Below are positions 1 to 64,000 of a stretch of DNA of 64,000 bases, piece by piece. Positions within the stretch are counted from its first letter, which is position 1. Each line of letters opens with the position of its first letter. The notes under the pieces were generated by a model. It was not told the DNA's origin, searched no databases, and saw only the letters and a program-made list of their open reading frames with translations. The position numbers and the translations under genes were made by a program. Origin of the DNA: Flectonema sp. DT1601 (taxonomy: Eukaryota; Euglenozoa; Diplonemea; Diplonemida; Diplonemidae); contig OZ025791.1 of assembly GCA_964019425.1 (NCBI GenBank), positions 1,216,501 through 1,280,500 on the forward strand, written 5' to 3'.

Positions 1-1536
1 TGTCGGTCCACAGTTCTGATGAGGATGCAACAGTATTTGTTAATCCATCGTCGGTGTGCTCCGATTCGTCACTTGACGAAGTATCTGACTCCAAATGGGG
101 AGGGGAGGTAACAAGGGTTACCAAGAATAAAAACGCGTTTCCAAGAAACGTTAAAGATTAGAGTTGCACGCAAGTCGGAGCTGCAGGTTTTTGAGCTTTT
201 CTTCAGATAGTCAGTTTTCCAGCTGATGAAGAAAAACTCTGAGGTCTATGCCTCACAGAGGGGAAGAAAATTTAAAACCGGTACGCAGGAGCGAAGGGCC
301 TTTGTTGGCACAACACTACTGACGCGCCTCCCAATAAAATCTAACCTGGGGGATTCCTGGGGTTTGAATGACATGCTGTTGACCCCCCTGTTGTTCTTTC
401 CGCAAGTGTTTTCACGTAATCGCTTTGCCGAAATACTGAGGAACTTACACTTCTCTGCGATATTACCTGCTCCCGAGCATGAGGATCCGAAGTGGAGACG
501 TGTATTTTGAATTCCTTTATCCTGATGCGACGTGGGCATGGTGGAATTTGGACGGATAGTAGTGAATCTGGCTGGAGAAGCAAGAGATTCTTATCCTTCA
601 AATTGGCTTTGTTTTGGGCAGCTTAGGTACATTTAAACGTACCAGAGCGGCACCAACACTATTAATAACACCATCACTACCGCCTTCTCCACAATCAGTA
701 TCAATCCCTGATCGCCTCAAGCCAGCTTTGGGACACTACCCCGGAAAGATGGAAAAGGCTCGTCAGTGTGCAGTTCGCGCAAAGCGCGCACAATCACTAG
801 ATTACTGTGAGCGATGCAACCAAGCGCTTTGTGCTTACCCATATTTCAAAAGGTATCACATTCTCCAAAACTACAAAATTCCTTGTGATGTTCCTAAACC
901 GCCAACTTCCCAAAATCCAGTATGCCAGGCTGGTGGGGTAAAGAGGTGGAAGTTTATAGATCCAGCCCAACACGGTCTGATCTAAGTAGCTGCACTGTTA
1001 CTAATGAAGTTCCATGATCTGGGATCGATGTTATTTGTATTTTTCGAGCTTATCAACCCCGATGCGGTAATCCTCCTGTGTGTCTGAACCTGCTGTGCCA
1101 TGTTGCGGGTTGTTCGTGTATTTTCCGCTACCACGGAGGGCTTTTACAAGCTCAAAAAACAGGGAAAAAATCTGATTTTTCGATTTAATATCGGCCGTGA
1201 TTTGGCATTCTCTTTACTTGGGCTCCCTCTGACATGATGTTGCGCAGAAACATCATCCCTTTCAAAATACGGGAAGGGAATAACATGCAGCTGCTATGAA
1301 TGGAAACCGTTGAGTACGTTATTGCGACACTGCCGACTTTGTTAGTTCTGCTGAATGTGCAACAACGCACCAAGGTACGCACCGTTAGGTGTGTGGGTGA
1401 CAGGTGCTATTGACCCGTAGGAGTAGTTGTGTCCGGTTTGGTACATAGGTTTTCTGGGGGGGTACCTTTTCTCTTTTTGAAAAAACAGTAAAATTTTGGA
1501 CCCGTCGTTTTGGGGGTTCTTACGGTGGTGTAAGGG
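1..1536 (+). mobile_element. piggyBac transposon, right part with TTAA junction
   Basis: This is the right portion of a piggyBac element that continues off the left edge of the window. It ends in GGG at 1534-1536, directly followed by TTAA at 1537-1540 and then by satellite sequence (attctttttattt). Intact satellite monomers contain TTTAAATTCTTTTT at the equivalent place, so the element sits in a TTAA inside the satellite, the known piggyBac target. Positions 3-985 hold transposase remains. Positions 986-1536 show no convincing gene and are probably the 3' untranslated and terminal region. The left end and the other TTAA are outside the window. Confidence 0.75.
3..985 (+). pseudogene. piggyBac transposase remains
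   Basis: Three open pieces in different frames recall a piggyBac (DDE_Tnp_1_7) transposase. Positions 3-158 encode an acidic, serine-rich N-terminus, as is usual in the family. Positions 226-510 encode the start of the DDE domain, with the signatures FVGTTLLTRLPIKSN, SRNRFAEILRNLHF and EDPKW. Positions ~614-985 encode the C-terminus, with the cysteine-rich finger CERCNQALCAYPYFKRYH. Everything between the LHF block and the finger, including the catalytic aspartates, is missing (only about 100 nt separate the blocks), so the gene cannot encode an active enzyme. The same internal deletion is present in the copy at 12509-13056, so it predates both insertions. Confidence 0.75.
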
Positions 1537-1540
1537 TTAA

Positions 1541-1698
1541 ATTCTTTTTATTTATTTTTTAAAGAAAAAAAAAAACGGAAAATAAAAATTAGTCGACAAA
1601 GTCGAACGATAAAAAAAAAACAATGATAACATTGTTTATTCTTTTTTTTTTTTTTTATATTCTTTTTTATTAATTTTGAAAAAAAAACAATCAGTTTT
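1541..1698 (-). repeat. Satellite monomers flanking the piggyBac end
   Basis: About one monomer of the ~130-140-bp satellite (cggaaaataaaaattagtcgacaaagtcg..., then the AACAATGATAACATTGTT inverted repeat and a T-run). It is the piggyBac target on the left and is cut by a B-element fragment on the right. Confidence 0.7.
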
Positions 1699-2427
1699 TA
1701 TTCTACCATGGTTGAAATACTCTGGCAACTGATCTTCAATTTTATGTTGTTTGTTAGCTGCTGGTGTATCTTGATCATGTGTTGATACTTGCATTTTTTT
1801 TATTTGTAATCTTTCACTACAATCATTCTTGCCTATATCTTTTATTTTTATTCTCTATCTGTTCTGGTCTGTTACCTCATTTGTCTTGTTTAACTTCAGT
1901 TATATCCATTTTACTTTTTATTGTTTCCCATCTACTATTTATTTTCTATTAGTTCTGGTCAGAAACTCCTGGGCAGCAAGAAGGAAAGCAGTTTAGTACT
2001 TCTGGGTGTTTGGCATCACCCCCCATAGTGAGCAAGTACAACAGGTAGCATTGGTAGTCTGTTGATCCTGAGTGATCCCAGCTACAGTTTTGTTTTTCTT
2101 TCTTTTTTTTTAGAAGAAGATCAGGACATCCAAGCACTGCTGGATAGTTGCTGAATGCAGGGCCTGCCTGTGGCATTATAATAACAGGCTAAGTCATTTG
2201 TAGTTCATAGTTTACCTTTGATTTTATAACTTCACACAGGGTACTATGAACGATGAGAGAGCCAGTGGGATCACTCAGGGTCTAGTAGAGATCACCAATG
2301 TTGTGCGTTGATAGGCAAGGTGACCAACCTTGACATTCTTTCTTTTCTCTCCTGTTGTGACAAACACAAAATACACACACAGCTTACAGTGTGTTCTTTG
2401 TGTATGTTTTCTTCAGGTGTGAGGAAT
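1699..2427 (+). mobile_element. B element fragment
   Basis: This matches, with small changes, about 730 bp of the 1371-bp B unit tandemly repeated at 18040-25442, in the same orientation as that array. It starts inside the unit (ttctaccatggttg) and stops at cttcaggtgtgag, just short of the terminal hairpin, where module A of the next element begins. No coding capacity: the 62- and 75-aa open frames here show no family resemblance and fall in T-rich sequence. Confidence 0.75.
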
Positions 2428-2968
2428 GAATTTCGATAAAGTGGGAAGTAACGGACTGGGAGCTTTTGGCTCCTGCCCTATTCCCGATGTAAACTTTCTT
2501 TTTATTTTTTTTTTTTTTTTTTAACAGGCCCAAAGGGCGACAATGATGGTTGCTGACCAAGGAATAATATTCAAATGAATTTTCGTTTCAAAGAAACGAA
2601 CAGAAATGAGAGAGAGGCAGAGAAAAAAAAAAAAAAAAAAAAAGAAAGAATAGAAAAAAAAAATATGAAGAGGAAATAATCAAACATGAAAAAAAAAAAA
2701 AAAAAAAAAATATATAAATAAAAAACGTTGTATGAAAAAGGAAAAAAAGAAAAAAAAAGACCAGAAAAGGAAAGAGAAAATGAAAAGGTATAATATTATT
2801 GTGGGGATATGAGGATAGCAGGGAGATGCTCTTTTTTTTTTTTTTTTTTTTTTTTTATTTATTATTTAAAAAAAGGAAACAATCAGTTTAGCGTCTCGAT
2901 CAGGACGGAAAATAGAAATTAATCGACATAGTTGATCGATAGAAAAAAAACAATGATAACATTGTTTA

Positions 2969-3003
<35 letters not shown>

Positions 3004-4063
3004 CTTTTAATTATTTTAAAGAAAAAACAATCAGTTTAGCGTCTTGACCAGGACGGAAAATAGAAAGTAATCGACATAGTCGATCGATAAAAAAAAAACA
3101 ATGATAACATTGTTTATTCCTTTTTTTTTTTTTTTTTTTTATTCTTTTCATTTATTTTTAAAGAAAAAACAATCAGTTTAGCGTCCTGACCAGGACGGAA
3201 AATTGAAAGTGATCGACATAGTCGATCGATAAAAAAACAATGATAACATTGATTAATCATTTTTTTTTTTTTTTTTTTTTTTTTAACCTTTTAATTATTT
3301 TTTAAAGAAAAAACAATCAGTTTAGCGTCTTGACCAGGACGGAAAATAGAAAGTGATCGACATAGTCGATCGATAAAAAACAATGATAACATTGTTTATT
3401 CTTTTTTTTTTTTTTTTTTTTTTTTAATCCTTTTTATTATTTTAAAGAAAAAACAATCAGTTTAGCGTCTTGACCAGGACGGAAAATAGAAAGTGATCGA
3501 CATAGTCGATCGATAAAAAAACAATGATAACATTGTTTATTCTTTTTTTTTTTTTTTTTAAATTCTTTTTATTTATTTTTAAAGAAAAAAAACGGAAAAT
3601 AAAAATTAGTCGACAAAGTCGAACGATAAAAAACAACAATGATAACATTGTTTATTCTTTTTGTTTTTGTTTTTTTTTATATTCTTTTTTATTAATTTTG
3701 AAAAAAAACAATCAGTTTAGCGTCTTGACCAGGACGGAAAATAGAAAGTAATCGACATAGTCGATCGATGAAAAAAAACAATGATAACATTGTTTATTCT
3801 TTTTTTTTTTTTTTTTTTTTTTAAATTCTTTTTATTTATTTTTTAAAAAGAAAAAAAACGGAAAATAGAAATTAGTCAACAAAGTCGAACGATAAAAAAA
3901 AAAACAATGATAACATTGTTTATTCTTTTTTTTTTATTTTTTTTATATTCTTTTTTATTAATTTTGAAAAAAAAACAATCAGTTTAGCGTCTTGACCAGG
4001 ACGAAAAATAGAAAGTGATCGACATAGTCGATCGATAAAAAAACAATGATAACATTGTTTATT

Positions 4064-4099
<36 letters not shown>

Positions 4100-4483
4100 C
4101 TTCTTATTATTTTTTAAAGAAAAAACAATCAGTTTAGCGTCTTGACCAGGACGGAAAATAGAAAGTAATCGACATAGTCGATCGATAAAATAAAAACAAT
4201 GATAACATTGTTTATTCCTTTTTTTTTTTTTTTTTATTCTTTTTATTTATTTTTAAAGAAAAAACAATCAGTTTAGCGTCCTGACCAGGACGGGAAATAG
4301 AAAGTGATCGACATAGTCGATCGATAAAAAAACAATGATAACATTGTTTATTCTTTTTTTTTTTGTTTTTTTTTTTTTTATTCTTTTTATTTATTTTTTA
4401 AAGAAAAAACAATCAGTTTAGCGTCTTGTCCAGGACGGAAAATAGAAATTAGTCGACAAAGTCGATCGATAACAAAACAATGA
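2428..4483 (-). mobile_element. 5'-truncated giant LINE 3' end: module A plus satellite
   Basis: Module A (GAATTTCGATAAAG start, TTTTG-loop hairpin, gcccaaagggcgac box, purine-rich stretch, ending near 2880) runs directly into about 12 satellite monomers. In the sense of the element (minus strand) this is satellite followed by the A terminus. The upstream part, including U and the ORF, is absent. It ends at 4483 in the middle of a monomer (caatga), where the next A begins. Open frames of 63 and 75 aa in the T-rich monomers are not genes. Confidence 0.6.
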
Positions 4484-6083
4484 GAATTTCGATAAAGTGG
4501 GAAGTAACGGACTGGGAGCTTTTGGCTCCTGCCCTATTCCCGATGTAAACTTTCTTTTTATTTTTATTTTTTTTTAACAGGCCCAAAGGGCGACAATGAT
4601 GGTTGCTGACCAAGGAATAATATTCAAATGAATTTTCGTTTCAAAGAAACGAACAGAATTAAGAGAGAGGCAGAGGAAAAAAAAAAAAAAAAGAAAGAAA
4701 AGAAAAGAAAAAAAAAAATGAAGAGGAAATAATCAAACATGAAAAAAAAAAAAAAAAAAAAATATATATATAAATAAAAAACGTTGTATGAAAAAGGAAA
4801 AAAAAGAAAAAAAAAAGACCAGAAAAGGAAAGAGAAAATGAAAAGGTATAATATTATTGTGGGGATATGAGGGATAGCAGGGAGATGCTCTTTTTTTTTT
4901 TTTTTTTTTTTTTTCTTATTTATTATTTAAAAAAAGGAAACAATCAGTTTAGCGTCTCGATCAGGACGGAAAATAGAAATTAATCGACATAGTTGATCGA
5001 TAGAAAAAAAAACAATGATAACATTGTTTATTCATTTTTTTTTTTTTTTTTTTTTTTAAATCTTTTTAATTATTTTAAAGAAAAAACAATCAGTTTAGCG
5101 TCTTGACCAGGACGGAAAATAGTAAGTAATCGACATAGTCGATCGATAAAAAAAAAACAATGATAACATTGTTTATTCCTTTTTTTTTTTTTTTTATTCT
5201 TTTTATTTATTTTTAAAGAAAATAGAAATTAATCGACATAGTCGATCGATAAAAAAACAATGATAACATTGATTAATCATTTTTTTTTTTTTTTTTTTTT
5301 TTTTAACCTTTTAATTATTTTTTAAAGAAAAAACAATCAGTTTAGCGTCTTGACCAGGACGGAAAATAGAAAGTGATCGACATAGTCGATCGATAAAAAA
5401 CAATGATAACATTGTTTATTCTTTTTTTTTTTTTTTTTTTTTTTTAATCCTTTTTATTATTTTAAAGAAAAAACAATCAGTTTAGCGTCTTGACCAGGAC
5501 GGAAAATAGAAAGTGATCGACATAGTCGATCGATAAAAAAACAATGATAACATTGTTTATTCTTTTTTTTTTTTTTTTTAAATTCTTTTTATTTATTTTT
5601 AAAGAAAAAAAACGGAAAATAAAAATTAGTCGACAAAGTCGAACGATAAAAAACAACAATGATAACATTGTTTATTCTTTTTGTTTTTGTTTTTTTTTAT
5701 ATTCTTTTTTATTAATTTTGAAAAAAAACAATCAGTTTAGCGTCTTGACCAGGACGGAAAATAGAAAGTAATCGACATAGTCGATCGATGAAAAAAAACA
5801 ATGATAACATTGTTTATTCTTTTTTTTTTTTTTTTTTTTTTTAAATTCTTTTTATTTATTTTTTAAAAAGAAAAAAAACGGAAAATAGAAATTAGTCAAC
5901 AAAGTCGAACGATAAAAAAAAAAACAATGATAACATTGTTTATTCTTTTTTTTTTATTTTTTTTATATTCTTTTTTATTAATTTTGAAAAAAAAACAATC
6001 AGTTTAGCGTCTTGACCAGGACGAAAAATAGAAAGTGATCGACATAGTCGATCGATAAAAAAACAATGATAACATTGTTTATT

Positions 6084-6119
<36 letters not shown>

Positions 6120-6503
6120 CTTCTTATTATTTTTTAAAGAAAAAACAATCAGTTTAGCGTCTTGACCAGGACGGAAAATAGAAAGTAATCGACATAGTCG
6201 ATCGATAAAATAAAAACAATGATAACATTGTTTATTCCTTTTTTTTTTTTTTTTTATTCTTTTTATTTATTTTTAAAGAAAAAACAATCAGTTTAGCGTC
6301 CTGACCAGGACGGGAAATAGAAAGTGATCGACATAGTCGATCGATAAAAAAACAATGATAACATTGTTTATTCTTTTTTTTTTTGTTTTTTTTTTTTTTA
6401 TTCTTTTTATTTATTTTTTAAAGAAAAAACAATCAGTTTAGCGTCTTGTCCAGGACGGAAAATAGAAATTAGTCGACAAAGTCGATCGATAACAAAACAA
6501 TGA
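4484..6503 (-). mobile_element. Second A-plus-satellite copy, 2020-bp direct repeat
   Basis: It has the same structure as 2428-4483 and the same right junction (aacaatga|GAATTTCG at 4483 and 6503). Most of its length is identical to the previous copy, and corresponding features are offset by exactly 2020 bp. It differs by having one monomer shortened near 5220. This looks like a tandem duplication (or an assembly duplication) rather than an independent insertion. Confidence 0.6.
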
Positions 6504-7573
6504 GAATTTCGATAAAGTGGGAAGTAACGGACTGGGAGCTTTTGGCTCCTGCCCTATTCCCGATGTAAACTTTCTTTTTATTTTTATTTTTTTTTAACAG
6601 GCCCAAAGGGCGACAATGATGGTTGCTGACCAAGGAATAATATTCAAATGAATTTTCGTTTCAAAGAAACGAACAGAATTAAGAGAGAGGCAGAGGAAAA
6701 AAAAAAAAAAAAGAAAGAAAAGAAAAGAAAAAAAAAAATGAAGAGGAAATAATCAAACATGAAAAAAAAAAAAAAAAAAAAATATATATATAAATAAAAA
6801 ACGTTGTATGAAAAAGGAAAAAAAAGAAAAAAAAAAGACCAGAAAAGGAAAGAGAAAATGAAAAGGTATAATATTATTGTGGGGATATGAGGGATAGCAG
6901 GGAGATGCTCTTTTTTTTTTTTTTTTTTTTTTTTCTTATTTATTATTTAAAAAAAGGAAACAATCAGTTTAGCGTCTCGATCAGGACGGAAAATAGAAAT
7001 TAATCGACATAGTTGATCGATAGAAAAAAAAACAATGATAACATTGTTTATTCATTTTTTTTTTTTTTTTTTTTTTTAAATCTTTTTAATTATTTTAAAG
7101 AAAAAACAATCAGTTTAGCGTCTTGACCAGGACGGAAAATAGTAAGTAATCGACATAGTCGATCGATAAAAAAAAAACAATGATAACATTGTTTATTCCT
7201 TTTTTTTTTTTTTTTATTCTTTTTATTTATTTTTAAAGAAAAAACAATCAGTTTAGCGTCCTGACCAGGACGGAAAATAGAAAGTAATCGACATAGTCGA
7301 TCGATAAAAAAAAACAATGATAACATTGTTTATTCTTTTTTTTTTTTTTTTATTTTAATTCTTTTTATTTATTTTTTAAAAAGAAAAAAAATGGAAAATA
7401 GAAATTAGTCAACAAAGTCGAACGATAAAAAAAAACATTGATAACATTGTTTATTCTTTTTTTTTTTGTTTTTTTTTTTTTTATTCTTTTTATTTATTTT
7501 TTAAAGAAAAATCAATCAGTTTAGCGTCCTGACCAGGACGGAAAATAGAAAGTAATCGACATAGTCGATCGAT

Positions 7574-10267
7574 AGGAGATTTGGGAGAGGAATAGGGGCA
7601 GTGAACTTTTGGTTCAGGCCCTTCCCATCGAACAGGACGAAGACTTCTAAAACCTGAGATGAACCAATTGAGTTGAAACAAACAAATAACAGAGACGCAA
7701 CACATACCGGAACATCATCGCAAGCAATGCTTCGGACCTCCGTCGACCTTCGTTCTTCCGGCGGCAAAGGGAAACAAGAAAGAACGGGCAATGAGACAAA
7801 CCTGTTAGTTGGTGTTGTGTTGTTGTTAAAAACAAAAACATAAACGCCAGGAAGTTCGACAACGAAGACATCGACATCGATCGCTGCTCTGCAGATGTCC
7901 GGCGGGTGTTTGTCTACACTGTGTTTATTGTTTGTTTTTTTCCCAAGGTTCAACCTTGGGAAGAGAAGTAAAAAATTCCGTCAATGTTGGCCTTCCTGTT
8001 CGAAGGTGCGCACCAATGACGATAAATAGAGTGGGGGGAGAAAACCTTTGATCCAACTGGATCCCTTCACGAGCTGACATTGCCATGTGAAGTTAAATAT
8101 TCTGGCGATGCCAGCTCAGGCGACTTAGCCTGCTTTTTTCTTTAAATAAAAAAAATAAAAAGATACCAACAGGTGGGGTGATGGGTTGCGCCACTGCAAT
8201 CCAGTCACAAAAAGAAACAAAGGTAATCTCAAGGGTTCTCGACCCTTGGCTCTCCCTGCGCAAGCATCGCATGGAGGGTGACGCTAAGCACCCGGGGGGT
8301 ACGAAACAAACTTTCCCCCTGCTGTCCTGTTTGAAATAAAAAAAAAAACAAAGGGATAGAAGTAAACAGAATACGTTACACCTCAACAGGTGACGCTAAA
8401 CACCCAGGGGATACAAACCAAACTTTCCCCCTGTTGCCCTGTTTGAAATAAATTAAAAAAAGAAAATACAAGAAAACAGAATACAATACTCAGCAATCAG
8501 ACTCGTTCACTCGCTTCGCCAGAGCCGTTCGAGCCGATGCTCATGTAAAGTTACCTGTTTTCTTTTAACAAATTAAATAAAATAAGATAAATAAAAATAA
8601 AGTAGCGCAACGGAGAGGAATACATAACACCCCGACTCTTGCGCTAGCATCGCAAGGGGGGTACCCGGGAGATACAAACCAAACTTTCTCTGGAGTACAA
8701 TACCAAACAATCAGTGCGTTCACTGGCCTTAGGGCTGTTCGGACTTATGCTTTGGACTGTTCCCTTGCAGAAAAAAAAAGTAAAATAAACCAACTTTGGG
8801 ACATTAGAAAAGCATAAAATAAAAGTTGCTACAACCAAAAGACAACTGCAAAAAAAAAAGGTTTTTGTAGGGGAGCTACAATGTAGCAATAATGTCACAC
8901 AGTCATGTGGCAAGCTGGATAGGAGATTTGGGAGAGGAATAGGGGCAGTGAACTTTTGGTTCAGGCCCTTCCCATCGAACAGGACGAAGACTTCTAAAAC
9001 CTGAGATGAACCAATTGAGTTGAAACAAACAAATAACAGAGACGCAACACATACCGGAACATCATCGCAAGCAATGCTTCGGACCTCCGTCGACCTTCGT
9101 TCTTCCGGCGGCAAAGGGAAACAAGAAAGAACGGGCAATGAGACAAACCTGTTAGTTGGTGTTGTGTTGTTGTTAAAAACAAAAACATAAACGCCAGGAA
9201 GTTCGACAACGAAGACATCGACATCGATCGCTGCTCTGCAGATGTCCGGCGGGTGTTTGTCTACACTGTGTTTATTGTTTGTTTTTTTCCCAAGGTTCAA
9301 CCTTGGGAAGAGAAGTAAAAAATTCCGTCAATGTTGGCCTTCCTGTTCGAAGGTGCGCACCAATGACGATAAATAGAGTGGGGGGAGAAAACCTTTGATC
9401 CAACTGGATCCCTTCACGAGCTGACATTGCCATGTGAAGTTAAATATTCTGGCGATGCCAGCTCAGGCGACTTAGCCTGCTTTTTTCTTTAAATAAAAAA
9501 AATAAAAAGATACCAACAGGTGGGGTGATGGGTTGCGCCACTGCAATCCAGTCACAAAAAGAAACAAAGGTAATCTCAAGGGTTCTCGACCCTTGGCTCT
9601 CCCTGCGCAAGCATCGCATGGAGGGTGACGCTAAGCACCCGGGGGGTACGAAACAAACTTTCCCCCTGCTGTCCTGTTTGAAATAAAAAAAAAAACAAAG
9701 GGATAGAAGTAAACAGAATACGTTACACCTCAACAGGTGACGCTAAACACCCAGGGGATACAAACCAAACTTTCCCCCTGTTGCCCTGTTTGAAATAAAT
9801 TAAAAAAAGAAAATACAAGAAAACAGAATACAATACTCAGCAATCAGACTCGTTCACTCGCTTCGCCAGAGCCGTTCGAGCCGATGCTCATGTAAAGTTA
9901 CCTGTTTTCTTTTAACAAATTAAATAAAATAAGATAAATAAAAATAAAGTAGCGCAACGGAGAGGAATACATAACACCCCGACTCTTGCGCTAGCATCGC
10001 AAGGGGGGTACCCGGGAGATACAAACCAAACTTTCTCTGGAGTACAATACCAAACAATCAGTGCGTTCACTGGCCTTAGGGCTGTTCGGACTTATGCTTT
10101 GGACTGTTCCCTTGCAGAAAAAAAAAGTAAAATAAACCAACTTTGGGACATTAGAAAAGCATAAAATAAAAGTTGCTACAACCAAAAGACAACTGCAAAA
10201 AAAAAAGGTTTTTGTAGGGGAGCTACAATGTAGCAATAATGTCACACAGTCATGTGGCAAGCTGGAT
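7574..10267 (-). mobile_element. C element head-to-tail dimer (2 x 1347 bp)
   Basis: Two apparently identical 1347-bp units (7574-8920 and 8921-10267) lie in direct repeat inside one satellite monomer. Left junction cgat|aggag, middle ctggat|aggag, right ctggat|aaaaaac. GAT is common to all three, so either a 3-bp duplication or microhomology is possible. The terminal hairpin TGAAC-TTTTG-GTTCA at 7602-7616 is 29 nt from the end, followed by GCCCT as in A and B. Inside are three degraded copies of a module (ggtgacgctaaacacccagg... aaactttccccctg) at about 8277, 8390 and 8640. The reverse-strand 145- and 218-aa open frames show no domain and are probably fortuitous. Confidence 0.7.
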
Positions 10268-10431
10268 AAAAAACAATGATAACATTGTTTAATCTTTTTT
10301 TTTTTTTTTTTTTTTTTTATTCTTTTTATTTATTTAGAAAAAACAATCAGTTTAGCGTCTTGACCAGGACGGAAAATAGAAATTAGTCGACAAAGTCGAT
10401 CGATAAAAAAACAATGATAACATTGTTTATT

Positions 10432-10465
<34 letters not shown>

Positions 10466-11215
10466 CTTTTTATTTATTTTTTAAGAAAAAAAACGGAAAA
10501 TAGAAATTAGTCGACAAAGTCGAACGATAAAAAAACTATGATAACATTGTTTATTCTTTTTTTTATTTTTTTTTTTTATATTCTTTTTTATTAATTTTGA
10601 AAAAAAAAAACAATCAGTTTAGCGTCTTGACCAGGACGGAAAATAGAAAGTAATCGACATAGTCGATCGATAAAAAAACAATGATAACATTGTTTATTCT
10701 TTTTTTTTTTTTTTTTTTTTTAAATTCATTTTATTTATTTTTTAAGAAAAAAAACGGAAAATAGAAATTAGTCGACAAAGTCGAACGATAAAAAAAACAA
10801 TGATAACATTGTTTATTCTTTTTTTTATTTTTTTTTTTTTTATATTCTTTTTTATTAATTTTGAAAAAAAAAAAACAATCAGTTTAGCGTCTTGACCAGG
10901 ACGGAAAATAGAAAGTAATCGACATAGTCGATCGATAAAAATACAATGATAACATTGTTTAATCTTTTATAATTTTTTATTTTTTTTTTGATTTAAAAAA
11001 AAAAAAAAAAAAACAAGCGGAATTGATCATAATGGGTGGTAGGGGTTGTTATAACTTCGTTTGAAAATTCTTCTTTTTTGATTTCTTTTTTTTTTTTCTT
11101 TTACAGGAGTTAAGATCACTGTCAGGAGACAGCACATTAACAAGAGCAGCAAGCAGAGTTGACACTATCAATTCAAATTTGAAATACCGGGAATTAATTT
11201 ACAAGGGGGTATCTC

Positions 11216-11310
11216 AAGTGACTTGGTATCTCTAGCGTGTCGGTATCTCTGGAGTGCTGGTATCTCGTATGTGCGTTGGTATCTCATGAGTGATGGTATC
11301 TCTTGTGCAT
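11216..11310 (+). repeat. GGTATCTC minisatellite in module U
   Basis: Six copies of GGTATCTC at 18-19-bp spacing, separated by variable 9-11-nt spacers rich in GTG. Equivalent tracts occur in the other U modules near 33548-33645, 41625-41720, 47066-47165 and, inverted, 58070-58165. The 8-bp core is conserved while spacers drift. Confidence 0.75.
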
Positions 11311-11775
11311 TAAAGAAGCGAAAAAGAATGTCAATGACCATGACGGAAGAATTGAGGAATTGAGTTAACATGTTCAATTTAACTTATTTAAACCTTTTTT
11401 TTTTTTTAACAGACCGTAACTATTTGAAAATAAAATGTAGATGGGAAACAGTGAAAAGTAAAATGGATGATAAAATTAAATGAGAAATATGACATAACAG
11501 ACCAGATAGAGAGTATTAAAAGGAAATTGAAAAGGAAAAGAGAAACTAGGTTAACACTTATTTAAAATTAAGACCGGTTAGTCAGTTTAAGGTCTTGACT
11601 AGGACCAACAAAAAAGAAAGAAAAAAAATTAACGATCAAGCTGAGCTGATCTTGTTTTTATTACAAATAGGGGAGCGGGAGGGATGGAAGGAATAGAGGA
11701 AAAAAAAAGAAAAGGTTGATCATTTGGATCTGATCGTCGAGAAGAAGAAATTATTTTAAAGGTTGATCGACCATC

Positions 11776-12261
11776 TTCATCCATTTTGTATTGTTAAACT
11801 AATTAAGACAAAATTAAGAATTAAACTACTTAGAATAAGTGATTAAACATATGAAACTGACGTCGGGGTGATGTTACATCTTCAAGAGGTCGTTTAGACA
11901 AAACTTTGAAACGCACCGAGGCAAGAGCGGTGCAACAAGCCAAATAAACAAGCAAACAATTCGCGAACCTCAAGAAGAAACACCCAGGGTGGGTTGGGTG
12001 GGAAAAAGTTTAAAGTTTTAAGTAAATAAGCAAAATTTGCTAAGGAAAGGAATATAATGTTAAATGTTTAGCGAATAGATAAACAAACGGCTTCCAGAGC
12101 ACAGAGCAAATCATCGCAACAGAGCCGTTCAGTCCAAGCATTGCACAGAACCCGAAGTATTAAGTTCAGAGTGCATTTTAGTTAAGGGAGGGATATTTTT
12201 CTTTCCGTTCCGATAGGAGCGGGAAGAGAGAATGTAATAAAATATTTTCGACGTACCAGAG
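11776..12261 (-). other. Non-coding module D (B-like 5' region)
   Basis: No open frame of note. Short blocks match B elements on the antisense strand: a ggtgatg box, aaacaccc, and aagttcagagtgcat near 12166. It replaces the ~213-bp repeats and LINE ORF seen after U at 33300 and 46760. It could be the 5' part of a non-autonomous A-satellite-U element, or a separate insertion. Evidence is short-block similarity only. Confidence 0.35.
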
Positions 12262-12342
12262 CAGGCATAGCCGAGTGGTTATGGTCGTCGACTATAAATC
12301 GCTTGGGTAGCCGTGGTCACGGGTTCAATTCTCGGTCACAGC
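12262..12342 (+). pseudogene. tRNA-Ser-like sequence (SINE head)
   Basis: It resembles a long-variable-arm tRNA: gccgagtggttatgg D arm, anticodon-like loop CTATAAA, long variable arm, T-loop ttcaatt. The acceptor arms pair poorly and the anticodon (ATA) does not read serine, so it is tRNA-derived, not a working tRNA gene. Confidence 0.5.
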
Positions 12343-12508
12343 AGATTTTTTCGTGTTTTTCCTTCAGGAAACTGAAGGACTAAAAAGACACAGAAATGGA
12401 CTCAGTGATCATTCCCTGAGTAAACTGAGATAGTTTTTTTGTTCTTGCTCTTCAGGGAGGGCCTTAGCCAAAAGCTAACAGTCCAAATCTCACCTGGTAA
12501 CTTAACTC
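12262..12508 (+). mobile_element. tRNA-headed SINE with B-type 3' tail
   Basis: Three parts in order. A tRNA-Ser-like head (12262-12342) has an A box (tagccgagtgg) and a B box (gggttcaattc), followed by T6. A body contains a perfect hairpin at 12360-12379 (8-bp stem, GAAA tetraloop). The last ~75 bp are nearly identical to the end of B elements, including the TTAGC-TTTTG-GCTAA hairpin (read on the opposite strand as CAAAA loop) and the terminal ...cacctggtaacttaactc. This is the classic layout of a SINE that borrows a LINE tail. It abuts truncated piggyBac at 12509, and the piggyBac continuation is not found on its left. Confidence 0.55.
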
Positions 12509-13056
12509 AAGCTGGCTTGAGGCGATCAGGGATTGATACTGATTGTGGAGAAGGCGGTACTGATGGTGTTATTAATAGTGTTGGTGCCGCTCTGGTACGT
12601 TTAAATGTACCTAAGCTGCCCAAAACAAAGCCAATTTGAAGGATAAGAATCTCTTGCTTCTCCAGCCAGATTCACTACTATCCGTCCAAATACCACCATG
12701 CCCACGTCGCATCAGGATAAAGGAATTCAAAATACACGTCTCCACTTCGGATCCTCATGCTCGGGAGCAGGTAATATCGCAGAGAAGTGTAAGTTCCTCA
12801 GTATTTCGGCAAAGCGATTACGTGAAAACACTTGCGGAAAGAACAACAGGGGGGTCAACAGCATGTCATTCAAACCCCAGGAATCCCCCAGGTTAGATTT
12901 TATTGGGAGGCGCGTCAGTAGTGTTGTGCCAACAAAGGCCCTTCGCTCCTGCGTACTGGTTTTAAATTTTCTTCCCCTCTGTGAGGCATAGACCTCAGAG
13001 TTTTTCTTCATCAGCTGGAAAACTGACTATCCGAAGAAAAACTCAAAAACCAGATA
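12509..13056 (-). pseudogene. piggyBac transposase fragment, second copy
   Basis: Reverse-strand copy of positions ~200-700, almost identical in sequence, encoding the same start of the DDE domain (RRAFVGTTLLTRLPIKS, SRNRFAEILRNLHF) and carrying the same internal deletion. It is truncated in sequence coding for the region before the C-terminal finger, exactly where the SINE tail ends, and on the other side near 13056. Neither piggyBac terminus is visible. Confidence 0.75.
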
Positions 13057-13214
13057 AGCCTTATATTTTGTTGATCGCAGCTAGTTTTACTGGCGCACAG
13101 GGAAATAGATAACATGACATAATAAATAACGGCTCTTAATCTGAATAGTTTCTTCTCCGACTTCGTCGGTGCAAAAACCATTCAGATAAGCCTTATATTT
13201 TGTTGATCGCAGCT
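13051..13214. repeat. Pair of 32-bp direct repeats
   Basis: Positions 13051-13082 and 13183-13214 are identical (cagataagccttatatttt... gatcgcagct), separated by 100 bp. They lie between the piggyBac remnant and the RNase H fossil. They may belong to the latter element, but nothing proves this. Confidence 0.7.
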
Positions 13215-13278
13215 CTAAAACCCATAGGGACCGCTTGCGGATAAAGGAAAGGAAAGAGAAAGAACAAACGGGGAATAT

Positions 13279-13542
13279 TCACCCAAAAAACTTACATTGA
13301 TGAGGTAAACTAGGCAAACAGATTCTACCACCCGGCGCTTTAGTGCCCCGCGTATATTCGTCTGCACGCTGGGACTTGGTATCCACCCAGCTGCAGTTCA
13401 CTTGCAGATCAGCTGCACCTGCTGTCTCAAACAATGCGCAGAGCATCTCGTTCCCCATGAAGTTTGAGCTGTGGCCTTTGTTTATTGCGGCCACAGCCGC
13501 AGTGTTATCTACCCGCAAATCCAGCACGTGACCTGGTCTCAA
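13279..13542 (-). pseudogene. RNase H fragment of a DIRS/LTR-type retroelement (fossil)
   Basis: An 87-aa open piece has RNase H-like features: LRVDNTAAVAAINKGHS, then SWVDTKSQRADEYTR. This arrangement is typical of the RNase H region of DIRS and related reverse-transcribing elements. Only this fragment remains, ending near the start of module A at 13550. It is a broken relic. Family placement within DIRS or LTR kin is uncertain. Confidence 0.5.
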
Positions 13543-14473
13543 AACATCTGAATTTCGATATAGTGGGAAGTAACGGACTGGGAGCTTTTGGCTCCTGCCC
13601 TATTCCCGATGTAAACTTTCTTTTTATTTTTTATTTTTTTTTAACAGGCCCAAAGGGCGACAATGATGGTTGCTGACCAAGGAATAATATTCAAATGAAT
13701 TTTCGTTTCAAAGAAACGAACAGAATTAAGAGAGAGGCAGAGAAAAAAAAAAAAAATGAAGAGGAAATAATCAAACATGAAAAAAAAAAAAAAATATATA
13801 TATATCATAGATGGAAGTGCCCTACAATTTGGAGGGCGTGTAGGGCGCTTGTAGGGCGCTTTTAATATAAATATTATTTTGGAGGGCGCTTTTTTTTACC
13901 TTTTTTATTACTATAAGACAGCTAAATTGACGTCGACTTACACTGACGCACAAGTATTTTGACGCAGAAGCCAAAAAAAAATTTTGACATGCTTGGCAGT
14001 CTTTCGAAAAAGAGAAAAAAGGGTGTCACGGGGTTCGAACCCGAGACCTCCAGGTCATGGTTCGGAGGTCAACAATGGCAAAAACAATGGGCTACTCCTT
14101 GAGAGCTTCCGGAGCCTGCTACAATCCCTGAAGCTGAAACTCATTTCAGTGGACGATGCATCCCAGATCTACAAGGAGCTGATTAGCCCGCAGAATGCAC
14201 CGAGTCGAATATAGAGGGATTCGAGGAGGGAGAGTGCGTTCTTACTAACCTGTTAATAGGCCGGTCTTCACGGTACCTTGTGAGAAAAAAAAGAAGTTTA
14301 CTGGTGGCAAGTAAACTGATATCCCAGAGACGCATTTGATCGGGCGAACCGGAGAAAAGTCAAATAAGATGCGATTCGACCCTCGCTGAGGGCAGGGGTG
14401 TGTCAAAATGAGCTCGGCATTATATTAAATTTAATTAAAAAAGCGCCCTACGCGCCCTCCAGCGCCCTATTTT

Positions 14474-14666
14474 GAATTTCGATAAAGTGGGAAGTAACGG
14501 ACTGGGAGCTTTTGGCTCCTGCCCTATTCCCGATGTAAACTTTCTTTTTATTTTTATTTTTTTTAACAGGCCCAAAGGGCGACAATGATGGTTGCTGACC
14601 AAGGAATAATATTCAAATGAATTTTCGTTTCAAAGAAACGAACAGAATTAAGAGAGAGGCAGAGGA

Positions 14667-14699
<33 letters not shown>

Positions 14700-14825
14700 G
14701 AAAAAAAAAAATGAAGAGGAAATAATCAAACATGAAAAAAAAAAAAAAAAAAAAAATATATATCTATTTTCCGTCCTGATCGAGACGCTAAACTGATTGT
14801 TTCCTTTTTTTAAATAATAAATAAG

Positions 14826-14856
<31 letters not shown>

Positions 14857-14968
14857 ATCTCCCTGCTATCCCTCATATCCCCACAATAATATTATACCTT
14901 TTCATTTTCTCTTTCCTTTTCTGGTCTTTTTTTTTTCTTTTTTTTCCTTTTTCATACAACGTTTTTTA

Positions 14969-15006
<38 letters not shown>

Positions 15007-16149
15007 ATGTTTGATTATTTCCTCTTCATTTTTTTTTTTCTTTTCTTTTCTTTCTTTTTTTTTTTTTTTTCCTCTGCCTCTCTCTTAATTCTGTTCGTTT
15101 CTTTGAAACGAAAATTCATTTGAATATTATTCCTTGGTCAGCAACCATCATTGTCGCCCTTTGGGCCTGTTAAAAAAAATAAAAATAAAAAGAAAGTTTA
15201 CATCGGGAATAGGGCAGGAGCCAAAAGCTCCCAGTCCGTTACTTCCCACTTTATCGAAATTCATAAATAAAAAACGTTGTATGAAAAAGGAAAAAAAAGA
15301 AAAAAAAAAGACCAGAAAAGGAAAGAGAAAATGAAAAGGTATAATATTATTGTGGGGATATGAGGGATAGCAGGGAGATGCTCTTTTTTTTTTTTTTTTT
15401 TTTTTTTCTTATTTATTATTTAAAAAAAGGAAACAATCAGTTTAGCGTCTCGATCAGGACGGAAAATAGAAATTAATCGACATAGTTGATCGATAGAAAA
15501 AAAAACTCTGATAACATTGTTTATTCATTTTTTTTTTTTTTTTTTTTTTTAAATCTTTTTAATTATTTTAAAGAAAAAACAATCAGTTTAGCGTCTTGAC
15601 CAGGACGGAAAATAGTAAGTAATCGACATAGTCGATCGATTAAAAAAAAACAATGATAACATTGTTTATTCCTTTTTTTTTTTTTTTATTCTTTTTATTT
15701 ATTTTTAAAGAAAAAACAATCAGTTTAGCGTCCTGACCAGGACGGAAAATAGAAAGTAATCGACATAGTCGATCGATAAAAAAAACAATGATAACATTGT
15801 TTATTCTTTTTTTTTTTTTTTTATTTTAATTCTTTTTATTTATTTTTTAAAAAGAAAAAAAATGGAAAATAGAAATTAGTCAACAAAGTCGAACGATAAA
15901 AAAAAACAATGATAACATTGTTTATTCTTTTTTTTTTTATTTTTTTTATATTCTTTTTTATTAATTTTGAAAAAAAAAACAATCAGTTTAGCGTCTTGAC
16001 CAGGACGGAAAATAGAAAGTAATCGACATAGTCGATCGATAAAAAAACAATGATAACATTGTTTATTCTTTTTTTTTTTTTTATTTTAAATTCTTTTTAT
16101 TTATTTTTTAAAGAAAAAAAAACGGAAAATAGAAATTAGTCGACAAAGC
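14474..16149 (-). mobile_element. 5'-truncated LINE 3' end inside the TIR element
   Basis: A starts at 14474 immediately after gccctatttt of the host element, and satellite stops at 16149 (gtcgacaaag) where gccctattttgg resumes. The uninterrupted host copy has two adjacent gccctattttg units here, so insertion occurred between them with little or no duplication. A second, plus-sense A fragment lies inside it (14763-15262). Confidence 0.65.
14763..15262 (+). mobile_element. Plus-sense A fragment nested inside A
   Basis: An inverted 500-bp piece: one partial satellite followed by complete module A, ending ...cgaaattc at 15262. The surrounding A resumes at exactly the point where it was left (tatatat / ataaataaaaaacg). 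The result is a near-palindrome around 14760. This is an independent example of the constant 3' end of the element. Confidence 0.65.
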
Positions 16150-16323
16150 CCTATTTTGGCCCTACAATGGCCCTATTTTGGCCCTACAAATTTTTGTGGC
16201 TGATTTTCACCAGGCGCCCTCCAAATTTGGAGGGCACTTCCATCTATGATATATATAAATAAAAAACGTTGTATGAAAAAGGAAAAAAAAGAAAACAAAA
16301 AGACCAGAAAAGGAAAGAGAAAA

Positions 16324-17155
16324 TGGGTTGAATTTCCAGGTGAGATTTGGACTGTTAGCTTTTGGCTAAGGCCCTCCCTGAAGAGCAAGAACAAAAAAAC
16401 TACTCACACCTGAAGAAAACATACACAAAGAACACACTGTAAGCTGTGCGTGTATTTTGTGTTTGTCACAACAGGAGAGAAAAGAAAGAATGTCAAGGTT
16501 GATCACCTTGCCTATCAACGCACAACATTGGTGGTCTCTACTAGACCCTGAGTGATCCCACTGGATCTCTCATCGTTCATAGTACCTATGTGAAGTTATA
16601 AAATCAAAGGTAAACTATGAACTACAAATGACTTAGCCTGTTATTATAATGCCACAGGCAGGCCCTGCATTCAGCAACTATCCAGCAGTGCTTGGATGTC
16701 CTGATCTTCTTCTAAAAAAAAGAAAGAAAAACAAAACTGTAGCTGGGATCACTCAGGATCAACAGACTACCAATGCTACCTGTTGTACTTGCTCACTATG
16801 GGGGGTGATGCCAAACACCCAGAAGTACTAAACTGCTTTCCTTCTTGCTGCCCAGGAGTATCTGACCAGAACTAATAGAAAATAAAAAGTAGATGGGAAA
16901 CAATAAAAAGTAAAATGGATATAACTGAAGTTAAACAAGACAAATGAAGTAACAGACCAGAACAGAAAGAGAATTGTAATAGAAGATTACAAATAAAAAA
17001 ATGCAAGTATCAACACATAATCAAGATACACCAGCAGCTAACAAACAACATAAAATTGAAGATCAGTTGCCAGAGTATTTCAACCATGGTAGAATACTCG
17101 CCCCTCTGGCAGGGATTATCCCAGACTTGTCCTTTAATTTAGTTGGACACCATGG
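16324..17155 (-). mobile_element. B element, 5'-truncated, inside module A
   Basis: It begins on the plus strand with gttgaatttccaggtgag (the B 3' end in its own sense) and runs 830 bp to gttggacaccatgg, where module A (aaaaggtataat) resumes. Uninterrupted A reads gagaaaatgaaaaggtataat at this place. The hairpin TTAGC-TTTTG-GCTAA is near 16353. The short open frames are shared by all B copies and look non-coding. Confidence 0.7.
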
Positions 17156-17231
17156 AAAAGGTATAATATTATTGTGGGGATATGAGGGATAGCAGGGAGA
17201 TGCTCTTTTTTTTTTTTTTTTTTTTTTCTTA

Positions 17232-17659
17232 CTGTAAAGTGAAATATTCTCGCGGGGAAATATTCTTGCGGGGAAATATTCCCGCGGAGAAATATTCTCG
17301 CGGATTTGGGGATTTTTTTTCAAACTCCGCGGGTTTTTCCCCACAAGAATACTTTCCTGCCACAGAGGATTTTTGCAAAAGTGACCAAGAATGTGAGGAA
17401 TCATCAAGTGCAAGCTGGAAAAAAGAATTATTTACCAGCTAACACAACTAAAAACAACCATGCTGCATAATGAAAATAATTTTTGCTGTAACCTTCCTTT
17501 GTAACACATGTATTTTCTTCACAAAAAGGAACTAAAAAAATGGCTGTATAAAAATGTATGCTGTCAGGGAAATACTCTCGCGGGGAAAAATTCTCGCGGA
17601 TCCAGAAAAAATAAAAAAAACTCGCGGGTTTTTCCCCACAAGAATATTTCCCTTTACAG
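17232..17659. mobile_element. TA-flanked MITE with CTGTAAAG ends
   Basis: 428 bp with inverted ends CTGTAAAG (left) and CTTTACAG (right), extending imperfectly inward as gaaatattctYgYgggg, and TA on each side (17230-17231, 17660-17661). Removing it and one TA restores the uninterrupted module A sequence (ttcttatttattattt). The subterminal motif gaaatattctcgcgggg recurs four times on the left. TA duplication fits the Tc1/mariner superfamily. No transposase. Confidence 0.7.
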
Positions 17660-17772
17660 TATTTATTATTTAAAAAAAGGAAACAATCAGTTTAGCGTCT
17701 CGATCAGGACGGAAAATAGAAAGTAATCGACATAGTTGATCGATAGAAAAAAAACAATGATAACATTGTTTA

Positions 17773-17803
<31 letters not shown>

Positions 17804-18039
17804 TTTATTTTTTGAAGAAAAAACAATCAGTTTAGCGTCTTGACCAGGACGGAAAATAGTAAGTAATCGACATAGTCGATCGATAAAAAAAAACAATGAT
17901 AACATTGTTTATTCTTTTTTTTTTTTTTTTATTCTTTTAGAAAAAATATTAAAGAAAAAACAATCAGTTTAGCGTCTTGACCAGGACGGAAAATAGAAAG
18001 TAATCGACATAGTCGATCGATAAAAAAAACAATGATAAC

Positions 18040-21000
18040 TGGTCAGAAACTCCTGGGCAGCAAGAAGGAAAGTAGTTTAGTACTTCTGGGTGTTTGGCAT
18101 CACCCCCCATAGTGAGCAAGTACAACAGGTAGCATTGGTAGTCTGTTGATCCTGAGTGATCCCAGCTACAGTTTTGTTTTTCTTTCTTTTTTTTAGAAGA
18201 AGATCAGGACATCCAAGCACTGCTGGATAGTTGCTGAATGCAGGGCCTGCCTGTGGCATTATAATAACAGGCTAAGTCATTTGTAGTTCATAGTTTACCT
18301 TTGATTTTATAACTTCACACAGGGTACTATGAACGATGAGAGATCCAGTGGGATCACTCAGGGTCTAGTAGAGACCACCAATGTTGTGCGTTGATAGGCA
18401 AGGTGACCAACCTTGACATTCTTTCTTTTCTCTCCTGTTGTGACAAACACAAAATACACACACAGCTTACAGTGTGTTCTTTGTGTATGTTTTCTTCAGG
18501 TGTGAGTAGTTTTTTTGTTCTTGCTCTTCAGGGAGGGCCTTAGCCAAAAGCTAACAGTCCAAATCTCACCTGGTAAACTCAACTCAGTCTTTGTCAGTAT
18601 TGGCATCAAACCTGTAATGGTTACATTAACTACCATTTCAACAGGTTATTTACTGAAATATTTGTTCTAAAAGTTGCTAAGTATCTCTCACTTAGAAATT
18701 TTTTTTATTTTTTTATTTTCAGCTCAATTAGCTACAAAGTGTTTCTACTAAGTGTTTCTCACTTAGATTTTTTTTTTTGCTTTTCAGCTCCTTAAAAGCT
18801 GCTAAGTATTTTTGCTAAGTGTTTCTCACTTAGAATCTTATTGTTATGTTCGTTTTCTATCCCTTCTCCTATCCCTTTTGTTCAAAAAAAGCGGGAGGAA
18901 ATTCTCTCATTCATGCTAAGATGCACTCTGAACTTTGATTTTTTTGATCTGAGTGTGAGGGAATGACCTGTTAGTGCATTGGGCATAAGCTGGGCTGCAG
19001 TTTAGATGTCTTAGGTGTTAATAAGGGGTTCCTCTTAGCATTTTTCTTTGTTCCCACCTTATGATTTTCTTGAAGAAAAAAAATAGAAGTCATAATGGTG
19101 CTTCCCTCTGGAAGGGTTGTAAGCCATGGTGTCCAACTAAATTAAAGGACAAGTCTGGGATAATCCCTGCCAGAGGGGCGAGTATTCTACCATGGTTGAA
19201 ATACTCTGGCAACTGATCTTCAATTTTATGTTGTTTGTTAGCTGCTGGTGTATCTTGATTATGTGTTGATACTTGCATTTTCTTATTTGTAATCTTCTAT
19301 TACAATTCTCTTTCTGTTCTGGTCTGTTACTTCATTTGTCTTGTTTAACTTCAGTTATATCCATTTTACTTTTTATTGTTTCCCATCTACTTTTTATTTT
19401 CTATTAGTTCTGGTCAGAAACTCCTGGGCAGCAAGAAGGAAAGTAGTTTAGTACTTCTGGGTGTTTGGCATCACCCCCCATAGTGAGCAAGTACAACAGG
19501 TAGCATTGGTAGTCTGTTGATCCTGAGTGATCCCAGCTACAGTTTTGTTTTTCTTTCTTTTTTTTAGAAGAAGATCAGGACATCCAAGCACTGCTGGATA
19601 GTTGCTGAATGCAGGGCCTGCCTGTGGCATTATAATAACAGGCTAAGTCATTTGTAGTTCATAGTTTACCTTTGATTTTATAACTTCACACAGGGTACTA
19701 TGAACGATGAGAGATCCAGTGGGATCACTCAGGGTCTAGTAGAGACCACCAATGTTGTGCGTTGATAGGCAAGGTGACCAACCTTGACATTCTTTCTTTT
19801 CTCTCCTGTTGTGACAAACACAAAATACACACACAGCTTACAGTGTGTTCTTTGTGTATGTTTTCTTCAGGTGTGAGTAGTTTTTTTGTTCTTGCTCTTC
19901 AGGGAGGGCCTTAGCCAAAAGCTAACAGTCCAAATCTCACCTGGTAAACTCAACTCAGTCTTTGTCAGTATTGGCATCAAACCTGTAATGGTTACATTAA
20001 CTACCATTTCAACAGGTTATTTACTGAAATATTTGTTCTAAAAGTTGCTAAGTATCTCTCACTTAGAAATTTTTTTTATTTTTTTTATTTTCAGCTCAAT
20101 TAGCTACAAAGTGTTTCTACTAAGTGTTTCTCACTTAGATTTTTTTTTTTGCTTTTCAGCTCCTTAAAAGCTGCTAAGTATTTTTGCTAAGTGTTTCTCA
20201 CTTAGAATCTTATTGTTATGTTCGTTTTCTATCCCTTCTCCTATCCCTTTTGTTCAAAAAAAGCGGGAGGAAATTCTCTCATTCATGCTAAGATGCACTC
20301 TGAACTTTGATTTTTTTGATCTGAGTGTGAGGGAATGACCTGTTAGTGCATTGGGCATAAGCTGGGCTGCAGTTTAGATGTCTTAGGTGTTAATAAGGGG
20401 TTCCTCTTAGCATTTTTCTTTGTTCCCACCTTATGATTTTCTTGAAGAAAAAAAATAGAAGTCATAATGGTGCTTCCCTCTGGAAGGGTTGTAAGCCATG
20501 GTGTCCAACTAAATTAAAGGACAAGTCTGGGATAATCCCTGCCAGAGGGGCGAGTATTCTACCATGGTTGAAATACTCTGGCAACTGATCTTCAATTTTA
20601 TGTTGTTTGTTAGCTGCTGGTGTATCTTGATTATGTGTTGATACTTGCATTTTCTTATTTGTAATCTTCTATTACAATTCTCTTTCTGTTCTGGTCTGTT
20701 ACTTCATTTGTCTTGTTTAACTTCAGTTATATCCATTTTACTTTTTATTGTTTCCCATCTACTTTTTATTTTCTATTAGTTCTGGTCAGAAACTCCTGGG
20801 CAGCAAGAAGGAAAGTAGTTTAGTACTTCTGGGTGTTTGGCATCACCCCCCATAGTGAGCAAGTACAACAGGTAGCATTGGTAGTCTGTTGATCCTGAGT
20901 GATCCCAGCTACAGTTTTGTTTTTCTTTCTTTTTTTTAGAAGAAGATCAGGACATCCAAGCACTGCTGGATAGTTGCTGAATGCAGGGCCTGCCTGTGGC

Positions 21001-24000
21001 ATTATAATAACAGGCTAAGTCATTTGTAGTTCATAGTTTACCTTTGATTTTATAACTTCACACAGGGTACTATGAACGATGAGAGATCCAGTGGGATCAC
21101 TCAGGGTCTAGTAGAGACCACCAATGTTGTGCGTTGATAGGCAAGGTGACCAACCTTGACATTCTTTCTTTTCTCTCCTGTTGTGACAAACACAAAATAC
21201 ACACACAGCTTACAGTGTGTTCTTTGTGTATGTTTTCTTCAGGTGTGAGTAGTTTTTTTGTTCTTGCTCTTCAGGGAGGGCCTTAGCCAAAAGCTAACAG
21301 TCCAAATCTCACCTGGTAAACTCAACTCAGTCTTTGTCAGTATTGGCATCAAACCTGTAATGGTTACATTAACTACCATTTCAACAGGTTATTTACTGAA
21401 ATATTTGTTCTAAAAGTTGCTAAGTATCTCTCACTTAGAAATTTTTTTTATTTTTTTTATTTTCAGCTCAATTAGCTACAAAGTGTTTCTACTAAGTGTT
21501 TCTCACTTAGATTTTTTTTTTTGCTTTTCAGCTCCTTAAAAGCTGCTAAGTATTTTTGCTAAGTGTTTCTCACTTAGAATCTTATTGTTATGTTCGTTTT
21601 CTATCCCTTCTCCTATCCCTTTTGTTCAAAAAAAGCGGGAGGAAATTCTCTCATTCATGCTAAGATGCACTCTGAACTTTGATTTTTTTGATCTGAGTGT
21701 GAGGGAATGACCTGTTAGTGCATTGGGCATAAGCTGGGCTGCAGTTTAGATGTCTTAGGTGTTAATAAGGGGTTCCTCTTAGCATTTTTCTTTGTTCCCA
21801 CCTTATGATTTTCTTGAAGAAAAAAAATAGAAGTCATAATGGTGCTTCCCTCTGGAAGGGTTGTAAGCCATGGTGTCCAACTAAATTAAAGGACAAGTCT
21901 GGGATAATCCCTGCCAGAGGGGCGAGTATTCTACCATGGTTGAAATACTCTGGCAACTGATCTTCAATTTTATGTTGTTTGTTAGCTGCTGGTGTATCTT
22001 GATTATGTGTTGATACTTGCATTTTCTTATTTGTAATCTTCTATTACAATTCTCTTTCTGTTCTGGTCTGTTACTTCATTTGTCTTGTTTAACTTCAGTT
22101 ATATCCATTTTACTTTTTATTGTTTCCCATCTACTTTTTATTTTCTATTAGTTCTGGTCAGAAACTCCTGGGCAGCAAGAAGGAAAGTAGTTTAGTACTT
22201 CTGGGTGTTTGGCATCACCCCCCATAGTGAGCAAGTACAACAGGTAGCATTGGTAGTCTGTTGATCCTGAGTGATCCCAGCTACAGTTTTGTTTTTCTTT
22301 CTTTTTTTTAGAAGAAGATCAGGACATCCAAGCACTGCTGGATAGTTGCTGAATGCAGGGCCTGCCTGTGGCATTATAATAACAGGCTAAGTCATTTGTA
22401 GTTCATAGTTTACCTTTGATTTTATAACTTCACACAGGGTACTATGAACGATGAGAGATCCAGTGGGATCACTCAGGGTCTAGTAGAGACCACCAATGTT
22501 GTGCGTTGATAGGCAAGGTGACCAACCTTGACATTCTTTCTTTTCTCTCCTGTTGTGACAAACACAAAATACACACACAGCTTACAGTGTGTTCTTTGTG
22601 TATGTTTTCTTCAGGTGTGAGTAGTTTTTTTGTTCTTGCTCTTCAGGGAGGGCCTTAGCCAAAAGCTAACAGTCCAAATCTCACCTGGTAAACTCAACTC
22701 AGTCTTTGTCAGTATTGGCATCAAACCTGTAATGGTTACATTAACTACCATTTCAACAGGTTATTTACTGAAATATTTGTTCTAAAAGTTGCTAAGTATC
22801 TCTCACTTAGAAATTTTTTTTATTTTTTTATTTTCAGCTCAATTAGCTACAAAGTGTTTCTACTAAGTGTTTCTCACTTAGATTTTTTTTTTTGCTTTTC
22901 AGCTCCTTAAAAGCTGCTAAGTATTTTTGCTAAGTGTTTCTCACTTAGAATCTTATTGTTATGTTCGTTTTCTATCCCTTCTCCTATCCCTTTTGTTCAA
23001 AAAAAGCGGGAGGAAATTCTCTCATTCATGCTAAGATGCACTCTGAACTTTGATTTTTTTGATCTGAGTGTGAGGGAATGACCTGTTAGTGCATTGGGCA
23101 TAAGCTGGGCTGCAGTTTAGATGTCTTAGGTGTTAATAAGGGGTTCCTCTTAGCATTTTTCTTTGTTCCCACCTTATGATTTTCTTGAAGAAAAAAAATA
23201 GAAGTCATAATGGTGCTTCCCTCTGGAAGGGTTGTAAGCCATGGTGTCCAACTAAATTAAAGGACAAGTCTGGGATAATCCCTGCCAGAGGGGCGAGTAT
23301 TCTACCATGGTTGAAATACTCTGGCAACTGATCTTCAATTTTATGTTGTTTGTTAGCTGCTGGTGTATCTTGATTATGTGTTGATACTTGCATTTTCTTA
23401 TTTGTAATCTTCTATTACAATTCTCTTTCTGTTCTGGTCTGTTACTTCATTTGTCTTGTTTAACTTCAGTTATATCCATTTTACTTTTTATTGTTTCCCA
23501 TCTACTTTTTATTTTCTATTAGTTCTGGTCAGAAACTCCTGGGCAGCAAGAAGGAAAGTAGTTTAGTACTTCTGGGTGTTTGGCATCACCCCCCATAGTG
23601 AGCAAGTACAACAGGTAGCATTGGTAGTCTGTTGATCCTGAGTGATCCCAGCTACAGTTTTGTTTTTCTTTCTTTTTTTTAGAAGAAGATCAGGACATCC
23701 AAGCACTGCTGGATAGTTGCTGAATGCAGGGCCTGCCTGTGGCATTATAATAACAGGCTAAGTCATTTGTAGTTCATAGTTTACCTTTGATTTTATAACT
23801 TCACACAGGGTACTATGAACGATGAGAGATCCAGTGGGATCACTCAGGGTCTAGTAGAGACCACCAATGTTGTGCGTTGATAGGCAAGGTGACCAACCTT
23901 GACATTCTTTCTTTTCTCTCCTGTTGTGACAAACACAAAATACACACACAGCTTACAGTGTGTTCTTTGTGTATGTTTTCTTCAGGTGTGAGTAGTTTTT

Positions 24001-25442
24001 TTGTTCTTGCTCTTCAGGGAGGGCCTTAGCCAAAAGCTAACAGTCCAAATCTCACCTGGTAAACTCAACTCAGTCTTTGTCAGTATTGGCATCAAACCTG
24101 TAATGGTTACATTAACTACCATTTCAACAGGTTATTTACTGAAATATTTGTTCTAAAAGTTGCTAAGTATCTCTCACTTAGAAATTTTTTTTATTTTTTT
24201 ATTTTCAGCTCAATTAGCTACAAAGTGTTTCTACTAAGTGTTTCTCACTTAGATTTTTTTTTTTGCTTTTCAGCTCCTTAAAAGCTGCTAAGTATTTTTG
24301 CTAAGTGTTTCTCACTTAGAATCTTATTGTTATGTTCGTTTTCTATCCCTTCTCCTATCCCTTTTGTTCAAAAAAAGCGGGAGGAAATTCTCTCATTCAT
24401 GCTAAGATGCACTCTGAACTTTGATTTTTTTGATCTGAGTGTGAGGGAATGACCTGTTAGTGCATTGGGCATAAGCTGGGCTGCAGTTTAGATGTCTTAG
24501 GTGTTAATAAGGGGTTCCTCTTAGCATTTTTCTTTGTTCCCACCTTATGATTTTCTTGAAGAAAAAAAATAGAAGTCATAATGGTGCTTCCCTCTGGAAG
24601 GGTTGTAAGCCATGGTGTCCAACTAAATTAAAGGACAAGTCTGGGATAATCCCTGCCAGAGGGGCGAGTATTCTACCATGGTTGAAATACTCTGGCAACT
24701 GATCTTCAATTTTATGTTGTTTGTTAGCTGCTGGTGTATCTTGATTATGTGTTGATACTTGCATTTTCTTATTTGTAATCTTCTATTACAATTCTCTTTC
24801 TGTTCTGGTCTGTTACTTCATTTGTCTTGTTTAACTTCAGTTATATCCATTTTACTTTTTATTGTTTCCCATCTACTTTTTATTTTCTATTAGTTCTGGT
24901 CAGAAACTCCTGGGCAGCAAGAAGGAAAGTAGTTTAGTACTTCTGGGTGTTTGGCATCACCCCCCATAGTGAGCAAGTACAACAGGTAGCATTGGTAGTC
25001 TGTTGATCCTGAGTGATCCCAGCTACAGTTTTGTTTTTCTTTCTTTTTTTTAGAAGAAGATCAGGACATCCAAGCACTGCTGGATAGTTGCTGAATGCAG
25101 GGCCTGCCTGTGGCATTATAATAACAGGCTAAGTCATTTGTAGTTCATAGTTTACCTTTGATTTTATAACTTCACACAGGGTACTATGAACGATGAGAGA
25201 TCCAGTGGGATCACTCAGGGTCTAGTAGAGACCACCAATGTTGTGCGTTGATAGGCAAGGTGACCAACCTTGACATTCTTTCTTTTCTCTCCTGTTGTGA
25301 CAAACACAAAATACACACACAGCTTACAGTGTGTTCTTTGTGTATGTTTTCTTCAGGTGTGAGTAGTTTTTTTGTTCTTGCTCTTCAGGGAGGGCCTTAG
25401 CCAAAAGCTAACAGTCCAAATCTCACCTGGTAAACTCAACTC
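18040..25442 (+). mobile_element. B element head-to-tail array (5.4 units of ~1371 bp)
   Basis: One partial unit (18040-18585, missing its 5' part) is followed by five full units ending at 19956, 21328, 22700, 24071 and 25442 (1371-1372 bp each). Units look identical apart from T-run length. Each ends with ...ccttagccaaaagctaac... cacctggtaaactcaactc. The whole array sits in one satellite monomer: left gataac|tgg, right actc|ttgtttattc, against gataacattgtttattc uninterrupted. No unit has convincing coding sequence. Each carries three hairpins of the type CTAAGTG-loop-CACTTAG about 190-270 nt after the unit boundary. Confidence 0.85.
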
Positions 25443-27102
25443 TTGTTTATTCTTTTTTTTTTTATTTTTTTTATATTCTTTTTTATTAACTTTGAAAAAA
25501 AAACAATCAGTTTAGCGTCTTGACCAGGACGGAAAATAGAAAGTAATCGACATAGTCGATCGATAAAAAAAACAATGATAACATTGTTTATTCTTTTTTT
25601 TTTTATTTTTTTTATATTCTTTTTTATTAACTTTGAAAAAAAAACAATCAGTTTAGCGTCTTGACCAGGACGGAAAATAGAAAGTAATCGACATAGTCGA
25701 TTGATAAAAAAACAATGATAACATTGTTTATTCTTTTTTTTTTATTTTAAATTCTTTTTATTTATTTTTTAAAGAAAAAAAAAAACGGAAAATAGAAATT
25801 AGTCGACAAAGTCGAACGATAAAAAAAAACAATGATAACATTGTTTATTCTTTTTTTTGTATTTTTTTATATTCTTTTTTATTAATTTTGAAAAAAAAAC
25901 AATCAGTTTAGCGTCTTGACCAGGACGGAAAATAGAAAGTGATCGACATAGTCGATCGATAAAAAAACAATGATAACATTGTTTATTCTTTTTTTTTTTT
26001 TTTTTAATTCTTTTTATTTATTTTTAAAGAAAAAACAATCAGTTTAGCGTCCTGACCAGGACGGAAAATAGAAAGTAATCGACATAGTCGATCGATAAAA
26101 AAACAATGATAACATTGTTTATTCTTTTTTTTTTTTTTTTTTTAATTCTTTTTATTTATTTTTAAAAAGAAAAAAAAATTGAAAATAGAAATTAGTCAAC
26201 AAAGTCGAACGATAAAAAAAAAACAATGATAACATTGTTTATTCTTTTTTTTTTTTTTTTTATATTTTTTTTTATTTATTTTGAAAAAAAAAACAATCAG
26301 TTTAGCGTCTTGACCAGGACGGAAAATAGAAAGTAATCGACATAGTCGATCGATAAAAAAAACAATGATAACATTGTTTATTCTTTTTTTTTATTTTAAA
26401 TTCTTTTTATTTATTTTTTAAAGAAAAAAAAAAAACGGAAAATAGAAATTAGTCGACAAAGTCGAACGATAAAAAAAACAATGATAACATTGTTTATTCT
26501 TTTTTTTGTATTTTTTTATATTCTTTTTTATTAATTTTGAAAAAAAAAACAATCAGTTTAGCGTCTTGACCAGGATGGAAAATAGAAAGTGATCGACATA
26601 GTCGATCGATAAAAAAACAATGATAACATTGTTTATTCTTTTTTTTTTTTTTTTTTTATTTTAAATTCTTTTTATTTATTTTTTAAAGAAAAAAAAAAAA
26701 ACGGAAAATAGAAATTAGTCAACAAAGTCGAACGATAAAAAAAAAATGATAACATTGTTCATTCTTTTTTTTTTATTTTTTTTTTAATATTTTTTATTAA
26801 TTTTGAAAAAAAAAACAATCAGTTTAGCGTCTTGACCAGGACGGAAAATAGAAAGTAATCGACATAGTCGATCGATAAAAAAAAACAATGATAACATTGT
26901 TTATTCTTTTTTTTTATTTTTTTTTATTCTTTTAAATAAAAAGAATTTAAAATAAAAAAAAGAATAAACAATGTTATCATTGTTTTTTTTTTATCGTTCG
27001 ACTTTGTCGACTAATTTCTATTTTCCGTTTTTTTTTCTTTAAAAAATAAATAAAAAGAATTTAAAATAAAAAAAAAAGAATAAACAATGTTATCATTGTT
27101 TT
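25443..27102. repeat. Satellite array ending in an inverted junction
   Basis: Satellite monomers in the usual orientation (25443-26935) meet inverted monomers (26936-27102) at a palindromic point (ttctttt|aaataaaaagaa). Module A of the next element starts directly after the inverted part. No genes. Confidence 0.7.
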
Positions 27103-28229
27103 GAATTTCGATAAAGTGGGAAGTAACGGACTGGGAGCTTTTGGCTCTTGCCCTATTCCCGATGTAAACTTTCTTTTTATTTTTTATTTTTTTTAACAGG
27201 CCCAAAGGGCGACAATGATGGTTGCTGACCAAGGAATAATATTCAAATGAATTTTCGTTTCAAAGAAACGAACAGAATTAAGAGAGAGGCAGAGAAAAAA
27301 AAGAAAAAAAAAGAAAGAAAAGAAAAAAGAAAAAAAATATGAAGAGGAAATGATCAAACATGGAAAAAAAAAAAAAAATATATATAAATAAAAAAACGTT
27401 GTATGAAAAGGAAACAAAAAAAAAAAAAAAAAAAAAAAGACCAGAAAAGGAAAGAGAAAATGAAAAGGTATAATATTATTGTGGGGATATGAGGGATAGC
27501 AGGGAGATGCTCTTTTTTTTTTTTTTTTAATTTTTTTTTTTTTTTATTTATTATTTAAAAAAAAGGAAACAATCAGTTTAGCGTCTCGATCAGGACGGAA
27601 AATAGAAATTAATCGACATAGTCGATCGATAGAAAAAAAACAATGATAACATTGTTTATTCTTTTTTTTTTTTTTTCTTTTTTTAAATCCTTTTAATTAT
27701 TTTAAAGAAAAAACAATCAGTTTAGCGTCCTGACCAGGACGGAAAATAGAAAGTAATCGACATAGTCGATCGATAAAAAAAACAATGATAACATTGTTTA
27801 TTCCTTTTTTTTTTTTTTTTTATCTTTTTATTTATTTTTTAAAGAAAAAACAATCAGTTTAGCGTCCTGACCAGGACGGAAAATAGAAATTAGTCGACAA
27901 AGTCGATCGATAAGAAACAATGATAACATTGTTTATTCATTTTTTTTTTTTTTTTTTTTTTATATTCTTTTTATTTATTTTAAAGAAAAAACAATCAGTT
28001 TAGCGTCCTGACCAGGACGGAAAATAGAAATTAGTCGACAAAGTCGATCGATAAGAAACAATGATAACATTGTTTATTCATTTTTTTTTTTTTTTTTTTT
28101 TTATATTCTTTTTATTTATTTTTAAAAAAAAAAAAAAAAACAATCAGTTTAGCGTCTTGACCAGGACGGAAAATAGAAATTAGTCGACAAAGTCGATCGA
28201 TAAAAAAAACAATGATAACATTGTTTATT

Positions 28230-28268
<39 letters not shown>

Positions 28269-29351
28269 TCTTTTATTTATTTTTTAAAAGAAAAAACAAT
28301 CAGTTTAGCGTCTTGACCAGGACGGAAAATAGAAATTAGTCGACAAAGTCGATCGATAAGAAACAATGATAACATTGTTTATTCATTTTTCTTTTTTTTT
28401 TTTTATTCTTTTTATTTATTTTTTAAAGAAAAAAATAATCAGTTTAGCGTCTTGACCAGGACGGAAAATAGAAATTAGTCGACAAAGTCGATCGATAAAA
28501 AAAAAACAATGATAACATTGTTTATTCTTTTTTTTTTTTTTTCTTTTTTTAAATCCTTTTAATTATTTTAAAGAAAAAACAATCAGTTTAGCGTCCTGAC
28601 CAGGACGGAAAATAGAAAGTAATCGACATAGTCGATCGATAAAAAAAACAATGATAACATTGTTTATTCCTTTTTTTTTTTTTTTTTATCTTTTTATTTA
28701 TTTTTTAAAGAAAAAACAATCAGTTTAGCGTCCTGACCAGGACGGAAAATAGAAATTAGTCGACAAAGTCGATCGATAAGAAACAATGATAACATTGTTT
28801 ATTCATTTTTTTTTTTTTTTTTTTTTTATATTCTTTTTATTTATTTTTAAAAAAAAAAAAAAAAACAATCAGTTTAGCGTCTTGACCAGGACGGAAAATA
28901 GAAATTAGTCGACAAAGTCGATCGATAAAAAAAACAATGATAACATTGTTTATTTCTTTTTTTTTTTTTTTTTATTTTTTTTTTTTTTTATATCTTTTAT
29001 TTATTTTTTAAAAGAAAAAACAATCAGTTTAGCGTCTTGACCAGGACGGAAAATAGAAATTAGTCGACAAAGTCGATCGATAAGAAACAATGATAACATT
29101 GTTTATTCATTTTTCTTTTTTTTTTTTTATTCTTTTTATTTATTTTTTAAAGAAAAAAATAATCAGTTTAGCGTCTTGACCAGGACGGAAAATAGAAATT
29201 AGTCGACAAAGTCGATCGATAAAAAAAAAACAATGATAACATTGTTTATTCCTTTTTTTTTTTTTTTTTTTTTTTTTATATCTTTTATTTATTTTTTAAA
29301 GAAAAAACAATCAGTTTAGCATCCTGACCAGGACGGAAAATAGAAATTAGT
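27103..29351 (-). mobile_element. 5'-truncated giant LINE 3' end: A plus satellite
   Basis: A starts at 27103 (ttttGAATTTCG) and passes into about 13 satellite monomers, ending within a monomer (aattagt) at 29351 against the next A. Several monomers here repeat as a higher-order block of about 630 bp (compare 27690-28480 with 28550-29220). No genes. Confidence 0.6.
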
Positions 29352-30474
29352 GAATTTCGAAAAGGTGGGAAGTAACGGACTGGGAGCTTTTGGCTCCTGC
29401 CCTATTCCCGATGTAAACTTTCTTTTTATTTTTTTTTTTTTTTTTAACAGGCCCAAAGGGCGACAATGATGGTTGCTGACCAAGGAATAATATTCAAATG
29501 AATTTTCGTTTCAAAGAAACGAACAGAATTAAGAGAGAGGTAGAGAAAAAAAAAAAAAAAAAAAAAAAAAAAAGAAAGAATAGAAAAAAAAAATGAAGAG
29601 GAAATAATCAAACATGAAAAAAAAAAAAAAAAAATAAAATATAAATAAAAAACGTTGTATGAAAAAGGAAAAAAAGAAAAAAAAAAGACCAGAAAAGGAA
29701 AGAGAAAATGAAAAGGTATAATATTATTGTGGGGATATGAGGATAGCAGGGAGATGCTCTTTTTTTTTTTTTTTTTTTCTTTTTTTTTTTATTTATTATT
29801 TAAAAAAAGAAACAATCAGTTTAGCGTCTCGATCAGGACGGAAAATAGAAATTAATCGACATAGTCGATCGATAGAAAAAAAACAATGATAACATTGTTT
29901 ATTCCTTTTTTTTTTTTTTTTTTTTTTATTCTTTTTATTTATTTTTAAAGAAAAAACAATCAGTTTAGCGTCCTGACCAGGACGGAAAATTGAAAGTGAT
30001 CGACATAGTCGATCGATAGAAAAAAAACAATGATAACATTGTTTATTCCTTTTTTTTTTTTTTTTTTTTTTATTCTTTTTATTTATTTTTAAAGAAAAAA
30101 CAATCAGTTTAGCGTCCTGACCAGGACGGAAAATTGAAAGTGATCGACATAGTCGATCGATAGAAAAAAAACAATGATAACATTGTTTATTCTTTTTTTT
30201 TTTTTTTTTTTTTTTTAAATCCTTTTAATTATTTTAAAGAAAAACAATCAGTTTAGCGTCTTGACCAGGGCGGAAAATAGAAAGTAATCGACATAGTCGA
30301 TCGATAAAAAAAAAACAATGATAACATTGTTTATTCCTTTTTTTTTTTTTTTTTTTTTATTCTTTTTATTTATTTTTAAAGAAAAAACAATCAGTTTAGC
30401 GTCCTGACCAGGACGGAAAATTGAAAGTGATCGACATAGTCGATCGATAAAAAAACAATGATAACATTGTTTAT

Positions 30475-30513
<39 letters not shown>

Positions 30514-31287
30514 CTTTTAATTATTTTTTAAAGAAAAAACAATCAGTTTAGCGTCTTGACCAGGACGGAAAATAGAAAGTGATCGACATAGTCGATCGAT
30601 AAAAAACAATGATAACATTGTTTATTCTTTTTTTTTTTTTTTTTTTTTTTTAATCCTTTTTATTATTTTAAAGAAAAAACAATCAGTTTAGCGTCTTGAC
30701 CAGGACGGAAAATAGAAAGTGATCGACATAGTCGATCGATAAAAAAACAATGATAACATTGTTTATTCTTTTTTTTTTTTTTTTTTTAAATTCTTTTTAT
30801 TTATTTTTAAAGAAAAAAAAACGGAAAATAAAAATTAGTCGACAAAGTCGAACGATAAAAAAAAAACAATGATAACATTGTTTATTCTTTTTTTTTTTGT
30901 TTTTTTTTATTCTTTTTTATTAATTTTGAAAAAAAAACAATCAGTTTAGCGTCTTGACTAGGACGGAAAATAGAAAGTAATCGACATAGTCGATCGATAA
31001 AAAAAAACAATGATAACATTGTTTACTCTTTTTTTTTTTTTTTTTTTAAATTCTTTTTATTTTAAAAAGAAAAAAAACGGAAAATAGAAATTAGTCGACA
31101 AAGTCGAACGATAAAAAAAAAACAATGATAACATTGTTTATTCTTTTTTTTTTATTTTTTTTTTTTATATTCTTTTTTATTAATTTTGAAAAAAAAACAA
31201 TCAGTTTAGCGTCTTGACCAGGACGGAAAATAGAAAGCGATCGACATAGTCGATCGATAAAAAAAAACAATGATAACATTGTTTATT

Positions 31288-31320
<33 letters not shown>

Positions 31321-31322
<2 letters not shown>

Positions 31323-32091
31323 TAGATGGAAGTGCCCTACAATTTGGAGGGCGTGTAGGGCGCTTGTAGGGCGCTTTTAATATAAATATTATTTTGGAGG
31401 GCGCTTTTTTTTTCCTTTTTTATTACTATAAGACAGCTAAATTGACGTCGACTTACACTGACGCACAAGTATTTTGACGCAGAAGCAAAAAAAAATTTTT
31501 GACATGCTTGGCAGTCTTTCGAAAAAGAGAAAAAAGGGTGTCACGGGGTTCGAACCCGAGACCTCCAGGTCATGGTTCGGAGGTCAACAATGGCAAAAAC
31601 AATGGGCTACTCCTTGAGAGCTTCCGGAGCCTGCTGCAATCCCTGAAGCTGAAACTCAGTTCAGTGGACGATGCATCCCAGATCTACAAGGAGCTGATTA
31701 GCCCGCAGAATGCACCGAGTCGAATATAGAGGGATTCGAGGAGGGAGAGTGCGTTCTTGCTAACCTGTTAATAGGCCGGTCTTCACGGTACCTTGTGAGA
31801 AAAAAAAAGAAGTTTACTGGTGGCAAGTAAACTGATATCCCAGAGACGCATTTGATCAGGCGAACCGGAGAAAAGTCAAATAAGATGCGATTCGACCCTC
31901 GCTGAGGGCAGGGGTGTGTCAAAATGAGCTCGGCATTATATTAAATTTAATTAAAAAAGCGCCCTACGCGCCCTCCAGCGCCCTATTTTGGCCCTATTTT
32001 GGCCCTACAATGGCCCTATTTTGGCCCTACAAATTTTTGTGGCTGATTTTCACCAGGCGCCCTCCAAATTTGGAGGGCACTTCCATCTATG
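31321..32091. mobile_element. CATAGATGG TIR element, complete copy (771 bp)
   Basis: Inverted ends of about 33 bp (catagatggaagtgccctMc... ttggagggcg), flanked by TTAAAT at 31315-31320 and 32092-32097, a 6-bp target duplication in the satellite. The interior holds a run of gccctattttg-type repeats near the right end. It also holds a B-box-like ggttcgaaccc around 31548, which on the minus strand forms the 3' half of a tRNA-like sequence followed by a T-run. Non-autonomous; superfamily not determined. Confidence 0.75.
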
Positions 32092-32490
32092 TTAAATCCT
32101 TTTTTTTTTTTAAAGAAAAAACAATCAGTTTAGCGTCTTGACCAGGACGGAAAATAGAAAGTAATCGACATAGTCGATCGATAAAATAAAAACAATGATA
32201 ACATTGTTTATTCCTTTTTTTTTTTTTTTTATTCTTTTTATTTATTTTTAAAGAAAAAACAATCAGTTTAGCGTCCTGACCAGGACGGGAAATAGAAAGT
32301 GATCGACATAGTCGATCGATAAAAAAACAATGATAACATTGTTTATTCTTTTTTTTTTTTTTTTTTTTTTTTTTAATTCTTTTTATTTATTTTTTAAAGA
32401 AAAAACATCAGTTTAGCGTCTTGACCAGGACGGAAAATAGAAATTAGTCGACAAAGTCGATCGATAACAAAACAATGATAACATTGTTTA

Positions 32491-32521
<31 letters not shown>

Positions 32522-33971
32522 TTCTTTTTATTTATTTTTTAAAGAAAAAACAATCAGTTTAGCGTCCTGACCAGGACGGAAAATAGAAAGTAATCGACAT
32601 AGTCGATCGATAAAAAAAACAATGATAACATTGTTTAATCTTTTTTTTTTTTTTTTTTTTTTTATTCTTTTTATTTATTTAGAAAAAACAATCAGTTTAG
32701 CGTCTTGACCAGGACGGAAAATAGAAATTAGTCGACAAAGTCGATCGATAAAAAAACAATGATAACATTGTTTATTCTTTTTTTTTTTTTTTTTTTTTTA
32801 AATTCTTTTTATTTATTTTTTAAGAAAAAAAAACGGAAAATAGAAATTAGTCGACAAAGTCGAACGATAAAAAAACAATGATAACATTGTTTATTCTTTT
32901 TTTTATTTTTTTTTTTTATTCTTTTTTATTAATTTTGAAAAAAAAAAAAAACCAATCAGTTTAGCGTCTTGACCAGGACGGAAAATAGAAAGTAATCGAC
33001 ATAGTCGATCGATAAAAAAACAATGATAACATTGTTTATTCTTTTTTTTTTTTTTTTTTTTAAATTCTTTTTATTTATTTTTTAAGAAGAAAAACGGAAA
33101 ATAGAAATTAGTCGACAAAGTCGAACGATAAAAAAACAATGATAACATTGTTTATTCTTTTTTTTATTTTTTTTTTTATATTCTTTTTTATTAATTTTGA
33201 AAAACAAAAAAAAAAACAATCAGTTTAGCGTCTTGACCAGGACGGAAAATAGAAAGTAATCGACATAGTCGATCGATAAAAATACAATGATAACATTGTT
33301 TAATCTTTTATAATTTTTTATTTTTTTTTTTGTTTTAAAAAAAAAAAAAAAAAACAAGCGGAATTGATCATAATGGGTGGTAGGGGTTGTTATAACTTCG
33401 TTTGAAAATTCTTCTTTTTTGATTTCTTTTTTTTTTTCTTTTTACAGGAGTTAAGATCACTTTCAGGAGACAACACATTAACAAGAGCAGCAAGCAGAGT
33501 TGACACTATCAATTCAAATTTGAAATACCGGGAATTAATTTACAAGGAGGTATCTCAAGTGACTTGGTATCTCTAGCGTGTCGGTATCTCTGGAGTGCTG
33601 GTATCTCGTATGTGCGTTGGTATCTCATGAGTGATGGTATCTCTTGTGCATTAGAGAAGCGAAAAAGAATGTCATGACCATGACGGAAGAATTGAGGAAT
33701 TGAGTTAACATGTTCAATTTAACTTATTTAAACTTTTTTTTTTTTTTTTTAACAGACCGTAACTATTTGAAAATAAAATGTAGATGGGAAACAGTGAAAA
33801 GTAAAATGGATGATAAAATTAAATGAGAAATATGACATAACAGACCAGATAGAGAGTATTAAAAGGAAATTGAAAAGGAAAAGAGAAACTAGGTTAACAC
33901 TTATTTAAAATTAAGACCGGTTAGTCAGTTTAAGGTCTTGACTAGGACCAACAAAAAAGAAAGAAAAAAAA

Positions 33972-34800
33972 ATTAACGATCAAGCTGAGCTGATCTTGTT
34001 TTTATTACAAATAGGGGAGCGGGAGGGATGGAAGGAATAGAGGAAAAAAAAAGAAAAGGTTGATCAATTGGATCTGATCGTCGAGAAGAAGAAATTATTT
34101 TAAAGGTTGATCGGTATAGCCGATCGTTGAGAAAAATAAACAGATATAAATACAATCAGTTTAAATTAAAAAAAGAAAAAAAGATTAACGATCAAGCTGA
34201 GCTGATCTTGTTTTTATTACAAATAGGGGAGCGGGAGGGATGGAAGGAATAGAGGGAAAAAAAAAGAAAAGGTTGATCAATTGGATCTGATCGTCGAGAA
34301 GAAGAAATTATTTTAAAGGTTGATCGGTATAGCCGATCGTTGAGAAAAATAAACAGATATAAATACAATCAGTTTAAATTAAAAAAAGAAAAAAAGATTA
34401 ACGATCAAGCTGAGCTGATCTTGTTTTTATTACAAATAGGGGAGCGGGAGGGATGGAAGGAATAGAGGAAAAAAAAAAGAAAAGGTTGATCAATTGGATC
34501 TGATCGTCGAGAAGAAGAAATTATTTTAAAGGTTGATCGGTATAGCCGATCGTCGAGAAAAATAAACAGATATAAATACAATCAGTTTAAATTAAAAAAA
34601 GAAAAAAAGATTAACGATCAAGCTGAGCTGATCTTGTTTTTTTTAAAATTAGGGGAGCGGGAGGGATGGAAGGAATAAAGGAAAAAAAAAAAAAAAAAAG
34701 GTCGATCAATTGGATCTGATCGTCGAGAAGAAGAAAACAATTATTTATAAAAAAAAATGGTCGGTATAGCCGATCGTTGAGAAAAGAACAGATATAAATA
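33972..34800 (-). repeat. ~213-bp tandem repeats of module U
   Basis: Four units start at about 33972, 34184, 34397 and 34610. Each carries gatcaagctgagctgatc, a purine-rich GGGAGGGATGG block, the inverted repeat GATCGGT-ATA-GCCGATC, and acaatcagttta. The last motif and the ATA-loop inverted repeat are also hallmarks of the ~130-140-bp satellite monomer. Two units are seen at 42000-42340 and at 47440-47870. Confidence 0.8.
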
Positions 34801-35305
34801 CAATCGGTTTTGGTGATCGACGAGTGGAGCGATCACTTGACAAGAAGGAAAAAGAAAGGACCGATTAATTGGGGCTTTGATTGTATTCCCAAGGCATGTT
34901 TTTTTTTTTTTTTTTTTTATTATTCATTTACATTATTATTTTTTTTTTTTTTTTTTAAATTAATAATCACATTTTGTTCAAAAATATTTCATATTAGAGT
35001 AAAAGAAAAAGAAAAAAAGAAATAAGAGAAAAAAAAAAAAAAAAAAAAACCATTGCTGGCCCCCTCACCACTCATAGAGGATGAGGAGGCCAGTAAGGCG
35101 TCACTCAAATCTATGCCAAGCCTTGGGAACTTGGATTGGGGTTTAGACCATTTATAATTAACAATTAACAATTAACCTGATTAACGTTATGATCTGACGG
35201 ACATAAACATATCGATAAAATAATACAAACAAAAACGAACAATAAATAATAAATAAGCTAAAAAACTAAATAAACAAAGTGATGTGAAAGTAAGGAAAAA
35301 GAGAA

Positions 35306-35868
35306 TTACAAGGGGGTGGAGTCACCGTGAACGTCATCAGCAGAACATCTCCTTCGATTGTAACGATATCTTGATGGAGGGGTTCGTTTTTTCAGAGTTG
35401 AACGCTCAGACTTTCTCGGCGGAGTTTCATTTTCCTCATGTTCTTCTGTGTCTGGCGGACTCAAACCTTCTGCCCATGAAGCTAATTGGAACTTCAGGGC
35501 CGCAATTTGAGACCGTGCCAAGGCGAGTTGAGCATTTAAATCGCTCGCCAGTCCCGTTAACATCATGGATTGCTCAAGCTGCTCTGCGTGAGTTGTACAC
35601 CGTTGGTGATTCAGCTCCGAGAGGCGAAGTTGGGCATCCAGAAGTTGTTCTGAGAGCTCTGCCGCTTTCTCGTTTGTTTCGAGAGAGTCATCTACTGCTC
35701 GACAGTAATTCTCGAGTAAGTCAATCCTACCCTCGGACCATTGTCTCGCAATAGGTGTATTCTCTTTAACGGAGATAACGTGACTCTCTTGTCGTAAAAT
35801 CTTGGTCGGCGTGCGGTCGAGAGCTTCACTCTGCGGCATTGTCGGAGGAATTGAGGCTAGAGGACAAA
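35306..35868 (-). pseudogene. LINE ORF, C-terminal fragment
   Basis: Reverse-strand fragment of about 188 codons. Its sequence is the same as the end of the 48358-51288 ORF (from CPLASIPPTMPQSEALDRTP to the final DSTPL). It contains two predicted coiled-coil stretches rich in Leu, Glu and Gln, and an Arg/Lys-rich tail (RYRYNRRR). The plus-strand 156-aa frame over the same bases is a shadow. Upstream coding sequence is lost at 35868 by 5' truncation. Confidence 0.7.
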
Positions 35869-36076
35869 GTCGATCGATAAGAAACAATGATAACATTGTT
35901 TATTCTTTTTTTTTTTTTATTTTTTTTTTAAATTTTTTTTATTTATTTTTAAAAAAAAAAAAAAACAATCAGTTTAGCATCTTGACCAGGACGGAAAATA
36001 GAAAGTAATCGACATAGTCGATCGATAAAAAAAAACAATGATAACATTGTTTATTCCTTTTTTTTTTTTTAAGGTT
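35869..36076 (-). repeat. Satellite remnant between two LINE copies
   Basis: About one and a half monomers (tcgatcgataagaaacaatg... to aaggtt) between the 5' truncation point of one LINE copy and module A of the next. Confidence 0.7.
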
Positions 36077-39000
36077 GAATTTCGATAAAGTGGGAAGTAA
36101 CGGACTGGGAGCTTTTGGCTCCTGCCCTATTCCCGATGTAAACTTTCTTTTTATTTTTATTTTTTTTAACAGGCCCAAAGGGCGACAATGATGGTTGCTG
36201 ACCAAGGAATAATATTCAAATGAATTTTCGTTTCAAAGAAACGAACAGAATTAAGAGAGAGGCAGAGGAAAAAAAAAAAAAAAAGAAAGAAAAGAAAAGA
36301 AAAAAAAAATGAAGAGGAAATAATCAAACATGAAAAAAAAAAAAAAAAAAAAATATATATATATAAATAAAAAACGTTGTATGAAAAAGGAAAAAAAAGA
36401 AAAAAAAAAGACCAGAAAAGGAAAGAGAAAATGAAAAGGTATAATATTTTTATTCATTTTTTAAAGAAAAAACAGTCAGTTTAGCATCCTGACCAGGACG
36501 GAAAATAGAAAGTAATCGACATAGTCGATCGATAAAAAAAACAATGATAACATTGTTTATTCCTTTTTTTTTTTTTTTATCTTTTTATTTATTTTTTAAA
36601 GAAAAAACAATCAGTTTAGCGTCCTGACCAGGACGGAAAATAGAAATTAGTCGACATAGTCGATCGATAAAAAAAAAACAATGAAAACATTGTTTATTCC
36701 TTTTTTTTTTTTTTTTTTTTTTAACTTTTTATTTATTTTTAAAGAAAAAACAGTCAGTTTAGCGTCCTGACCAGGACGGAAAATAGAAAGTAATCGACAT
36801 AGTCGATCGATAAAAAAAACAATGATAACATTGTTTATTTATTTTTTTTTTTTTTTTTTTATCTTTTTATTTATTTTTTAAAGAAAAAACAATCAGTTTA
36901 GCGTCCTGACCAGGACGGAAAATAGAAATTAGTCGACAAAGTCGATCGATAAGAAACAATGATAACATTGTTTATTCATTTTTTTTTTTTTTTTTTTTTA
37001 ATATTCTTTTTATTTATTTTAAAGAAAAAACAATCAGTTTAGCGTCTTGACCAGGACGGAAAATAGAAATTAGTCGACAAAGTCGATCGATAAGAAACAA
37101 TGATAACATTGTTTATTCATTTTTCTTTTTTTTTTTTTATTCTTTTTATTTATTTTTTAAAGAAAAAAATAATCAGTTTAGCGTCTTGACCAGGACGGAA
37201 AATAGAAACTAGTCGACAAAGTCGATCGATAAAAAAAAAACAATGATAACATTGTTTATTCCTTTTTTTTTTTTTTTTTTTTTAACTTTTTATTTATTTT
37301 TAAAGAAAAAACAGTCAGTTTAGCGTCCTGACCAGGACGGAAAATAGAAAGTAATCGACATAGTCGATCGATAAAAAAAACAATGATAACATTGTTTATT
37401 TATTTTTTTTTTTTATTTTTTATCTTTTTATTTATTTTTTAAAGAAAAAACAATCAGTTTAGCGTCCTGACCAGGACGGAAAATAGAAATTAGTCGACAA
37501 AGTCGATCGATAAGAAACAATGATAACATTGTTTATTCATTTTTTTTTTTTTTTTTTTTTTATATTCTTTTTATTTATTTTAAAGAAAAAACAATCAGTT
37601 TAGCGTCCTGACCAGGACGGAAAATAGAAATTAGTCGACAAAGTCGATCGATAAAAAAAACAATGATAACATTGTTTATTCCTTTTTTTTTTTTTTTTTT
37701 TTTTTTATATTTTTTTTTTAATTTATTTTTAGAAGAAACAATCAATTTAGCGTCTTGACCAGGACGGAAAATAGGAAGTAATCGACATAGTCGATCGATA
37801 AAAAAACAATGATAACATTGTTTATTCTTTTTTTTTTTTTTTTTTTAAATGCTTTTTATTTATTTTTAGAGAAAAAAACGGAAAATAGAAATTAGTCGAC
37901 AAGGTCGAACGATAAAAAAACAATGATAACATTGTTTAATCTTTTTTTTTTATTTTTTTTTTATATTCTTTTTTATTAATTTTGAAAAAAACAATCAGTT
38001 TAGCGTCTTGGCCAGGACGGAAAATAGAAAGTAATCGACATAGTCGATCGATAAAAAACAATGATAACATTGTTTATTCTTTTTTTTTTTTTTTTTAAAT
38101 TCTTTTTATTTATTTTTTAAAGAAAAAAATGGAAATAGAAATTAGTCGACAGAGTCGATCGATAAAAAAAACAATGATAACATTTTTTATTCTTTTTTTT
38201 TTTTTATTTTTTTTTTATATTCTTTTTTATTAATTTTTAAAAAAAAAAACAATCAGTTTAGCGTCTTGACCAGGACGGAAAATAGAAAGTGATCGACATA
38301 GTCGATCGATAAAAAAACAATGATAACATTGTTTATTCTTTTTTTGTTTTTTAAATTCTTTTTATTTATTTTTTAAAGAAAAAAAACGGAAAATAGAAAT
38401 TAGTCGACAAAGTCGAACGATAGAAAAAATAATGATAACATTGTTTATTCTTTTTTTTTTTTTTATTTTTTTTTTTATATTCTTTTTTATTAATTTTGAT
38501 AAAAACAATCAGTTTAGCGTCTTGACCAGGACGGAAAATAGAAAGTAATCGACATAGTCGATTGATAAAAAAACAATGATAACATTGTTTATTCTTTTTT
38601 TTTTTTTTTTTTTTTTGATATTCTTTTTATTAATTTTTAAAAAAAAAAACAGTTTAGCGTCTTGACCAGGACGGAAAATAGAAAGTAATCGACATAGTCG
38701 ATCGATAAAAAAACAATGATAACATTGTTTATTCCTTTTTTTTTTTTTTTTTTTTTTAACTTTTTATTTATTTTTAAAGAAAAAACAGTCAGTTTAGCGT
38801 CCTGACCAGGACGGAAAATAGAAAGTAATCGACATAGTCGATCGATAAAAAAAACAATGATAACATTGTTTATTTATTTTTTTTTTTTTTTTTTTATCTT
38901 TTTATTTATTTTTTAAAGAAAAAACAATCAGTTTAGCGTCCTGACCAGGACGGAAAATAGAAATTAGTCGACAAAGTCGATCGATAAGAAACAATGATAA

Positions 39001-39787
39001 CATTGTTTATTCATTTTTTTTTTTTTTTTTTTTTATATTCTTTTTATTTATTTTAAAGAAAAAACAATCAGTTTAGCGTCCTGACCAGGACGGAAAATAG
39101 AAATTAGTCGACAAAGTCGATCGATAAAAAAAACAATGATAACATTGTTTATTCCTTTTTTTTTTTTTTTTTTTTTTTATATTTTTTTTTTAATTTATTT
39201 TTAGAAGAAACAATCAATTTAGCGTCTTGACCAGGACGGAAAATAGGAAGTAATCGACATAGTCGATCGATAAAAAAACAATGATAACATTGTTTATTCT
39301 TTTTTTTTTTTTTTTTTTAAATGCTTTTTATTTATTTTTAGAGAAAAAAACGGAAAATAGAAATTAGTCGACAAGGTCGAACGATAAAAAAACAATGATA
39401 ACATTGTTTAATCTTTTTTTTTTATTTTTTTTTTATATTCTTTTTTATTAATTTTGAAAAAAACAATCAGTTTAGCGTCTTGGCCAGGACGGAAAATAGA
39501 AAGTAATCGAAATAGTCGATCGATAAAAAACAATGATAACATTGTTTATTCTTTTTTTATTTTATTTTAAATTCTTTTTATTTATTTTTTAAAGAAAAAA
39601 AACGGAAAATAGAAATTAGTCAACAAAGTCGAACGATAAAAAAAAAACAATGATAACATTGTTTATTCCTTTTTTTTTTGGGAAAACCTACAGATCCACC
39701 CCCAGGTTTGGGGAAACGTACACTACGGTCACGGCCTTGTGTAACTTTTTTGACCCCTGGATATGTGTTTAAATCCGCAAAATCGAA

Positions 39788-39861
39788 GACGACGCAAATT
39801 GTCGAGTGGTATGATTCCAGACTTGCATTCGCTAGGCTGCGGTTCGAACCCCTGTCGGGTC
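39788..39861 (+). pseudogene. tRNA-like sequence followed by a long T-run
   Basis: A-box-like ttgtcgagtggtatgat, anticodon-like cttgcat, and a perfect B box GGTTCGAACCCC, followed by about 24 T (a pol III terminator signature). Stem pairing is poor, so it is a tRNA-derived relic or SINE head rather than a working tRNA. Confidence 0.45.
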
Positions 39862-40369
39862 TTTTTTTTTTTTTTTTTTTTTTTTTTTCCCCCAGTGACC
39901 AACAGGTACACTGTCTGCACTGGCCGTTCGGTCAGGAACGCCGCCGCTGACGTCGTGCGTCGTATCCGTACTGCTGATTCGTTCTGTCACGTTCGGACAC
40001 TCGTCGCTCTGAGACATTGCTTAGTGCAGGTTGCTGACTAACAACATCGTTTGAAAGTCTTACACCAGAACCTCATTGGTACCTTACAAAGACCCTGCAT
40101 CAAATTCACACGCGGGTCGTTCTTCAAGGTCAATAGTGTAAACTTCCACTCGACTTAGGACCTCGCTTGGAAGCCTTCTGTCATCGCGCAATTCTTCCTT
40201 AAGTTAAGTTAAACTTAACTTTAACATAAGAGAGTAATCCATCGTCCTGTTAACCTCTATTCTCTCATCATGGTGTAGAAGTAACTATTGATGTAGTTAC
40301 TTAATTGTAATGTTCATAAAAAAACATTCTTATTGTTGTAATCTTTTGGACGCAAGCCCTAACACGATC

Positions 40370-40830
40370 AAAAAGTAACCACCAGTGGTGACTAAGTGAT
40401 CCAGTCTGGCTTACTTCAAAGGCTAACATAGTCAAGCACAGTCACTGCGGATGTGTTGTGTAGCATCACGGCTCCGATCGGAGAACCGTAGATACCAGGG
40501 ACTAGAAACGGGAGTTCCTCTCGTACTACCCCGTATTGCGGTCGACTTACACTGCCCCAAGGGGGTCTCTCCCCATCAGTAGGTAAAACTTGTCTCACGA
40601 CGGTCCTGTTAGTGGGTGAACTATCCAACCCTTGGACAATTCTGCTTGTCTAGGTTAGGAAGAGCCGACATTGAAGGATCAAAAGCAATGAACGCTTGGC
40701 TGGGTTTGCAGGCCCCAAAAGCTGAACGAAAAAATTGGGCCGTTCGAATCACTAACTTGCATGTTGTCGGTTGCAGTCATCACTCACCTGTCAGCATACT
40801 CTTTACCTTAATTACGCTTAACCCTAACGA
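40370..40830 (-). pseudogene. Large-subunit rRNA fragment (antisense), divergent
   Basis: On the minus strand, universally conserved 25S/28S landmarks occur in order: TTAAGGTA (~40810), CCAAGCGTTCA and GATGTCGGCTCTTCCTA (40655-40712), GCAGAATT, GTTCACCCACTAA (40609-40622), GACCGTCGTGAGACA (40592-40606), TTTTACC, CTACTGATG, then TAGTACGAGAGGAAC (40513-40528). After this comes a hairpin built on CTCCGATCGGAG where other LSU RNAs have an equivalent stem. Two universal stretches are missing: the one after CCCACTAA that carries the GGGTTTAGA of the peptidyl-transferase centre, and part of the one after GCGTTCA. It is therefore unlikely to work as such. It could be a captured, decayed gene or a piece of a highly reduced rRNA. 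Confidence 0.7.
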
Positions 40831-40982
40831 TGATTTGGCAAATAACAAACCTTGAGGGCATCATTGCGTTGCTACGCTGCACCACGTTGGTAGTATTTAA
40901 AAGTTAACAAAGCCTTAAAAAAAATTGAGTAACAGCGAGACGAACAGATGCCCAGAAAAAAAATTCCGGAAAGAAAAAAAAA

Positions 40983-41054
40983 TCCCCCCGAGGGACTCGA
41001 ACCCCCTACCTCCAGGGCTTCAGTCCGGCACCAACACCACTGCGCTATCACGGA
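40983..41054 (-). pseudogene. tRNA-Phe-like sequence
   Basis: On the minus strand: A box tagcgcagtggtgttgg, anticodon loop CTGAAGC (anticodon GAA), a five-pair T stem around GTTCGAGTC, and a following T-run. The acceptor arms (TCCGTGA / GGGGGGA) pair only partly. It is tRNA-derived; function is doubtful. Confidence 0.5.
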
Positions 41055-42191
41055 TTTGAAAAAAACTTCGCCCAGAATAGAGGGCTGTCGATTTGGAAAA
41101 AAGGTCAAAAAAGCTACACAAGGCCGTGACCGTAGTATACGTTTCTCCAAACCTGGGGGTGGATCTGTAGGTTTTCCCTTTTTTTTTTTTTTTTTTTTTT
41201 TTTAATATTTTTTTATTTTGAAAAAAAAAAACAATCAGTTTAGCGTCTTGACCAGGACGGAAAACTGGAAGTAATCGACATAGTCGATCGATAAAAAAAA
41301 CAATGATAACATTGTTTCATCTTTTATATTTTTTAATTTTTTTTTTTATATTTGAAGAAAAGAAAGAAAAAAAAAAAAACAAGCGGAATTGATCATAATG
41401 GGTGGCAGGGGTTGATATAACTTCATTTGAAAATTCTTCTTTTTTAATTTCTTTTTTTTTTTTTTTTTTTTTTTTTTATTTAACAGGAGTTAAGATCACT
41501 TACATGAGTTAACACAACACAGATACGAGAGTAGCAAACTGAGGTAACACTACCAATTCAACAAAAAATAATCAGGATCGGACACAAGGAGGAGAGTTCA
41601 TTCTACCTCTCACTGTCCTTGCTGGTATCTTAAGTGTCTTGGTATCTCTTTTGTGTCGGTATCTCGGAAGTGCTGGTATCTCGTATGTGCGTTGGTATCT
41701 CTTGCGTGTTGGTATCTCTTGTACATAAGAAAAAATATTGAGTTAACATGATCAGTTTTATTTAAAATTAAAGACAGACCGGAACTATTTGAAAATAAAA
41801 TGTAGATGGGAAACAGTGAAAATTAAAATGAATGATAAAATTAAATGAGATATATGACATAACAGACCAGATAGAGAGTAATAAAGGGAAAAGGAAAACG
41901 GGAAGGGTTCATTCACTTAGTTAAAGTTAAGACCGATTAGTCAGTTTAAGGTCTTGACTAGGACCAAAAAAAAAAAAATATATATATATAAATAAATAAC
42001 GATCAAGCTGAGCTGATCTTGTTTTTATTAAAATAAGGGGAGCGGGAGGGATGGAAGGAATAAAGGAAAAAAAAAGAAAAGGTCGATCAATTGGATCTGG
42101 TCGACGAGAAGAAGAAGACAATTATTTTAAAGGTCGATCGGCATAGCCGATCGTTGAGAAAAATAACCAGATATAAATACAATCAGTTTAA

Positions 42192-42231
<40 letters not shown>

Positions 42232-42340
42232 TTAACGATCAAACTGAGCTGATCTTGTTTTTATTAAAATAAGGGGAGCGGGAGGGATGGAAGGAATAAA
42301 GGAAAAAAAAGAAAAGGTCGATCAATTGGATCTGATCGTC

Positions 42341-42682
42341 TCACTATAGGGGGTGATGCCAAACACCCAGAAGTACTAAACTGCTTTCCTTCTTGCTGCC
42401 CAGGAGTTTCTGACCAGAACTAATAGAAAATAAAAAGTAGATGGGAAACAATAAAAAGTAAAATGGATATAACTGAAGTTAAACAAGACAAATGAAGTAA
42501 CAGACCAGAACAGAAAGAGAATTGTAATAGAAGATTACAAATAAAAAAATGCAAGTATCAACACATTATCAAGATACACCAGCAGCTAACAAACAACATA
42601 AAATTGAAGATCAGTTGCCAGAGTATTTCAACCATGGTAGAATACTCGCCCCTCTGGCAGGGATTATCCCAGACTTGTCCTT
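42341..42682 (-). mobile_element. B element internal fragment
   Basis: 342 bp matching the middle of the B unit (gggggtgatgccaaacaccc... cagacttgtcctt), lacking both unit ends, squeezed between a truncated U module and module A at 42683. The GATGCCAAACACCC box is intact. Confidence 0.75.
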
Positions 42683-42712
42683 GAATTTCGATAAAGTGGG
42701 AAGTAACGGACT

Positions 42713-42729
42713 GGGAGCTTTTGGCTCCT
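42713..42729 (-). other. Terminal TTTTG-loop hairpin of module A (representative)
   Basis: GGGAGC-TTTTG-GCTCCT, six pairs, starting 31 nt from the constant end and followed by GCCCT. An outer pairing GGGAA/TTCCC encloses it. The same structure at the same distance is seen in B (53873-53887, TTAGC-TTTTG-GCTAA) and C (7602-7616, TGAAC-TTTTG-GTTCA). In the sense of the elements the loop reads CAAAA and lies at the RNA 3' end. Confidence 0.7.
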
Positions 42730-43234
42730 GCCCTATTCCCGATGTAAACTTTCTTTTTATTTTTATTTTTTTTAACAGGCCCAAAGGGCGACAATGATGG
42801 TTGCTGACCAAGGAATAATATTCAAATGAATTTTCGTTTCAAAGAAACGAACAGAATTAAGAGAGAGGCAGAGGAAAAAAAAAAAAAAAAGAAAGAAAAG
42901 AAAAGAAAAAAAAAAATGAAGAGGAAATAATCAAACATGAAAAAAAAAAAAAAAAAAAAATATATATATATAAATAAAAAACGTTGTATGAAAAAGGAAA
43001 AAAAAGAAAAAAAAAAGACCAGAAAAGGAAAGAGAAAATGAAAAGGTATAATATTATTGTGGGGATATGAGGGATAGCAGGGAGATGCTCTTTTTTTTTT
43101 TTTTTTTTTTTTTTTTCTTATTTATTATTTAAAAAAAGGAAACAATCAGTTTAGCGTCTCGATCAGGACGGAAAATAGAAATTAATCGACATAGTTGATC
43201 GATAGAAAAAAAAACTATGATAACATTGTTTATT

Positions 43235-43267
<33 letters not shown>

Positions 43268-46200
43268 TTTTTAATTATTTTAAAGAAAAAACAATCAGTT
43301 TAGCGTCTTGACCAGGACGGAAAATAGTAAGTAATCGACATAGTCGATCGATAAAAAAAAAACAATGATAACATTGTTTATTCCTTTTTTTTTTTTTTTA
43401 TTCTTTTTATTTATTTTTAAAGAAAAAACAATCAGTTTAGCGTCCTGACCAGGACGGAAAATAGAAAGTAATCGACATAGTCGATCGATAAAAAAAACAA
43501 TGATAACATTGTTTATTCTTTTTTTTTTTTTTTTTTTTATTTTAATTCTTTTTATTTATTTTTTAAAAAGAAAAAAAATGGAAAATAGAAATTAGTCAAC
43601 AAAGTCGAACGATAAAAAAAAAACAATGATAACACTGTTTATTCTTTTTTTTTTTATTTTTTTTATATTCTTTTTTATTAATTTTGAAAAAAAAAACAAT
43701 CAGTTTAGCGTCTTGACCAGGACGGAAAATAGAAAGTAATCGACATAGTCGATCGATAAAAAAACAATGATAACATTGTTTATTCTTTTTTTTTTTTTTA
43801 TTTTAAATTCTTTTTATTTATTTTTTAAAGAAAAAAAAACGGAAAATAGAAATTAGTCGACAAAGTCGAACGATAAAAAAAAACAATGATAACATTGTTT
43901 ATTCTTTTTTTTGTATTTTTTTATATTCTTTTTTATTAATTTTGAAAAAAAAACAATCAGTTTAGCGTCTTGACCAGGACGGAAAATAGAAAGTAATCGA
44001 CATAGTCGATCGATAAAAAAAACAATGATAACATTGTTTATTCTTTTTTTTTTTTTTTTTTTTTTAAATTCTTTTTATTAATTTTTTAAAGAAAAAAAAC
44101 GGAAAATAGAAATTAGTCAACAAAGTCGAACGATAAAAAAAAAAAAACAATGATAACATTGTTTATTCTTTTTTTTTATTTTTTTTTTTTAATATTTTTT
44201 TTTTATTTTGAAAAAAAAACAATCAGTTTAGCGTCTTGACCAGGACGGAAAATAGAAAGTAATCGACATAGTCGATCGATAAAAAAAACAATGATAACAT
44301 TGTTTATTCTTTTTTTTGTATTTTTTTATATTCTTTTTTATTAATTTTGAAAAAAAAACAATCAGTTTAGCGTCTTGACCAGGACGGAAAATAGAAAGTA
44401 ATCGACATAGTCGATCGATAAAAAAAACAATGATAACATTGTTTATTCTTTTTTTTTTTTTTTTTTTTAAATTCTTTTTATTTATTTTTTAAAGAAAAAA
44501 AACGGAAAATAGAAATTAGTCAACAAAGTCGAACGATAAAAAAAAAACAATGATAACATTGTTTATTCTTTTTTTTTATTTTTTTTTTTTTAATATTTTT
44601 TTTTATTTTGAAAAAAAAAACAATCAGTTTAGCGTCTTGACCAGGACGGAAAATAGAAAGTAATCGACATAGTCGATCGATAAAAAAAAACAATGATAAC
44701 ATTGTTTATTCTTTTTTTTTTATTTTAAATTCTTTTTATTCATTTTTTAAAGAAAAAAAACGGAAAATAGAAATTAGTCGACAAAGTCGAACGATAAAAA
44801 AAAAACAATGATAACATTGTTTATTCTTTTTTTTTTTGTATTTTTTTTAATATTCTTTTTTATTAATTTTGAAAAAAAAAAACAATCAGTTTAGCGTCTT
44901 GACCAGGACGGAAAATAGAAAGTGATCGACATAGTCGATCGATAAAAAAACAATGATAACATTGTTTATTCTTTTTTTTTATTTTAAATTCTTTTTATTT
45001 ATTTTTTAAAGAAAAAAAAAAAACGGAAAATAGAAATTAGTCGACAAAGTCGAACGATAAAAAAAACAATGATAACATTGTTTATTCTTTTTTTTGTATT
45101 TTTTTATATTCTTTTTTATTAATTTTGAAAAAAAAAACAATCAGTTTAGCGTCTTGACCAGGACGGAAAATAGAAAGTGATCGACATAGTCGATCGATAA
45201 AAAAAAACAATGATAACATTGTTTATTCTTTTTTTTTATTTTAAATTCTTTTTATTTATTCTTTAAAGAAAAGAAACGGAAAATAGAAATTAGTCGACAA
45301 AGTCGAACGATAAAAAAAACAATGATAACATTGTTTTTCCTTTTTTTTTTTTTTTTTTTATATTCTTTTTTATTAATTTTGAAAAAAAAACAATCAGTTT
45401 AGCGTCTTGACCAGGACGGAAAATAGAAAGTGATCGACATAGTCGATCGATAAAAAAACAAGGATAACATTGTTTATTCTTTTTTTTTTTTTTTATTTTA
45501 AATTCTTTTTATTTATTTTTTAAAGAAAAAAAAACGGAAAATAGAAATTAGTCGACAAAGTCGAACGATAAAAAAAACAATGATAACATTGTTTATTCTT
45601 TTTTTTGTATTTTTTTATATTCTTTTTTATTAATTTTGAAAAAAAAAACAATCAGTTTAGCGTCTTGACCAGGACGGAAAATAGAAAGTGATCGACATAG
45701 TCGATCGATAAAAAAACAATGATAACATTGTTTATTTTTTTTTTTATTTTAAATTCTTTTTATTTATTCTTTAAAGAAAAGAAACGGAAAATAGAAATTA
45801 GTCGACAAAGTCGAACGATAGAAAAAAAACAATGATAACATTGTTTATTCTTTTTTTTTTTTTTTTTTTATATTCTTTTTTATTAATTTTGAAAAAAAAA
45901 CAATCAGTTTAGCGTCTTGACCAGGACGGAAAATAGAAAGTGATCGACATAGTCGATCGATAAAAAAACAATGATAACATTGTTTATTCTTTTTTTTTAT
46001 TTTAAATTCTTTTTATTTATTTTTTAAAGAAAAAAAACGGAAAATAGAAATTAGTCAACAAAGTCGAACGATAAAAAAAACAATGATAACATTGTTTATT
46101 CTTTTTTTTTTTTTTTTTTTTTATTCTTTTTTATTAATTTTGAAAAAAAAACAATCAGTTTAGCGTCTTGACCAGGACGGAAAATAGAAAGTGATCGACA

Positions 46201-47994
46201 TAGTCGATCGATAAAAAAACAATGATAACATTGTTTATTCTTTTTTATTTATTTTAAATTCTTTTTATTTATTTTTTAAAGAAAAAAAACGGAAAATAGA
46301 AATTAGTCAACAAAGTCGAACAATAAAAAAAAACAATGATAACATTGTTTATTCTTTTTTTTTTTTTTTTTTTTTTATATTCTTTTTTATTAATTTTGAA
46401 AAAAAAAAACAATCAGTTTAGCGTCTTGACCAGGACGGAAAATAGAAAGTAATCGACATAGTCGATCGATAAAAGAACAATGATAACATTGTTTATTCTT
46501 TTTTTTTTATTTTAAATTCTTTTTATTTATTATTTAAAGAAAAGAAACGGAAAATAGAAATTAGTCGACAAAGTCGAACGATAAAAAAAAAACAATGATA
46601 ACATTGTTTATTCTTTTTTTTTTTTTTTTTTTATATTCTTTTTATTAATTTTTTAAAAAAAAAAAAAAAAAACAATCAGTTTAGCGTCTTGACCAGGACG
46701 GAAAACTGGAAGTAATCGACATAGTCGATCGATAAAAAAAACAATGATAACATTGTTTCATCTTTTATATTTTTTAATTTTTTTTTATATTTGAAGAAAA
46801 GAAAGAAGAAAAAAAAAAAAAAAAAAACAAGCGGAATTGATCATAATGGGTGGCAGGGGTTGATATAACTTCATTTGAAAATTCTTCTTTTTTAATTTCT
46901 TTTTTTTTGAAATTTTTTTTTTTATTTAACAGGAGTTAAGATCACTTACATGAGTTAACACAACACAGATACGAGAGTAGCAAAATGAGGTAACACTACC
47001 AATTCAACAAAAAATAATCAGGATCGGACACAAGGAGGAGAGTTCATTCTACCTCTCACTGTCCTTGCTGGTATCTTAAGTGTCTTGGTATCTCTTGTGT
47101 GTCGGTATCTCGGAAGTGCTGGTATCTCGTATGTGCGTTGGCATCTCTTGCGTGTTGGTATCTCTTGCACATAATAAAAAAAAATATTGAGTTAACATGA
47201 TCAGTTTTATTTATCATCAGAGACAGACCGGAACTATTTGAAAATAAAATGTAGATGGGAAACAGTGAAAATTAAAATGAATGATAAAATTAAATGAGAT
47301 TTATGACATAACAGACCAGATAGAGAGTAATAAAGGGAAAAGGAAAACGGGAAGGGTTCATTCACTTAGTTAAAGTTAAGACCGATTAGTCAGTTTAAGG
47401 TCTTGACTAGGACCAACAAAAAAAAAAATATAAATAAATAAATAAATAACGATCAAGCTGAGCTGATCTTGTTTTTATTAAAATAAGGGGAGCGGGAGGG
47501 ATGGAAGGAATAAAGGAAAAAAAAAGAAAAGGTCGATCAATTGGATCTGGTCGTCGAGAAGAAGAAGACAATTATTTTAAAGGTCGATCGGCATAGCCGA
47601 TCGTTGAGAAAAATAACCAGATATAAATACAATCAGTTTAAATAAAAAAAAAAAAAAATAAATAAATAAAAAAAAAAAAAGTTTAACGATCAAGCTGAGC
47701 TGATCTTGTTTTTATTAAAATAAGGGGAGCGGGAGGGATGGAAGGAATAAAGGAAAAAAAAGAAAAGGTCGATCAATTGGATCTGATCGTCGAGAAGAAG
47801 AAAACAATTGTTTTTAAAAAAAATGATCGGTATAGCCGATCGTTGAGAAAAGAACAGATATAAATACAATCGGTTTTGGTGATCGACGAGTGGAGCGATC
47901 ACTTGACAAGAAGGAAAAAAGAACGGACCGATTAATTGGGGCTTTGGTTGTATTCCCAAGGCATGTTTTTTTTTTTTTTTTTTTATTATTCATT

Positions 47995-48029
<35 letters not shown>

Positions 48030-48357
48030 TAATCACATTTTGTTCAAAAATATTTCATATTAGAGTAAAAGAAAAAGAAAAAAAGAAATAAGAGAAAAAA
48101 AAAAAAAACCATTGCTGGCCCCCTCACCACTCATAGAGGATGAGGAGGCCAGTAAGGCGTCACTCAAATCTATGCCAAGCCTTGGGAACTTGGATTGGGG
48201 TTTAGACCATTTATAATTAACAATTAACCAGATTAACGTTATGATCTGACGGACATAAACATATCGATAAAATAATACAAACAAAAACGAACAATAAATA
48301 ATAAATAAGCTAAAAAACTAAATAAACAAAGTGATGTGAAAGTAAGGAAAAAGAGAA

Positions 48358-51288
48358 TTACAAGGGGGTGGAGTCACCGTGAACGTCATCAGCAGAACAT
48401 CTCCTTCGATTGTAACGATATCTTGATGGAGGGGTTCGTTTTTTCAGAGTTGAACGCTCAGACTTTCTCGGCGGAGTTTCATTTTCCTCATGTTCTTCTG
48501 TGTCTGGCGGACTCAAACCTTCTGCCCATGAAGCTAATTGGAACTTCAGGGCCGCAATTTGAGACCGTGCCAAGGCGAGTTGAGCATTTAAATCGCTCGC
48601 CAGTCCCGTTAACATCATGGATTGCTCAAGCTGCTCTGCGTGAGTTGTACACCGTTGGTGATTCAGCTCCGAGAGGCGAAGTTGGGCATCCAGAAGTTGT
48701 TCTGAGAGCTCTGCCGCTTTCTCGTTTGTTTCGAGAGAGTCATCTACTGCTCGACAGTAATTCTCGAGTAAGTCAATCCTACCCTCGGACCATTGTCTCG
48801 CAATAGGTGTATTCTCTTTAACGGAGATAACGTGACTCTCTTGTCGTAAAATCTTGGTCGGCGTGCGGTCGAGAGCTTCACTCTGCGGCATTGTCGGAGG
48901 AATTGAGGCTAGAGGACAAAGAGGGGTGATATAATTAAGGGTAGGGATAAGGGGTTTAATAAGAGGAGTAAAAAGACTACTCGTAGTTGTAAAGAGCGAG
49001 AGGTAGTTCTTTGCTATCTTCATCATAGCAACAGATTCATACAGAACGGGGGTTCGGGGGGAAACTTGTTGACTAAAGTGGGTCATACGGGGACGCGCGG
49101 CACGCAAACTCTCGACCTCCTGTTGAGTATAGAAAAGTCTTATTTTACTTTCTCTTTCCTCATTACATTTGGTCTCCAATTCGTTCGACAGAAGAACAAA
49201 CCTTTGATGGTAATTAAAGAGCGCCATTTCCGATAGGTCTGCTCTCTGAGTCAGATTTGCGAGCTCACGTTTCCTGTAATCTTCCACTAAGTCATATTGT
49301 CGAACTAGTGCAGAAAGAGAAGTCTTCGATTCATCGCGTTCTGCTGTTAACCGTTGAATTACTCCTTCCAGAAGTTCATATTCTTTTCTATCTTTTTCAA
49401 TAATTAAAACAGGGGGCGCAGGAGGAAGTGAGGATGGATCCTGGTTGGTAGCTTTGATCTCAACAGGTAATCCATTTAGTAACTGCTTGTCTTTCTCGAG
49501 GGAGGCTGACATCGCATTAAAGTAAAATAAAAATAGAACATAAAAAATTCGTTCTTTCATTTGCTCTAATTCGTTTTCTAAAATCTGGCATTTCAAGGAA
49601 AGTTTCAGCCTTAATTTTCCTTCTTTTTTTTTGTACAAGGGGGTTTGAGAACCCATGTCAGATTGAGTTCTTATCACTATAGCGAAATCAGCAGGAAGTG
49701 TTTGCGATCCCGTTGACATGAGTTCAGGTGGGGGAGTCTGGAAAGAGATGGAAGAAATAGAAGAGAATGACAAGGAGAGTCCAGTGAGCTCATCCTCATC
49801 TAACAAAACAGAAGGGGCCGGGGAGGAAGAACCATTGGCAATAAGTAGAATAGAAAGAGCCGATGCGTAACAAGTTTGCCAGATAAAACATTTCTCAAGC
49901 CACGATCTTTCAATGGTGAGCTTTTCGATCGTTTTCAGTTTTGTTACTTTGTGGATTTTGACTTCTTCCACAGGGAAGATTTCTTTACCATCTTTTATAA
50001 AACTTGCAGTGGCAGGTTCTTCTTTAATGCTGCGCATTAGTGGTCTTGAATGCCACGTGGGGAGGTTCCTCGTCTGGAACAGAACATATGAGCACTGTCT
50101 GGCGATTCTGGTGCATTCACAAAATAAAGCTTTTGTTGGTGCTAAAGGTGAACCGATGTGACGTGTCCAGATGTTCAGCTGGTCCATGCAGATGTTTCCT
50201 CGTACGCCAACTTCAATAGTAAAAATGTTACAGTCGAAGCCATTAGCGATGATCGAGTCTCTTAGCTTTAGGTATTTCTTTTCCTTTAAGACATGAGAGG
50301 TTTCGAAACGATCTTCATTTGGACACGTCAGCTCCAGAATCAGTGCTCTTTTCGCAAAAAAAGAATAAATAAAAATGTCTGGTCTTAGAGAGGACGAGAC
50401 ATGGCACACTTCAAGAGGAACAATTAGGCGGTTATCACCGACATCGTCGAGGATGACCCAATCATTCGCTAGTGAAAGTTCGCCTGTCTCTTTAGAAATT
50501 CTTTCTAGGGGTTTATTTTCCCCTGTTTTTAAAAAAGTTTGAGAGGGAGGCGGGAGGTTTTCTTTTCTTTTGTTGGCTTTTATTATCAACTCTTCCAAGA
50601 AGATAACAATGCGTTTTAGAACGCTGTCGTGACGCCACGTGAACCTCCCTTGTGTTAAAGAGACAGGACAGCCTGTTAAGACATGCCTGAGGGTAGGATT
50701 CACTTTGCCACACAAAACACAATTTTGGTCCACATTGGTGATGTTCCACCTCTTTAAATTATCTTGTGAGGGGAGGGTGTTTGTAACCGCTTTCAGTTGA
50801 AATGAGATATAGGCAGGATTTCCCTCCCTAAGTACCTTATTCCAGGTGAAATCGTTTATCATACATTTAGACCACTCCTTCCACTGACCTTGGACTTGTA
50901 ATTTATTCAAAGAGTTCAGTAGTTCATCTGTGGCTTCCACTTCAAAACGCTTAAGGAGATCGGGGCGAGTAGTACGTAGATCGCGCAATCGGTGACCAAG
51001 ACCAGCTGATTGCTTCGCAAGAGAACGGTAAGAAAAAAACTTAATAAGGCGCTCCCACTCAGCAGAAGCTGAAAACTTTTTCGACCAGTTGGACGATTTC
51101 TCCATAATAACATTGTAGACACCGTGCATGTCAGAGTCCTGTGAGGATCTGAGGATGTCTAGTTTAATTGATTGCGCTTGTTTATATAGCGTCTCAACTC
51201 TTTTGTGTCTGAGACCAACAGTGTTCTTTGAACCGGTAAAAAGGATGACTGTGTTCGCAGAGCGGACAAATCCCCACCATTTCTTCAA
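48358..51288 (-). CDS. Non-LTR retrotransposon polyprotein, RLE-bearing C-terminal part
   Basis: 976 open codons with no ATG at the upstream end, so this is the 3' part of a longer ORF. Domains in order (residues from the frame start): a post-RT region (1-180); a CCHC finger C190-C193-H202-C207 in CVLCGKVNPTLRHVLTGC, followed by RFTWRHDSVL, as in R2-like elements; and a restriction-like endonuclease with RPD (302-304), E319 in LELT, the KEKKYLKL helix (335-342) and EVGVRGN. Beyond about residue 470 comes a ~500-aa extension unusual for such elements: Ser/Pro-rich linkers, then leucine/glutamate-rich coiled-coil stretches (around 620-760 and 830-930) and a basic end. The enzyme would nick DNA and prime reverse transcription at the target. 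The RT domain itself is lost here by 5' truncation. A fragment with an RT domain, probably from the same family, lies at 63640-64000. Confidence 0.75.
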   Translation of the reverse strand: MKKWWGFVRSANTVILFTGSKNTVGLRHKRVETLYKQAQSIKLDILRSSQDSDMHGVYNVIMEKSSNWSKKFSASAEWERLIKFFSYRSLAKQSAGLGHRLRDLRTTRPDLLKRFEVEATDELLNSLNKLQVQGQWKEWSKCMINDFTWNKVLREGNPAYISFQLKAVTNTLPSQDNLKRWNITNVDQNCVLCGKVNPTLRHVLTGCPVSLTQGRFTWRHDSVLKRIVIFLEELIIKANKRKENLPPPSQTFLKTGENKPLERISKETGELSLANDWVILDDVGDNRLIVPLEVCHVSSSLRPDIFIYSFFAKRALILELTCPNEDRFETSHVLKEKKYLKLRDSIIANGFDCNIFTIEVGVRGNICMDQLNIWTRHIGSPLAPTKALFCECTRIARQCSYVLFQTRNLPTWHSRPLMRSIKEEPATASFIKDGKEIFPVEEVKIHKVTKLKTIEKLTIERSWLEKCFIWQTCYASALSILLIANGSSSPAPSVLLDEDELTGLSLSFSSISSISFQTPPPELMSTGSQTLPADFAIVIRTQSDMGSQTPLYKKKEGKLRLKLSLKCQILENELEQMKERIFYVLFLFYFNAMSASLEKDKQLLNGLPVEIKATNQDPSSLPPAPPVLIIEKDRKEYELLEGVIQRLTAERDESKTSLSALVRQYDLVEDYRKRELANLTQRADLSEMALFNYHQRFVLLSNELETKCNEERESKIRLFYTQQEVESLRAARPRMTHFSQQVSPRTPVLYESVAMMKIAKNYLSLFTTTSSLFTPLIKPLIPTLNYITPLCPLASIPPTMPQSEALDRTPTKILRQESHVISVKENTPIARQWSEGRIDLLENYCRAVDDSLETNEKAAELSEQLLDAQLRLSELNHQRCTTHAEQLEQSMMLTGLASDLNAQLALARSQIAALKFQLASWAEGLSPPDTEEHEENETPPRKSERSTLKKRTPPSRYRYNRRRCSADDVHGDSTPL

Positions 51289-51290
51289 AA

Positions 51291-51333
51291 AAGTTTAATT
51301 TAGTTGGACACCATGGCTTACAACCCTTCCTTT
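51291..51333 (-). mobile_element. B element sliver
   Basis: About 43 bp (ttaatttagttggacacc... acccttcc) matching the interior of the B unit, between the truncated LINE and a short module A piece. Confidence 0.6.
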
Positions 51334-51579
51334 GGGCCTGTTAAAAAAAAATAAAAAAATAAAAAGAAAGTTTACATCGGGAATAGGGCAGGAGCCAAAA
51401 GCTCCCAGTCCGTTACTTCCCACTTTATCGAAATTCCGTTTTTTTTTCTTTAAAAAATAAATAAAAAGAATTTAAAATAAAAAAAAAGAATAAACAATGT
51501 TATCATTGTTTTTTTTTATCGTTCGACTTTGTTGACTAATTTCTATTTTCCGTTTTTTTTTTTTTCTTTAAAAAATAAA
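51334..51579 (+). mobile_element. Short plus-sense A terminus and satellite remnants
   Basis: Positions 51334-51436 are the last ~100 bp of module A in plus sense, ending ...cgaaattc with the terminal hairpin, a strongly 5'-truncated insertion. Positions 51437-51579 are inverted satellite fragments up to the left end of MULE1. Confidence 0.65.
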
Positions 51580-51811
51580 GGGAAAACCTCTAATTCAACA
51601 AAAATAGTTTGCGAAATCGCCAACTCCCTACAAAAAAAAGTTATCCACCAGGACTCGAACTTGACCCGAAAAATTGACCATCGGCCGAAATATTAGGGAA
51701 AAAAGTTACCGCACCGGGACTCGAACTTGACAGATTTAAAAAAAAAAAAAAATTCTTAATTTTTATTACAAAGTTTTTTTGTTGCAGCTTTCCACAAAAA
51801 AAAATTAAAAG

Positions 51812-52486
51812 ATGCCTGCTACTACTTATGCTGTTGGAGACTACTTCCGCACACAGGAAGAACTGATCCAGACTGTGTTTCGGGTGAACACTGTGCTAGG
51901 ACACAGCTGCAGGGTGCAGAGAAGGTGCCCCACGTACCTCACCCTCGCCTGTCCAAACGACGAATGCCAATGGACGGTGAAGGCAAAGGTGGTGGAGGGG
52001 GAGTGCCGCGTGACGAAGGTGGAGAGTCACACTTGCGCTCCTGGGGAAGCGAGGCGGGGCTGCGATGGCACGTCGGACTGGATTTCCAGTATTTTGGAAG
52101 AGAAGGTAGCCAGTCAGTTTGACTACGGGCCGAAACAAGCGGCAATTGACTTAAAGTCATTCCGCGACGTTGCGGTCCCCAAAAAGACTGTGGAGAGGGG
52201 TCTGGAGAAGGCCAAGGAGAAGGTCCACGGGTTGATGGGCGAGCAGTACGGCCTAATAGCACCGTACCTCACCGACCTCCAACAGCGCAACAGCCAGATG
52301 TACTGGAACATCGAGAAGAGAGATGATGGTGCTTTTGAGAGGGTGTTTTGGTCTTTTGTGAGGCCAGAAACAGCTGAGCACCTGGCACCTGTCATCTGCA
52401 GCGATGCATGCAGTCTGACGGGTCCGTTTGGTGGGTGCTTGTTCATCACCGTGGGGATCGACGCCGAAAGGCATGTTATGCCTTGA
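51812..52486 (+). CDS. MULE1 transposase, N-terminal exon-like part
   Basis: 224 codons from ATG 51812. An N-terminal zinc-binding region (LACPNDECQW ... ESHTC) is of the type that precedes the MULE domain. It is followed by the conserved EKVASQFDYGPKQAAIDL region and the start of the catalytic core with the first acidic residue in CSDACSLTGPFGG. It aligns end to end with residues 10-230 of the intact MULE2 protein (55491-57476). The frame meets a TGA at 52484-52486, within the first bases of the inserted B element, so the stop is due to the insertion. The rest of the protein continues at 53989. Confidence 0.8.
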   Translation: MPATTYAVGDYFRTQEELIQTVFRVNTVLGHSCRVQRRCPTYLTLACPNDECQWTVKAKVVEGECRVTKVESHTCAPGEARRGCDGTSDWISSILEEKVASQFDYGPKQAAIDLKSFRDVAVPKKTVERGLEKAKEKVHGLMGEQYGLIAPYLTDLQQRNSQMYWNIEKRDDGAFERVFWSFVRPETAEHLAPVICSDACSLTGPFGGCLFITVGIDAERHVMP

Positions 52487-53988
52487 GTTGAATTTCCAGG
52501 TGAGATTTGGACTGTTAGCTTTTGGCTAAGGCCCTCCCTGAAGAGCAAGAACAAAAAAACTACTCACACCTGAAGAAAACATACACAAAGAACACACTGT
52601 AAGCTGTGTGTGTATTTTGTGTTTGTCACAACAGGAGAGAAAAGAAAGAATGTCAAGGTTGGTCACCTTGCCTATCAACGCACAACATTGGTGGTCTCTA
52701 CTAGACCCTGAGTGATCCCACTGGATATCTCATCGTTCATAGTACCCTGTGTGAAGTTATAAAATCAAAGGTAAACTATGAACTACAAATGACTTAGCCT
52801 GTTATTATAATGCCACAGGCAGGCCCTGCATTCAGCAACTATCCAGCAGTGCTTGGATGTCCTGATCTTCTTCTAAAAAAAAGAAAGAAAAACAAAACTG
52901 TAGCTGGGATCACTCAGGATCAACAGACTACCAATGCTACCTGTTGTACTTGCTCACTATGGGGGGTGATGCCAAACACCCAGAAGTACTTAACTACTTT
53001 CCTTCTTGCTGCCCAGGAGTTTCTGACCAGAACTAATAGAAAATAAAAAGTAGATGGGAAACAATAAAAAGTAAAATGCATATAACTGAAGTTAAACAAG
53101 ACAAATGAAGTAACAGACCAGAACAGAAAGAGAATTGTAATAGAAGATTACAAATAAAAAAATGCAAGTATCAACACATGATCAAGATACACCAGCAGCT
53201 AACAAACAACATAAAATTGAAGATCATTTGCCAGAGTATTTCAACCATGGTAGAATACTCGCCCCTCTGGCAGGGATTATCCCAGACTTGTCCTTTAATT
53301 TAGTTGGACACCATGGCTTACAACCCTTCCAGAGGGAAGCACCATTATGACTTCTATTTTTTTTCTTCAAGAAAATCATAAGGTGGGAACAAAGAAAAAT
53401 GCTAAGAGGAACCCCCTATTAACACCTAAGACATCTAAACTGCAGCCCAGCCTATGCCCAATGCACTAACAGGTCATTCCCTCACACTCAGATCAAAAAA
53501 TCAAAGTTCAGAGTGCATCTTAGCGTGAATGAGAGAATTTCCTCCCGCTTATTTTGAACAAAAGGGATAGGAGAAGGGATAGAAAACGAACATAAAAATA
53601 AAATTCTAAGTGAGAAACACTTAGCAGAAACACTTAGCAGCTTTTAAGGAGCTGAAAAGCAAAAAAAAAAATCTAAGTGAGAAACACTTAGTAGAAACAA
53701 TTTGTAGCTAATTAAGCTGAAAATAAAAAAATAAAAAAATTTCTAAGTGAGAAATACTTAGCAACTTTTAGAACAAATATTTCAGTAAATAACCTGTAAT
53801 GATTAAACCATTACAAGTTTGATGCCAAAACTGACAAGGACTGAGTTGAATTTCCAGGTGAGATTTGGACTGTTAGCTTTTGGCTAAGGCCCTCCCTGAA
53901 GAGCAAGAACAAAAAAACTACTCACACCTGAAGAAAACATACACAAAGAACACACTGTAAGCTGTGTGTGTATTTTGTGTTTGTCACA
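52485..53988 (-). mobile_element. B element 1.1-mer inserted in MULE1 transposase
   Basis: Minus-sense B: one full unit of 1358 bp (52485-53842) plus the terminal 146 bp of a second unit (53843-53988). In element sense it is a 5'-truncated unit followed by a full unit, ending ...aattcaactc exactly at the target (aaggcataac), the same layout as the 18040-25442 array. On the plus strand the first bases include CAG|GTGAGA and the right edge is TTTGTCACAG|CC, resembling splice sites. Confidence 0.8.
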
Positions 53989-55401
53989 GCCTACTCGGTT
54001 GGAGTGGTCGAAAACCACGAGGGATGGGCATACCACCACACCCACCTGAAGAACCATTTTGGCGACCGACTGAAAAGGTTCGTCTTGATTTCCGACAGGC
54101 AGAAGGGGCTGGAGTCCGACACCTCCCTGCACGGAGTCGTGTTGCACCATGCTTTGTGCGTGCAGCACTTGGTTGGCAACGTGGCCAGCCAGACGAAGAT
54201 ACCGAAGGTTGATGCGACGTTGTTAGTGTGGAAGATTAGCAAGCTAAGCATCGAAACAGAGGCCGAGACGTGCCTTCAAGGGATAAAGGACAAGTACGGA
54301 AAACGTGCCCATCGTTATCTGCTTAAGTCAAACCTTGAAAGGTGGTCAGACGCTTACTGGCCTTCGGGTGTCCCCAGATGCAACACCTACACCTCCAACG
54401 CGTCGGAATGCGTCAACGCCGTGTTCAAGGAGACTCGGCAAGGGAGTCTTTTATCTGTGATAAAGGACACCCGTTGTTGGACAACGGACACCTACGCCAG
54501 CCGACGCGAGATGCATGCTGACGTTCCTGCGAACTATCCGGTTCCGACAGTGGAGTTGTTCGTTCGGGGGAGTGCCACCTCAGCAAACAACCATGCTGTC
54601 ACACCACTGGGTGAAGGACAATGGGAAGTACGACGAGAACACGGGTGGTTGGTGTGTCTGAAAGATGGAACATTAGTGTGTGGCTGTCCTGATTTCCTCC
54701 GCCACAACCTACCTTGCATCCACACAGTCAGAGTATTGACACATCAGCGCAATAATGTCTTTACTCACGAAACCTCTTTGCCTCCCTACACCAGAATGAG
54801 CAGCTACAGAGAGCTCTACCGCGTCTCTGTGTACCCACAGGCGATACCTACCGGACAGCTTCAATTCGACGGCACGAAACCCCCTGTTGTGCAGAAGGGT
54901 GTCGGGAGAAGAAGAAAGGTTCGGATTCGCTCCAACGGTGAATCAAGGACCCTGACGTGCTCCAACTGCGATGCTAAAGGTCACAACAAACGAAGTTGTC
55001 GGAAACCAACCTCGCAATCATCAAAGCCAGCAGCAAAGCCAGCAGCGAAGAAAGCAGCAGCAAAGCCAGCAGCAAAGCCAGCAGCAAAGCCAGCAGCAAA
55101 GCCAGCAGCAAAGCCAGCAGCAAAGCCAGCAGCAAAGCCAGCAGCAAAGCCAGCAGCAAAGCCAGCAGCAAAGAAAGTAGCAGCAAAGCCAGCAGCAAAG
55201 ACAGTCAAGAAGAAGCGAAAGCGATCACACAAAAAAGTTTCCGAAATGGACAGCTCCACACAAAAAAGTTTCCGAAATGGACAGCTCCACACACGAAAGT
55301 TTCCGAAATGGACAGCAAAAAAAAAAATTTTTTTTCAGCAACAAAAAAATTTTTTTTCAGCAAAAAAAGTTTTTTCTAGTGGAAAACCTATAATTTGCTA
55401 A
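53989..55401 (+). CDS. MULE1 transposase, C-terminal part
   Basis: It continues the MULE1 protein after the B insertion (AYSVGVVENHEGWAYHHTHLKNHFGDRLKRF). It carries the second acidic residue (LISDRQKGLESD), the glutamate in SNASECVNAVFKE, a SWIM finger (CGCPDFLRHNLPCIH) and a CCHC knuckle (CSNCDAKGHNKRSC). The tail is lysine/alanine/proline-rich, about 12 AKPA repeats encoded by a 12-bp tandem repeat at 55020-55200. The last ~55 codons read through the 31-bp subterminal repeats and into the left end of MULE2, so the true original C-terminus is uncertain. An open frame extends left to an ATG at 53968 inside the B element, which is probably not a native start. Confidence 0.75.
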   Translation, partial: AYSVGVVENHEGWAYHHTHLKNHFGDRLKRFVLISDRQKGLESDTSLHGVVLHHALCVQHLVGNVASQTKIPKVDATLLVWKISKLSIETEAETCLQGIKDKYGKRAHRYLLKSNLERWSDAYWPSGVPRCNTYTSNASECVNAVFKETRQGSLLSVIKDTRCWTTDTYASRREMHADVPANYPVPTVELFVRGSATSANNHAVTPLGEGQWEVRREHGWLVCLKDGTLVCGCPDFLRHNLPCIHTVRVLTHQRNNVFTHETSLPPYTRMSSYRELYRVSVYPQAIPTGQLQFDGTKPPVVQKGVGRRRKVRIRSNGESRTLTCSNCDAKGHNKRSCRKPTSQSSKPAAKPAAKKAAAKPAAKPAAKPAAKPAAKPAAKPAAKPAAKPAAKPAAKKVAAKPAAKTVKKKRKRSHKKVSEMDSSTQKSFRNGQLHTRKFPKWTAKKKIFFQQQKNFFSAKKVFSSGKPIIC

Positions 55402-57685
55402 CTTTTCATGGTCAAATCCAATAGTGATTCGTAATTCTTGTTTAATTGATAGCCTTAGCCCTTGTATTCCCAGAAGCCTTAATCTCTAAAATGGATCAGA
55501 ATGACATTCAAGCAGTTCCCTTGGTTGTTGGGGATGTCTTCCCTACAACAGACCAGCTGCTTGCACGTGCCTTCGAGTTTAGCTGCCGGTCAGGTCTAAC
55601 CTACCGCATTCACCGATGTGATAAGACCCGACTAACATTGAAGTGTTCAGTTGACAGCTGCCGCTGGGTTGTTAAGTCCAAGAGGGTAGAGGGGGAGATG
55701 ATGATCCTTTCTATTGGGGAGCACCAATGCAGTGCTGGTGAACACAGGGCATGCGACGGGATTGCAGAGTGGGTATCCCAGAAACTGCGAACTAAGGTTG
55801 AGGGTTGCTATGACTATGGGCCGAAGCAGGCACAAAAGGATCTGCTAGCCTTTCGGGAGGTGGCAATCAATATTAAAACTGTCACCAGAGGTCTCGAACT
55901 TGCACGGGACCTTGTGCATGGGAAGCAGGACGAGGTTTATGCCCTTGTAGCCCCTTACCTGGCAGATCTGCAGTCAGTTAACCCTGACATGGTATTCCAC
56001 ACTGAGAGGCGTGATGACAATGCGTTCTCACGATGTTTTTGGTCGTTTTTGACGCCAGAAAGTCTGGACACCCTTTTACCGATTTGCTGCTCCGATGCAT
56101 GTTCGCTAACAGGTCCATATGCCGGACTCTTGTTCCTGACTGCCGGCTTAGATGGTGATAGGCAGGTTGTGCCCCTTTCATTTAGCATTGGGCCTTCTGA
56201 GGATCAAGAGGGCTGGCAGTACCACCACTCCCACACACGTGACCACTTCGGTGCTCATCTCAGGCGCTTTAGCCTTTTTTCTGATAGACAAAAAGGTCTT
56301 GAGAGTGACAACACATTAGATGGTGTCATAGCCCATCATGGGCTATGCACCAAGCACCTAGTTGGCAACGTGTCAACAGAGACATGCTTGACTACAGGAC
56401 AGGCTTCAGATGTTATCTGGGTGCTTGCCAAGTGCCAAGAAAAAGCCACTGCTGAAGCACTGCTTAACGACGTGAAGGAGCAATTCGGCCAGGAAGCAGA
56501 GAATTACATCCGCAGCACAGGGTTGGAGAGATGGTGTGACGCCTTCTGGCCAGAAGGACTACCTAGATTCCAGACGTACACTTCGAATATTGCAGAGTGT
56601 ATGAATTCCATTTTTAAGGAACCACGCCAAGGGAGTATCATAACAATTCTGAGACGTATTCGTGAATGGTGGACTGATAAAATGGCAGAAAGAAGGACAC
56701 AACATGCTGCATTGCCAGTGGGGGGTGCACTGCCCGCAATAGGCCTCCGCATTGACGGCATGGTCAGTAAGGCCAACTTGTGTACGATAGTCTCCCTGGA
56801 AGGGGAGGGGGAAAACGCTGTGTATGAGATTAGACGGGATGGCCAGGGGTGGGTGGTAAAGATCGGAGGGGTGGAAAACCTGTACAGCTGTAATTGCCCT
56901 GTCTTTGCTAGGTATGGGCACCCCTGCCAGCATGTTATAAGAACTCTCATGCACCTCAGCATTGACATTAAGACCGGAGCCCTTCCCCACTGCTATAGTA
57001 TTCTGGGTTATCGGAAGCTGTATCGTCCAGCGCTATACCCTTCACGAACACCATTAGGTGCCCTTCAAGCAGATGGCACACTGCCACCGGAAGTGAGGAA
57101 GGGAGTTGGGAGAAAAAAGAAGCTCCGAATTAGGAGTAAGGGGGAGGTCCGTGAAATCACGTGCCGTAAGTGCTTGCAGAAAGGTCACAACAAGAGGGGA
57201 TGCAAAAACACAACGGCTGGAGCTGCCAAGCCTGCCCCAAAGGTAGCTGCCAAGAAGTCATCTGCAAAGCCTGCCCCAAAGGTAGCTGCCAAGAAGTCAT
57301 CTGCCAAGCCTGCCCCAAAGGTAGCTGCCAAGAAGTCATCTGCCAAGCCTGCCCCAAAGGTAGCTGCCAAGAAGTCATCTGCCAAGCCTGCAAAGAGGCG
57401 GAAGCGTAAGTACTCATCAAGCTCAACAAGTTCCTTAACAAGTTCATCGTCAAGTTCATCATCAAGTTATTCATAGGGCAAGAGGAAAAGAAAAGCCTTA
57501 TGGTAAAAAAAGCTAAATATCATCATAATTTATTGGATTTGGTTCATATAGAAAATTATTTCACGTATTCCACCCACAGGGGGTTGTAGGGTCAGGGCCC
57601 CAGTAACTTAAAAAAAAAAAAAAATGGCTGTCTATTTCGGAAACTATTTTGTGTGGAGCTGTTAGCAGATTATAGGTTTTCTACT
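55378..57685 (+). mobile_element. MULE2 transposon, apparently complete
   Basis: Inverted ends AGTGGAAAACCTATAAT (55378) and its imperfect complement ending at 57685 (attataggttttctact), about 24 bp each. One 31-bp-type subterminal repeat (tatttcggaaactattttgtgtgg) lies just inside the right end. It contains a single intact transposase ORF. No clear target duplication is visible, because the left flank is MULE1 and the right flank is a truncated LINE copy. Confidence 0.7.
55491..57476 (+). CDS. MULE (Mutator-like) transposase, intact
   Basis: 661 codons from the ATG at 55491 (context aaaATGg); the frame is open 45 nt further upstream but without ATG. The enzyme would cut and join MULE ends in the nucleus. 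Domains: an N-terminal zinc-binding module with C52, C57, H78, C80; the MULE catalytic core with likely triad D202 (CCSDACSLTGPY), D265 (LFSDRQKGL) and E369 (SNIAECMNSIF); a SWIM finger C467/C469/C479/H481; and a CX2CX4HX4C knuckle C558-C571. Four 13-residue repeats (AKPAPKVAAKKSS) follow, then a basic stretch and a Ser-rich end. The lysine-rich tail resembles histone H1 tails and probably binds DNA. No stop or frameshift, so it may be recently active. Confidence 0.9.
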   Translation: MDQNDIQAVPLVVGDVFPTTDQLLARAFEFSCRSGLTYRIHRCDKTRLTLKCSVDSCRWVVKSKRVEGEMMILSIGEHQCSAGEHRACDGIAEWVSQKLRTKVEGCYDYGPKQAQKDLLAFREVAINIKTVTRGLELARDLVHGKQDEVYALVAPYLADLQSVNPDMVFHTERRDDNAFSRCFWSFLTPESLDTLLPICCSDACSLTGPYAGLLFLTAGLDGDRQVVPLSFSIGPSEDQEGWQYHHSHTRDHFGAHLRRFSLFSDRQKGLESDNTLDGVIAHHGLCTKHLVGNVSTETCLTTGQASDVIWVLAKCQEKATAEALLNDVKEQFGQEAENYIRSTGLERWCDAFWPEGLPRFQTYTSNIAECMNSIFKEPRQGSIITILRRIREWWTDKMAERRTQHAALPVGGALPAIGLRIDGMVSKANLCTIVSLEGEGENAVYEIRRDGQGWVVKIGGVENLYSCNCPVFARYGHPCQHVIRTLMHLSIDIKTGALPHCYSILGYRKLYRPALYPSRTPLGALQADGTLPPEVRKGVGRKKKLRIRSKGEVREITCRKCLQKGHNKRGCKNTTAGAAKPAPKVAAKKSSAKPAPKVAAKKSSAKPAPKVAAKKSSAKPAPKVAAKKSSAKPAKRRKRKYSSSSTSSLTSSSSSSSSSYS

Positions 57686-59448
57686 GGAAAAAAAACCCCT
57701 ATTTGTAATAAAAACAAGATCAGCTCAGCTTGATCGTTAAATTTTTTTTTCTTTCTTTTTTGTTGGTCCTAGTCAAGACCTTAAACTGACTAACCGGTCT
57801 TAATTTTAAATAAGTGTTAACCTAGTTTCTCTTTTCCTTTTCAATTTCCTTTTAATACTCTCTATCTGGTCTGTTATGTCATATTTCTCATTTAATTTTA
57901 TCATCCATTTTACTTTTCACTGTTTCCCATCTACATTTTATTTTCAAATAGTTACGGTCTGTTAAAAAAAAAAAAAAAGTTTAAATAAGTTAAATTGAAC
58001 ATGTTAACTCAATTCCTCAATTCTTCCGTCATGGTCATGACATTCTTTTTCGTTTCTCTAATGCACAAGAGATACCATCACTCATGAGATACCAACGCAC
58101 ATACGAGATACCAGCACTCCAGAGATACCGACACGCTAGAGATACCAAGTCACTTGAGATACCTCCTTGTAAATTAATTCCCGGTATTTCAAATTTGAAT
58201 TGATAGTGTCAACTCTGCTTGCTGCTCTTGTTAATGTGTTGTCTCCTGAAAGTGATCTTAACTCCTGTAAAAAGAAAAAAAAAAAGAAATCAAAAAAGAA
58301 GAATTTTCAAACGAAGTTATAACAACCCCTACCACCCATTATGATCAATTCCGCTTGTTTTTTTTTTTTTTTTTTAAAACAAAAAAAAAAATAAAAAATT
58401 ATAAAAGATTAAACAATGTTATCATTGTATTTTTATCGATCGACTATGTCGATTACTTTCTATTTTCCGTCCTGGTCAAGACGCTAAACTGATTGTTTTT
58501 TTTTTTTTTTCAAAATTAATAAAAAAGAATATAAAAAAAAAAATAAAAAAAAGAATAAACAATGTTATCATTGTTTTTTTATCGTTCGACTTTGTCGACT
58601 AATTTCTATTCTCCGTTTTTTTCTTAAAAAATAAATAAAAAGAATTTAAAAAAAAAAAAAAAAAAAAAAGAATAAACAATGTTATCATTGTTTTTTTATC
58701 GATCGACTATGTCGATTACTTTCTATTTTCCGTTTTTTTCTTTAAAAATAAATAAAAAGAATAAAAAAAAAAAAAAAAGGAATAAACAATGTTATCATTG
58801 TTTTTATTTTATCGATCGACTATGTCGATTACTTTCTATTTTCCGTCCTGGTCAAGACGCTAAACTGATTGTTTTTTCTTTAAAAAATAAAAAGAAGGAT
58901 TTAAAAAAAAGAAGAAAAAAAAAAAAAAGAATAAACAATGTTATCATTGTTTTTTTATCGATCGACTATGTCGATCACTTTCTATTTTTCGTCCTGGTCA
59001 AGACGCTAAACTGATTGTTTTTTCTTTAAAAATAATAAAAAGGATTTAAAAAAAAAAAAAAAAAAAAAAAGAATAAACAATGTTATCATTGTTTTTTTAT
59101 CGATCGACTATGTCGATCACTTTCTATTTTCCGTCCTGGTCAAGACGCAAAACTGATTGTTTTTTTTTCAAAATTAATAAAAAAGAATACAAAAAAAAAT
59201 AAAAAAAAAAAGAATAAACAATGTTATCATTGTTTTTTTTTTTATCGTTCGACGTTGTTGACTAATTTCTATTTTCCGTTTTTTTTTTTTCTTTTTAAAA
59301 AATAAATAAAAAGATTTAAAAAAAAAAAAAAAAAGAATAAACAATGTTATCATTGTTTTTTTTATCGATCGACTATGTCGATTACTTTCTATTTTCCGTC
59401 CTGGTCAAGACGCTAAACTGATTGTTTTTTCTTTAAAAAAAAAAAAAG

Positions 59449-59485
<37 letters not shown>

Positions 59486-60259
59486 ATAAACAATGTTATC
59501 ATTGTTTTTTTTTTATCGATCGACTATGTCGATCACTTTCTATTTTCCGTCCTGGTCAAGACGCTAAACTGATTGTTTTTTTTTTCAAAATTAATAAAAA
59601 AGAATATAAAAAAAAAAATAAAAAAAAAAGAATAAACAATGTTATCATTGTTTTTTTTTTTATCGTTCGACTTTGTTGACTAATTTCTATTTTCCGTTTT
59701 TTTTCTTTTTAAAATAAAAAGAATTTAAAAAAAAAAAAAAAAAAGAGTAAACAATGTTATCATTGTTTTTTTTATCGATCGACTATGTCGATTACTTTCT
59801 ATTTTCCGTCCTGGTCAAGACGCTAAACTGATTGTTTTTTTTTCAAAATTAATAAAAAAGAATATAAAAAAAAACAAAAAAAAAAAGAATAAACAATGTT
59901 ATCATTGTTTTTTTTTATCGTTCGACTTTGTCGACTAATTTTTATTTTCCGTTTTTTTTCTTTAAAAATAAATAAAAAGAATTTAAAAAAAAAAAAAAAA
60001 AAAGAATAAACAATGTTATCATTGTTTTTTTATCGATCGACTATGTCGATCACTTTCTATTTTCCGTCCTGGTCAAGACGCTAAACTGATTGTTTTTTCT
60101 TTAAAATAATAAAAAGGATTAAAAAAAAAAAAAAAAAAAAAAAAGAATAAACAATGTTATCATTGTTTTTTATCGATCGACTATGTCGATCACTTTCTAT
60201 TTTCCGTCCTGGTCAAGACGCTAAACTGATTGTTTTTTCTTTAAAAAATAATTAAAAGG

Positions 60260-60290
<31 letters not shown>

Positions 60291-60682
60291 ATAAACAATG
60301 TTATCATTGTTTTTTTATCGATCGACTATGTCGATCACTTTCAATTTTCCGTCCTGGTCAGGACGCTAAACTGATTGTTTTTTCTTTAAAAATAAATAAA
60401 AAGAATAAAAAAAAAGAAAAAAAAAAGGAATAAACAATGTTATCATTGTTTTTTTTTTATCGATCGACTATGTCGATTACTTTCTATTTTCCGTCCTGGT
60501 CAGGACGCTAAACTGATTGTTTTTTCTTTAAAAATAAATAAAAAGAATAAAAAAAAAAGAAAAAAAAAAGGAATAAACAATGTTATCATTGTTTTTTATC
60601 GATCGACTATGTCGATCACTTTCTATTTTCCGTCCTGGTCAAGACGCTAAACTGATTGTTTTTTCTTTAAAATAATTAAAAG

Positions 60683-60715
<33 letters not shown>

Positions 60716-60968
60716 ATAAACAATGTTATCATTGTCTTTTTTCTATCGATCGACTATGTGGATCACTTTCAATTTTCCGTCCTGGTCAGGACGCTAAACT
60801 GATTGTTTTTTCTTTAAAAATAAATAAAAAGAATAAAAAAAAAAAAAAAAAAAAGGAATAAACAATGTTATCATTGTTTTTTTTCTATCGATCGACTATG
60901 TCGATTAATTTCTATTTTCCGTCCTGATCGAGACGCTAAACTGATTGTTTCCTTTTTTTAAATAATAA

Positions 60969-61006
<38 letters not shown>

Positions 61007-61402
61007 ATCTCCCTGCTATCCTCATATCCCCACAATAATATTATACCTTTTCATTTTCTCTTTCCTTTTCTGGTCTTTTTTTTTTCTTTTTTTCCTTTTT
61101 CATACAACGTTTTTTATTTATATTTTATTTTTTTTTTTTTTTTTCATGTTTGATTATTTCCTCTTCATATTTTTTTTCTATTCTTTCTTTTTTTTTTTTT
61201 TTTTTTTTTTCTCTACCTCTCTCTTAATTCTGTTCGTTTCTTTGAAACGAAAATTCATTTGAATATTATTCCTTGGTCAGCAACCATCATTGTCGCCCTT
61301 TGGGCCTGTTAAAAAAAAAAAAAAAATAAAAAGAAAGTTTACGTCGGGAATAGGGCAGGAGCCAAAAGCTCCCAGTCCGTTACTTCCCACTTATCGAAAT
61401 TC
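57686..61402 (+). mobile_element. Giant LINE 3' end in plus sense: U, satellite, A
   Basis: Inverted relative to the other copies: ~213-bp repeat and U module (57690-58400, GAGATACC minisatellite near 58070-58165), about 19 satellite monomers, and module A ending ...cgaaattc at 61402. 5'-truncated in the U repeats at MULE2. It shows the order U-satellite-A is kept in both orientations. Confidence 0.65.
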
Positions 61403-61644
61403 AGCCTTTTTTGCTGAAAAAATTTTTTTTGTTGCTGAAAAAAAAATTTTTGTTGCTGAAAAAAAAAAATTTTTTTTGCTGTCCATTTCGGAAACTTTCG
61501 TGTGTGGAGCTGTCCATTTCGGAAACTTTTTTGTGTGGAGCTGTCCATTTCGGAAACTTTTTTGTGTGGAGCTGTCCATTTCGCAAACTTTTGTGTTGAA
61601 ATCCGACATTTCGCAAACTTTTTTGTGGAATTATAGTTTTTCCC
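61403..61644. mobile_element. Right end of a GGGAAAA-type TIR element
   Basis: Only the right end remains: AT-rich tcagcaaaaaa-type repeats, then four to five copies of the 31-bp subterminal repeat (ctgtccatttcggaaact), ending ...ttatagtttttccc. The end matches the right end of the next element. Its left part is missing where module A ends. Confidence 0.6.
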
Positions 61645-61662
61645 TTCTTTTTATTAATTTTT

Positions 61663-63020
61663 GGGAAAACCTCTAATTCCACGTAAATGTTACTGAAATG
61701 TCCGATTTCAACATGAAAGTTTCCGAAATGGACAGCTCCACACAAAATAGTTTCCGAAATGGACAGCTCCACACACGAAAGTTTCCGAAATGGACAGCAA
61801 AAAAAAAAAAAATTTTTTTTGTTGGCAAAATGAATTTTTTTTTTCTCCGTTGCCTGCACCCAAAAAAACTTTTCGCTAGTGAACAACTTTTTTTTTCCCG
61901 CATAAAATTGCTATGGTAGGTAATTTCATTTTCGCTGTTCAGTAAACGGAAAGGTTTTTCTTTCGCTATTCACTGAAAGTGATATTCGGATTTTTCGCTG
62001 TTCGGTAAGAAAACAAGGTTTTTCTTCGTTCCCAAATACACCGGGATGGCCGAGATGGGTTGGTTCTCAATGAGGGAAGGAGTAATTTAAGGTAAAGCAA
62101 GTGCTGTAATTACAACTAATACGTGCAGGGCCTGAATCAACCTCTTAGTACTCCCTTTTCAACAGGTGACATAATAATATATACTAGTAGCTCGCTAATC
62201 AAGTGAAAGTTAGTAGCGGAGTAGTTCGGCTGATTGAATCTTTAGAAAAGTGTTCCGTGGGCTACTTTCACAGAAACTCCGAAAGGACAGTACTGTGTGG
62301 CTCAGTGAGGTGATCTCAGACTTGAGAACACTAAATGGTTTCGCCACTCCACAGCTATTCATGTCAAGCCCTAGGCCGCTGATCATGTACACTTGGTTTT
62401 TGCGCTCTCATACCTCATCTTGGTTGGTACGACGTGTAGCGGAGACTTGTCTCTGCGTAGGTGACCCGGCCCTGCACACATACCGAGCTGTATCACTCTT
62501 CTAAAGATTCATGATGTTGGATTTCTCTTGTCTCCTATCTGACGCTTGTGATGCACCTCTAGTATTTTAATACACTCTGAATTCTCATGGTTGTATGAGC
62601 TGACAAGTCGGGTGTCTCTACCCGAAATTCGTCCATCCCTATACCTGGCCCTGCACACATACCGAGCTATGCCGATCCAGGGGCGCAGTCAGGCCTAGGC
62701 CCAGGTCACACAGGTTCGGTGTATTTCACTCATCTCGTCGGATGGCCTTGCCTTACGTAGGAAAAAAAATTTTTTTTGGGAGAAAAAAAAATCCCCATGA
62801 CTTTGGGCGACCCCGAAATGCACTGGCAGTAAGCTATAAAAAAAAAAAAAACAGCTGTCCATTTCGGAAACTTTCGTGTGTGGAGCTGTCCGTTTCGGAA
62901 ACTATTTTGTGTGGAGCTGTCCATTTCGGAAACTTTTTTGTGTGGAGCTGTCCATTTCGGAAACTTTCATGTTGAGATCGGACATTTCAGAAACTTTTTT
63001 GTGGAATTATAGTTTTTCCC
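61663..63020. mobile_element. MULE-type non-autonomous element with 9-bp target duplication
   Basis: Inverted ends GGGAAAACCTCTAATTCCAC and its complement (ending tttttccc), each followed by 31-bp subterminal repeats (three copies on the left, four to five on the right). TTAATTTTT lies on both sides (61654-61662 and 63021-63029), the 9-bp duplication expected of MULEs. No transposase. The interior (about 61850-62830) is non-repetitive, and part of it recalls SSU rRNA. It also contains a direct repeat ggccctgcacacataccgag (about 62469 and 62646). Confidence 0.75.
62100..62300 (+). other. Possible SSU rRNA-derived segment
   Basis: Short blocks resemble conserved 18S stretches in the right order: taattacaactaatacgtgc (62107-62126), ggtgacataataat, aatcaagtgaaagttag (62197-62213) followed by a gatcgaag/gatcag-like stretch, and gttccgtggg...gaaactccgaaagga (62252-62287). 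Gaps between blocks are large and the 530-loop region is absent. Suggestive only; a covariance-model search for SSU rRNA would decide. Confidence 0.3.
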
Positions 63021-63029
63021 TTAATTTTT

Positions 63030-63639
63030 TAAAGAAAAAAAACGGAAAATAGAAATTAGTCAACAAAGTCGAACGATAAAAAAAAAACAATGATAACATT
63101 GTTTATTCTTTTTTTTTATTTTTTTTTTTTTTAATATTTTTTTATTTTGAAAAAAAAAAAAACAATCAGTTTAGCGTCTTGACCAGGACGGAAAATAGAA
63201 AGTGATCGACATAGTCGATCGATAAAAAAACAATGATAACATTGTTTATTCTTTTTTTATTTTATTTTAAATTCTTTTTATTTATTTTTTAAAGAAAAAA
63301 AACGGAAAATAGAAATTAGTCAACAAAGTCGAACGATAAAAAAAAAAACAATGATAACATTGTTTATTCTTTTTTTTTATTTTTTTTTTTTTTTAATATT
63401 TTTTTATTTTGAAAAAAAAAAACAATCAGTTTAGCGTCTTGACCAGGACGGAAAATAGAAAGTAATCGACATAGTCGATCGATAAAAAAAAACAATGATA
63501 ATATTGTTTCATCTTTTATATTTTTTAATTTTTTTTTTTATATTTGAAGAAAAGAAAGAAAAAAAAAAAACAAGCGGAATTGATCATAAACGGTGGCAGG
63601 GGTTGATATAACTTCATTTGAAAATTCTTCTTGAATAAC
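63030..63639 (-). mobile_element. Satellite and start of module U, internally deleted LINE copy
   Basis: Four to five satellite monomers (63030-63510), then the first ~110 bp of module U (aagcggaattgatcataa... ttgaaaattcttc), joined at about 63636 directly to RT coding sequence. The rest of U, the 3' untranslated region and the endonuclease part are missing. Confidence 0.65.
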
Positions 63640-64000
63640 CGTATTAAAAATTTTCCCGTCGCAGTTGCCCACAGCTATCGGTCTCGTTTTCGAGATGTCT
63701 TTCCCATCGGAGTTGGGCTTTGGGAGCATTGTTACAAATGCTAAGCCCCAACTATCCGGATAGGCCTTGAGTTCGAAAATTCTCTTTAATACCTTGTAAA
63801 GTGCTTCCATAAAAGTTGGGACCTTTTTCCATACAACATAAGGTATGCAATTGGGACCAGGGGCACATTTGTTTTTTTTCTTTGATAAGAGAATACCAAA
63901 CTGTTCGAAGCTCGGGAACTGGATATCATCCATTGTCTTGTAGTCAGACTTAGGTAAAAAAGAGGGATGGGTGAAATCAGTTTTTTTTTTTTCATTGTCA
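63640..64000 (-). CDS. Non-LTR reverse transcriptase, N-terminal RT fragment
   Basis: About 120 codons on the minus strand, open to the window edge. RT landmarks: CAPGPNCIPYVVWKKVP (the GPDGIP-type motif), WGLAFVTMLPKP, and TRPIAVGNCDGKIF (the RPI/K-F motif). The catalytic FADD box would lie further downstream but is removed where the frame runs into module U at about 63636. An in-frame ATG is at 63933, but the frame continues upstream through a K-rich stretch to the edge. Because it is fused to module U in element order, it probably belongs to the same RLE-type LINE as 48358-51288. Confidence 0.75.

What the first reader, a model, noticed from the sequence alone, without database searches (positions are those of the whole stretch)
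29352..51290. A giant non-LTR retrotransposon whose 3' untranslated region appears to contain a satellite array
Twelve module A ends occur in different flanks, in both orientations, and all begin at the same base (GAATTTCGATAAAG). Starting from A the order is always satellite, then U, then LINE 3' coding sequence, with each copy cut at a different distance from A. That is the pattern of 5'-truncated target-primed insertions with a fixed 3' end. Copies at 29352 and 42683 join A, satellite, U and the RLE-bearing ORF; the copy at 57686-61402 keeps the order on the other strand. The 'satellite' would then be part of a mobile element, spread and trimmed by retrotransposition.
Basis: partly seen in the sequence, partly recalled or inferred. 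Interest (0 to 1): 0.85.

Follow-up and report, generated by a model that had tools for sequence, protein, structure and literature searches.

The report
Chain-forming giant LINE carrying a satellite
This is a real and recently active jumping gene, related to R2 elements, that carries a kilobases-long satellite repeat in its tail and whose complete copies were found joined head to tail in chains, which shows one way in which jumping genes can build and spread satellite DNA.

Summary
All 12 module A ends in the window start at one base; the exact A end occurs 591 times in the genome, in unrelated flanks where sampled. Exact-word counts fall from A towards the other end (1231, 329, 224, 120, 46), as expected of 5'-truncated LINE copies.

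New: all 46 exact 5' ends found in the assembly are joined, with nothing between, to the 3' end of another copy. A 1.37-kb non-coding family does the same (10 of 10 ends in the fetched data, six loci). Its 3' hairpin matches A's with compensatory changes. Best reading: target-primed reverse transcription that runs on past the template's 5' end into another 3' end. No RNA data were available.

The parts
42683..51299 (-). 5'-truncated LINE copy: A, satellite, U and the 3' half of the ORF (element sense is the minus strand)
42683..43090 (-). module A, 408 bp, the fixed tailless 3' end with hairpin GGAGC-TTTTG-GCTCC
43091..46809 (-). satellite array of this copy (monomers about 120-145 bp, dimers about 260 bp)
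46810..48357 (-). module U of the 3' UTR
48358..51294 (-). open frame of 978 aa: zf-RVT, restriction-like endonuclease, C-terminal extension; RT part missing by truncation
29352..35869 (-). 5'-truncated copy A-satellite-U-ORF end, inserted in the satellite of the 27103 copy and interrupted by an insert at 31322-32091
57696..61402 (+). 5'-truncated copy, 3707/3707 identical to bases 1-3707 of a complete unit on contig C27, satellite included
27103..29351 (-). copy A-satellite; satellite resumes at 35863-36070 beyond the 29352 insertion
36077..42340 (-). copy A-satellite-U; interrupted by an insert with inverted ends at 39680-41178 (joining the two pieces is inferred from order)
2428..4483 (-). 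A-satellite copy ending at the same satellite position as its neighbour
4484..6503 (-). A-satellite copy, 96.6% identical to 2428-4483, probably a local tandem duplicate
6504..11769 (-). copy A-satellite-U, interrupted by the direct-repeat pair at 7575-10267 (joining inferred from order)
13550..13805 (-). copy cut inside A
14474..16148 (-). A-satellite copy with another short A copy nested in its A
14763..15262 (+). nested copy: A plus about 95 bp
51329..51436 (+). copy cut inside A (about 106 bp)
18040..25442 (+). second family (A2): 5.4 head-to-tail units of 1371-1372 bp, 99.94-100% identical, one insertion in satellite, last unit 5'-truncated

Best explanation
A large autonomous non-LTR retrotransposon of the restriction-like-endonuclease (R2-like) group, 10.3-13.1 kb, with one long ORF and a 3' UTR made of module U, a satellite array of about 2.6-5.7 kb and a 408-bp terminal module A. 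Shown: a fixed tailless 3' end in many different flanks, 5' truncation, the satellite copied along unchanged, and 46 of 46 exact 5' ends joined directly to another copy's 3' end. Inferred: insertion by target-primed reverse transcription started at the hairpin-bearing 3' end; when the enzyme reaches the template's 5' end it goes on at the 3' end of another template (or the same one again) until it stops inside a unit, which leaves a chain ending in a truncated unit. The satellite grows and shrinks within copies, and nested insertion builds satellite-rich islands. LINE identity with the satellite as cargo is about 0.95 likely; running on during insertion by template jumping is the less certain part.
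For: Fixed 3' end and varied flanks. Copy-number gradient 1231, 329, 224, 120, 46. RT, zinc knuckle and R2-like endonuclease fold. Identical satellite in five complete units at four loci and in window copy 57696-61402. 46 of 46 exact 5' ends fused to a 3' end. Chain ends cut at about 641, 780, 2853, 3624, 4673, 5941 and 9460 bp in the seven chains inspected. A2 chain in the window ends in a truncated unit. Three hairpin stems paired through compensatory changes, 0 in the reversed-loop control. R2 enzymes are reported to jump between templates (PMC12203849 and PMC11371274, passages).
Against: The junctions carry no extra or missing bases, and neighbouring units are mostly the same variant, which fits a continuous template better than free jumping between RNAs. 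The 22-mer used includes the last base of the 5' end, so insertions that stop a few bases short and end in ordinary flank would be missed. No target-site duplication was seen by eye at four insertions, so no independent mark of target-primed insertion. No RNA data.
Confidence: 0.6

Rival explanations
1. Same element, but the template is continuous: chains are transcribed as multi-unit RNA, or the RNA is circular, so the junction is simply copied. The satellite and A of one unit may then act as promoter for the next, as reported for HeT-A.
For: 46 of 46 exact junctions without added bases; neighbouring units identical over 6400 bp in C64 and 1 base apart in C41; A2 units 99.94-100% identical within one chain.
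Against: C23 joins two variants; no ribozyme family was found at the junction at E up to 5; no fixed start inside the upstream A: chain ends vary.
Confidence: 0.27
2. Single insertions came first and the chains grew later by unequal crossing-over or other DNA duplication.
For: Plain DNA tandems exist here: C15 units of 3.3 kb, and the 2428/4484 pair with one shared junction. Satellite length differs between otherwise identical neighbours.
Against: It does not by itself create a junction at the exact 5' end and exact 3' end; chains at several loci end in units cut at different points; the same pattern recurs in a second family.
Confidence: 0.1
3. The satellite is an independent genomic satellite into which the LINE happened to insert.
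For: 9 of 32 sampled A flanks lie, by eye, in older satellite or A sequence; 3 of 13 satellite arrays on C1 lack an A in order.
Against: The same array lies between A and U in five units at four loci and in the window copy 57696-61402.
Confidence: 0.02
4. The chains are assembly artefacts.
For: Raw reads could not be inspected.
Against: Chains differ in unit length and flanks; the junction itself is short; two contigs checked have repeat arrays at both ends, as if assembled end to end, and a third as well (C1, C27, C64).
Confidence: 0.03

Closest known systems
R2 retrotransposons
   Same: Single ORF with RT, zinc knuckle and restriction-like endonuclease; R2 proteins are the best sequence and fold matches in solved structures; R2 enzymes jump between templates, and head-to-tail tandems were seen in human cells with endonuclease-dead R2 proteins (PMC12203849, PMC11371274, passages).
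   Different: Most copies are not in rDNA (two A-family ends lie in 28S-like sequence); long satellite-bearing 3' UTR; long C-terminal extension; complete units only in chains.
Giardia GilM/GilT/GilD elements
   Same: Non-LTR elements in same-direction head-to-tail arrays with unusually long 3' UTRs (PMC5537684, passages).
   Different: Those sit at telomeres; here the chains lie inside contigs. A satellite in the 3' UTR is not mentioned in the passages seen.
Drosophila HeT-A/TART/TAHRE
   Same: Head-to-tail arrays in which the 3' UTR of one unit lies next to the 5' end of the next; there the 3' UTR holds a promoter (PMC5537684, passages).
   Different: Telomeric, with an oligo(A) 3' end; promoter activity here is untested and the 3' end has no tail.
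MoTeR1 and FoTeR elements of fungi
   Same: LINEs with variable-number tandem repeats, in MoTeR1 with the largest array near the 3' end (PMC12857005, passages).
   Different: Telomere-targeted, and elements of about 4-6 kb in total in the table seen; here the array alone is 2.6-5.7 kb.
Oyster Helentrons with satellite-like arrays
   Same: A mobile element spreads satellite-like tandem repeats (PMC7492417, search listing and start of abstract only).
   Different: Helentrons are another class of element; here the carrier is an RT-encoding LINE.

Membership tests
RLE-encoding non-LTR retrotransposons | Reverse transcriptase domain in the ORF | tested here: met
   RVT_1 E 3.9e-26 in a complete copy; R2 proteins best solved matches
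RLE-encoding non-LTR retrotransposons | Zinc knuckle and restriction-like endonuclease after the RT | tested here: met
RLE-encoding non-LTR retrotransposons | 3'-anchored, 5'-truncated insertions | tested here: met
   fixed A base; gradient 1231 to 46
R2 clade | Insertion specific to a site in 28S rDNA | tested here: not met
   1 of 32 sampled flanks is 28S-like; genome-wide only 2 A-family ends were found at the 28S-like site tested
R2 clade | RT groups with R2 in a tree | not tested
   no named reference set at hand; only solved structures were compared
R2 clade | HDV-like ribozyme at the 5' end | tested here: inconclusive
   no ribozyme family of that kind in Rfam results at E up to 5 on three loci
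Telomeric tandem LINEs (Gil, HeT-A) | Head-to-tail arrays | tested here: met
   46 of 46 exact 5' ends fused to a 3' end
Telomeric tandem LINEs (Gil, HeT-A) | Location at chromosome ends | tested here: not met
   the 46 5' ends lie inside contigs, e.g. C1:162608-183993 of 1.91 Mb and C23:850145-873939 of 1.23 Mb
Telomeric tandem LINEs (Gil, HeT-A) | Promoter in the 3' UTR of the upstream unit | not testable with these tools
   no RNA or reporter data

The most novel reading that the evidence does not exclude
Obligate concatemeric retrotransposition: complete units are copied only as head-to-tail chains, from multi-unit or circular RNA, and the satellite in the 3' UTR is the promoter array that drives the next unit; shorter non-coding elements that share the 3' hairpin use the same route.
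Probability: 0.25. Interest if true: 0.88.

Novelty: new variant of a known kind. Interest (0 to 1): 0.72.

Why it matters
It shows a retrotransposon that carries, copies and spreads a kilobase-scale satellite array, so satellite-rich islands can be built by retrotransposition and not only by unequal exchange. It also offers a natural genome in which running on from one template end to the next appears to be the rule for complete copies (46 of 46 exact ends, plus 10 of 10 in a second family in the fetched data), a behaviour otherwise reported here from papers on R2 enzymes in vitro and in engineered cells. Near-identical copies point to recent activity, so the mechanism can be tested directly with RNA and strain comparison.

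Tried and rejected
Self-cleaving ribozyme at the head-to-tail junction: Rfam at E up to 5 on L002, L018 and L019 gave 16 hits, all below gathering scores, none a self-cleaving ribozyme family. Fixed transcription start inside the upstream A (a HeT-A-style tag): the seven chain ends inspected vary widely; three ends that fall in satellite stop at or next to GGAAAAT, too few to build on. RNA structure of the satellite: three conserved dyads per monomer (374, 425 and 517 instances), but almost no compensatory change, and wobble pairs favour one strand in one dyad and the other strand in another, so inconclusive. Junction C27:213797-213823 as an inherited truncated junction: it is unique and follows non-element sequence, so it is a separate insertion. 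The C15 tandem of 3.3-kb units is a DNA duplication that holds a LINE fragment. Organism: not identified; a paper search for the contig-end repeat gave nothing useful. Eight paper searches were answered; none listed this element, which does not show that it is unpublished. A passage search of PMC11331408 for head-to-tail or template jumping found nothing on them; PMC10088271 passages served as background.
Full report
Check of the observation. Twelve module A ends are in the window, 9 exact and 3 with 1-2 mismatches, all starting at the same base. The exact 14-mer occurs 591 times in the 89.5-Mb, 92-contig assembly, with 1 match for the reversed pattern. One search shows 42 A starts (22 in fetched stretches, 12 in the window, 8 search loci); they begin at the same point, apart from small variants of the first bases. 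One search found 33 distinct 40-base flanks; one is the element's own 5' end, and the other 32 show no clear motif except T next to A (22 of 32, against 30% background). In 11 further short pieces 7 have T there. By eye there is no poly(A) or simple tail at the 3' end, and 9 of the 32 flanks are older satellite or A sequence of the same element.

The satellite belongs to the element. The ORF piece was used to find copies: 47 scored matches of 649 candidates, none with an internal stop, 23 of them in open frames of 1752-1765 codons. In the fetched regions complete copies read A, satellite, U, ORF, 5' end. Five complete units of 10,350-10,351 bp lie at four loci, three on contig C27 and one on C23; one of them compared with each of the other four shows at most 1 mismatch and 1 gap, satellite included. 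The three C27 loci have different sequence next to the first A; at C23 that unit follows another copy. Window copy 57696-61402 is 3707/3707 identical to one of these units. Exact 22-mers, chosen because four observed units share them (the A-core and 5'-end words come), fall in number from the 3' end to the 5' end: A 1231, U 329, ORF C-terminus 224, RT 120, 5' end 46. About a dozen each of the U and ORF hits come from one DNA tandem on C15. The satellite 34-mer occurs 7883 times. Of 13 arrays among its first 100 listed hits, 3 have no A in order.

Head-to-tail chains. The 22-base 5' end occurs 46 times; 45 are followed at once by the first bases of A, and the 46th by a variant A. Grouping by spacing gives 39 chains: 33 with one exact 5' end, 5 with two, 1 with three. 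The last unit is cut at about 641, 780, 2853, 3624, 4673, 5941 or 9460 bp in the seven chains inspected. In three of them (C3, C23, C64) the cut end meets an inverted copy, with 1, 14 and 10 bases of overlap. Neighbouring units are mostly one variant: the two C64 units are identical over the last 6400 bp and in 390 bp of A, but differ by 2350 bp in length through the satellite; C41 units 1 and 2 differ by 1 base in 6400 and by 868 bp in length. C23 joins two variants. By eye no target duplication is seen at four insertions, and about one base is lost in the two cases where the pre-insertion satellite can be read. Limits: the 5'-end word is exact and includes the last base, so diverged ends, or ends a few bases short, would be missed.

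A second family. A hairpin with loop TTTTG near the 3' end has stems GGAGC/GCTCC (54 instances), TTAGC/GCTAA (26) and TGAAC/GTTCA (2), plus three single variants with one mismatch, and 0 in a reversed-loop control; overlapping fetches count a few places twice. The stem changes between families are compensatory, as expected of a structure that a reverse transcriptase recognises. Family A2 has no frame of 70 codons or more in the unit looked at. In the window it forms 5.4 head-to-tail units of 1371-1372 bp, 99.94-100% identical, as one insertion in satellite with a truncated last unit. In the data at hand 10 of 10 A2 5' ends, at six loci, are fused to an A2 3' end; this was not searched genome-wide. 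The TGAAC repeat at 7575-10267 is a perfect direct pair with GATA at each edge and between the units and may be something else.

A 28S lead. Two A-family ends (C1:873803, C41:153308) and two A2 ends (C34, C38, identical over 1080 bp and so counted as one) lie within about 5 bp of each other in 28S-like sequence. Rfam supports LSU rRNA at C1, C34 and C38 (E 5.3e-30 to 1.6e-20); the C41 hit, at 49.4 bits, is just below the gathering score of 50. This is a tiny share of all ends, but may be a trace of an older rDNA preference. No chance expectation was computed.

Mechanism. Shown: the anatomy, the fixed 3' end, the gradient, the identical satellite in separate copies and the exact chains. Inferred: target-primed reverse transcription beginning at the 3' hairpin, and running on past the template's 5' end. 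R2 enzymes are reported to jump between templates without sequence similarity (PMC12203849, passages); R2 proteins made longer products by such jumping, and head-to-tail tandems were the major 3' junction class with endonuclease-dead proteins in human cells (PMC11371274, passages). Against free jumping stand the precision of the junctions and the sameness of neighbours, which favour a continuous (multi-unit or circular) template; against that stands the mixed C23 chain. Both keep the central claim that the satellite is LINE cargo.

Known relatives. Giardia Gil and Drosophila HTT elements are LINEs in head-to-tail arrays with long 3' UTRs, but telomeric (PMC5537684, passages). MoTeR1 has variable repeats near its 3' end (PMC12857005, passages). 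RLE clades are described as mostly site-specific except HERO (PMC4640811, passages). Clade placement was not tested here. I file it as a new variant of a known kind.

Noticed in passing
Contig ends: L032, L033, L036, L038, L039, L041-L043, L056-L058, L071-L090: Of 20 contig ends looked at, 14 carry an 8-bp repeat array (two of them degenerate), over 5 kb long where probed: left ends read TTTGCGGG, right ends CCCGCAAA, none the other way round. The strand running 3' to the end would be the C-rich one, opposite to usual telomeres.
   Followed up: partly
P0007, P0016, P0031, P0034, P0036, P0050: Relatives of this ORF carry a ubiquitin C-terminal hydrolase domain; in P0007 it follows RT and zinc knuckle.
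   Followed up: partly
P0001: A close relative in public data looks nearly identical through the endonuclease, by eye, but has a diverged C-terminal extension.
   Followed up: no
C15:294976-339454 (L091 = C15:296001-306000): Tandem of about 3.3-3.6 kb units, each with a U-ORF fragment of the LINE; in the piece read, units are 99.8-99.9% identical.
   Followed up: partly
window 39680-41178 and 31322-32091: Inserts with inverted ends sitting in the satellite: a 75-base inverted match at 96% in the first; inverted ends by eye in the second, whose sequence recurs at 13818-14474.
   Followed up: no
window 51809-57476: Open frames with weak MULE, MuDR DNA-binding and SWIM zinc-finger matches, so a Mutator-like DNA transposon is likely.
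   Followed up: no
window 7575-10267: Two 1,347-bp direct repeats, 1351/1351 identical with GATA at each edge and between them; hairpin TGAAC-TTTTG-GTTCA near one end.
   Followed up: partly
L092, L093, L094, L021: 28S-like fragments hit at nearly one position by two A-family ends and by A2 ends.
   Followed up: partly
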